Of a stretch of 64,000 nt of DNA, positions 1 through 64,000 are shown in pieces. The stretch lies in the NCBI GenBank assembly GCA_021018995.1, contig CM037586.1, forward strand, positions 7,290,328-7,354,327, in the 5' to 3' direction. How positions within the stretch are numbered: position 1 is the first letter of the stretch; every line of letters begins with the position of its first letter. The DNA comes from Chloranthus sessilifolius (lineage: Eukaryota > Streptophyta > Magnoliopsida > Chloranthales > Chloranthaceae). The notes below the pieces were generated by a model. It was given only the letters and a program-made list of their open reading frames with translations. It did no database searches and had not been told where the DNA came from. The position numbers and the translations under genes are program-made.

Positions 1-79
1 TTGTATCCTATATTTTAAAGATATTATATTTTATTTCAGCCTTTTTTTTTCACTCCTTGTAGTAAATGAGAGACACTCA

Positions 80-400
80 TAGTCACAAATTTCTTCGAAA
101 TTTATCGAAACAGGTACGGCGAAATTTTTGGCCAAATTTCAATTATTTCTCCAAAATAGCTAAAATTTCATTAATTTCGCCGAAATTATTAAAATTTCAT
201 TAATTTAGCCGATATTAACGAAATTTCATAGAAATTAATAAATATTTTCTAAGTTTTGTCATTTTTTAAATAAAAAATAAATTTTTTATAAAGTTTAAAT
301 ATAATTTATATTTACTATTTTTTCTACTCCGTGAAATTTTTTCGTAATTTTTCCCGAAATGATCTCCTACCGAAATATTGCCGAAAACGAATTTTGTCAC
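80..400. repeat. Copy of the ATTTCGGC-rich MITE family (CAAGGATC family)
   Basis: The stretch is a run of GAAATTT/TTTCGGC words in both orientations, matching copies near 9191, 11620, 28652, 43600, 48950 and 50215. Clear termini and target duplication are not visible here, so it is probably an old or truncated copy. No coding potential. Confidence 0.5.
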
Positions 401-1179
401 TAACACTCTACTGGCTGAAAAAAAAAAAAAAAAAAACAAAAAACTTATTTCAAATTTAGGATAGATAGTTAGAGTCTATCATAGCACAAATTTTTGATAT
501 CCCAAATCTGCCGTATAAGCTAAAAAAATGGGATACACCATTGGCGATGCTCTCCCACGCCAAATATTCTCCACTATCATAATTGTGTTAAAACTTGTAT
601 TTTAAAATTCACAGCCAGCATGGAATCTGATTCCACTATTTTTTTATTATAACTAAATTTAATTCCACTATTAGCTGCACTAACCTCATTTCCACCCATG
701 ATTTAAAAATCGGGCGGACTGGCCGGTTCGACTTGAACCGGGACTGTAGCCGGTTCAATTGGATTAAAACCAAACATTTTACTCTTTTTCGATTCAACCC
801 ATGAACCACCCGGTTTAGCCGATTCACATTAAACTGGGCTAGTTGATATAAAAATTTATTAATTTTTTTATTAGAAAATGATTTATTTGACAAAAATAGT
901 AAAGAAAAAATTTTAACCAATGAACCAACTGGCTAGTTATCTAAATAGGACTCATTTTCAGATTTTGTTATTACCTATTTTTTTCATTTTTATATTTATT
1001 TATTAAGGAAATATCTAAGATTGGCCACCATAGATACACCTTTTCTAACAGTTGACCTCTAATTTCACCTTTCCACTAACTTGAAGTTAGCCCAGTACCC
1101 TCTATCGTAAAATGAAGATACTCCCAAGGTCAGTAAAAGGTCATAAAATAAAACTTATCATTTTAGGCGATTTAAAATG

Positions 1180-1800
1180 CCTTAACATCACTGACTGCTT
1201 TGAATTCCTTCATGGAGATAATTTTTCATCATCATCTTTTAGAGGATTGATCTTGAGATCATGGGTGTAGCATTAGATGGCCCATTTCTAAAAGACATGG
1301 AGCTCCTATATAGGATCGCTAGCACCCCCTCTGTAGGAGAGCTGATACGTTACTTTAGGAGTGCTGACACTCCTTTAAAGGAGTGTTGACACCCAGCTTT
1401 ACGAGCGCTAACCCCCCTCTAGAAGAGTGCTGACAACCTTCTTCTGGAGCGTTGATGCTCCTCTCCATAAGCGCTGACAACCCTCTCTAGGAGTGCTATC
1501 ACCTCTTTAGAGGAACAATGACACCTTGCTATAGTAGTGTTGTCACCCCTCTATGGAAGCGATATCGCTCCCCCTATGAAAGCAACATAGCTCCTCTGCA
1601 GTAGCATCAATGCTACACGTTTATTTTTGTCCCCTTTTTGTGTAAAATGGACCATTTGATGGCATGCTCATAATCACAAGATCAATTATGTGGAAGATTA
1701 GGATGATAAACAATCTCAATCATAGGATTCAAAGCAATCGATGATGTTAAGGCGTTTAGAACCGCTCAAGATGAAAAACTTGGTTTTATCACCTTTTACG
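1180..1800. repeat. Palindromic MITE copy with a minisatellite in its centre
   Basis: The left half (about 1180-1270) and right half (about 1630-1770) are approximate reverse complements. Both carry the words of a family seen many times in this window, such as ATCTTGAGATCATG on one side and its complement on the other. The centre (about 1290-1620) is instead about eleven degenerate repeats near 28 bp, built on GAGTGCTGACACC. No ORF of note. Confidence 0.6.
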
Positions 1801-1930
1801 AACCTTGGGGGAATTTACGACTTTTTAATTTGGCTCGGTTTCAAGCCGATCTGTTGTGGAAAAGGTGAAAGTAGAGGGCCACTACTGAACAGGTGAAACT
1901 ATGGTAGTCCATCTTGAAAATTTTTTATTT

Positions 1931-2081
1931 CACTACAAAAAATAAGACTATTAGTGGCAGTTTTTTGTTATAAAAAACTGCCGCTATTAATAAAAAAGCT
2001 ATTAAGACTATTAGCGATACTTTTTTATTAATAGCGGCGATTTTTGGCTGCGGTTAATAATCTTACTTTTTCTATATAGTG
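1931..2081. mobile_element. Short non-autonomous CACTA element (MITE), 151 bp
   Basis: It starts CACTACAAAAAATAAG and ends TATATAGTG, and is flanked by TTT on both sides (1928-1930, 2082-2084), which fits the 3 bp target duplication of CACTA elements, although TTT is low-complexity. The inside is made of inverted ACTGCCGCTATTAA / TTAATAGCGG words. It has no coding capacity and would need a transposase in trans. It resembles 17159-17341, 60801-60950 and 62750-62871. Confidence 0.75.
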
Positions 2082-2282
2082 TTTGTAGTTTAAAATTTGA
2101 AAAAGCTTAAAAGGTACTAAAAGAAAATTCATGTACTTTTTCTAAGTAGTTTAGAATAAAGCATGAACATATTATCCATTGGAGAAACTTTTAAATTGTT
2201 TATGTTATATAATTTATGAGAATTTATTTATATTGTTATTTAAAACTTTAACCTAATATATTTTTTTTTTAGGAAACTTAGA

Positions 2283-2462
2283 AGGTAAGGTATCAAAAAT
2301 CGGCTGATACCGATACATATTGGTATCCCATATCAGTATCGCCGATAAGTATCGGCTGATATGGATCCGTATTGGCCGATACATCTCGGTTTCGACCGAG
2401 ACTTGAACTTTTTTTTTTTTAAATGGCTGATACGTATCAGATCTGACTCGACCCATTTGCAT
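2283..2462. repeat. GATAC-rich MITE copy (CAAGGTATC family)
   Basis: It begins AAGGTATCAAAAATCGG and ends GCATACCT, with many CGATAC/GTATCGG words between them. It belongs to the same family as 10396-10658, 49270-49473 and 50699-50922. No clear target duplication was found at this copy. The apparent ORF across it (2253-2462, minus) is an artefact of the repeat. Confidence 0.6.
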
Positions 2463-3424
2463 ACCTAGCTATGTTAAAAGAATGTTTTGATGATTGGATG
2501 GTGTTAGATGAGATAGATTTTATTCGAATTTTATACTTATAAAACAAGTTGGTGTAGACATAAAGGTGGCATATTTGAACTCTCTAATCCCCAAAATTAA
2601 GTGTTGATTCACTTTGCCAGAGTAAGAATCATTAAAGATGATACAAAAAAAGGAATCATTAAAGATGATCGGTGTTCCATAATCTACCTCCTGCCGAAAC
2701 GTTCGTATCATGGTGGATCCATACAAATGAATAGGTTATAGTCAAGAAATTCGTTGATCGGATAATCCCAACCGTCCGATCAATTACTTTCTATTCCATG
2801 GAGGCAACAATCCAAACAAAGAGAACACTAATCATCATCAAAGTCTTATTCCATCTCTTTGAGATCGGCTTTGCATATCCCATCTCTTTGAGGTCAGCTT
2901 TGCGAGAAAAGGTTATTAACACATGGCTATAATTTTCAATCTTGACCCATCGAAGAAGAAGCCATTGGATAATTGGTGGAGAGAGAAAGGAGGAGCCATC
3001 TTCTTTGAGTATCACTACTGTTCCCTGGCTACCTGTCAAAGTAGGTTTTATCTACTCTGGTGGAGATCGAGTTCGTTTTTTCACTTAATAACTCTTTGAG
3101 GCGAGGAGCTGATTTAATTTACCAAACACGCTCTAGGACTAAGAGCGTTGTAATGAAGCCCAAGAGCCACTCTAAGGCTGCGTTTGGATTAGCTCTTATA
3201 AGAGCAGACACAACGCCCTACCTACTCTCCGTCAGAGCTCTCATGTGTAGATTTAACACAACTCTCTACCAACTCTCATATGCAGAAAGATTTATATGCA
3301 TCTCATATACAACCCCCATCATCATGAAATAAAAAATTAAAAAATTAAAAAATAAAAATAATGCTACCCCATTAGAATTCATTTCAAACGATCCACTAAT
3401 GGAGGGAATAGAAGCATAAGCGCA

Positions 3425-3895
3425 AGGTTCAAAATTTCGGCTGAGCCACCATAATTTCAGACCCCACCTAAACTGAAATTCAAAATTTCAGATTTTTTGT
3501 ATAGGATATATCCAAAATTTTGAATTTCTGTTTCAGTTTCGGTCATGCCCAAAACTAAATTTTAACCCGAAATTTTAATCCTTTCATAGGTGTAAGCAAA
3601 TGAATGGAAGATGAGAGAACAAGGGGCAGCGTAGTAACATCCAAGTAAGAGCCACTATATTAGATAAAAGACAAAATGTTTTGAGAGATTTTATCATACT
3701 TCATTTCATTTATGATAGATATATATAAATATTACAAGAGATCACAACAAGGCTCAAAATTTCGGTCCAAAATTTTGATTTTGGTCCCCACCGAACCGAA
3801 ATCCAAAATTTTGAATTTTTTGTATGGGATCCAAAATTTCGGATTTCTGGTCTGGTCATGCCGGAAACTAAAATTTTGATCCTTGGATCACAATT
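3425..3895. repeat. Two ATTTCGG-rich MITE remnants (CAAGGATC family)
   Basis: Two runs, about 3425-3590 and 3750-3895, both carry CAAAATTTCGG near the left end and AAAATTTTGATCCTT-like words near the right end. These are the family termini seen more cleanly at 9191-9430. The 3060-3332 ORF to the left has no recognisable motif and I do not regard it as a gene. Confidence 0.5.
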
Positions 3896-4324
3896 CCTTG
3901 ATTATAGGAACTTTGTTAGCAACCGATGAGCTAAAATATAACAACTATAGAAAATTTTGATGGTTTTATTGAAATTTTCAGAACTTATTCGTGAAATTCA
4001 AAAATTTGGGACTTTTTCGGTGGTTTTTACGTTGGCCTCCTTGCATAAAAGTTTCTAGCTCCGTCCCTGCTTCTCTCTTAATGAAATATAAAAAAACCAT
4101 TATCAAGTTGTAGAATTCTAATTTCTTTTTTTTTTAATAGGAAGAATTTTAAATATCTTTATACCCTTTTTCCAACAAATAAATGCAAATCTTTAATTAG
4201 CTATAATTATGCACACCCATCTCTTACATAAGTTCATATAACACATATTTGGCTTTACACAATAGCAATACTAGAGTTTTACATATTTACAAAGTGTCAA
4301 CGGCAACGAGGGTAAAAACCACCT

Positions 4325-4552
4325 TCACTGAGTTGCCCACCGGACTTTCACTCCGCTTGGTTTTCCTGCAGAATTCGACGCCGGAAAACCACTTGGGTAG
4401 ATTTTCTTACCGAACCAGAAGAAACTCCGAGTGGGTTTTTTCTCATCACCACAATTTTTGTCTCCCTCTTCCATTTTGTTCAGCTTCATCTTCTCTTGAT
4501 TGAGCCTCTTCAAGATGTAGACTTCAGCAAAGCTGCCTCCGAGAGACCCCAT
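4325..4552 (-). CDS. Small 75-aa protein of unknown function, left-arm copy
   Basis: The ORF starts MGSLGGSFAEVYILKRLN, has a Lys/Glu-rich charged middle (residues about 19-40), then RSFFWFGKKIYPSGFP and ends KVRWATQ before a stop. I chose the ATG at 4552 rather than the upstream in-frame ATG at 4621, because the latter lies in the TATA region. The right-arm copy at 7666-7893 differs at about 9 of 75 residues and has no stop or frameshift. That conservation of an ORF in both diverging arms is the main argument that it is coding. No signal peptide or membrane span is visible. I do not recognise the family; the FAEVYxxKRL start suggests a small soluble, possibly helical protein. Confidence 0.6.
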   Translation of the reverse strand: MGSLGGSFAEVYILKRLNQEKMKLNKMEEGDKNCGDEKKPTRSFFWFGKKIYPSGFPASNSAGKPSGVKVRWATQ

Positions 4553-4619
4553 AATCAGAAACCCAGAAATCGAGGTTGAAAACGAGATTTGTTGTGTGGT
4601 GTGAGGCTTGTGGAGAGCC

Positions 4620-4630
4620 AATTTATAGAG
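4620..4630 (-). promoter_or_regulatory. Probable TATA box of the left-arm small gene
   Basis: Read on the minus strand the site is CTCTATAAATTGG, about 70 bp before the chosen ATG at 4552. The same motif stands at the same distance before the right-arm copy. Confidence 0.5.
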
Positions 4631-4794
4631 ATTTTAGTTTGGCTTGGTGAGCACGATTTCATAGTTGTTGTTCAATCGCCTGCACTTTGCCTACACAAAA
4701 CTTGCCTGTCATTTACAATTTTTCTATTTTTAGCTTTCTTCTCAAAGAATTCGTTGATTTTGTACACTGTTGCATATTTTTTATTTTTTTCATA

Positions 4795-6117
4795 TACCCC
4801 GTGAGACATGCCAATATTGTATCAAACTCCTTGAGTTATGGGTATTTATTCGGGAGCCCTTACTTTTGTGTTTCTGTTTTATATACTCTCATGTCATTAA
4901 CTAACGGTGGGTTTATTGACGGAAGAACTATTTTGCTCTTAATGAAACCAATATTCTAAAAATACCATAATTCTAAAAGTCCCTTCATTCATCTATGTTT
5001 ACAAGTCATGCCATTAAAGTTTACCACCATTTTAAAAGGTCCATCATTAACCTTTATTTACAAGTTATGTCATTATGGTTTACCACCATTCTAAAATGAG
5101 TACCTTTAAATCCACCCACAAAATTTTTGAGTTCACCCATGCTGAAACACACCGACTGCATTGAATTAGACGATTGAGATTGTTTATCTTCCCAATCTTT
5201 CATGAGATCGATCTTTAAATCGTGAGACGGTCGATTTTTTACTTTATGTGGTACACACCCATAAAAGTGACCTTAAAATCAATTTTAAAGATGCACGTGA
5301 TGTTAAGGTCACTTTTCTAATATGTGTGCCACATGAAATAAAACACTGACCATTTGATGGTACACCGAAAATCTCAAGATCCATCGTATGAAATATTGGG
5401 AGGATAAATGATCTCTATCGTTCGATTCAATTTAATCAACGTGTTTCACCGTGGGTGAACTCAAAGATTCGGTGGATGGATTTAAAGGTATTCTTCTAAA
5501 AGGCCCTTCATTCACCCATCACATTCAAGACTCATCACATGGGTGATTCCCCCATTAAAACATACCAACGTTTAGACCAATACTCAACCAATGAAAGATT
5601 TGTGGCAAACGATGTAATTATTCTTGTAAAGAAAACCTTCAATCTATCCATTCAAAATACCTGAACCTCCAATTTGCTATTTGATTCAAGACCCATCACG
5701 TGCACACTTCAAATTGATTATAAGTTTACTTTTATGGGTGTGTACCACATGAAATAAAAAATCGACCGTCTGATGGTACACCCATGATCTAAAGATCGAT
5801 CTCATGAAAGATTGAGACGATAAATAATTTCCATCGTCTGATTCAATGCAGTCGATGTGTTTCAGCGTGGGTGAACTCAAAATTTTTGTGGTGGATTTAA
5901 AAGAACTTTTAGAATAATGGTAAACTATAATGGCATGATTTGTAAATAAAGGTGAATGAAAGGCATTTTAGACTGGTGGTAAACTTTAATAGGGACTAGT
6001 TAATGGCAAGGGGGTATATGAGACAGAAACACAAAAGTAAGGGCTGCAAAATAAATACTCATAACTCAGGGGGTTTGATGCAATATCAGCATATCTCGGA
6101 GGATATATGCACAAAGC
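4795..6117. mobile_element. Foldback element about 1.3 kb with about 100 bp terminal inverted repeats, inserted in the left arm
   Basis: The left end (ATATACCCCGTGAGACATGC...) and the reverse complement of the right end (ATATATCCTCCGAGATATGC...) match imperfectly for about 100 bp, including CCCTTACTTTTGTGTTTCTG. The right arm of the surrounding inverted duplication lacks this sequence, so it is an insertion. It contains two copies of the palindromic GTACCTTTAAATCCACC family (about 5100-5500 and 5500-5900). Terminal repeats of this length suggest a Mutator-like or foldback type, but I could not fix a target duplication, so the exact ends are uncertain by about 15 bp. Confidence 0.65.
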
Positions 6118-7590
6118 CCTATTATTTTACCACCTAATGTCAAATGATTCACGGATAGAACTGTTGAGTGTCAACGGGTCGACTAAATACCCGACCCGAC
6201 CAGACGCAATATTTTATGGCACATAAACCTGACCTGTTAGGTAAGGTCAGGCATGAAACATTTGGTCGGGTCAAGGTCAGGTCGATAGAGAGGTTGGGTC
6301 AGGTGAAGTCAACTCTACCCGACTCAATATTACATATATAAAAATATTAAAAATAGGGGATTATTACTAGGATGGGTCTTACATCGAGTCGGGTCACGTT
6401 CGGTCCACCATCAGGGCGGCCACTCATATGCTATTTTAACTTTTTACAGTCAAAATTTTGGGCTGATCCGACCGGTTGACAGCCATATGAGTGGAGCCAT
6501 ATAAATTGTTTGGGTCCTATTTGCACCAATCAAAATTATATAAGCACTCACCTAGCCTCACTTGTAGATGATTGAATTAATGCTTAAGATTATGTTAATT
6601 CAACCTTATGACGAAAATAGATTTGAAGAATAACAGGTACCAGGGCACTTAGTTGGGTGCTCAAAGAGGCCCAGATACCCGCCATCCAAAAAAGAAAGAA
6701 AAAAAAGATAATCATTTATTTTGTGACAATTTTAGGCCCTTAATTATATGATCATGTAGATAATTTTTGGATGCAATGTTATGATGAATCAATCTTAAAT
6801 GATGCAATATGTATAAGTCGATTACCTATGTAGGATAAATGAGTCGATTACCTATATTTATTATGTATTTAATACCATTAAGTAAGATAAATGAGTCAGA
6901 TTACCAATATTTATTATGTATTTAATACAAATAGAAGGACCCAAACAATTTATATGGCTCCATTAATATGGCTGTCAACCCGTCGGATCAGCCCAAAATT
7001 TTGACTGTCAAAAGGAAAAATAGCATATGACTGACCGATCCAATGGTGGACCGGACATGACCCGACTTGATGTAAGACCCATTCTAGTAATAATCCCCTA
7101 TTTTTAACATTTTTATATGTGTAATATTGAGTCGGGTCAAGTCGACTTGACCTGACCCAACCTCTCTATCAACCTGACCTTTACCCGACCAAATGTTTCA
7201 TGCCTGACCTAACCTAACCGGCCAAGTTTATGTGCCATAAAATATCAGGTCCGGTCGTGTCGGGTATTTAGTCGACCCGTTGACACTCGACAGTTCTATC
7301 CGTGAATCATTTGACATCAGGTGATAAAAAATATGCCAAGTGTACAAAATCGACGAAATCTTTGAAAAGAAAGCGACAAAAATGAAAATTGTAAACGGCA
7401 CACAGGTTTTGTGTAGGCAAAGTGCAGGTGAGTAATGTGATGCGGCGTGACTAACTGCCCCGACTTGCATTTCTTGTGCCCCACTACACTTGCAGCCAAT
7501 TGTGTCACGCCACGTCAGCAGCCTGCACTTTACCTGCCTGCCATATAACATTGTCCCCCAAAAAATCACACCAAGCCAAACTAAAATCTC

Positions 7591-7598
7591 TATAAATT
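7591..7598 (+). promoter_or_regulatory. Probable TATA box of the right-arm small gene
   Basis: TATAAATT lies 75 bp upstream of the ATG at 7666, inside a region conserved with the left arm (CAAGCCAAACTAAAATCTC before it). Confidence 0.5.
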
Positions 7599-7665
7599 GG
7601 CCCTCCACAAGCCTCACACCACACACCAAATCTCGTTTTCAACCTCGATTTCTGGGTTTCTGATT

Positions 7666-7893
7666 ATGGGGTCTCTCGGAGGCAGCTTTGCTGAAGTCTA
7701 CGTCTTGAAGAGGCTCAATGAGGAGAAGATGAAGATGAACAAAAACGAAGAGGGAAACAAAAATTGTGGTGATGAGAAAAAATCCACTCGAAGTTTTTTC
7801 TGGTTCGGTAAGAAAATCTACCCAAGTGGTTTTCCGGCGTCAAATTCTGCCGGAAAACCGGGCGGAGAGAAAGTCCGGTGGGCAAGTCAGTGA
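7666..7893 (+). CDS. Small 75-aa protein of unknown function, right-arm copy
   Basis: This is the paralogue of the 4325-4552 ORF: start MGSLGGSFAEVYVLKRLN, a charged middle, RSFFWFGKKIYPSGFP, and the end KVRWASQ. The two proteins are about 88% identical by eye (changes include I13V, Q19E, P40S, G66/S66, E68/V68), most of them conservative, with equal length. A TATA box lies 75 bp upstream. About 90 bp after the stop the match with the left arm continues into AT-rich DNA. I do not recognise the family and make no claim about function. Expression evidence would decide whether either copy is real. Confidence 0.6.
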   Translation: MGSLGGSFAEVYVLKRLNEEKMKMNKNEEGNKNCGDEKKSTRSFFWFGKKIYPSGFPASNSAGKPGGEKVRWASQ

Positions 7894-8261
7894 AGGTGGT
7901 TTTTACCCTTGTTGCCGTTGACACTTTGTGAATATGTAAAACTCTAGTATTGCTATTGTGTACAGGCAAATATGTGTTATATGAACTTATGTAAGAGATG
8001 GGCCTGCATAATTATAGCTAATTAAAGATTTGCATTTATTTGTTGGAAAAAGGGTATAAAGAAATTTAAAATTCTTCCTATTAAATGAAAAAAAAAAATT
8101 CGAATTCTACAGCTTCATAATGGTTTTTTTATGTTTCATTAAGAGATATGCGAGGAGGTAAACGTATAAACCACCACGAAAAAGTCCCAAAATTTTGAAC
8201 TTAACGACAAAGTTTTGAAAATTTCAGTAAAATCATCAAAATTTTCATTGTACCCTCCTTT

Positions 8262-9180
8262 CATAGAATTTTGGTGAAATTTTTATCATTATGGATTAGA
8301 CATTGAGGGATATTAGTGGTGGTGTGCGATCACGCATGTCTAGATCTTGTGGTTACCATAAAATTTCAATTTTGTGTATGTAAAATGAATAATTTTTTTT
8401 ATAATTTTTGTCAATTTAAATGAGCAGTTCTAGTCAACTCGGTTGAGTTGCTTGAAACTCGCCCGAGCTACTCAACAAATTCAAAAATCTAATTTTTGTC
8501 TAAGTTTGCTTGAAATTTTACGGAGTCGAGTTCACTGGGTCTAGTGTGTGGTGTGAACCGTGAGGCCCATACTAATTGGGCTGGAAGGGCCGCCCCTACC
8601 CGCCTTGGCTTCGTCCATAGAGAGAAGCCTCTTTAAATAGATGTAATTATAATCAAATAAGATTTTAAGAGATCTTTAATAATTTAAAATACTCCTACAA
8701 TATTAATAAATTCATATCTAAATCACAATATACACGTCATAAATTGTGTGTATCTCTCTTAGCCGTCCAAAATATTTTCTATTAGCCAAGCAGACACTGA
8801 ACAAGTTCTCAGATTCAGCTGTTGCGTGACACTCAGTGGTTGTTGATCTAACGGCGTTAAAATGAACGATAAACAAAGGAAATGTTTCGCCACTCATTTT
8901 TTCATCTATTGAGTACCTTAAGATCAATGGTGGATTAGTATCATTGTTATTATTATTATTTACCAAGTGACACCACCACTACAATCACCACCATCACCAC
9001 ATCTATGAACACCACCATCGCCTTCAGCGGCCCTACGAGCTCTCTACTGCCTCCATAACCAGCACCGCGAGCTCGCACCCTTCATAAGTCATAACCATTA
9101 AACCCACTTTTATACATGAAAACCACCTTTTTCGACTCTTTTTCTCCGTATCCACACCATTGATGGTGCCACAAAAACCA
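8262..9180. other. No gene seen
   Basis: AT-rich DNA with an AATAAT-type stretch near 8940-8960 and a CACCAC-rich stretch at 8970-9010. ORFs on either strand are short and show no recognisable domain. Confidence 0.6.
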
Positions 9181-9190
9181 CCACTACCCA

Positions 9191-9430
9191 CGGTTCAAAA
9201 TTTCGGCCAAAACGCATCGGTTTCAGTGGGGTCCAAAACGATAACTCCAAATTTTCGCCAACGTTACTGAAGTTGCAAATTATCGGCCGATAATTTGCCT
9301 AAAACCGAAATTTTGGTAGATATTTTGCTTCTTCGGGAAATAGAATCAGCCGAAATTTTGGCTGAAATTTCAAAATTTAGTTTCGGGCAAGACCGAAACC
9401 GAAACGAAAACCGAAATTTTGATCCTTGGC
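9191..9430. mobile_element. hAT-like MITE, CAAGGATC family, with 8 bp target duplication
   Basis: The left end is CGGTTCAAAATTTCGG and the right end is AATTTTGATCCTTGGC, made of inverted CCGAAATTTTG words. It is flanked by ACTACCCA (9183-9190) and AATACCCA (9431-9438), an 8 bp duplication with one mismatch, the size typical of hAT elements. No coding capacity. Confidence 0.7.
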
Positions 9431-9528
9431 AATACCCAACATAGTTGCCCTCACCATGGGGCCCATGAGCTCTAGAAAAATTGGGGTACTCAATCTATTT
9501 TAGTGGGACTGGAATGCTACATATTGCA

Positions 9529-9735
9529 GGGCGATGGTCAGGTCTTACCAGGTAGAATCAGATTTTCAATCCTACCCCATCCGCTACCCTTGGAAATAGG
9601 AGAATCTTGACTGCATGTCGTGCTATAAAAAGTGAAAACCAAGAAAGCCAAGATTCCCCTATTCCCAAGGGCAATGGATGGGATAGGACCGAAAATCCTG
9701 TTCTGCATGGTACGACCGGACCATTCCACCATTTT
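9529..9735. repeat. Palindromic repeat, copy 1 of a GGGCRATGGTCAGGTC family
   Basis: It begins GGGCGATGGTCAGGTC and shares inner words with 55525-55730 (AGTCAAGATTC-type segments on both sides of a centre). The ORFs at 9538-9897 follow the palindrome on both strands and so are repeat artefacts. Confidence 0.45.
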
Positions 9736-9839
9736 GCATCCCATGGTAAAAAAAAATTGGGCTTTTTATCAAACACTGATTATTTGAAAAAAATTTGCCG
9801 TATTACATTACTTAAGAAAGCTTTAGAAATAAAAAGAGT

Positions 9840-10240
9840 ATATTTAATTCCATCCACCGAATCATTGAGTTTACCCATGTTGAAAGCCATTGACTAATTT
9901 GAATTCGATGATGCATATTGTTTTTCATTCCAATCTTTCACATAATGGATCTTCAAATCATGAGTGTGCCATAAGACGATATGTTTTTTATTTCATATGG
10001 TACACATCCCAAAAAGTGACCTTATTTGAGCGTGATGAGTTCCACGTGATGTTAAGGTCACTTTTTTTTATTAGATATCATGTAAAATTAAAACCCGACT
10101 GGTGGATGGTAAGAGCATGATCTCAAGATGCATCATGTGAAAGTTTGGGATGAAAAACGATCTGTGTTGTTCGATTCAAAGCAGTCAATGGGTTTCAGTA
10201 TGGGTGAACTCAAAGATTCGGTAGGTGGATTTAAAGTTAC
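9840..10240. repeat. Copy of the palindromic GTACCTTTAAATCCACC family
   Basis: Imperfect palindrome of about 400 bp. One side reads through TTCATTCCAATCTTTCAC and ATCTTCAAATCATGAG; the other has the complements, ending GGTAGGTGGATTTAAAG. The family also appears at about 5100-5500, 5500-5900, 15950-16380 and 47727-48140 and, more diverged, elsewhere. Confidence 0.65.
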
Positions 10241-10395
10241 TCAAATAAAAAGGGTTGTTCAAATATTTTTTGGGCTCTCAATAGGGCATTCGTAATATTT
10301 GAGAAATATTTTTCATTGAAATTATCCAACTTTCATAATTTCAATCATAAATGTTTCTCACAAATTGAGGAAATGATTTTTAAAGACCTCCAAAA

Positions 10396-10658
10396 CAAGG
10401 TTTTAAATTCGGTATCAGTCTTGAGTATCGGTTTGCTCAAGACCGGCATGACTCGGCCGATACCAAAACGTATCGGCCTAATTTTTTTTTTAAAATGAAA
10501 ATAAATAAAGGAAAAGTCTACATCTTGGTCGAAACCGAGATGTATAGGCTTATACCCGATACATATCGGCCGATATGGGCTCGTATCGGCCGATACTGTA
10601 TTGGATACCCGAGTTGGGATATCAATACATATTGGTATTGACCAATTTTGATACCTTG
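10396..10658. mobile_element. hAT-like MITE, CAAGGTATC family (GATAC-rich), with 8 bp target duplication
   Basis: It starts CAAGGTTTTAAATTCGGTAT and ends TTTTGATACCTTG, with CGATAC/GTATCGG repeats inside. Flanks are CTCCAAAA (10388-10395) and CTTCAAAA (10659-10666), a one-mismatch 8 bp duplication. No coding capacity. Confidence 0.75.
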
Positions 10659-10666
10659 CTTCAAAA

Positions 10667-13600
10667 TACCCTTTCTCTCACACATGGATTGACTGATATT
10701 TTGGGGACTTTCAAAACTGTAACAATCCTTTTTTATTTTTAAAACTTTTTGAAGTGATATAATGCTATAAAACTTTCTTTAAGTATTAACTTTCTTTTAA
10801 TTTTATCGTACCTCCATTCGCACCAACATGATTATTGAAAGCACCAACTTCGGAAACCCTTGATTGCTTTAGATTAGATGATGGAGATTACTTTTCACCC
10901 CAATCTTCCTCACAAAGGATCTTGAGATTTATTCCACATGGCATAGATACTTAAAAGTAGCCCAAAAATCATACGGTACACATTACGCTCAAATATGACT
11001 TTAAGGCTAATTTTTGGGATCTGTGATATGACTAATAAAAATCTTGTTCGTCTGATTGGAGGATCAGAGTCTCAAGATCTATTGTGTGTAAAATCAGGGC
11101 AAAATATAATCTTCATCATCTGATTCAAAGCCGTCCACTGATTTTAAGGGGTTTGGGATGTTAGTGCTTTCAATAAACCTCTTAGCACGAATACAGGTAC
11201 CCTTCTCTAAAAAAGTCTCCCATATTCCAAATAGGGGTATGCCACGGTTTTAAGTGCAGCAACTGTGCATGCTCCGTTTTTTCAAAACATAATTCGAATA
11301 TTCTATTATTAATAGTGATTGAGATCGAACGGTTAGAAGAAATGGGACCCACCAACTAGTGCAACCAGTTGGTGCTGTCTGATAAAAAATGTACGGAGAT
11401 GCAATTCAACTGAATTGAGTGCGTTGTGGATGGAGGTTTCCACATCCCATTATCTATGGTGGACGATTGTGGATGCAGATTTCCACATTCCACCAGAGGT
11501 GCCCAACAAGAATCCGTGGAAATCTGTGACTTAACCTAAGTGCAAGTTATCAAAATTGGTATCGGTCTCGGGTATCAGTTTGCCCGATGCCCGAGAACGA
11601 TACGGCTCGGCTGATACCATAGTCACAAATTTCTCCCAAGTTTCTTCGAAATTTACCGAAACAGGGGTCCGGTGAAACTTTCGGCGAAATTTTAATGATT
11701 TCTCCGAAATCAATGAAATTTCATTAATTTCCCCGAAATTAATTAATCTTTTCTAATTTTTGTCATTTTTTAAATATAAAATAAAATTTTTATGAAGTTT
11801 AAATATAATTTATATTTAATATTTTTTGTACTCCCCAAAATTTTTCCAAAAACTTTTCAAATTTTTCTCGAAGTTTATCTAAAATGACCCTCTACCGAAA
11901 TGTTGCCGAAAGCGAAATTTGTCACTATGGCCGATACCGATACGTATCGGCCTATTTTTTGAAAAAAAAGAAAAAGAAAAAGAAAAAGAAAATAGAGGCA
12001 AGATGTCAATGCGGGCTTTGGTATCGGTCCGTAAAAGATTAAATGGGTACCTTTGTTCGCGCCCACACTTTCTCTAAGAGTGCCCACTTCTCATACCCCT
12101 TTACAACGGTTGATTGCTTTGGATTAGGTGATGGAGATCGTGTTTCAGCCGGATCTCAATAAAATGGATCTTGAGGACATTTCTCACCTATCAGACAGTC
12201 AATTTGTTATTGAATGTGTCACAGATCCTCAAAAATTGGCTCTTCAATCATTTGACGTACACGCTCAAACATGATTTTAGGGCCATTTTTTAGGGATTTG
12301 AGACACATAGAATAAAAAATTGACCAGTTGATAGGTGCTCCATGAACTCAAGATCCATTGTGTAGAAAATCTGAGTGAAACACGATGTCCATTATCTGAT
12401 CCGAAGCAATCAACGGGTTTGAAGGGGTCTAGGACATGTTTGCTTTCAGTGAACGTGTGGTTGTGATCAGAGATACCCATAATTAAAAACACTAAATGCT
12501 CGACAATTAGCTCTCTTTTCCAAGCACCTGCCTAGCGCGTCTTCTCATACCAGCTGCCTGCCTGACGCGTCTTCTTATGCTAGCTGCCTGCCTGACGCAT
12601 CTCCTCACCCATACGAACAACCGAACAAGTGCATGTGCACAGGGAGAAATACGGGCAGTGTGTCGGTAGATGGTTGATACGTTTCCGAGCCTATACACAT
12701 CGGTTTGCGTAAGTGGCAAAAATGGGATACCAAATTTTGTATACATGTGAACTCCAATAGGTATCTCAAATTTTACTTTTTAATATATTTATTATATAAA
12801 TTTATTGGTAAATTAAGATTGTAAATAAAATAAAATATATATTTATTCAAAATTTGGGATATGACACCTAGAAATGAGATGAACGTTGGAGTTGATGGAT
12901 ACTAGCTGTTTGGGAGTCCATGTAGCACAACCGAGAAATCTCTTGGAGATGCTCTAAAGAGTGGCACACTTTAGGCTTTATCTAAGCCTACGGGGAGCTA
13001 AAGAGCAGGACACTGGGCTTTATCTAAACCCTATGGGGAGCCGTTAGGGCTATCAACAGTCCTGTGAGGCTGGGCTCAAGTTAAGCTTTTTAAAGGCTAG
13101 GCCCAAACCTAGCTCGCATACAAAATGGGGCCATGTTAGGCTCAAGTGCTTTCGGGCTCGAGCCAATTATTTAACCCGGAACTCAATCCAAGTCGGTTCA
13201 GACCGGGCTGGATTCGCTTAATATTTCGGGCTTGGCCTAGCTTAGGCCAAATTTTATTCAGCACAATTATCTTTTACCCTAAAATTTAGGTCCTCAGCTG
13301 GACTGGATTTGAAAGCGGGCTGGAATTGCCCCGACTGCTTTCGGGCTGAGATTTATTATTTAAGGCCAAACTCGACCCAAATTGACCAGGGTCAGGTTTA
13401 AGCCTGACCCATTAATGAACAAACCTATTTCCTTGAGTGCATTTCGTTGGTTATTTGACAATTATAAATAAAAAAACAAATAAATAAGACCTATGTCCCT
13501 AAACCATTACTTGCACACGCTTTTTAAGTGATTGAATTGAGGTTAAAGAAAGACTTTCTATTTTAGGGATATGTGACATGTGAAAATGCAATCTAGGTCA

Positions 13601-13960
13601 TCTGATTTAAGATTGGAGTAAAACACAATATTTATCATATGATCTATTATTGTCAACCGTTGAATCAAATAATAGCCTTTGATTATATTTAATCACATGA
13701 TGAAGATTATATTTCATGTTAATCTTATCCACTAAGGATTTATAGATCATGAACTTTAAATCAGACGACCCAGATTACGTTTCACATGTCACATGTTCCT
13801 AACGTACAAAATCTTTTTTTAAGCTCAGTGCAATCACTTAAAAAGCTAGTGCACTTAATGGCTCCCTTTCCTATAATAGGAAGTCTTTCTTCAACCTCGG
13901 TGCAATCACTTAAAAGCAAGTAATAGCCATCCGATTAATGCACTTCTTTTCTAAACATTG
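10667..13960. other. No gene seen; diverged MITE remnants and short tandem repeats
   Basis: Contents: two diverged palindromic family copies (about 10820-11200 and 12040-12480); a mixed ATTTCGG/GATAC element pair at about 11540-12020, where one MITE appears inserted in another; three tandem units near 36 bp at about 12525-12630 (CTGCCTGCCTGACGCGTCTTC); a GGGCTCAAGCCT-type low-complexity region at about 13060-13420; and an imperfect inverted repeat at about 13503-13925. None of the ORFs shows a domain. Confidence 0.5.
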
Positions 13961-13963
13961 ATT

Positions 13964-13968
<5 letters not shown>

Positions 13969-14005
<37 letters not shown>
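13969..14005. repeat. (TC)n microsatellite
   Basis: Uninterrupted TC dinucleotides of about 37 bp. Confidence 0.95.
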
Positions 14006-14007
<2 letters not shown>

Positions 14008-14738
14008 GTTTAATGAATGAAAGAGTGGAACACAAAACTATCCCTATCGTGTGATTCAAAGCAATCAATGATTTTCAATGTAGGTGCTCTTAATGAGATA
14101 CCCTTGATCTTAAACATAACAATGAAGGATCTAACCCAATCATAGACAGGGGCAAAGCCACATCCGGGCAAGGAAGGCAACTGATTCTCCCATTATTGAA
14201 AAATACTTAAAAGGTTTGTATATATATTTACAGCTCAATACTCTTCCTTCTCAACACAGTTTCATATATTTAAACCATTGACTGCTTTGACTTAGATGAT
14301 GGGAATCATTTTTTACCTTAAACTTTGAAAGATTAGATATTGAGATCATGAGCCTATGATCGAATGGTAAAATTTTGATTACATGTGGCACATATTCCAA
14401 AAATGAATATAATCATAGGCGTACATTAAATGTGTTCTCAAATCAAAATTTGAGATATGTGGTGCGTGGAATTTAAATCTGACCATATGATAGTAGGCCC
14501 ATAATCTCAATAGCTATTGTGTCAAAGATTGCAAAGAAAAAATGATCTCTGTCATCTTACTTAAATCAATAGAGAACATTTTGGAGAATTGATGGATCAA
14601 ATGAATATTTAATGTGAAGTTCGATGGTTCATCCATTCAAGGAATTTTACCAAAATTTGATTAATTCAAGGAATTTTCCAACCGAGTGAAAGTTAAGTAA
14701 CAGGACAGTGTTATCTAAAGGACAAATTTTATAAAAAC

Positions 14739-14870
14739 AAAGTGTAGGTTGTTGATGTGGAGTAACGTAATTGGCTGCAAGTGTGGTGGGATTCAATTAA
14801 TGTAAGTTAGTGCAGTCAATCACATTGCGTCATGTTAGCCGCCTGCACTTTGTTCTCACCAAATTTGTCC
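14739..14870. repeat. About 130 bp palindromic repeat, CAAAGTGCAGGC family
   Basis: The ends are AACAAAGTGTAGGTTGTTGATG and, in reverse complement, GAACAAAGTGCAGGCGGC. ATTGGCTGCAAGTGTGGTGG in the middle is shared with copies at about 7420-7550 and 45565-45690. All three are short inverted-repeat units with no coding potential. Confidence 0.55.
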
Positions 14871-14924
14871 TACGATTATAATTTGGGAAATTTACGGGAT
14901 CGAACTTGTCAAATACACCTTTCC

Positions 14925-15440
14925 TGTTAGAGACCCTATATTTCACCATTACCCAAACTGACCAGCTCCAAGCCGAGCCAATTCCAACTAGCACAAAATG
15001 TTAGAAATACCCCTTCTAACACTTTTTTTGGTTCTACATAGTTTAAAATTTTAAATGTTTGTACTTTTTTATATTTACGGGATGTGAAACGAGATCTATG
15101 CCATTTGATTTGAAGGCTACAATAAAAAATCGATAGTGCCAAAGATAGACATAAAAAAATGGCGATATCACCTCTTAAAAAAATAAAAATAAATAAAAAA
15201 TAAAAAATTGGTTAAAAAGACGATTTCGTCTATCTTTCGTGCCAATTTTTGGCACCATCGATATTTATATTGTGGCTTTTAAATCAGACGCCATAGATGT
15301 GGTTTCATATTGTGTATATATAAAAAAGTGCAATTTTTAAAATTTTAAACTATGTAGAACGATAAAAATGTTAAAAAGGGTATTTAAGACTTTTCCTACT
15401 ACCTGGAACTGACTTGACTTAAAGCTGGTCCGTTTGGATA
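14925..15440. repeat. Imperfect palindrome about 500 bp (MITE-like)
   Basis: The left half contains GTTCTACATAGTTTAAAATT and GCCATTTGATTTGAAGGC; the right half contains the complements (AATTTTAAACTATGTAGAAC, GCTTTTAAATCAGACGCC). The centre is an A-rich stretch near 15180. AGCTGGTCAG-type words lie at both edges. Confidence 0.6.
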
Positions 15441-15765
15441 AAGCTGGTCGGCTTAAAGCTGGTCAGCTAAGTAATATGAGTTGAGCTAGTGTACGTTTGT
15501 GCAACACTTATTACAATCATAACAATTTGAAACAATTATCAAATTTTTTTTTAAAATAAAAAGAAAATTTGGAAATTTTATGGATGCGACCAATGATTGA
15601 TGTAAAGTTCAACAGATCATGTAGGCTAAGAATTTTACCAAATTTTGATTAAGTCAGAGAATTTTGCGGGAAAGTGGAAGATGAGTAGTAAGAGTTGAGC
15701 TGGCTCATAATGCCCACCAACAAGTCACCCACTAAGCCCTAAACCCTAAGTCAAAATGGATTGAT

Positions 15766-16025
15766 GAGTTGAGGAACCCATTTCTACTTTGTTGGGTACG
15801 AGGTTTACAATAGCTGGGGCCCAAAAGAGATGATGAGGAACCCATTTCCACTTTGTTGGGTACGAGGTTGACAATAAGCAAGCCAGCCACTTTAAGAGTA
15901 CCCTAAACCCATTTCCACTTTAAGAGTACCTTTTAATCTACCCAAGGAATCTTTGAGTTCAGCTCAGCCAAAACTTTAAGAGTACCTTTTAATCTACCCA
16001 AGGAATCTTTGAGTTCAGCTCATGC
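15766..16025. repeat. Local tandem duplications
   Basis: GGAACCCATTTCYACTTTGT with the following GGGTACGAGGTT occurs at about 15772 and 15836. ACTTTAAGAGTACCTTTTAA with the following ACCCAAGGAATC occurs at about 15918 and 15974, 57 bp apart. The second pair duplicates the edge of the palindromic family copy at 15950-16380. Confidence 0.75.
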
Positions 16026-16990
16026 CTAAACACATTCACTGGATTGAATCAGACGATGAAAATTATTTTTCGTTCCAATCTTTCACATGAGATTATGGGC
16101 ATACCATCAACAATCATTTTCTTATTTCATGCGATACACGCCCAAAAAAGTGAACTTAAAATTAGTTTTAAGCTTTCATGTGATGTTACGGTCATTTTTT
16201 TGAGATGTGTGCTATGTGAAATAAAACACTAACCGTCTAATGGTACACTCATGATCTCAAGATCCATTGTGTGAAAGATTTGGAAGATAAACAATCTCCA
16301 TCGTGTGAATCAACGTAGTCAATGGGCTTCAGCATAGGTGGACTCAAAGATTCGGTGGGTGAATTTAAAGGTACTCAAACTTTATACCCTAGTCTTCAAC
16401 GTTGACCTAGGGTTTATAACCATCATCGACAATTCACGATGATGAGGATCCCATTTCAACTCAGCTCCTTACAAGATTGAATTTGGCCTAAACCCTAAAC
16501 CTTATTTCATTGTAGGTTGGAATCGAACCCGTTAATTAGATGGACCCCGATATCTCAAGCATATTTGCGATGGGGTAGCTCTGTTCGTACTCATGCGTTC
16601 TCTGAAAGCGCCCACGTGTGCAACCCCTTAAAAGTTGCTGATTGGATCGGAACGAATGATGGAGATCGTGTTTCAACCTGATCTTCCCCACAATGGATCT
16701 CAAGACTATGTCTCAACTATCAAATGGTCGGTTTTGGATCCCATATGTCACAAATCCCCATAAAGTGCACCTTGTGTGTAATGACATACATCACACTCAA
16801 ACGTGCTTTTAGGGCCATATCTTGGAGATTTGTTACATGGTGAATGAAAAACTTTCCGTCTGATAAGTGCGGCATAGTCTCAAGATTCATTGTGTGGAAG
16901 ATGGGGATGAAAAAAATCTCCATCGTCTGATCCAATCTAATGAATAGGTTTTAAGGGGTCTCTGACGTAGGTGCTGGTGCGGTTATAGCT
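15950..16990. repeat. Two copies of the palindromic GTACCTTTAAATCCACC family
   Basis: Copy one runs about 15950-16380 and is well preserved (TTCCAATCTTTCACATGAGA / its complement, ending GGTGAATTTAAAGGTACTC). A more diverged copy runs about 16560-16990. The ORFs here (16044-16232, 16720-16935) lie wholly in the palindromes and are not genes. Confidence 0.6.
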
Positions 16991-17158
16991 AGCCTTTGCG
17001 ATCCGCTAGGTCAGGTCAGCACTTCCATATCGCATAAGTGGCAAGGGTCAAGGTCGATTGATGTAAGAGTTAGTATAGGGTTACTAATTTGTTCACTATA
17101 GGTTTAATATCCTCAGGAGAAAATGGTCCAACTAATTTGTTCACTCTGGGGTTAATTT

Positions 17159-17341
17159 CACTACAAAAAATAAGACTATTAGCGGCAGTTTTTTTTAATA
17201 AAAAACTGCAGCTATTAGTCCTGTCGCTACAAAAAACTGCCGTTACAAAAATAATAGCGGCAGTTTTTTGTAGCGACAGGACTAATAGCGGCAATTTTTT
17301 ATTAAAAAAAACTGCCTCTAATAGACTTATTTTTTGTAGTG
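17159..17341. mobile_element. Short non-autonomous CACTA element (MITE), 183 bp
   Basis: It starts CACTACAAAAAATAAGACTA and ends TTATTTTTTGTAGTG, so its terminal inverted repeats match closely. The centre is itself a palindrome around TAATAGCGGCAGTTTTTTGT. The flanking triplets (TTT left, TAA right) do not match, so the target duplication has decayed or the end has shifted. No coding capacity. Confidence 0.7.
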
Positions 17342-17517
17342 TAATGACTTCATCAGAAAATAGTCAAACTTTGAAAGTTCCCATCTATTTTAAGCATGGA
17401 AATCAGTGAAAATATACTTTTAACCATTTTAGCATAAGGAGATTGACCTCTTCACACTTGAAAGTGAACCACTTGATTATCTTATACCAACTCTTCTAAC
17501 CATTGCTTCTCGCCAGC

Positions 17518-17757
17518 AAGGTATCAAACTCGGTATTGGTATCGGGTACCAGTCCATGGAGGACCGATATGAATCGGCTGATATCGAGTTGATTTGGTGT
17601 TACTTAAAAAATAAAAAATTTTAATAAGAAAATAGAGGTATCGGCCGATACACAATACGGGCCCGTACTGGTCAATACCGATATCAATACCCGAGTTGAT
17701 ACGTGATATGTATCGGCGCCGATCCGTAGCGGTTTGCAAAAAAACTGACACATATCG
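17518..17757. repeat. GATAC-rich MITE (CAAGGTATC family) abutting the copia remnant
   Basis: It starts GCAAGGTATCAAACTCGGTA and carries GATAC/GTATCGG words up to the point where copia RNase H coding sequence begins (on the minus strand the copia frame runs out after ...AAKDSQSDTY). The copia element therefore lost its 3' end at this MITE or by a deletion here. Confidence 0.6.
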
Positions 17758-18204
17758 CTAATACGTATCACTCTGACTGTCCTTAGCTGCTTCTGTAACC
17801 GCTATATACTTTGCCTCTGTAGTTGACAACACAGTTATCCCTTGGAGCATTGATTTCCAACTGATTGCTCTACCTACCAAGATAAATACGTACTCTGTGA
17901 TTGACATTCTTCTGTTAAGGTTACCGGCATGGTCGGAATCGACATAACCGTAGAGATCCATCTCCACCCACCGAGTGACTTTCCTGATGTAGTTATTTAT
18001 GAATGACACAAAATAGTTGACTTTCCAGTAGAGAAATTGACTTTCTCCTACTTCCCGAAGATGTAATCTTCACATAAATTTAGCTTAGAAGTTTGAATGT
18101 CAGAAATTGTTTTATTCTTTATGAGCTCTGTTAGTCCATGTTCACTTATGCGACTAAGTCTCTTGTGTCATAAATCAGATAGATTCTTGTAATATTTCGT
18201 AGCT
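17758..18204 (-). pseudogene. Ty1/copia polyprotein remnant, part 2: GAG-pre-integrase and RNase H
   Basis: Read on the minus strand from 18204, the frame gives HKRLSRISEHGLTELIKN, then a C-x-x-Y-I-F-G-K segment and FSTGK, which I recognise as the GAG-pre-integrase domain of copia elements. It is broken by a TGA at 18168-18170, where the family has Trp, and by a TAG at 18048-18050. It then jumps straight to copia RNase H (YGYVDSDHAGNLNRRMSITE, LSTTEAKYIAVTEAAKD) at 18009-17758. Integrase core and reverse transcriptase are absent, so a large internal deletion precedes or accompanies decay. It continues from the part at 26688-27561; the two halves are separated by the CACTA element. Confidence 0.85.
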
Positions 18205-18549
18205 CACTACAAAAATATCTTTTATTGGAGACGGATATTAGAGACGGCTTTTAGAGATAGTATCCAATAACCTTTTATTAGAGACGGCCTTTTTAAAAGT
18301 CGTCTCCACTAATTGCATTCTATACGTCTCCCGATATAAAATGATACATGGAGACTACTTTAACTGTCTCCATATGTATGAGATGGGTGGAACCTTTACG
18401 GTCGACTCGAAAGGCCGTCTCTGAAAGTGACGCTCAGATCAATAGGGATTCACTCGACCGCAGCATCTCGATGAACGCTCTCTCTCTCTCTCTATCTCTA
18501 AATGTGCCTAATCTGTCTCTCTCTCTTCCTATATAAATAGGAAATTAGA

Positions 18550-19275
18550 AAAAACTCAGCCATTTCATCGAGAGAAATTCGAACTCATGTGGTCTTCTCG
18601 GCTAGTCTCTCCTTTCTCTTCCCCAGAATCTGAATAAACTCAAAAATCCATAGATTTTGCTTCTATTCTCAACTCAGATCTGAGCATTTTCACTTCGATC
18701 CTTGCTCCCATAAAGAGATTTTAGCATTTTTCACCTCGAACCGTGCTAGGGTTTGAGACGATCGAAATCGGTTTGAGCTAGGGTTTGAGAAGAAGCGTTT
18801 GAGCTAGGATTTGAAAGGATCAAAATCGGTTTGAGCTGAATCGATCGGGTTTGCGCGAAGCCGTTTGAGCCCAACAAGATTCCACTGTCCACAAATTCAT
18901 CTATTCGATTTTGGTTTTTCAGATCTTCCGAATTCGATTGTCCACAAATCCATCTCTGAAACCCTACTTTTTCACCATTTTTTGTGTTGTAGAAACCGAG
19001 CTTGTTCATCAGATCTCTCAATGGTGGCATTTGAACCCTAGTTTTTGCACTAAATCTCAACATGGAGGCTTTGATTTTTGAAGATCCATAGATTTTTTAG
19101 ATTTTTTTTTGTGAGAAAAAAAGATGGAGAGTTTTAGTGCAGAAGATCTATCTATGATCGGGGGAATAGCGCGGTTTCGCTTCTGCATTCGTTTATTCCG
19201 CCGCATTGGTTGCCGTTTTCAATCGTGGGGCGCGCAGAAATGGACGCTTTCGAGGACTCTTATAGTCAGTAAGTG
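18550..19275 (+). other. Possible captured promoter/5' UTR segment inside CACTA 1
   Basis: CT-rich leader-like sequence (TCTCTCTCTC near 18480-18520, then GAACCCTAG/CTAGGGTTTGAG words) is followed by MDAFEDSYSQ and a GTAAGT-like donor near 19270. It may be the first exon of a captured gene, but I cannot assign it. The ORF on the minus strand (18746-19063) has no recognisable motif. Confidence 0.3.
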
Positions 19276-19879
19276 TTATTTGATTCTTTTGGGTTCTTAA
19301 GTTTCTTTGAAATCCCTGTTATTTGATTTTTATAGTATGTCATGAGAAAAAAATTAAACGATCCTAGCATTTTACAGAATCAGATCTACTTGCTGTTTAA
19401 GTTTTTTAAAAATGCATGATCTGTTATGTTTCAAGATCTTGAAGCCAATAGTTGTTGAATGCTGCATTTATTGTCTATTGGCTTTTTAATAAATTCTTTT
19501 TGGGCAATTATTCATCTGGAGCTGATTTTTCAATGAGATAAAGAAAAATAGTAGAGATGAATTTCGTTTGAAGATCTTTTAGCCAATAGTTGTTGAACTC
19601 TGCATTGTTGACGCCAATAGTTGTTGAACTCTGCATTGTTGAAGGTTAATTTTATCAAGCACTTTTCAGCTGCAAAATCTTGTGAAAACTAACCTCAACA
19701 GATTTCAAGCTCACAAGAATTTGTAACAACCATTTTTGATGGGATATAGTGGCTAAAAGTCACTTCAACGTGATCCATCACGCTTGTTGTTGCAATATTT
19801 GCTTACTGCTGGTTTCTGTCCCATTAAATAATCTCTTCTTCATACTAGTTTTTTTTAACACTAGAATACACTTTCACCC

Positions 19880-20690
19880 AAGGCCTCTTCTAGTTTTAGC
19901 TCTGATTGTCGGCTCATTGGTGGAATTTTGCATTGCTGTCTTTGATCTAGTGTGGGGGTTCTTGCTGAGCATTAATCGTTTATTTGCACTTTGCAAGACA
20001 TTTGTCTCCTCTTAATGTGTGGATGATGATTTGATCCATAGTCACAAAATTCTATGATTTTTTTGAAAAAAAAAACACTAAAATCTCTATTTAAGGTGTG
20101 CCGAAATTTTCCAAATTTAATTGAGACATATCATGCATATAAATTTCTATGGTTACATGGATTATGTAATTAGAGATGTATCAAACAACTTATAGTTTTT
20201 TGTTTTTAAAAATTTTATAAAAAGCATTATTTCTAACTTGGAATATATTATAATGCATTTTTATATTTTTATTTTTTATCTTATTGAATTGGCCCCATGC
20301 CGAATTATTGTCATATCTGATTTTGTGACTATGTTTTGATCCATGTTCTGATCCACAGTTGACTGCTGCCCACTGGGAAGGCAGTGGTGTGGTGTCCTTC
20401 TAGTCCTGGTTTCGTTTAGCGTAACTTCAATGTAAGTGCTTTAGTCAACCTCTTCTAGTTTTAGCTCTGATTGTCGGCTCATTGGTGGAATTTTGCATTG
20501 CTGTCTTTGATCTAGTGTGGCGGTTCTTGCTGAGCATTAATCGTTTATTTGCACTTTGCAAAACATTTGTCTCCTCTTAATGTGTGGATGATGATTTGAT
20601 CCATAGTCACAAAATTCTATGATTTTTTTGAAAAAAAAAAATACTAAAATTTCTATTTAAGGTGTGCCGAATTTTTCCAAATCCCTAGGG
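19880..20690. repeat. Direct duplication of about 235 bp inside CACTA 1
   Basis: The segment at about 19885-20120 (TCTTCTAGTTTTAGCTCTGA ... GGTGTGCCGAA) recurs at about 20450-20675 with very few changes. Between the copies lies AT-rich DNA with a GGCCCCATGCCGAATT word. High identity implies a duplication younger than most features around it. The 88-codon ORF at 19749-20015 runs into the first copy and is not supported as a gene. Confidence 0.85.
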
Positions 20691-20775
20691 TGGCCTCAAG
20701 GGTGGATTCGAACTCAGGTCTCCCGCTTCCTACAAGGTGCACGGCCATCACACCAAACCCCTTGAGGTTTAATAT
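20688..20775 (-). repeat. Possible tRNA-derived SINE remnant
   Basis: On the minus strand GAGTTCGAATCC resembles a pol III B box, and about 35 nt upstream lies TTTGGTGTGATGGCC, a weak A box. It is short and has no clear tail or target duplication. Two other tRNA-like fragments in the window (near 24479 and 34706) show the same architecture. Confidence 0.3.
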
Positions 20776-21666
20776 CACCTTTCAAGCTGGTGATCTTTCG
20801 AATCTAAGCTATCAATAGCTTGCCTAATAGTGTAATTTTCTGTGCCCATTACTCCCACTCATGTTGTGTGCTATTTATATTTGGTCATGGCCGTTCTCCC
20901 ACATGCTTACTGACACTAGCTCGTAATCGTACTTACTACCTCCGATCTGCGCTTGATTTTGCCATCTTATGTTCTCAAGTTCCATCTTCAGTTCATTGGT
21001 AATTACTTATTTTAATGCTGATTCAGATGGTTTTCCTTCCTCTTGTCAATTGCAATTATGTCTTTCTCGGAAGAATAAGGTGCAAAAGATTGCTTCTAAA
21101 ATTCATTCTGAAGGCAATCATGGTTGTCGTGGCTAGCTCCGCGATAAGTTCACGTAGTATCTCTTTCCTGAATTTTTTTAAGATTTCAATTTGCAAACAC
21201 ACCTAAAAAATAAACAATTAAAAATATATGTAGTAAAATAAAACCGAATTGGAAATCTTAGGAAGCTAATTGGGGAACCTACTTGTTAAAACTTACAATG
21301 ATGACTCTGAAAAGTCTTAATTTCCTATATGTGATATTATATAAATTGTTTTCAAGAACCTAGGCTGTTTCATTTATAACTTACTAAACTTTATACAATT
21401 TTTCCTAAAAAGCAACTCATTTACTTTATTGAAACCTGTGCACACTTTGATGGTATTAGGTGGTGTATTTGCTAAAGTTTTTTTTTTAATTCTGTGGAGT
21501 TTTTTCCTCAAAATCGAGGATGATATTTTAGATAAGTTAGATTTCTTGATTTTAACATGTGAAATTTCTATTCTACATTGTTGTTGATATATTATCACTC
21601 TAATTTTTGAATCGATAATTGTAATTTGTATTTGATAATGCTTTCTGATCACTTATTTTCATTCAG

Positions 21667-22891
21667 GGTAGCCTATAACTGGATCACAAAGTTTCTTGCA
21701 CTTGGTTGTTATGCCATGTTACTTATGCCAGGCTTTCTTCAGGGTGCGTATTTGTCAAGGTCTCTTATTCCAAACATGTTTGATGCCTTAATATTTAACA
21801 AATTAGTCCTCCATGACTGAGATTTAAGATGAAAATCTCAGTATCAGTCTCGGCATCGGTCTATGCCATTACCAAGACAACGTCTCGGGTATCAGCTATA
21901 CAATATGCAAAGTAAATGTATTGGGCGATACTAGAGACGATACATTTCTCTCAGGTGGCTTTGATCATGCAATGGACCACCCGATATGTCTTGGTATCGT
22001 CCAGGATTTTTATCTATCGAGTGCGTTTTAAGGCACTTACCTACTTGAACTTCATATATGTTGTAGTATTAATTCTTTTGTGACTGTAGGGTTAGTCGCA
22101 AGCTATCTAACTCGAGATTGGTATCGGAATCGGGTATTGGTCCATGGAGCTCCCGATACATCTCGACCAATACATGCCCGTATCGGCCGATACTGATACA
22201 ACTCCCCCGATACTGGTATCAAGGGGGTATTGGTATCGGTTTCCGGCGAATTCGATCTGTATCGGTAACGGCCGAGTTTTAGGCGAGACATGTTTCGATG
22301 ATGGATTGCCACTTGAACAATTTAGATTGTTCATAGATGTGCGCCACTGCCACATGACACAATAGTATACCACATTTTAATGGTGTAAGATCATTTGAAC
22401 ATCATTTTGGTGTTTTAATGTCGGCTAGGGACTCAGGAACCATTATCCCTTGGATGAATTGAACTTGGCCAGCAGAATTTTCATGGTTTCGAGGATGGTA
22501 TTAAAACTCGGCAGATACCGATACATGTCGGTTTCGTCAAGAACCGATACCACTATGATACAAGTATTGGTATCAGTATCGACCGATATTGTCTCGGTAT
22601 CGGCCGATACTGACCGATACGAAACATTTTTTCTTTTTTTTTTTAACTTTGATTATTAGGTGAGCTTTTAAGCTTGATATCCTTTATTGTGGTTATGAAA
22701 TTTTCAGCGAAAGATTTAGATCTCAGACTAGTGAATGACATGATCAGATGAATTCAATATAAATTTATTTATTACTTATTTGCTCATTTATTCTTGTGAG
22801 TTTGCTGTCAAAGGTACAAAGCATGGGGAGCTCTTCTAGGGCAACAGTTAGCTGAAAGAGACATCATCGTGGCATGCATAGACTACAAGTG
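21667..22891 (+). pseudogene. Captured fragment of isoprenylcysteine alpha-carbonyl methylesterase (ICME)
   Basis: Two exon-like pieces. The first (21667-21743, after an ATTCAG acceptor) reads VAYNWITKFLALGCYAMLL then MPGFLQ, the membrane-anchoring part that precedes the catalytic domain. The second (about 22814-22891, after an AAAG acceptor) reads [18 protein letters not shown] then VACIDYK, the oxyanion-region start of the alpha/beta hydrolase. In the family the exons between them carry the conserved GYYYFFSSQ and HGGAW-type segments; these are missing here, and GATAC MITEs lie in the gap. The catalytic Ser/Asp/His part is absent. The family demethylates prenylated proteins at the endomembrane. 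As a fragment in a transposon it cannot make an enzyme. The identity is from remembered motifs. Confidence 0.7.
22100..22640. repeat. Two GATAC-rich MITE copies within CACTA 1
   Basis: Copies at about 22110-22280 and 22495-22630, both full of CGATAC/GTATCGG words (CAGATACCGATACATGTCGG; TATCGGCCGATAC). A further diverged copy may lie at 21835-22010. They separate the two ICME exon pieces, so they either entered the transposon after capture or came with the intron. ORFs on both strands across them are artefacts. Confidence 0.6.
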
Positions 22892-23218
22892 TTTTCTCTT
22901 AATTCCGGAGTGATCATATCGTAGATTTGTAGTCTATCATACTTTGCACTTGTGTTTGATATACTTGTATAATAACATATAACTCACACCAAGGTTTAAA
23001 ACTCAATCAGGTGAGCTTGTTATTAGGGCTGCAAATGTGTCGGGATTGACTTGATGGATCGAGTGACCTGACTCACCGCAGGTTGAGTTTCCTGGATTAT
23101 AGAACCAAACTCGATCCGATCCAACTGGATTCCCTATCTTATATTTTAGCGCAACCTGACCTGACCCGGCCCGAGCTTTTTACTTTTTTGGGTCGGACCG
23201 TGTCCGGTTGAGGCCTGA

Positions 23219-25591
23219 AAAGAAACAGAAGCTGGAAGGCTGCCTCCAAATATTGCTGCCGTATTGGAGGAATTGTTTCAGAATTATCGGAATGCGGTAA
23301 GTACCTAGCTTAAGAAACAGAGATAAATTTATATTTCCCTTGCCTATGTGGCATTAGGACTTCAGATTTTTTTGCTTGTATTGACAAATGCGATTTGGAT
23401 ACCTGATATGGACTCTTGAGGAGTTATCGTGTTTATTTGTGCTAAATTTGAAGCTGGCAAGTTCTATGGTAATGATTGCTTCATCATTTTTCCTCTTTCT
23501 TCTATTTATGTTTTTCTTGGGTGCATGACCAAGTTTATTCAATAAAGAACAGAGTGAATTGGAGGTTCCAGTAGCTGAAGGTGTCCTTGAGAGATTGTGA
23601 TGCAAACTAGAAATCAGAATCTATGCTTCACCAGTCCCCATTAAAAGTCCAAGGAAGAGAAAGAGAGAGGCAAGATGAGGGGGAAAGACGAAAAGGAATA
23701 ACAGACCAGAGACTCATGAACCAGCAAACCTATATAATGGGTATCAATTAAAAGGCTCAACAGGGCTAAAAGAAGGCACATGCTCAACTTTAAATGATTG
23801 CATGAAACCATGACTTTATAAGGCACATGATTCCCCATGAACATAGGGGGTGCTTTACAAATTCTTGCCTGTATTATGTTCTTTACCATCACCTATTTTG
23901 TTGGGATTTTTTGGTTGTTAAGTTGATTAGTTGTGGTTAATATTAGTTTGGTGTTCACCTATTTGGTAGGAGTCTTTATTTTAAGGATGTTAAGTGTTTT
24001 TTAGGAGTTCTATATAGAGTGGGACCAAGATTGTCAAAGGCACTAGGGCAGGTCCCAAGTGGCGGATCCCCTAACAGCTAAGCTAGGCATAGGCAGGGCT
24101 TAGATGGTACCTAGGCAGTGAAGCCTAGTAATGCTGCAACTTTTTATTTATAGTTGACAATAGGTATCTATAATAAACGATAAATATGAAAAAAATAATA
24201 AATAATGTTTAAAATATTATTATATATTCTTAAGTATCATCCGCCATGCAAAATTGTAGGTTGAAAGAGTATAGTAAGAACTAACAACTAGCAAGCAACA
24301 CTTAATAAATAAAACAGACAAAAAACAATACAAGTATGGGTTTTTGGTTTTTAAGGATATTTATTACTCAATGATACAATTGAAATTTTTTTAGAATAAA
24401 TTTCAGGATAGTTATTTGATCCAATTTCGTTGTCATTGATCTACGAAAGATCAAAAACATAGGGTTCTTTAAGGGATTGGGCCTTTGCGCAAGTGGTAAT
24501 GCTCTAAAGCACATTGTTTGAGGTTAGGGGTTTAAATCACACCTTTACACATTTTTTAAGAGATTAAGGATATGATTGTGATATGTTCTTCATCTGAGAC
24601 TCTACTTGAGTAACTAACAACTTTTTGAGACTTTGTCCTAAAAAGCCTAAATTCAAAGAATGAGATCTTTGATATTGCTGTAAAATATTAAGAATGGATC
24701 CAACAAAACTTCCACTTGTTTGATGTGTTAAAGGTTAGAGAGAAATTATATTTTGAAGAGTTCAGGGGAACAAGAACAAACTTGAAAGTTGCATTAAATT
24801 TTCTGTTTCAAGTGTTGATAATAGGCGAACTGCTTTTTGAGTGACATATCTTCATCTTTTAAGTAACTGTTTTATACTATCGCTGCAATTTTATGCTTTC
24901 GCTTGAGATTTGAAGGGATCGCCTTTTCTCTTTATTAGAATCAGATTAAACTTTCAAAAAAATTGCCATGGCTTTATGTGTTTAGTGCTCTAATGATACA
25001 TGAATCATGTCAAATTATCTGTCTTCACAAAAATCACTTATGATGATTCCCAGCCATGGCATTTAAGTTAGTTGAGCTCTGCAAATAATTGGAGAAATAA
25101 TAAACTATTGTGAATTTTTCAATTTAGAATTGTAAACTTGTATACTGCAATTGGAAAAAGGATTGATGTTTACTGGGGTGCTTCACCATTTGATCTAGTG
25201 TATCAGTTTTTTATCTATTTCTTTGAGGCATCTCTATCCTTTCAATACATAATGTCGTATCTTTTGTAACTTGTCAGGTTTTGCAAAGTGGAAATCCCAG
25301 GGCAAACGAGATTGTATTATCAAACATGACTGTTACATTTAATCGGATTTTGTTGGACGTAGAGGTTTGACCACTGGTTTTTCAGCTGTCAAGTTATTTG
25401 TTATAGATCTGATGTGCTTGGATGTGTTACATCTATAATCACACTTTCTATTCCTATGGGCCTCTTATATAAGAAAGCACTACATTTTTGCAGGAACCTT
25501 TTACCTTTTCGCCACATCACAGAGCAATTCGAGAGCCTTTTGACTATTATACATTTGGTCAAGATTATATCCGGCCATTGGTTGATTTCAG
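23219..25591 (+). pseudogene. Captured fragment of plastid glycerol-3-phosphate acyltransferase (ATS1-like)
   Basis: Three exons with GT-AG borders. About 23219-23296 reads ETEAGRLPPNIAAVLEELFQ then NYRNA; 25278-25364 reads [20 protein letters not shown] then FNRILLDVE; 25494-25591 reads [20 protein letters not shown] then [12 protein letters not shown]. The frame is continuous across all three (phase 0). This is the region just before the HX4D acyltransferase motif of the soluble plastid enzyme that makes 1-acyl-glycerol-3-phosphate. The catalytic motif and everything after it are missing. The exons themselves contain no stop, which implies a fairly recent capture or little decay. A (TA)n stretch follows the last piece. 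No start codon or transit peptide is present. Confidence 0.85.
24479..24545 (+). repeat. tRNA-like fragment (possible SINE head)
   Basis: TGCGCAAGTGGTAATGC resembles a pol III A box region, and GGGGTTTAAATCACACC stands where a B box would be. No anticodon arm can be folded convincingly and no tail is evident. Confidence 0.25.
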
Positions 25592-25680
25592 GTGGTTCAA
25601 TTGTATCGATATTTTTTACCATTGTTTCTTGTGTCAAACTGTTGAGAAATGCAATGTTTAACAATGTCGTACACTGTTTG

Positions 25681-25684
<4 letters not shown>

Positions 25685-25758
<74 letters not shown>
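25685..25758. repeat. (TA)n microsatellite
   Basis: Long run of TA dinucleotides inside CACTA 1; it produces the spurious IYIYIY protein of the 25414-25764 ORF. Confidence 0.97.
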
Positions 25759-25762
<4 letters not shown>

Positions 25763-26359
25763 AACAATATTTCAGGAGGCCGTTTCCATGGTTAAATCCA
25801 TCGAGGACCCGAGTAAGCGGGAGGTCGATCGAGGAAGCTAGTGAACGAGGCGACGAGATAGCATTACTTACGTAGTTGTTCGCTTTCTTGTCCACGGAGA
25901 CGGCCATTCAAGAATGTGACTCTAGGAATGGATCGCTTTGATTCATTTTGAATGATTTTTTCATGAATCAAAATTTGGCAGAATGAATGATTTTTCTATA
26001 ATCTGAAAATAAAAATGGTTCCAATCAATTAAAGCAGTTCAATCCAGAGAAGGATCTCTCAATTGTGCATTCTTTCTGTTTTAATAGCTGGAGGTATCAT
26101 TATATGATGTCTACACCATTATCTTGTTCTCGGAATATAAAAAATTGCTTTAAAAAAAATATTAAAAAAACGCATTAAAAAAAATTGCATTAAAAAAAAA
26201 TAGTATTTAAAAAAAAAATTTGCATAAAAATTGTCGACGTAAATTTAAAAAATATATATATAGTTATATATATATTTTTTAATTTCATAAAAAAGTCACT
26301 GCCAAAAAATTTTCATAAAAAAATCACTGCCAAATATATTTTAAATATATATATATTTA

Positions 26360-26684
26360 AAGAAAAAAAAAATGTTGGAGACGGCTAAAAGCCGTCTCCA
26401 ATAATAGGAGGTCACTTATTGGAGACGGCTTAAAGCCGTCTCCAATAAGTATTGAAAATAACTAGATGATTTATTAGAGGAGTCTCTAACATAACTTTGG
26501 AGACGGCCATATGCCGTCTCCAATAACCTTGACTATTAGGGACGGCTTTCATTTGGTCTCCAAAGATAATGGAGACGGGACTATTTGAGACTACATGGAA
26601 GCCATCTCCAATACTATTGGAGACGACTTAGACAGCTTTGGAGATGGCCAAAAGCCGTCTCCAATAAACACATTTTTTGTAGTG
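26360..26684. repeat. Right subterminal repeat block of CACTA 1
   Basis: At least eight GGAGACGGC or GCCGTCTCC units in alternating orientation, several as hairpins such as GGAGACGGCTTAAAGCCGTC. The same units, fewer and more diverged, lie at the left end (18225-18420). Confidence 0.85.
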
Positions 26685-26687
26685 GCT

Positions 26688-27561
26688 GCAGCACCACTAC
26701 CGTTGATTGTATTACCTATGAGAATATACAGATTCTCCATCTTTTCACCTTTCATTAAGGTCATAGCACTACGTACGACCTTTAGTTTTTCTGATTCTAG
26801 GATGACTCGACATCCTATCTCATCCAATGCCCCCAACAAGATCATATTTTTCTTCAGATCAAGCACATACCTAACCTCAGTAAGAGTGCGAACACAGCCA
26901 TCAAACATCTTGATTCTGATAAAACCGATACCAATTGCTTCACATGCACTGTCATTTCCCATCAAAATTGTCTCACCATTGGCTTCCTTATACTGGTCAA
27001 ACCAATTCCATGTAGACACGTGTAATACGATGCCTCTGAATCTAGGGTCCATCTAATATCAAACTGACTGAAGCTTAACAATACACACAATAGGTATTCA
27101 CAAGAATCTAACTTAGCAACATTGGCATGTTGGAAAATTCTTTCATCACCGTTATCTTTATTCAATCTCTGCTTACAATATTTGCGAATATATTCAGATT
27201 GCTTACACAAGTAACAGATAATATTATTTCTGTTACCCCTAGATTTAGACATGATGTTTCCTTTCATTGATTTATTATCCCCTCTGGACTTGTCTCTTTT
27301 GCGATTATGATTTCGACCCCTTTCTCTCAATAGGCTAATCCCTTCGGAGTTAGATTTGAGATATTTTCTCAATTCGTCGAAAAAAAATGCAACAATCACT
27401 TTTTCGATGACAATAATATCTTTACCATAAATTAATATGATAACAATGTGCTCATAAAATGATAATAGTGAAGTAAGTAAGAAAAGTACAAAATCTTCTT
27501 CTTCAAGTTTTCCCATTTCTCTTCTTAATCGTAGCAAAAGCTCTACATGGGTTGCTCTCAA
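26688..27561 (-). pseudogene. Ty1/copia polyprotein remnant, part 1: Gag end and protease
   Basis: Reading the minus strand from 27561: a charged Gag C-terminus, a zinc knuckle CYLCKQSEYIRKYC in which the family's His is Tyr, then a protease segment WTLDSEASYYTC where copia normally has D-S-G, then (after a frameshift near 27000) FDQYKEANGETILMGND, VRYVLDLKKNMILLGALDE and GEKMENLYILIG. The start of Gag is missing. The frame stops at the CACTA right end. Joining GGTGCTGCA to the sequence left of the transposon gives the GAG-pre-integrase domain in the right order. Broken knuckle, altered catalytic motif and frameshift show a long-dead element. Confidence 0.85.
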
Positions 27562-27678
27562 AAGCCAATCCTATAAGTCTCATTTTACTGGCTTTGGGAC
27601 GGTCTTGAAATCACACATTTCCAATATGTAAGACGTGATCAGTATTTAAGATTTCAATTTTGAAGAGCTCATTAACAT

Positions 27679-27681
<3 letters not shown>

Positions 27682-27752
<71 letters not shown>
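27682..27752. repeat. (TA)n microsatellite
   Basis: Run of about 70 bp of TA/AT dinucleotides just upstream of the copia Gag remnant. Confidence 0.97.
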
Positions 27753-27753
<1 letters not shown>

Positions 27754-27954
27754 CTTTTGTAAAGATCCGATTTATTTTTCACTTGTATCTGATAATTATT
27801 AGATGCATGCTTTATAATATATGTTTTCTTTTATATTAATTTATAATACTTAACAATTAAGTAATTTTACAAATAAAATATCACCAATTCACATATTAAT
27901 AATAGATATGACATAATTTTATTATAATTGGATGGTAGAGTAAGTGTGTAGGAC

Positions 27955-28155
27955 ATGGATCAAAATATCGTCCAATACAGATACATATCGGTATCAGACC
28001 CTAACGATACGGTACATTAAATGTACCATATCGTCTTTATATATGTAAATGCTGGATGATACATTCAATGTATCGTCCGGTACATTACTGTTCCGATATG
28101 TATCATCCGAAACGTACCGGTTTTTTGCTCGGACGATATGTGCTGATTTTCCGAC
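27955..28155. repeat. Diverged GATAC-rich MITE copy
   Basis: GATACATATCGGTATC, ACGATACGGTACATT and CGATATGTATCATCCG words occur in both orientations. The termini are not clear; possible left end near ATGGATCAAAATATCG. Confidence 0.45.
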
Positions 28156-28523
28156 AGTTTGATCTCTGGTGTAGGAGCTTTGATTGTCCACTAAGAGGTT
28201 AGAGATTAGCCCGAATCGGGTAAGCGATTTGATTCTCCATGATCCGATGAGATGGAACCAAGCACTTATCTAGCATCACTTTTATTCCTGAAGATTGTGA
28301 AATTATAAATTGCATTCCTCTATACCTTATCCGAGGAATGATAAACTAGTATGAGCTTCAGAGAAAACTGGGATTTTTTCTGTCAAATCTGCATATATTG
28401 CTATGCAGATTGGAAGTTTTTGCTATAACAGCATGGGCAGTATGGAGGCCATATATAGGTCACCACCTTCATTACCAAGAATGACCATAAAATGAAGGCT
28501 ACCTGAAGCCGAAATAATCAAGC

Positions 28524-28860
28524 TCAAATTTGATGGCTCGTGGGATAAAGATCACGAAAAGGGCGGCACCGGTATATGGGAGGCCAAGATCATTCAAAAT
28601 ATTAACGGTGCTGATCATTGTGAGGCAGTGACGCAAATGGATGGTTATAGGCAAGGATTAAAATTCCGAATTTAGTTTCAGTTTCGGTGGGGACCGAAAC
28701 CGAAATTTTGAAAACCATACAAAAAATCTAAAAATTATAGATTTCGTTTTGAAATTTCTATCATTTCGGCAGAAATTTTGATCCTTAATTATAGGAAGGT
28801 CTGGTTTGAAGGAGACGCTCAAAACGTGTTTGATGTAATTTCGTCAGATTTAATGAATTA
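28524..28860 (+). pseudogene. RNase H-like (LINE-associated type) domain fragment, split by a MITE
   Basis: Plus-strand reading gives IKLKFDGSWDKDHEKGGTGI, then ADHCEAVTQMDGYR; after the MITE at 28652-28787 the frame resumes with KVWFEGDAQNVFDVIS. The FDGS start, the CEA core and the EGD motif match the plant RNase H-like domain often found at the end of non-LTR retrotransposon ORFs and as free copies. Only about 65 residues remain, without a start. The insertion lies exactly in a GGTTATAGG site whose duplication keeps the frame obvious on both sides. Confidence 0.7.
28652..28787. mobile_element. hAT-like MITE, CAAGGATC family, 136 bp, inside the RNase H fragment
   Basis: It starts CAAGGATTAAAATTCCGAAT and ends GAAATTTTGATCCTTA. 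Flanks are GTTATAGG (28644-28651) and ATTATAGG (28788-28795), a one-mismatch 8 bp duplication. Confidence 0.8.
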
Positions 28861-29499
28861 AGCAGTCATACCGTTGTATAAAACAAGAGGTTAGAGATTT
28901 AAACCTTGATAGAAGCATATGAGATTTAAATTATGATCACGATCACTTTAGGGATGTGTGTCCCATGTAATTAATATTTGACTGTCCGATATGTGCCAAG
29001 ATCTTAAGATCTAATGTATGAAAGATTGGAAAGAAAAATGACCTTTATTATATAAATCAAGGCAGTCAAGTGTGTGACGTTTACGCTCTCAAGATAAAGA
29101 AAAAAGGTATAAATTGTAATCAATTTTATCAGGCCCTAACAGGCCCGGTCTGAATTAGGTCTAGACTAGGGGTTATGCAGGTCAAGCCTATTAGGGCTTA
29201 AGGCCGGGCTTGCACTACGTGAAAATGATATAAAAACTACTGTAGCAATATAAAAAAAAAACTACTGCTTAAGACAATAGTCTAATAATCTACTGCCTAA
29301 AATCATAGTAGTCTAATAATCTACTGCCTTAAACCATGGTATAATAACCAAACCCTTTCAAGTATCGAATTTGGGCCGACCACGAGCCGACCCATTCAAC
29401 CCACAGTCAAATTTATATATCGATTCCCCTTATTTTTTCATTTCATTTTCAACCCAAGCTCCTCTCCTCTCTCCTCTTTCCTCTCTCCTCTCTCCCTCT

Positions 29500-29960
29500 G
29501 CAAAACATATGAAACCTAGAAATGCTCCGACTGAATTCGAACACTTGAATTCAGAGATCTGCCAAGATGTTTAATTGGTGAAGCAGATGCAGAATCTCGA
29601 AAGCCCACAAGTTCTCGCTTCGATGACCAATGCGATCTCCGACGTCGCTCAATTCCGATTGGTCCTCCAAACCCTAGGCAACCGCCCCGATCACGAGATC
29701 GTTGATTCTGCCAAACTGAAGATCGTAGAGATCAATGCGAACCTCTCAAAAATGCTTGAAGAAATACATTATCGGCACACCCCGATGGGGTCAGCAGGCC
29801 GACAAATAAAAGCAATGCATTTGGGATGGCTCGGGAGATCGGAGGATCCGTCCAATCCATTTCAAAGTTGTTATATGGTTTAGATGGATCAGAGGATTTG
29901 AGATGGGTCGGGAGATCGGGAGCCGGTGAATGCTGATTTAGGTATGTTTTATGGTTTTGA
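29500..29960 (+). pseudogene. Captured exon of unassigned gene (helical, first exon-like)
   Basis: The ORF at 29575-29883 opens MVKQMQNLESPQVLASMTNA, continues through VAQFRLVLQTLGNRPDHEIV and ends its conserved-looking part with NANLSKMLEEI near 29766. It is GC-richer than its surroundings and preceded by a CT-rich leader (29455-29500), so it looks like a captured 5' UTR plus first coding exon. The sequence is amphipathic and probably forms helices. I cannot name the family. After residue 64 the reading frame looks non-coding. Confidence 0.45.
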
Positions 29961-31955
29961 TCTTGTGGAGTGGAGGATTTGAGATGGATTGCAACCTGGT
30001 GAATACAGATCTAGGTATGTTAGGGTTTCCCTTCCTTTTATTTTAGTTTATGTTTGTTATTTTTTTTTAAGTTTTCTCACCATGAAATTTTATCTTTCTG
30101 AGCGGTATTTTCTATTTACATGTTTTAATCTGTTTATTTTTATTTCTTAAATAATTTTATTGACAGATGATGAATATCGTATTCTATAAACCAATAATTT
30201 TCTTTTGATGCGATGAGTTGCATAGATCCACACGAGATTTCTGATTTATTATTCACTCTTTTTTTTTGTTTTTTTTTGTTTTATTTTTTTACGTTTTTAA
30301 ATTCGGGAATTACATAGGCTGGTAATCGAAGTCGATTTACATGCTACATGCTCAGTGATTACTGATCCGTTCTTCATGTTGTAAGCTAAGTGTTAAGCAC
30401 AGTGACCAAGTCTAGGTACAAGAATAAAAAGCCTCTAGGAATATACGGGAAAAAATGTTAAATTTCGGCAATTTCTGTAAAAAGGGAAAATTTTAAATAT
30501 TAATAATTATAAAAAAATGTATATGCTGTAACCAAACAAGGGTTATAAATGGGATAAAAATCGAGAAAAATCTCTTATTCTTGGAAAAACAGGTTTATAA
30601 CACGTTTACTTCAGAAAAACGGGAATGATTCGATAAAACATTTTTTTTGCTTTTTATTTTATTATTATTTTGTTTTCAAAAAAATGCATTAGTGTTTTCA
30701 ATCTGAGCTTAGTTTTAAATCTGAGCATAGTTTAATGTAAAATGGTTGAAATGGAGAAACTAATCTTAGTTTTAAATCTGAGCTTTGTTTTAACCACTCT
30801 TACGGGTACATAAGACCATTGTTATGGTTTTCAACCACTGTTATGTTTACATAAACCTGTGCTCAGATTTAAACCACTGTTGAAATGGCGACACTAAATT
30901 TTTTACATTAAACCGAGCTTAGTTTTAATCCTGTAGCTTACATAACGCCACTGTTATGGTCACATAATTCTCCTTGTCTTGAAGCTGAAGTGAAGGGAAG
31001 TTGTGTCCTGTAGGTACTGGGGTGTGATGCCTGTGTGTGAGGCATCGATATTAGGGTGATTGTTGATATACTTGCCAAGTCCAAACTTATAATGCATGAG
31101 TCCTAACTCGACACAGTCTTTCTTTGTAAGTTCAACTCAAGTGAACTATGCTCGCTCTTAGAAATCCATAGTAGTCATTGTCTAGCGCCTAGCTCTCAGT
31201 AAGTCCAAACTATAATCCATATTGCAACAAAGTAGAGGAAGAACATAGTCTAAAGCGTAATCGTTAAAATATTTACTAGACTATGAGCTCTCGATTACAC
31301 TTTACATGGCCAAGCCACTCGTTCCCATTGGTCCTATGCCCTTAGGAGTAAAAAGCTGAATCGCTACTAAACCAAGGTCCAAACTTATTCTCCAAAGTTC
31401 AATTAGATTTTACTTGTTTCCTTTTCTGGCTAATTATCCCCACATCATCCAAAACTGCCATAGTCCACCAGCATCTAAATTAATATTTCTGTTGGTAATG
31501 ACAAATAAGGACATATGGCTTGCCATAGGGATTTTTTTTGGAATTTTTATGATCGTCAACCTAATACTAGCCTTTTCATATGAGCTTGGGACCGATATGG
31601 CGACTTTATTTGACAGGATTTTTTTTGTGTGGTTTTGTTGAACATTTCCCCATGTAATTCCATCCTGCATGCAAGGAGTCAAGTTAATTGTTTTGTTGCA
31701 AATGAATATGCTAATCTTTTGTTGTTCATGGAAGTAGAGCTTGGACCGGTAACAGTTTTTTTATAAATTATTTGCAATTAAGGAATTTTTTAATATTCAT
31801 ATAGTATTTAGTGGAGATTTTTTATATTTCAAGTTTACTTTTATAGTTACATCTTAATAAAATCATTTTTGTCATAGGATCATCACCTTCTCCATCTTCA
31901 AAATGATTCTTATAATATGTAGCATCACTTATTGTTGTATTGTATAATAATGCAG

Positions 31956-34199
31956 GATTTACGTTCTATTACCCCACTTGACAAAACTAAAGAAGACATT
32001 TTGCTTTTCTTCAAACTTTACGACCCTGAAAAAGAAGAGCTTCGGTATTCATTGATTCTTTTTGTTTTTTTCCCCTTGCCATTAATGTTATCTGATCCAA
32101 TTGTTTGTGACTTGAGGCTCTTTTTCTAAATTGAAATCTCAGGTATGTGGGGAGGCTCTTTGTGAAGGGTGCAGGTAAACCAGCTGAAATTTTAACAAAA
32201 TTGAATGAATTGGCTGGTTTTCTTCCAAATGAAGAAATTGAACTTTATGAGGTCAGGATTCCATCCAATTTTTAGATCTGTAGTCCTTATTGTATGTGTA
32301 AATAATTATTAATGGAAAATTGTGACCCTTTTCTTTTTCTGAGATTGTCAGGAAATAAAGTTTGAGCCAAGTGTCATGTGTGAGCACATTGACAAGAAAG
32401 CGACATTTCGTGAGCTGTAAAGATTATTGCATAGGTCTTGTGCTTTGTGGTAGATCTTATGTAACAAAAGCACCTGGTATATATTATAGATCTGCTGTGT
32501 TGAACGCTTGGTATCAATGTTTGACCCGGAGATATTTGACTCTAAGCTTTCTGAAGCTTATTATTCCCAGAGTCTGCTGGACTTGTCTAATACATGTGCA
32601 TCAACAATACGCATGTTCATCACTAAGTTGCATGTTAGACTTCTTCGTGGAATATGGCCTCAACTGGAGTGGTTGAATTTTCTCATTTCTTATGCACAGC
32701 TTGAAGATGGGGACATCATTTGTTATCAGAAAGCCCGTCCAATTGAAAATGATGGCCAATGCCGGTATCCTGATGTGACATCGTTTTTGGAATATGTGCA
32801 TAATCGGCAGGTACTCTTTGATAATATTGTGGAGCGTTATGAATCAAGCTAATCAGGAAGAGAGATCCCTCGTCTCTTCATATTTCCACTGAGATGATAG
32901 AAGGAAAGCCAGAATCTCGAAAGCTTATAGACTTCTGAAGTCAAATGAATCTTTGATTCCCATTTAATTTTAGGTTGATCATCATCATAGTTTTAGTAGA
33001 TGATTCATCGAGTTTTAGAACTATGGATATTATTATTCAGTTATCACATAGTTTTAGTAGCCACCATTTTAAAGTCCATGTCATTGGTAAATGAGATAAA
33101 CTGTTACATGTTTTCGAAGTGGAGCGATGTTAAAGTTTTGAGAGTTTACATTGTTAATTGCTGATTGGTGCTAGATAATGATAGGCGAGGGCTACTCTTA
33201 GATATAAATAAGATCTGAAATGAATTAGTTTGTTGTCCCAATTTGTTCTCAAATGAGTTAGTCTTAGCTATTTTGTTATGGTGCCTTAACAATTTGGGGA
33301 TTGAATAGTACACTAAGAGATAGGTAATTAATTATGGGAAATGCTAACCCTTGAAGCTGGTTTTCTTGGTTCAGGTTGCATCTTACTTTTCCTTTTGTAT
33401 ATTTTTATGTCATTACAAATTATTTGAAGATCCAGTCTGGTTCACTATTCTTTGAATTTTTTCGTAGTTAATGAGTGAAGTTTGGATATATCATTTTTAA
33501 GATGCTCACATTCTTATTGATGGATATAATGTCTGAGATGCATATGATGGAGCTTTTTGACATGATTACAAATAATTATTGAATATGGAATTCTGGATAC
33601 CTTGATACCATAAGTTCTATTGGTTCCCTTCATCCTTGAACCTTCAAAATTCAGTCTCTGCATGATGTGATGCTTTAGGTTGTTCATTTCCGATCTCTGG
33701 AGAAACCGAAGGAGGATGATTTCTGTTTGGAGCTGTAAGCATTTAATGCTATTGTTTCTTGTTTTATTTATATTTAGTGGCTTTAAATGATTGAGCAACT
33801 TATTGTAATTCATCCGAATCAACCCTTGGCTTGGAATATCTTCCTTATTTTATGTATTCTATCATCTTTGAAAAGTTCAGTGTGTCATATAATATATTGT
33901 GTGTTACTGATTTATTCTAATTTGTATCCTTCTTGGGCAGACATCTGATATCTTGTATTATGAAGTTTTGGACATTCCTCTGCCGGAATTGCAAGGCTTA
34001 AAAACTCTAAAAGTTGCTTTTCATCACTCAACTAAGGATGAAGTGAGTATGTGACCAGGACAGTTGTCTTATTCTAGACCATGTTAGAGTTACTGTTTCT
34101 TATTTGAACTGAGTTAATTATTTTCAGGTAGTAATTCACTATATAAGACTTCCCAAACAGAGCACTGTAGGGGACATGATCAATGACTTGAAAACTAAG
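31956..34199 (+). pseudogene. Captured C-terminal exons of ubiquitin-specific protease UBP12/UBP13
   Basis: Exons with GT-AG borders: 31956-32044 (DLRSITPLDKTKEDILLFFK...), 32143-32251 (YVGRLFVKGAGKPAEILTKL...), 32352-32411 (EIKFEPSVMCEHIDKKATFR), 32701-32810 (LEDGDIICYQKARP ... FLEYVHNRQ), 33679-33734 (VVHFRSLEKPKEDDFCLEL), 33941-34042 (TSDILYYEVLDIPLPELQGL...), 34128-34199 (VVIHYIRLPKQSTVGDMIND...). These are the ubiquitin-like/ICP0-binding region of the USP7-type deubiquitinase. The MATH domain, the catalytic USP domain and the exons between 33734 and 33941 (about 50 codons in the family) are missing. The join from 32411 to 32701 does not splice cleanly: a stop follows TFREL at 32418. No catalytic residues, so no enzyme. 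Confidence 0.88.
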
Positions 34200-34699
34200 G
34201 TGAATTTCAGAATTTTACTTGCATTTCTAATTTATCTTTTGGGCATGGGTATGTTGATTTCTATCTAATCTAGATATAAATGATTAACACCATCCAATCC
34301 AATATTAGTCCATGGTTTCTTATTTATTTATTTTATTAAAGATGGAATGCACTTATAGCTTAACTAGTCTGTATAATCTATTTGGTATGTGTGGATCAGG
34401 CTTCTCATTATATATACTAATAGAGGCTGAAATGTCGGATGATGCGTAATTATATGTAGTTTTGAAACAAGATTTTTTTTTTGTAAAAAAAATTCCATTT
34501 GAGTATCCAATTATTATTAAGCAATAAACCTCCAAGTATAGTGTAGAAAGTGGCCAATGCAAGGAAGAGCAATTGGATGTTTTGTATAATTTCAAAAGGC
34601 AGCATTATTGCTCTTGGTGCAGAGGTCTGAAATGGGCATGGGTGCAATATGAGATGAAGGATGTAGTAGAGGTACGAGGGTTTGGGGCCGGACAGGGTT

Positions 34700-34780
34700 T
34701 TGGGCCTGTAGCTCAACTGGAAGGTGGACAATACTACAATCTTGACGTTGCAGGTTCTAGCCCAACCTACCCATTAAAGA
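34700..34780 (+). repeat. tRNA-derived SINE-like head
   Basis: GCCTGTAGCTCAACTGG fits a pol III A box, and GGTTCTAGCCCAACC about 45 nt later fits a B box. The inter-box distance is right for a tRNA-like promoter. The flanks show no acceptor-stem pairing, so this is not a tRNA gene. A related partial copy (CTGTAGCTCAATCAG) is near 38928. Confidence 0.4.
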
Positions 34781-35094
34781 AAATGTGTTTAGGGTGGCGC
34801 TGGGTTACCTTTGTGGAGTATGCATTGAAAATGGGCAGAGAAGAACTGGTACAAGGTGCTCGATTTCGGCTTATTGAGGTTTATGACTTATAATGGATGA
34901 GGACAAGGGTGTGGGAGAGAGCTTAGTTGCTACTAGAGCTGAGGAGATAGATTTGGTCTATTTTTGCCGATGGTGGTATGAAGAGTAAGTATTTGAGAAA
35001 GTAGTGGGTGCTTGTTCCTTGGATTTTGAATAGGTGGTGTGTTAGAGGGTTGTCACTGAGACAAAAGAATTTGGTTAGATGCTTCATATTTTTC

Positions 35095-35480
35095 TTTTTT
35101 TTTTTTAGAGAGAGAGAGAGAGCAAGAGAGGGAGAGAGGGAGAGAGGGAGAGAATCTCGAAGGAGATCTGCGTTGAAGGTTGGAGACGACGCCATTGAAG
35201 CGGAGATCTATGTTGAAGGTTGGAGCGATGCCATTGAAGCAGAGATCAGCGTTGAAGGTTTTCTTTTGATCAAGATCGAGTTTACGAGCCGTCGTTTCAC
35301 CATTTGCTAGATGAAAATCAGTTTTATTGCCTTCGCTCTTTGATCGCCTCTCGCCGTTCTCCAATTCCAATCACCAAACCCTAACTTTTTCTCGCGGTTC
35401 CCCCCTCGCGACATCTGTGATCGCCTCTCGATGTTCCACTCTGGTAAGCGATTGTTCAAACAGATCTGGATTTCTGCTCG
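35095..35480 (+). other. GA-rich tract and possible captured promoter/leader in CACTA 2
   Basis: A (GA)n-type tract (35107-35155) is followed by two or three units of GTTGAAGGTTGGAG...GCCATTGAAGC (35172-35258) and a pyrimidine-rich leader (35320-35450) ending ACTCTGGTAAGCG, which looks like a splice donor. It resembles a captured 5' end of an unidentified gene. The ORFs on both strands here are low-complexity. Confidence 0.35.
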
Positions 35481-38400
35481 TTGGCTGCTTCACACTACTT
35501 CTTTCACTGGTACGGTGGTACCTTTATTTTTATTTTTTTTATTCCTTTAATTTTTATTTTTAGTTTATATCTTTAATAATTAGGAGGTTAAATGCTTTCT
35601 ACTCTTTTAGATCTAATCTATGTGAGGCATGAATTTATGGTGTTTGGTTATGTTCTCCATAGATCTAAGCTTATGAGTATTTTGATTATTAATTTTTTCT
35701 CATAAATAGGAATTTTTTTTTATAAATATTTTATGCTATAGTTTTATCTTTCTTACTTGACACTTGGATCTGGTTGTTTGATCGATTGGATTTTGCTTCC
35801 AAAAGACTGATTTTTTCTCTTCTCTAGGCTCTGCCACTAAATTCTCTATTTTATTTTTTATATAAATTTTTGTTTATCTTCATTAAGTTGCGACATCTTT
35901 CTTTGAATACAGCTATACTGCAATGAATACCTTGATCTCAGTGAAGTAACAGGGAGTTTACAATGCCTTGATTGATTTAGATGGTTATAGGGTAAAAAGA
36001 TTCGAGTAATAGAACATTGATATTTTATATTAGATTAATGCATCTTGCACCATAAAATTTGCGAATTAGGACATGTGTGATTTTTACGTTACCTAAGATG
36101 CTATCTTGGAATGACTCCCTTTTATGTGTGCAAGGAATGACTCCCTTTTATGTGACCTCCTCTCAAAGCCGGATTCTTCCCATAAGTCCCTTAATGGAGG
36201 ATTTATCCATATAGTCTACCATTTGATTTGTGGAGTGAAGTAGATCAAATTTGGGAGGTTGCAACATTGTACGACCAAATTAAAATAGTTGGAACTTGGA
36301 AAGATAAAAGAGATGTTGGCATGATACAATAAACAATGATTATCAATTATCCATAAATCCTTGAAAATAGTAGCAATGATGCTAGCTATTGCATGCTTGT
36401 CGTCGAAAATTATGACATGGCTTAGAAGGTTGCTTCCCTTTTCCTTCCATTTCAAAGAGACCTTGTCAGGTTGTCAAACTGTTTTATTTCTGCTTTGTGA
36501 TCTTGATGCTGGTCGAAAAAATTTTGGAAGTTTATGTGCTTATATGATATGGCTTGGAAGGTTGCTTCCCTTTTCCTGTGATATGGCTAGCAAGATTGCT
36601 TCCCTTTCCTTCCATTTCATAATTCATAGAGACCATGTCAGGTTGTCAAAATTTTGGAAGTATTTCTGTGTTTTTTATGTGGAACAAGGTAGCAAGTCTT
36701 ATTAGTTATTATGTGTCTTTTATGTGGAACAGGGTAGCAAATCTGTTTGAATAATGGAAGCATATTTATCTGAATGTTTGTATTGTACATGGATGGAAGA
36801 TAACTTATTTATGTTGATTTCACTAGTCTTCAACCTAACCCATTGATCATTTTGCACATTGAATATTTTTTTGGCAGTCAATTTTCCTTAATATTTTTCA
36901 TGTTTTTTGTTTTTAGCATAGTTTCTAATTGGGTATCTGTATTCTTTACGGAGCGCCAAATCAGTAAAAGGTCAAAAGTGTACTTTCACTGATTTGTGTG
37001 CTAATGCAAAATCAACTAAATAACTACCTTCTAAATTTTTGTTAGGTATCTTAGATTCCTATATATAGATTAAATTTTTTTAGTTTGTTATTTTAAAATA
37101 ATTTACTTGTATCAACTAGGCGTAGAGTCTATATTTTATAGGTTTGTCAAGTCAGATTCATCGATACACGTCAGACTGTAACACCCTTTCGTTGCCTATG
37201 TAATGTTATGGGATCTCAGAGAATGTTACGTACCCTTTCTAACCTTCAATCTCTCTGGAACCACCTAATGTACCATTTCTGCCCCACCGACAACCTAATT
37301 CATTAGCTCTTGTTACGACGGTTAGCAATGGAAGCTTGATTAAATAAGTGGCGCTGATAAGTGGAGTTCCTGCCGAATATTCTGCTCTGGCACTCCTACA
37401 ATTTAGGTTACCCAGACACTTGTACTCCAAGCTCTTCAGAAATGACTTGTAAAACTATCATCTAATTTCTGACAAAAAAATTTTCTAAGTTCTATGCCTA
37501 GTCGTAATGATTGACATAGTTTCTCGTTGTCATCATTTTTAGTTTATCTCCGATCTACTTTCGGGGTTTCGGGGTCATGTACATAGCTAGGACTTTCGCT
37601 CTAGTTAGCAGCTCCGTATCAAAGTCATCATCCATATAGATCTCGTCAATAACTCAGTATCATCAGTATCGATCTCGATTTGTGAACAATTATTTAATAA
37701 AAAATGTGTTGATTTCAAAACAGCTCAGTATGATTCAACTCTGTTGTTTTATAGTTTACCCTCTTAATAATTAAAGAATGTTAATTAACATTCTATTTTT
37801 GTCTTTGTTGTAGGCATCATATCCTGGGGCTGCTCATGCATCAGATATATTTGTTGTGTGATTATTTTTTATTTCAAATAGTTACCCTATTTTTTGCAAA
37901 CTTCGGAGTTACTTTCAGCCATTGGTTTAAAAACTGCACTAGCATGCTGGTTTGACTCAAACTGGCAGTTATGGTGGTCCAGCTTGGACCCAAGAACCTT
38001 TTTAATGGTTTTATTTGGGTCTAACCTCTATACTAGCTGGTTTTATTAAACAACTGGCTGGTTCAGCGTTTTTAACATGAACCTGGTTCATGAATTTTTT
38101 ATTTGCCACCCTTAGAAGATCCTTTAGAAACCAAAGGGCTTATCAGGAAAGATTTTCATAAGCTTGATAATCTCATGATGCCGGTGACACCTCATTAATC
38201 CATTTAACTTGAGAGTTTGTATAAGGTACTCTGTGCTATATATCACCATTAACATAAAAGTTTGTATTAGGTACACATACACTCTGACTTGTACTGCCGA
38301 CCAATCTTTGTCCATCTGCAAGGTCAGCAGTGCAGAGCGTACCTGCAGTGCACAGATTGCATGATCTCAAAAATTTACATGCTTCCCAGGATTGATTGAA

Positions 38401-39780
38401 TCATGACGGCGGGCTGAGATTGGTCCATGTTTTATTGGCACTACATGGCCATTTACCTACTATAAATTCTTAGAATATATTTTATGACATTATTGAGTGG
38501 ACCTAGCATAGCTTTCATGGCCATTTTCCTCAAAGTTATTTTAGTGGACCTAACATAGCTTTCATGGCCATTTAAAGCTGAAAATGGCCCCAGTTTCACT
38601 TGAAAAAATGGGTGGCTAAACATGGTTGCTACTAAATCTCCATCCCAACTGATCAAATAATTACCTATTTACCTTTTCCTGCGAATTATGGGTGCATCTA
38701 AACCTAACAATTGCTAATAGGTCCATGCTCCTCCCTCCTTTTTCAATATCTGATCGTCAATTGCTTAGAAATGGCCTGCTAGGGTAACTATTTGGCAATG
38801 TATATAGAACTATAAACACATTCTGCATTTTCATGATGGAATATGTTTCAGTTTTGTGAATGAACCTGTGTCTAAATTGTGCCTCTATTTTTCCATGGCA
38901 TTAACAAATAAATGCTTGTCCATCTGTAGCTCAATCAGTTAGCAACCTTTATATTGTTCTACAATTTCTGGGTGTTTGAGGAGCTGTTGTAATTCTACAT
39001 ATTTTTTGGCTAAATAAGCAAGCCTGAATTAAAAAAACTTTCAAGCATTTACAACTGATCAGAACACATACCCTCTTGATGCATCAATGCATAAATCAGA
39101 AATTAGGAAGACTTTGTAGGCAATCGTCATAACACTGTCTAACAGTGGTGATTGTATGGCCACTGTCCCAGAATATGCATCCCATAATAACCAGGTATAT
39201 ATATTTACCATTCAAAAAGAATATTTTAGATTTTGAAAACTCAAGTGGGTTCTAAATAAATTATCAGGTAATTTTGTGTCTTAACTACGTGTGATCTATC
39301 TTTAGTGCATCTATGAAAAATGTCTTTTTAGATTTGTGATAGATTCTTTCAATATTTTTTTAATGTCTTAGTACTGGTTAATTAAAAAAAGATGTCTTAC
39401 TACTGCGTATAAACCTCCTTTTCCGATAAGGGTAATGGGAGCTCACCTTAGGTATAAGATAAAGCCCTCACTCTCGCACTATGACATTGTTACTATGACC
39501 AAAACTAGCCATCAGACTCGTCAACCATTCTCTTCCTTAATGTTAAGGCCCCACCAAAGATGAAGATCGTAGTACCTTATATTACTTTCTCATCGAACAC
39601 TACTTGAAGATCTTTGGGCATTTTTCTGTTTTTTCCTATTCCAGAATATCCAAAATCTAATAGATACAGCTATCAAGAATGCAAAACATTATTCCTTCAA
39701 TGAATGAATGAATCCTTGGATTTTTGTAGCTTTTGGATATAACTTGTGTTTCATGAAGTGCTATGCATATCCAATTTTGT
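35480..39780. other. Interior of CACTA 2 with no recognised exon
   Basis: AT-rich intron-like DNA. A threefold repeat of GGTTGCTTCCCTTTTCCT with TCCATTTCA occurs at 36425-36625. TTTATGTGGAACARGGTAGCAA occurs twice near 36677 and 36718, and GACCTARCATAGCTTTCATG twice near 38501 and 38545. No domain was recognised in any ORF. Confidence 0.5.
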
Positions 39781-40345
39781 TTTCTATTTTTCTTCAGCCA
39801 ATGCTCTCCCTGTTCCATATTTTAAAGCTCCATTCAGGAACAGCGCAGTCCATTGATTGGTAATTCATTACACTCTTGACCTCTTTTAGAAAGTATTTCC
39901 AGTTTTTTTATTTGTTTGTTAGGTAATCTGAGATTTATTTCTTTTATCTTATAAATGAATAATGGAGCAAGCTGATACTTAGTTTCATTCAATTCTTTGC
40001 TTTTGTTTATAGGACAAGAAAATGCTCTCCAACAATCTATTAAAGGTATCTCTTTTTCAACCTCTTATGATCATATCTGTGTGAAGCATTTATACCATAT
40101 TCGCCATTACTGTGGTTCATATTTCTTGCTTGTGGTCATTTCGATATATCAATTTCAAGTGCATCATTTTTCTGAGTCTCTCTTGAACTGTTGATTTCTA
40201 TTTGCAATTACTCAATTGGAAATATTTCAGCGGTTGACAATTAATTTTACTTCCTCTACGATCCTTTAGATTCGTTTGGATGCTGATGTTAAAGTAATGA
40301 TATTGTCTACTTATCATAGGTCGTAATGATGTTGTTGAGCCATTG

Positions 40346-40953
40346 TGATGGAATCCCCAATGAGCGAAAGACTAACGGTTGTCGAGCGATTCGATGAATC
40401 AATGCTAATAGTACAAGCATTGCTTGAAGTTGCTTCACACCAGTATGACATTGCTTCAATGACATTTAACCCGCACAACCTTGAGTTAACTTGACTAGAA
40501 GGTGATTCTTTTTGCATCAATGGCCGAATTGGATGATAAGTCTAAATGGATTATGATTGTAGAGTTCTAATCTAACAGGGGGTCATATGGATTTGAAGCA
40601 TCAGCTGAAGCAGAGAGAAGAAGAAGGCTACAAATTTTTCGTTCTCTATTTGAAATACTTGTTTCATTGGTGAGCCTTCTGCCCTTTCTGCTTTGGAAAT
40701 TAGAGCGTGCCCAGATTTGTAATACTACACACTGCATTTAAGTTCTCCCTTAATTTTTTTACAGATGCTTTTTGAGGAATATATCACATACAATGCTACT
40801 GGATATCATCTTTGAATTGCTTGTATTTTATTTTCAAAATTATCTATGGCTTCTTTGATTGAAGATTTTCCTGAACAGGTTAGTTATTGAGTTCAATATC
40901 CACAAGATTATGAGGACCTTTCAAAAGAGGACGCCAAGGAATTTAAGCAGACC
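40346..40953 (+). pseudogene. Captured fragment of a transportin/importin-beta-like gene (MOS14/TNPO3 type)
   Basis: Three pieces: about 40346-40492 (ERLTVVERFDESMLIVQALL, then ASHQYDIASMTFNPHN); 40579-40669 (GSYGFEASAEAERRRRLQIF, then RSLFEILVSL); and 40879-40953 (VQYPQDYEDLSKEDAKEFKQ after a disrupted VSY). The HEAT-repeat content and the order fit the nuclear import receptor of SR proteins. In the third exon the fourth codon is TGA (40888-40890) where an Arg codon CGA would be expected, a CpG-type transition. After KEFKQT the homology stops abruptly. Borders GT-AG are kept at 40670 and 40878. N- and C-terminal parts are absent. The family assignment is from memory and is less sure than UBP12 or Cpn60. 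Confidence 0.6.
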
Positions 40954-42217
40954 ACATCACCAGATATGGTAATGATTGATGGCTTCATGGCTGAAATCTT
41001 GTTTCATCAATTTACTTATAGTTCATATGTTAAAAACCAAGATGGTCAACTGATGGTAAAGGTGCCACTGTTCTCTCATTATTACTTAAGTGAGTAAAAC
41101 AAAAGTTACTGTTATTATTTTTTAATCTAGGAAAGTACAAAGTAGATGAAAGTCCCAGTTATATTCTTCAAATGCCTTCAGCATTCCTATTACACAATAG
41201 CAGCAGAGAAAGCGCATTACAAGTTTAAGAGTTTAGAGAATTTCTTGGTAAATTATATCTTTAAGTCATTAGTTCCAATAGGGTAAAACTACTTAATCAT
41301 GCAGCAAGTTGAAATCCCAAAAGTCCAAATCTTATTGTCCCTTTATGAAATGTATTTGCAGCATGGGCTGAACAGTGGGCAGGTCAATCTCACCACACCA
41401 AAATGGTCAATCGTATACTAACTCTTTTGATATTAATTTGCGTTTATTTTAAACTTCTTGTTTTATTGTTTGGGTTTATTTTTCACCCTGGTTTATATTT
41501 TCGCAAACGTAGCCATAATAAATTTGTCTTGATCATAGCAGCTACTATATATTCTTTCTATAACTCCCACCCACTTCTGACTCTTCTGGTATTACTTGTC
41601 CCTGCCTTTTTCAATCATCTTTTATTAGTCCTGTCTTATTATTATTTTAGTTTCGTTTTACTTAAGCATAATATGTTTATTTTTTTGCAAATGTTTTTTC
41701 TTACATTAAATACAGAAATCTGGCCAATGATGATTTCACAAGGCACACGTCTCATTAGACAATTTTGCTAATAAATCTGGCCAATTTTGCTCCCACTTAT
41801 TAGACAGCAAAATAATGATTCCACAAGGCACACGTCTCATTAAGTGATCCGCATACCAAATCATATGACACATGGGCTACTTACCTACGCGTCCAATGAC
41901 ACTTGGATTAGGTGAATAGAATTGAGTAAACTGGTGGTGCCCAGGTCATCAATTGTGTAGGTGCGGTGCAGGCCACAAGGTACAAAAGGTCATTTTCTAG
42001 ATTGATATTTTATTTAATGATTTATTTCTTATTATCAGAAATAGGGTTGTGGTTCTATCTGATGGATTATATGGGCTTATCTTTAGCCTTCTTTTCTGAA
42101 AATTTTTGTTGAATTACATGCATAATATCTATGTCTAGAGTTGAATTTCTTATTAGGGTATATATAGTACTAATTTGGTGCCTTTGTTTTCTCCTTATGC
42201 TATTTGAAATGCAACAG

Positions 42218-42458
42218 TGGAACAACTAGTGGGGTATTTAAGAAGGCTAAGATTCAATCATCTCCATCCCAATCTACATTCAAGGTGATTACCAATCACC
42301 CAAATTATCAACATAATTTTTGGGTTTTATTTCTTCCCAATTCAAACAAGTGTTGCAGATTAAAACACCTAAAATTATCGTTTTATATGCAAGTTAGGAA
42401 GGAGAAATTTAGTGACAGAATCACAGCCCTTCATCAGCTAGTATCACCCTTTGGGAAG
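42218..42458 (+). pseudogene. Captured fragment of a bHLH transcription factor (bHLH110/112/123-like)
   Basis: Exon 42218-42284 encodes GTTSGVFKKAKIQSSPSQST then FK and ends at a GT donor. The second piece, 42393-42458, encodes VRKEKFSDRITALHQLVSPF then GK and ends at GTACAT. This is the basic/helix-1 start of the atypical plant bHLH group whose signature is F-K-V-R-K-E-K-x-x-D-R-I-x-A-L-x-Q-L-V-S-P-F-G-K. The second helix is absent. The acceptor before VRKEK reads TGCAA|GTT instead of the expected CAG|GTT, so splicing would shift by one base. No DNA-binding dimer could form from this piece. Confidence 0.8.
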
Positions 42459-42623
42459 GTACATACTCTTTAGATTGGCAAAAGTCTCTAGTATCATTAT
42501 TCTATGGGGAATACACCCATAAAGAGAATACAAAAATTGTTATCAAATTATTTTATTTTTTGCAATAATAATAAGGGTACCCTTATTTACAATCCAAGAT
42601 TATTTTCAACGCGTGTTTCACGT

Positions 42624-42840
42624 GCAGCAACTAAAGACGAGATCCAAGCCAGAAAAGAAAGAGTTGGCTGAGATTGACTCTATTTACGATTCCAAAAAGC
42701 TGGCTGAGAAAATCGCTAAGCTTTCTGATGGAGTTGTTGTTATAAAGGTTGGGACCGCACAGAGACGGAGCACGAGGATCGTAAGCTTCGGATTGAGTAT
42801 GCAAAGAATGCTACTTTCGCCATAGAAGAAGGATTGATTC
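42624..42840 (+). pseudogene. Captured fragment of plastid chaperonin Cpn60 alpha
   Basis: Three successive frames carry the family sequence. 42628-42654 reads TKDEIQAR; after a small deletion the next frame reads KKELAEIDSIYDSKKLAEKI then AKLSDGVVVIKVG; after a second shift near 42757 a third frame reads [20 protein letters not shown] then AIEEGLIHR. This is the apical/intermediate region of the RuBisCO-binding chaperonin alpha subunit (the [23 protein letters not shown] stretch separates it from beta). Two frameshifts and the absence of both ends make it a dead fragment. It is the last gene piece before the right subterminal repeats of CACTA 2. Confidence 0.88.
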
Positions 42841-43254
42841 ATAGAATAAATTTGATTTGATTACGTTCTTTGTATGTAATGTCCAATGAAAGGGTAAAAA
42901 AAGCGAAAAACAACGCAGACAAGGCATAGGACAAAGGAATATTTTATTTATTGTTACAAAATAAAACTATTTTATTTATTGATGTGGTTAGTAACAATTG
43001 GTGTGTTATAAGGAAATTCATCAAGTGGTGCACAATAAAATATTGGTGTGCGCGGAACATCCCTTATTTGGCAAGTAGTAGCTTAATACCTTATAAAGAA
43101 ATTCACTATATTAAAACAAAAAAGCATTAAAAAAAATATTAAAAATATTGTATTAAAAAAAAACATTCAAAAAAGCATTAAAAAAATAGTATTTTAAAAA
43201 AATTTGCATAAAAATTCGTCGATATAAATTTTCTTTTTTTTAAACAAAATTCTA

Positions 43255-43481
43255 TAAAAAAACCACTGCTCAAAGCAGTGGTGCTTTTTCTATGATTGTT
43301 AAGAGCAGTTGTTGTTGAAGTTCATAAACCACTGTTTTGTATAGTGGTAAAAAAAAGCCACTCCTTTTTTTATAACTGTTTAGGGTAGTGGTTTTTTGAA
43401 AACAAACCACTGTCAAAGACAGTGATTTTATGAAAAAACCACTGTTTAAGGCAGTGGTTTTTTTGGCTTTTTCACGTAGTG
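43255..43481. repeat. Right subterminal repeat block of CACTA 2
   Basis: About seven AAACCACTG / CAGTGGTTT units, several as hairpins (AACCACTGTTTAAGGCAGTG; ACCACTGTCAAAGACAGTG), ending in the terminal TTTTTCACGTAGTG. Confidence 0.85.
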
Positions 43482-43599
43482 TTGGATGCGCTTTAGGTCC
43501 GAACTACGACACACCTGGCCCAATATTCAAATTTTGGAAAGAATATAAATTATATGTTAGAGCATTATATATACATGGATGAAGCTAGGCAAATGAAAA

Positions 43600-43878
43600 T
43601 TGAGTGGTCGGCCGAAAAAACGAAATGTACAAAATCTCGGTATCGGTTTCAAGGAAGTAAATTATTAGCCGAAAATTTAAAATTATAGGCCAATAATTCT
43701 CTAATTGCCAAATTACCACCGATAATTTGGTGATTAACAAAATATCAGCCGATATTTTGCTTTTTCGGTAATTTGAATTTTAAAAAATAAAATAAAATGC
43801 ACTGAAATTTCAAAATTTCAGTTTCAGGTATCACCGAAGCCGAAACAAAAACCAAAAATTTTGATCCTTGGTGGGGAT
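43600..43878. repeat. ATTTCGG-rich MITE copy (CAAGGATC family)
   Basis: Contains ATCTCGGTATCGGTTTC at the left, inverted TTAGCCGAAAATT / AATTATCGG-type words, and ends CCAAAAATTTTGATCCTTGG. The right terminus is clear, the left is not. Confidence 0.55.
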
Positions 43879-44279
43879 CCTAATTATAGTGGTAGAAGGT
43901 TTACTTGGAGGATTTAGGTCTCATGCAGGGCCGGCTCTGAGATTATTTTGGGGTTGGGGGCCCTGAATTACTGAACCGGTTTACACCTTTGTGGCCGTAA
44001 AATTTGCAAGTTTTAGGCGACCCCCAAATGATGATATGGGCATGATCTTACAGATGTTGAATCAAAACCAGTAAATCCTAAGACACCTAAAAAATGTAAT
44101 TTTCCTATTATACTTTCTATAGAAATTTAATGAAGATTTCATTCATGGTGTATATGAAACTCACTAATAAAGAGTTTCATCATGTTTCTTTGATGTATTT
44201 GTGTTGTTGATTGGTAAATTCTCATCATTAAACTAGAGAGTAATGCATGGATTCTTATGTGATCCTACTCACTGTTCAT

Positions 44280-44615
44280 TTAGATCTAGTGGCATCCTTA
44301 TGATACATCACTCTTACGGTTCATCACTCTTATAATACACATGGAATTGTACATCGATCATCCTTACGGAACATTATTCTATGGTACATTACATTACAGT
44401 ACAACACCCTTACGTTAGAGTATGACACCTTTTATGACACATTTCTCTTATGGTACATCACTCTTATGGTACACCACCCTTTTGACAAATCCCCCTTATA
44501 ATACATCTCCCTACCGCATATCACCCTTATCCTACAGTAGGGTGACGTACGCGAGTGTGATGTACTACATGGGTGATGATGTGCCGTAAGAGTGATGTAC
44601 CGTAAGTTATGAATT
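44280..44615. repeat. Degenerate minisatellite, about 20 bp unit
   Basis: About 14 imperfect units built on GGTACATCACYCTTATRG run through the stretch, including a reverse-oriented group (GTACCGTAAGAGTGATG...) at 44545-44605. No coding significance; the ORF at 44432-44659 is an artefact. Confidence 0.7.
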
Positions 44616-44996
44616 AATATGATCTGGTCAAAGTAAATTGAAATCGTATTCCTGAGCAAGGTATCAAAAATCGGCCGAACGCCAACTTTGAATTATTTTT
44701 TACAAACTACAACAAAACTTCAACTAAAAGCAATTCAAACTAGAACAAGATAACACAAATCAGATTATATGGTTTATCGATAATAAAAAGAAAAAGTCAA
44801 AACTCAACACGTTTGGAGGGACGGCAATAGATGTGGCTGTGTCTTAATGGTCATGCATGGTCATCATCCGTCTTTCACCTCTCTCATTCTAGAAGATATG
44901 CGTCGTACTTATTATCATATTTGATCTTCTTTAATAAAAAGGGTAGGAGTCCTTCCAACTCCGCTTACTCTTGGGAAAAACAAAATGTACAAACTT

Positions 44997-52084
<7,088 letters not shown>

Positions 52085-54510
52085 CTACAAAACATTACAT
52101 AAGTTAGCCACTTTTTGCATTATTTTCTCAATGTTAAATGCACAAAAAAAAGTAAATGTTGCATGCAAGAATTAAAAGAATTTATGAATGAAAATAAAAT
52201 ATTTAAACGAGAATTATATAAACTACTAGATCTCATTTTCTGAGAATTAATGCCTGTTCATGTAGACATTATGCAAGGAGGATTTTTAGTTAATTATATT
52301 CTTATAAAATCAAGACATTAACTAAGGAGCAGGTTTCTTGTCAGTGGGATTCGGATTTAAGAAGGGATCTTCTAGGAGCCCAGATTAATTTCAACAAGAA
52401 TTTTAATTGGTCAGTTAAATTTATAAAATCAAGACATTACCTCGCTCTGCTTGTTCTCGTTGTAATCTTCGTTTTTTAATGAAATTAAAATTTATCGATA
52501 AAAAAAGAAAAAAAATATCAAGAAAAATGCTTTTAAAAAACTAGTATGAGAGAGAGAATCTCTATTAAGATCGGAAAATATATTTACACAAATAAAAAAG
52601 AAAGTGTGTATCAATCTCTTTAGTTATCCTTTTCTACCACATTATAAAATAAAAAAAAATAAAAAAGAGATGAACGATATTCTTCAATTTTTTCATCAAT
52701 AAGTAAATACATTGAATCTCATTTTTTGCATAAAAAGTATGCAAGTGAAAATTCGTTATTCTAATAAGTTGATGTTAAAAAAAAAATTAGAACAAAAATA
52801 TGAAAATGATGAAATTGGGCAAGAGAAATTGGACTCGAGGCACGTAGTCGCTATCTATAAAACACTCCTCTCCCTACTCGAGTAAATCCTCAAGTTTGCA
52901 AAATGGTTCTAGTGAGATGTTTCTATGACACAACGAGCTCAATCTCTTGAATGTGATTCGTTACCTTGTAACGATAGAGAATTACCTCAGAAATCTTGAT
53001 CTGATGAAGTGTCAAAATAAAATTGAAAGCAAGAGAATTCTCAAATCTGTATGTAAAATAATTCAATGAATTTCAGATAATTTCAATATATGTTCAGAGA
53101 TCTCCTTTTATACATCTCATGTGTCTTTTCAAACAGTCATATTTTGGACAGCTCGGATCTTCCAGAGATCCTAATTGCTTGATCTAACGGTTAAATGAAA
53201 AGTTTCACCTTCGGTCAATATATGACCAATCCGTTTGACCCAACATAATCGAAATAACTGACTAATTAATGACCAATTATACCTGATCCAACTTATTAAC
53301 AATCTAATCCTTTGGATCAACCCGATCAAAAAGTCAAACTTATTTTCAAATAAAAATAAAAAGAAAAATGTTCTATATATAACATGAACCACTTTATACA
53401 CTTTACAATGTGGGACTATTTATTTTATATACAACAATGAAAAATTTTATTACCTAAAAACCAACCCAAGCAACAAAGAAATAAAAAAGAAAGTTTATTT
53501 TTTAAAAATTAATTAAAAATATTTATTATATTATAAAATAATAAATAAATATAACAGTTTATATTGAAAACTAATTTTTATTAATAAAGTTAGCTGAAAG
53601 CTAGTTGATTTAAGTTTAAGTAGAAGTTTTAGTTGATTATTTAATTCATTATTTGAACTCGGCCTCATTGGATAGTTTGTCATTTTCAGCAAAGATTTAG
53701 TTGCATATTTTGTATTTTATCCTAGTAAAATAATGTATTAATATATAAGTTAGTTGAAAGCTGATTAATTTCAACAAGAATTTTAAATGGTCAATTAAAT
53801 ATATTTGAATTTGAGTCCTAATGTGAAGTCAGTTGAATGAAATAGAAATTTTCAAACGTGTAAGACCATATGTATAGTTGATTAAGTTTTATGAGCAATT
53901 GTCTTCATTGAAAATTTTTTGATTTGAAAATAAATTTTTTAATATTTGGACTAAGACTTTAGAAGTCTAATAATGAAAGTTGGTCAACTAGTATCTAGGT
54001 CCTAGATAAGGCTATTATTAAGCCGGGTCGGAGTGGTCGGATTTGGTAGGCCCAAATATTTTTGCCTCTAAAAATTAGGCTCGAACTTGGAAATAAAATT
54101 GGGTCAGGCTTGGCCTGAATGCTTTTGGGTTCAAATATTTTTATTTTTATCTCAAATCTGACTTAAACTATATTCGGTATAGGCCGAATTCGGGCCAACA
54201 CGACTTTATCACTTAATATAATTTGGCTTGGCGTAACTAGGTTTTGACCGCCGGCCTGATTATTTTTTATCTTACAAATTAGGGTTGAGCCTGGCCAACC
54301 AAGTGTTTTCGTGCTGAAATTTTTTATTTACACCTAAACCTGAGCCGAATCGTTCCAAGCTTGAGCTGAAGACCGACCCGTTTAATTCTTGAGCTTGGCC
54401 ATGGTAGCTAATCAACCCGATCATTGTCGTGTTGCAATTTTTTATTTAAGCCTAAATTTGGTCCAAATTGTTTCAAGCTCAAGCTGAAGCCCAACTCTTT
54501 GACAAATCTA
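52085..54510. other. AT-rich DNA upstream of ALD1 exons; no first exon recognised
   Basis: I looked on the minus strand for the expected LGxGDTTEPIP-type segment of the family and for YLFPEI, and did not see either. The region contains GA/TC-poor AT tracts, AATAAT runs (51800-51840 lies just inside the intron) and a duplicated word (CAACAAGAATTTTAATTGGTC at about 52392, again at about 53770). It may be a long first intron or unrelated DNA. Confidence 0.5.
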
Positions 54511-54513
54511 ATC

Positions 54514-54517
<4 letters not shown>

Positions 54518-54585
<68 letters not shown>
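54518..54585. repeat. (TA)n microsatellite
   Basis: Run of about 68 bp of TA; the IYIYIY ORFs on both strands come from it. Just before it, 54010-54500 is GGGCTTGGCC/AGGCTTGA-rich repeat DNA similar to 13060-13420. Confidence 0.97.
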
Positions 54586-54590
<5 letters not shown>

Positions 54591-54599
54591 TTCTCTCAC

Positions 54600-55524
54600 T
54601 CGAGTCATGAAAGATAATGTCATTACTTTAACAACGATTGGCTAAATGTCACACAAGGTTGAGTTTTTAAGTCACCTGATGTGACATGCACCAAATAAGT
54701 GCTTGAGTCATAGGCTTACCTCCAATGACTCCAATCATATAATTATGTCATAATTGCCTTTGAAAATAGGATAAATGCAGTATGACTGCCCTGCTATAGA
54801 GAAGAGCCCACTAATATAATATGTGAAATTTATTTAAGCAATCCAAGTCATCAAAGTGGCTTCCTTTATCGAAGCTACCATGGCCTAAAATCACATTCAT
54901 CGAAGGATTCAAACCGTCCCATCAATACACCCCGTGGGCCCAAAAAGCAAGTTGGGGATTTAAACCCTCAAATTAACAGAGTGAATACATATATACTAAT
55001 TTTTAAATGGTTTATATTAAAGTAGACCAATTAGATGGTTTGAATCCTCTCATAGGCATGGTGGCCGAGACATGCTAAGGATGATTCACATCCACTTATA
55101 GGCATTTTTCCAATTTTAATGGTTAATATTAAAGTTCATCAATCGAATGGTTCACATCCACTTATACGCATGTTTCTTTGGGCTGAGATATGTTCTCATG
55201 ATAGATTGTCACTTGGACAGTTTAGATTCTGACTCAATCCTAACCATTGGATCATAAAAATACAATCATGACAATTTATTTTTTGACTATTGGATCAAGG
55301 CAGGCCGACCACTGATTCATGTAAATACAACCATGGCAGCTCAATATTTACCATTGATCATGATGATCATAGTGGCTCAATCTTGTTCCTTGGATCATCT
55401 TTAAATTGACCATGGGCTCGTGGCGACCAATCTACATGGAGTCGAGCAAGGGAGGTTTGAAGAAAAAACAAATGCTTGGTCGGGGTGTTTGTTGGAGCCT
55501 TGGAGAACAGACTATAGAGTTCAA
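54600..55524. other. No gene seen
   Basis: Unique-looking AT-rich DNA with short duplicated phrases (GGTTCACATCCACTTATA at about 55095 and 55159; ATCATGATGATCA near 55358). No ORF with a domain. Confidence 0.5.
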
Positions 55525-55735
55525 GGGCAATAGTCAGGTCCGTCTAGGTTGAATCGGATTTTGAGTTCAACCACATCTCCATCTCTTGGATATGGGAGAC
55601 TCTTGACTTTCATGGTTTTCACTTTCAATAAGATGACGTAGCGTCAAAATTCTCTTATTTCCAAGGGCTCAAGATGTTGTTGAACTCAAAATCCAGTTCA
55701 ACCTAATTGGACCTCACCATTGCCCCTAACTTCGG
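55525..55735. mobile_element. Palindromic MITE, GGGCAATRGTSAGGTCC family
   Basis: The left end is GGGCAATAGTCAGGTCCGTC and the right end, reversed, is GGGCAATGGTGAGGTCCAAT. The inner inverted words TTGAATCGGATTTTGAGTTC / GAACTCAAAATCCAGTTCAA also pair. About 210 bp with no coding potential. A diverged copy is at 9529-9735. I could not confirm a target duplication. Confidence 0.7.
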
Positions 55736-56315
55736 TACTTCCCCTCCCCTATTTTATATATATATATATATTGACAACCAAAATACTGTTTTGGTGTCAT
55801 GTGAAGCTCAATGTATTGTTTAGATCAATTCTATAAAAAAAAATTAAAAATATTTAAGATAAAAGTCAAACATTGACTGATTTCATTATTCTAAGTTTGA
55901 AGGTTCAAAAAATATATGATGGAAATGAGTTTTTGAATTTATTTTCAAATTAAAATGATCTAAAAGAAACAACCTTCTTTCACGTGACACCAAAACAGCA
56001 TATTGGGTGCCACGTGGACCATTGGGGCACCTAAATAATCCCACAACAACACCGGTTTTCGGATTATGTGTCATTTGACATGTGATCTAGAAAAAAAAAA
56101 TTTAAGGTTTTTTTAATGGTCAAAGTTTGGGTACCACCATATATAGTTTAGTGCATTGAATTTTTCCCCTTTGACCATATTTTGGACGGTGGATATGCAT
56201 CGAATCATACCCAAATTTTTTGAATGACCTCTGATCATGTATGATTTCCAAATGAACCATACTTCAGTGGAATGCTTTTATCCGCCATGCATTCCAACCC
56301 ACATTCCGAAGCCTC

Positions 56316-56317
<2 letters not shown>

Positions 56318-56371
<54 letters not shown>

Positions 56372-56475
56372 TAAAGTTCTTTGATTAGATAGGTTTAAGA
56401 TGTTAAGCATGTATTATATATATATAGCATAAAGTTCTTTGATTAGATAGGTTTAAGATGTTCATGTACTTTTGG
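56318..56475. repeat. (TA)n microsatellite and adjacent direct repeat
   Basis: (TA)n at 56320-56368 is followed by ATAAAGTTCTTTGATTAGAT with AGGTTTAAGATGTT at about 56370 and again at about 56429. Confidence 0.9.
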
Positions 56476-56593
56476 TATAAAATAATTTTTAATATAAAAT
56501 CTATTTGGGTACCTCACTTCATGCCAATATGTTTTGGTTTCCTGAAAGGAACAACTTCTAAAGCTCTTGAAACCCACTACTTGAAATCAGACT

Positions 56594-57012
56594 ATAGAGG
56601 TTTTCTTAGGGCATAGTTTTTTATGCATTCCCTTAAAACCCTTTGCTCTTTGTTTTCTCTATTTTTATTTTTTTAATATTTTATGCATTCCACTTGTTTT
56701 AAAACAGTTGGCTCTTAGAGGTTTTCTTAGAGCATAATTTTTTTTATGCATTCCCTTAAAACCCATTGCTCTTTGTTTTCTCTATTTGTATTTTTTTTTA
56801 ATTTTTTATGCATTCCACTTGTTTCAAAAGAGCTGGATCTTAGAGGTTTTCTTAGAGCATAGATTTTTTTATGCATTCCCTTGAAACCCATTGCTCTTTG
56901 TTTTCTCTATTTTCATTTTTTTTAATTTTTTTATGCCTTCCACTTGTTTCAAAACAGTTGGCTCTTAGAGGTTTTCTCAGAGCATAGTTTTTTTATGCAT
57001 TCCCTTGAAAGC
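56594..57012 (+). repeat. Tandem repeat, about 122 bp unit, 3.4 copies
   Basis: Units start near 56594, 56716, 56838 and 56964 with AGAGGTTTTCTYAGRGCATA and continue through TATGCATTCCCTTRAAACCC, GCTCTTTGTTTTCTCTATTT and CCACTTGTTTCAAAA. The fourth unit breaks off at CCCTTGAAAGCCATT (57014). Its continuation (ATTGCTCTTTGTTATCTCTA...) reappears at 60734, so the 57015-60733 sequence is an insertion. Confidence 0.85.
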
Positions 57013-57014
57013 CA

Positions 57015-60000
57015 TTTGTGATGGAGGCATGCGACGCGATCATCCGAGTTAGCTATAAGGTCATTTTTCTTCTCTGCGTCAGAGTATCTATGGTGTATCA
57101 CAAGTCATAAGGGTTGCATCAAGTGTGTTGATGGTGGGCCACGAGGGCGTCGCGACACAGTAATATGAAGGGTTGAGACATGGGCATGACGTGGTCGTGT
57201 GGGGTCGATATGGGGCGTTGCAGGCATATTGGTGCGGAGGATGTGTGTCATGTAGGCAATATGTCAAACCAATATGTTTGAGGTTCTTCCGTTATTTTTT
57301 CATAACTGTTGTTTTACCCTTATATAGAGGGGCATGAGCTGGAGTCCCCCAACCCAACACGTGCACTAGCCTTGTGGGCTTTAGTGCGTGTATTCGGGCC
57401 TTGCTTGGTGTTTGGTCGCTCTAATTATGTTGTATATTAGGGTCGTCGTGCTTGGGGTTGTTTCGAGTTACCCCCGCAGTGCGGGTTTACCCCCGATGCA
57501 GAGCTGACCCTCTAATCGTTGTTGCCTATCACATTTTTAGTTGCTTTCAGGAATCCGGCCCGCCCAAAACTTCTCTGACCTGCGACATTGCTTCGCAGGG
57601 TTGTGAGTTGAAGTAGGTTTATTTAGCGTATCGGGAGTTAGGTGTCGTACTGTAACAACCCTAAAATTTAGCTATTTTATTTGTGGTGTATGATGGGTGT
57701 TGCACCAAACTCGGTGCTAGTGCTTCACACCGAAGCCTAACCTAATTAGGAGACCTCTATTTAAGTAGAGGATACGTCCAAAACCCTCACTTTTCACTTT
57801 AAGAAAACCTAGCCTCTTGCTTTTGTTTTCTTCTTCTCAAAACCCTAGCCGTCCCTTCATCTCCCCCATCCTCTTGAAAAAAAAAAAAAAAAAAAAAACA
57901 CTCGACCCCTTTAGATCTCTTGGGTGTTCTATCATAAAGAACACCGTGGTGTTTTCTACCGTCGGATCGTGGAGATAGAAGGCGGCGTAATCGTGGACGG
58001 ACCATCGTGTGGACACCGTGCTCTAATCGCCATAGATCTGCCGATCACGCTTCAAGAGGTGGGTACCCATCTATCCGTCTCATCCTTCTTAGATCCCATC
58101 GCGTAAAATATGTTGATCGCGTACCGATGGGATATTTAAAATAAACCTAAAACTGTTTTTATTTTTTATTTTTTTTAAATCTATTTTAGGATTATAATAA
58201 TAATGAAATCTGTTTTTGGTATGAAATTTTGTAAATTCTGTTTTTGTATGAAATTTTGTGAAATACATTTTTTGTATAAAATTTTGTGAGATCTTTGATG
58301 CATTGTTGGGTTTTATTTTGAACCCTATATTTTTATTTACTTTATTGTGAATCATGTGGCGTCAATCGATTGAAACCCTATGGGAGCGTGCCCTACTACC
58401 CGTGGCACCCACACCACTCCCTACCCCGTTGAAAAATATAAAATTAAAATATTAATTATCAACTAAAATAATAAATAAATTTTACGAAAGAGATTACGAT
58501 AAATAAATTTTAATGTATGAAAGTGGTATTATATTAAAGAGTAAAATATTTTTAGGTTAATTAAATAATAAATTAGTTGATAAAAAAAATGTAATAATTA
58601 GTAAAATGTATAATGTAAATGTGATGAGTTATTAAAAAGTAATATTTTCATTGAATAATAAATTGAATAATGATAAATATAGCTTATATGTTTGATTAGT
58701 ATTATTATAATAATTGATAATAATACAATTATTAATTAGTAATTAGATTAATGATATTTAGATAAATGAATTAAATTGATAAAGTAAATATTAAATATTA
58801 AGATTATTTGTTGTATTATATATCATTTAATTAATGAATTATTAAAATTTGTACATGAATATTACTATTATATAATTACATTATAATAAAAAGTTTATTT
58901 ATAACATAAATGCTTTTATTGTTAATGTTTGTATTAAGGTTACATTTAATATAATATATATATTATATGAATATGGTGAATTATTTTAGCAAGTATTTAT
59001 ATAGAATAAATACCTAAGTCATTGCCTATTGAAAACTTGTAAATTATTCCATTTTAAAACAAACGAAAATTAATAAACTGAATTCCTTACTCCTTTTAGA
59101 AATAAATTCCCTATTAATGTAAACTAAGATTAGGTCAAGCACCCTAAATTGCAATCATCACCCTATTATATAATTATATTAGTGTGCTATATAAATAAAC
59201 ATAAATATAGATATACTCAAAACCTAAATGTAAACTTTTGATGTGTGACTTTGTTGTGTTTGTAACTAAACCAAGTTATATGAATTAAGGATATGTTAGA
59301 ACATGCGAGAGTGTATGAGATCATGCCTACACTTGGGCGTGGTGATTATTTGAGATGACATCGAGCGAGGAATACCGTAAATATTCACATGCCTTACAAC
59401 TCATGGTGGAATGGGACCCATGAGTCGGTGAGTGTGAATTGGTGTAATCTAAATGTAAACGATTGGCATATCGGCGACCCTATCACCCCGAGTTCAAATA
59501 TGATAGTATAGATTATGAGTAAGTTATGAGGTTGACCTTAGGCTTTAGGTGGTGAGGCTATCTCACTATAGTTAAGTCTTAGAATTAAGTTATAAGAGTA
59601 TGTTATGAGTATGAAATAAGATATGTTGTACGATAATAAGATAAGATTGTGTAGGCCAAAGAAAAGATAAATAACTTAAGTTTCTGTACGTGCCGTTCCT
59701 TACGTAGCCACCGTAAGGGCAACAACGTCTTTCAGCCAAGACGGATCTCTAGGAGAGATTATGAGTATGAGTATGTCTACAAGTCAGTTGGCCATTATGT
59801 CTCCCCATGGGCTGGATGGTGGAGTATGAGTATGACACGAGGGCGTTATGATATGGTGGTATGATACTATGTTGGCCCTCTCATAGTAGCTCGGCTTCCA
59901 TGCAGTCGTTTAGGATTTCACGAGTATGTTAGTTACGCTCATGCGATGTACAGACGTATGTGCGAGAATGATAATAAGACATGGTAGGATATGTTATGAG

Positions 60001-60733
60001 ATATGGTAAGGTACGTTAGGATATGAGTGTCTAGATCATGGTCTTGCATTTATGGTATGAGCTTTATAATATGCATATGATTTTGTCATTCTTTTGCTAT
60101 CTGTTTGAGATACTATTATTTTTATCACTCACAAGATGCACCCACAATGCACCTGAGAAGTATGGGGTGGATTGGTGGTGTATCCCAACGAGTTCGTGGT
60201 AGTAAACTCATCCCACGATAATCTAACAGCTGCAGGTGATTTCACTGGTGGAGTGGACATCGGCCTTCGATCCGCCGACCTTGATTTTCTTGATCCATGG
60301 TCTTTGAGTACCGAGAGCCTTGGGAGGTGGCGGGCAGTACCGGGGAGGGTTATAGTGCCGATTTCGATCCGAGAACCGATTATTGAGCATTGCGGACTTG
60401 GTAGTAGTTTGAGTCTTTCTTTTTACCATGGATTTTATGATTCTATTTTATCGGATTTATCTCCGACGTTTACTATTGTTTATTGATGGATTTCTCAGAT
60501 TCAGCACTTCTATTATAGCATTTATGATTCTTTATATTCCACTGTTATATGTTGATTTTCACGGATTTCGTGGAATTGGACATGCGCGATAACTCTGATT
60601 AAGTGTATGTCCGCTTAGCATATCCGGGATATGTGCGGGTCATAACCCGGAATTCTAGGCCCTTGGGATGGGGTAGAATTTCGGGTCGTGACACGTACGG
60701 ACTAACGCTGCTGGACGAGTGATCCCGTGATAT
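57015..60733. mobile_element. Insertion interrupting the tandem repeat; unclassified outer part around a solo LTR
   Basis: The repeat unit is broken between 57014 and 60734. The outer sequence (57015-57650 plus 60700-60733) is GC-richer than its surroundings, begins TGTGATGGAGGCATGCG and ends GATCCCGTGATAT. It has no recognised domain. The solo LTR at 57651-60694 is a later insertion within it. Confidence 0.6.
57651..60694 (+). mobile_element. Solo LTR, 3,044 bp, Ty3/gypsy-type (possibly Tekay/Del chromovirus), TSD CGTAC
   Basis: It begins TGTAACAACCCTAAAATTTA and ends TTTCGGGTCGTGACA (TG...CA). The flanking CGTAC is identical at 57646-57650 and 60695-60699. A TATTTAAG box near 57760 followed by an AACCCTAGCC leader looks like the LTR promoter. 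No gag, pol or second LTR lies inside, so it is a solo LTR left by recombination. TGTAACRNCCC starts and GGGTCGTGACA ends are familiar from plant gypsy LTRs; the lineage is inference. ORFs inside (57799-58106, 60172-60486) are not genes. Confidence 0.85.
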
Positions 60734-60800
60734 ATTGCTCTTTGTTATCTCTATTTTTATTTATTTTTATTTTTTTATGCATTCCACTTGTTTCAAAACA

Positions 60801-60950
60801 CACTACAAAAACTAAGACTATTAGCAGTAGCCATAAACTACCGCTATTAATAAAAAAAACTGCCGCTAATAATCTTAATAACTTATAATAGTTTTTTTAT
60901 TAACAGTGATAATTTTTTGCTACAAAAAAGTGCCGCTAATAGTATTTTTG
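60801..60950. mobile_element. Short CACTA MITE, right end decayed
   Basis: Starts CACTACAAAAACTAAGACTA and carries ACTGCCGCTAATAATC / GTGCCGCTAATAGT words, but the expected TAGTG at the right is degenerate (TTTTTGTTAG). It lies in the left arm of the inverted repeat. Confidence 0.6.
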
Positions 60951-62749
60951 TTAGAGACAGTAAGCTCTTTGAATTCCTTGATGGGACGACATCTTTGAAG
61001 ATAAAAGTCCTAGTTTTGCTGAAATCTTTCAAAACAGTTGGCTCTTTGATTTCTGTGTGAAGTTGCTCTTTGATTTCCTTAAATAACTGGGGAATCCTAG
61101 TTTTGTTAAACCTACCACTTGCCAAATAAACTAAAATACACATTATGTGAAAATGAAGAAAAATCATCACTTGCTTTTAAAAAATCACAAATATAGATCC
61201 TTGTAGAAAAAATTCAGCTATACAATAGCCTATACCAGTGACTTGTCATGATCTAATAATCGATTATATATGATCCAAAGGTCAAGATCATGGTTTCATA
61301 ACTGTATAGACAAGACCATCTTTTAAGGGGGCATAAAATATATTGGGTACGTCTATTCGATGGCGCCAACAGTTTGTGAAAACGCCAGACGTCTTAAACC
61401 CCATTGAACTCATTGACAGGAGCGTAACATCGGACGGTCGATTTTTTAATTCATGTGGCACATATATCCAAACGGTGGCAAAAAGCAAATGGCACACATC
61501 CTGTACAAACGTTATTTAGGGCCATTCTTTTGTGATTTGGAACACGTGGCATTAAAAACTGACCTCTAATTGTAAGAACATGGTCTCAAGATCCATTTGC
61601 GAAATATTGTGGTGAAAAATAATCTTCATCGTTTGATTTTATAGTAGTAAATGGGTTTCAAGGGATATCGGACGTTGGTGCTTTAAAAAGAAACTGTTGG
61701 GGTGAATTAGGACTGTATTCGGTTCGGTTTGGTCGGTTTTGGACCAAACCCACAAACCAAACCGGTTCTAATCAGTTTCTAAATGTTCAAACCAAACTAA
61801 ATCGTTCAACAGTTGAACCAAACCAACCCGATTCGATTCGGTTTCAGTTTGGTTCGGTCGGTTTCGATTTTCCTATAAGTTCTACTTGCGCATAAAAAAA
61901 TTTCAATTTCTCAACTTGTTTTACACTTTTACTATTTTCATTTTTTCTGGAGTCGTTTTACATTTGCTCAAATATACTTTTACTGACTTAACCTTTAGAA
62001 ATTAGAACCTTAAGTCTCTACTCCCTAATTCAACGTCTTGCGAGATTCGAGCCTTAAGTAAGGTTGTTGAACACTAAATTTGAGCCCAAATTTCTGACCG
62101 ATTCGTCTGCTTGACTCAAGTTGACTATATATATATATATTAAAAAAATTTACTTACAATCGGTTCGATTCGGTCGGTTTCGGCTTGGAAAGGCCCGGAA
62201 CCGAAACCAAACCGAACTTTTCTATTTTTCTTTTTGCAAACCAAACCCAAATCAGACCAAAACCGGCAGTTCAGTCCGATTTGATCGGCTTGGTTGGTTC
62301 GGCCCAAAAAATGTGCAACCCTTGCGCAAATAGAGGTATCCTATTTATTTTCTGCCCCCTTAAAAGGTAGTCTTGGGCCTACCATTGATGACCATGCGGT
62401 TACGAACCCATGATCCTGACCTTTGAATCATATATGATCGACCATTAGATCATAAGTCATGAATCATGTATAATCTACAGCTAGATCATTGTGATACAAT
62501 TATGGCAGCATGATATTGACCATTGGTTGCAAGATGATCAAACCCATCTTCAATTTTTACATTGATGAGATATGGTGATCTTGCATTTTAGTTTACTTGG
62601 CAAGTGGTAGGTTTAGCAAAACTAGGATTTCCCAGTTATTTAAGGAAATCAAAGATACACTTCAAACAGAAATCAAAGAGCCAAATGTTTTGAAAGATTT
62701 AAGCAAAACTAAAACTTTCATTGGGATCCACTAGAAAGATTTCTTTCCA

Positions 62750-62871
62750 CACTATAAAAAACAACACTATTAGCGGCAGTTATTTTAACCAAAAACTACG
62801 GCTATTAATTTTGTGGCTATCAAAAACTGCCTTAACAGCATATTCGGTTGAAACACCTTATTTTTGTAGTG
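62750..62871. mobile_element. Short CACTA MITE, 122 bp, TSD CCA
   Basis: Starts CACTATAAAAAACAACACTA and ends CTTATTTTTGTAGTG. CCA stands on both sides (62747-62749, 62872-62874). GCGGCAGTTATTTT / AAAACTGCC pair internally. It lies in the right arm of the inverted repeat. Confidence 0.8.
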
Positions 62872-63363
62872 CCATCAAAAAAATTAAAGAGCCAACTGTT
62901 TTGAAACAAGTGGAATGAATAAAAAAATTAAAAAATAAATAAATAAATCAAAGAACCAATTTTTTTGAAACAAGAATGCATAAAAATATGATAATAATAA
63001 AAATAAAAAAATAATAATAATAATTTAGAAAAGCATGCATGTATGTGATAGGAGTGAATACTCTAAAAATATGAATCCTAAACCTAAAACACCAAACTCT
63101 AAATTTGCTCTAGGGACCTTCATTTGCAACCCAAAATTTTTCCCTTGCAACTCAAAATTCACATGCCTAAAATATTGACTATTTTGCTTCAGATGATCGA
63201 GATAGTTTTTTGCCCCAATCTTTCATACGTGTATCTGGAGATCATAGACTTATCGTCAAATGGTCAAATATTGATTCCACATGACACATCCCAAAAATTA
63301 CTTTTGACCTAAATTTGATCATAGATATATACTAACAATCAAATCATTTACAACCAGCGTTCA

Positions 63364-63870
63364 AAAGTATGGTATCAAAAATCGGCCGATACTAATAAGG
63401 GGCGTAGCTAGGAATTTTTGTTGGTGGGGGCTACAAATGATAAATATAATGCTAATAGTTATTTTACCATCGATTTGGAGGCTTCTACATCATAGATTTG
63501 TGAGCTTATATACAAACAAAAGATATAAGAACTATACTTAATAGAAACTCTAGAGTTAAATGGGGCTTGAGCCGATGTGAGGACTTCTACATCTATGATT
63601 TGGGGGCTTATATACAAACAAAGGTTGTATAAGAACCATACTTAATAAAAACTCTAGAGTTATGTGGGAGCTTGAGCCCCTACACCCTTCTATGTGGCTA
63701 TGCCAGTGATACCAATAAGTATCGACTCCGATACGTGCCGGAATCTCAACTCGCTATCCGTATCGATTTCGGCCAATATCTTTATTTTTTTTTTCTTTTA
63801 AATTAGTCGATACGTATCGATATCGGTTGAGTCGTATTGATTCCCCATGCCCAAGTTGGATACCGAATTT
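63364..63870. repeat. GATAC-rich MITE copy (CAAGGTATC family), interrupted
   Basis: The left part (63364-63396, ATGGTATCAAAAATCGGCCG) and the right part (63709-63870, with TCGACTCCGATACGTGCCGG and TCGATATCGGTTGAG) belong to one element. The 312 bp between them are a separate insertion. Confidence 0.65.
63397..63708. mobile_element. hAT-like non-autonomous element, 312 bp, nested in a GATAC MITE
   Basis: The left end is AAGGGGCGTAGCTAGGAATT; the right end, reversed, is CACTGGCATAGCCACATAG, a typical short hAT-type terminal pair. The flanks ATACTAAT (63389-63396) and ATACCAAT (63709-63716) are an 8 bp duplication with one mismatch. Inside, GACTTCTACATCTATGATTT-like sequence with ACTTAATARAAACTCTAGAG is tandemly duplicated (about 63480-63560 and 63580-63665). 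No transposase. Confidence 0.8.
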
Positions 63871-64000
63871 GGCACATCGCTCAAAAGTAGCCAATAATAT
63901 ATAAAGCTGGCAGTGCATAATGGTTACCAGCAACAAATGAAACAAAGTTATATAACATCACTTTCATTGAAAAGTCAGATTATTCAAAAGTAGATTTTAC

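Follow-up and report, generated by a model that had tools for sequence, protein, structure and literature searches.

A 14.3 kb segment of the Chloranthus sessilifolius genome, within the 64,000-nucleotide stretch that was analysed (C3:7290328-7354327; hereafter the window), is with a probability of about 94% a complete non-autonomous CACTA element (En/Spm superfamily) of the Pack-CACTA kind, carrying fragments of at least five unrelated host genes as cargo. The phenomenon of Pack-CACTA is known, and this case is unusually well documented.

Ends, copies and coding content of the element

The matching 13-bp termini and TTG flanks had been proposed in an initial annotation of the window, and its ends, flanks and coordinates all proved exact (Table 1). 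Dinucleotide shuffling of the window (200 rounds) yielded no pair of 13-bp CACTA ends with a matching 3-bp flank, so that chance ends were rejected, and two pairs appeared when the flank condition was dropped. The features of the superfamily that are present comprise CACTA-starting terminal inverted repeats, a 3-bp target-site duplication (TSD), subterminal repeats over several hundred bp and dispersed recurring ends, and those of Pack-CACTA comprise host-gene coding DNA with donors elsewhere and the lack of transposase coding sequence among open reading frames (ORFs) of at least 60 aa. At the insertion site of the 14.3 kb element no gene was recognised.

Table 1. Positions of the features of the element, its relatives and the second CACTA element (window coordinates unless a contig is given; TIR, terminal inverted repeat)
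Feature	Position	Strand	Detail
CACTA element	29213-43481		14.3 kb
Left TSD, TTG	29210-29212	.	read directly
Left TIR, CACTACGTGAAAA	29213-29225	+	13 bp
Left subterminal block	29226-29350	+	~31-bp repeats at 29262-29347; not hairpin-rich
Open frame, no source assigned	29575-29880	+	102 aa; homolog search
UBP12/13 gene segment with introns	30963-35050	+	likely donor C1:197805756-197811761
UBP12/13 exons	31956-32044, 32143-32251, 32352-32409, 32700-32810, 33679-33734, 33941-34042, 34128-34199	+
Multi-module mosaic, modules recurring separately in the genome	35151-39700	+	DNA search
FKBP42/TWD1-like fragment, parts of exons 1-3 and two introns	39831-40339	+	likely donor C3:177816729-177817245, 92.8%
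TNPO3/importin-13-like (transportin) fragment with introns	40393-41162	+	likely donor C6:25752432-25753200, 93.3%
Putative seam between two Pack-CACTA lineages	41442-41783	.	shared boundaries
Presumed bHLH gene fragment, two exons and intron	42006-42625	+	likely donor C10:96819387-96820298, 92-94%
Cpn60 fragment (presumably plastid alpha type) with frameshift	42626-42850	+	peptide across frameshift
AT-rich right block, common to the second element (26139-26246)	43118-43231	+	homology score 61.5
Right subterminal hairpin array, CCACTGCTTAAAGCAGTGG type	43240-43468	+	DNA fold
Right TIR, exact reverse complement of CACTACGTGAAAA	43469-43481	-	13 bp
Right TSD, TTG	43482-43484	.	read directly
Full-length copy	C7:78221131-78235567		14437 bp; TSD TAT
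Full-length copy	C13:88776812-88793350		16539 bp; TSD CTA
C9 relative with the same left end	starts C9:34735897		94-97% to window 37027
Element B, second CACTA	18205-26684		8480 bp; ends CACTACAAAAA; TSD GCT

The subterminal blocks had both been described as hairpin-rich. This held for the right one, where the DNA fold of 43240-43481 reached z = -5.65 and none of 200 shuffles folded equally well, but not for the left one, which has short direct repeats only (z = -0.77). The score of the AT-rich right block against its counterpart in element B compares with maxima of 23.5 in 300 shuffles and 25.5 in 462 window controls, and Rfam returned no match at its gathering threshold.

The initial annotation had made the element depend on ends that recur elsewhere in the genome. 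Across 2,168,743,587 bases in 32 contigs, the 13-mer end motif occurs 3333 times (1664 forward, 1669 reverse), compared with 54 (22 and 32) for a reversed-pattern control, and there are full-length copies, each with a TSD of its own. The UBP12 part used as a DNA query gave 26 genome matches (all 18 candidates scored), two of them within full-length copies. The K2P distances of the window copy are 0.0147 to the C7 copy and 0.0178 to the C13 copy, which differ from each other by 0.0161. The match to the C9 relative stops at window 37027 within the stretch examined, and pieces of a long relative lie at C11:41.63-41.65M. The copies with their own TSDs show past movement of the element.

Of the ORFs overlapping the element, the 42 with at least 60 aa were each scanned against Pfam; a transposase was absent from all 42, and the UBP12 domain was the sole match above the cut-off. 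The first part of the element (29213-30960) is also present in the C7, C13 and C9 copies, and the 102-aa frame within it yielded six homolog candidates, none at E<=0.001. Elsewhere in the genome, Transposase_21 gave 1762 first-look candidates, of which the best 150 were scored and all lay above the cut-off; in many of them the matched part was free of stops. This abundance implies that helpers exist, and none of these was tied to CACTACGTGAAAA ends. The element would move by cut and paste, with transposase supplied by relatives.

Captured fragments and their likely donors

By donor we mean the locus with the best match whose sequence goes on as a gene. Likely donors were located for four of the five fragments, on four contigs: UBP12/13 on C1, FKBP42 on C3 (the element's own contig, ~170 Mb off), the TNPO3-like gene on C6 and the presumed bHLH gene on C10. 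The initial annotation had named UBP12/13, a transportin, a bHLH factor and plastid Cpn60-alpha, and had suggested a search for the parental genes; all four fragments are present, the first three now have likely donor loci, and a fifth, the FKBP42-like piece, had been missed. Introns are retained wherever a captured piece covers more than one exon, and they match the likely donors at 92-98%, which indicates genomic DNA as the template, in line with the earlier proposal, and leads us to reject retro-copied cDNA as the source. Since the donors sit on four contigs, the captures were separate events, as had been thought probable for donor genes not expected to be neighbours. An ordinary gene cluster was also rejected, because the likely source genes lie elsewhere.

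The joined exons of the UBP12/13 segment match USP7_ICP0_bdg (E = 8.4e-43). Four blocks of the segment, with their introns, align with the C1 gene at 92-98%, and that gene has more exons before and after the captured part, reaching near its C-terminus. Part of the segment is also matched, at 81-90%, by C6:147.2M, so that the C1 locus is the best donor without being the sole relative. About 1.55 kb of the donor is absent at 32988/32993 in this lineage, and of the three full copies the one in the window alone lacks a further 187 bp at 31721-31728. At 33805-33811, ~210 bp with an exon is missing in the window, C7 and C13 copies and retained in the C9 relative; as the loss is common to the C7:78M and C13 copies, intron divergence was rejected as the cause of this gap. 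A working UBP12 was likewise rejected, since exons are missing. The block 31735-32985 has a K2P of 0.0145 to the donor gene, compared with 0.0186-0.0247 for the other copies, a closeness that does not follow from a simple copy tree and that gene conversion would explain.

The FKBP42-like capture begins at base nine of the reading frame inferred for the donor, and exon 3 of the donor, mostly outside the captured part, matches Arabidopsis FKBP42 (AtFKBP42, 2f4e; E = 2.8e-17). Further exons continue in the TNPO3-like donor, whose joined exons match PF24138 at E = 1.2e-8; the window's own joined transportin pieces reach E = 0.0006, which is under the cut-off, and gave no PDB match. The next exon of the C10 donor is present beyond the captured part, and because the Pfam HLH match is weak (E = 0.013), we only presume that fragment and donor are a bHLH gene. 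The Cpn60 peptide, read across the frameshift, matches GroEL/Cpn60 (E = 1.1e-14) and the plastid alpha subunit 5cdj (E = 1.4e-5), and its assignment as plastid alpha is partly our assumption. Its donor was looked for in this genome and not located; C10:22.62M was rejected as a candidate, because the match runs on into the right-end block (72%), which marks that locus as another CACTA. The mosaic between the UBP12/13 and FKBP42-like pieces (approximately 35.1-39.7 kb) gave at least 51 genome matches (best 40 of 1278 candidates scored), with breaks recurring near 35151, 36340, 37025 and 37829, and no gene was recognised in its modules. Judging from the missing exons, frameshifts and stops in the window and other copies, the fragments appear to be decaying passengers and no working genes.

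Element B provides a second case in the same window. It is inserted in a Copia element on the minus strand; when the Copia flanks are joined, a gag-pre-integrase domain spanning the junction is restored (E = 4.6e-9, two stops being entered as X) and Pol_BBD is matched at 2.4e-17. Its outer end is of a different type from that of the first element, despite the homologous right block. Element B carries exons of a plastid glycerol-3-phosphate acyltransferase (GPAT), which when joined match 1iuq (E = 3.6e-40) and GPAT_N (2.5e-23). Other pieces, which we presume to resemble an isoprenylcysteine methylesterase and a UreH-like protein, had no Pfam match.

Assembly and strand order of the cargo

With 39700-42860 as the query, at least 44 genome matches were obtained (best 40 of 144 candidates scored). 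At least eight places match the TNPO3 side and all stop at window 41439-41441, and at least nine match the bHLH/Cpn60 side and all start at window 41784; the other matches belong to the full copies, to the donors and to places breaking elsewhere (e.g. two starting at 42004). On the same sampling (best 40 of 144 candidates scored), a 219-bp part of the 342-bp seam between these boundaries recurs at C7:11.99M, and no source was located for the seam as a whole. Among the carriers of one half, C14:56.0M has 41784-43429 with its own right end, and both C4:30.9M and C1:69.6M combine the TNPO3 side with a right-end block whose outer end is degenerate, with no bHLH or Cpn60 match at either locus. The shared boundaries suggest that two older Pack-CACTA lineages were fused in this element, and the simplest reading of these alignments, we infer, is that a TNPO3-carrying element and a bHLH/Cpn60-carrying one were fused at 41441-41784. 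The element may have grown step by step, through joint excision of neighbouring elements that had compatible ends and of the DNA lying between them, and the joining of these two would have been its last large step. This reading corresponds to a published model, in the part of PMC8903248 available to us, by which a pair of adjacent elements is excised jointly with the DNA separating them; fused elements are described there for rice Pack-Mariner. The fused element, found at three full-copy sites, now occupies at least three sites.

The difference between the left and right subterminal blocks, in a genome full of such ends, would also suit a reading in which the ends come from two neighbouring CACTA elements, or from chance, and the genes between them form an ordinary genomic segment. 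Its probability is close to nil, given that TTG stands on both sides, that the unit recurs end to end at C7 (14.4 kb) and C13 (16.5 kb) with different TSDs, and that the likely source genes were located elsewhere. Alternatively, one old element might have acquired the pieces sequentially, by gap repair or template switching and without fusion, the single-module carriers being later deletions. Internal deletions are common in this CACTA family, and the bHLH and Cpn60 pieces overlap briefly at 42623-42626, which fits template switching; nevertheless, we consider this course unlikely, because independent deletions would not yield the same sharp boundaries at so many places, and because C4:30.9M and C1:69.6M share a stretch up to the right-end block (89% over the common part) that differs from that of the window element.

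The five identified fragments are all sense on the plus strand, toward the right end. The same orientation is found for GPAT in element B and for a piece of a tRNA synthetase (E = 7.2e-9) next to the right end of a relative at C7:126.0M, whose left end was not found. At another end pair of this genome (L049), Ion_trans lies on the minus strand (E = 4.6e-8), and a plus-strand ORF is presumably bHLH-like, although its sole Pfam match there is unrelated and weak. Of the five end pairs compared, L047 is the one whose 3-bp flanks match exactly, so that L049 may fall short of a single clean element. The same-strand order singled out by the initial annotation stands for the five pieces here. With L049 probably mixed-strand, polarity as a general rule is not supported by the pairs compared and was rejected, and the sample is too small to count against a lineage bias. 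It is quite improbable that cargo in this CACTA lineage is kept in a single orientation, its sense strand running from the left end toward the hairpin-rich right end, such that a left-end transcript could still be spliced. If one-orientation cargo were general, selection or some mechanism that filters captured genes by strand would have to be at work; among the literature titles listed, none was on the strand order of captured genes. A further reading, in which the locus is active in exon shuffling and spliced chimeric products of left-end transcription are kept by selection, could draw on the common strand, on the many intact splice sites and on soybean Tgm-Express1, whose exons enter host transcripts by splicing (PMC1947982). 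The frameshifts, stops and missing exons seen in the window copy and in others, together with the mixed strands of L049 (one of its two names being presumed), make it very improbable.

Relation to known elements and significance

As far as the accessible portions of the published accounts go, the closest single element is Tgm-Express1, a 5.7 kb soybean CACTA in an F3H intron that gives rise to chimeric transcripts (Zabala and Vodkin, PMC1947982). Both have CACTA ends and exons with introns of five unrelated host genes; the present element is larger, at 14.3 kb, and its likely donors, sister copies and module carriers have been located. It also resembles the Pack-TYPE elements of Arabidopsis, rice and maize, which are non-autonomous TIR elements with gene pieces from several loci each (PMC8903248, PMC13317346, from the parts accessed), the most distinct loci per element being those of maize Pack-CACTA (PMC8903248). 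The likeness extends to acquisition by joint mobilisation of neighbours, as in the fused 'AB' elements of rice Pack-Mariner in the accessible part of PMC8903248, whereas the present case comes from another genome and has ~14 kb and five gene sources. Chenopodium CACTA elements also contain gene fragments, and a Neprosin piece occurs both in them and in one end pair of this genome; within the portion of PMC8978399 available, their fragments lie in the 5' region, upstream of the TAD domain of the element's own coding sequence, which differs from the arrangement here.

One genome thus holds the finished mosaic, two sister copies, likely sources for four of the five pieces and places with one half only, which makes the order of capture and the Pack-element fusion model directly testable. 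The fragments resemble real exons with splice sites, and the case is a warning to gene annotators.

UBP12/13 segment and its donor

Across block 31735-32985, the 14.3 kb Pack-CACTA element (main element) is nearer in sequence to the UBP12/13 donor gene, the likely source locus on C1, than are its full-length sister copies on C7 and C13 and the C9 relative with the same left end. Despite this greater closeness to the donor, a small deletion is common to the main element and the C7 copy. Gene conversion with the donor gene is possible in this block.

Neighboring features

Directly to the right of the main element lie exons of an aminotransferase gene, presumably for an LL-diaminopimelate aminotransferase. 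Each copy of the inverted repeat contains a similar 102-aa frame, for which a Pfam search returned no match. Around 1931, 60801 and 62750 the window again contains parts of the small palindromic element or ends resembling its own.

Features of the window and gene fragments in other CACTA-related stretches (L-numbered) of the genome
Feature	Position	Strand	Details
Aminotransferase gene exons	44997-45410 + 48358-48699	minus	Aminotran_1_2, E 4.7e-4 and 1.3e-12
Inverted repeat	3950-4649 and 7569-8246		90%
Small palindromic element	17155-17345		CACTACAAAAAATAAG ends
Element B, complete CACTA	18205-26684		TSD GCT; inserted within Copia element
Neprosin activation-peptide fragment	L048 (C1:76426125-76429980), 2456-2680		E 8.6e-12
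Class I tRNA synthetase fragment	L033 (C7:126000500-126010400), 5966-6184		E 7.2e-9

Captured fragments and ends of other CACTA elements

Element B, the second CACTA element of the window, carries plastid GPAT exons and presumably also ICME-like and UreH-like pieces. Elsewhere in the genome, a presumed helicase-like fragment (L003, 2499-2828, minus strand), without a match in a Pfam search, adjoins a right-type CACTA end. The tRNA synthetase fragment resides in a relative of the main element, and the Neprosin fragment in a CACTA end pair whose flanks lack an exact TSD; Neprosin capture has likewise been reported for a Chenopodium CACTA element (PMC8978399).

Element B (26139-26246) and the main element (43118-43231) have a right-hand block in common despite differing outermost ends and hairpin motifs, which hints that CACTA lineages may have exchanged ends.
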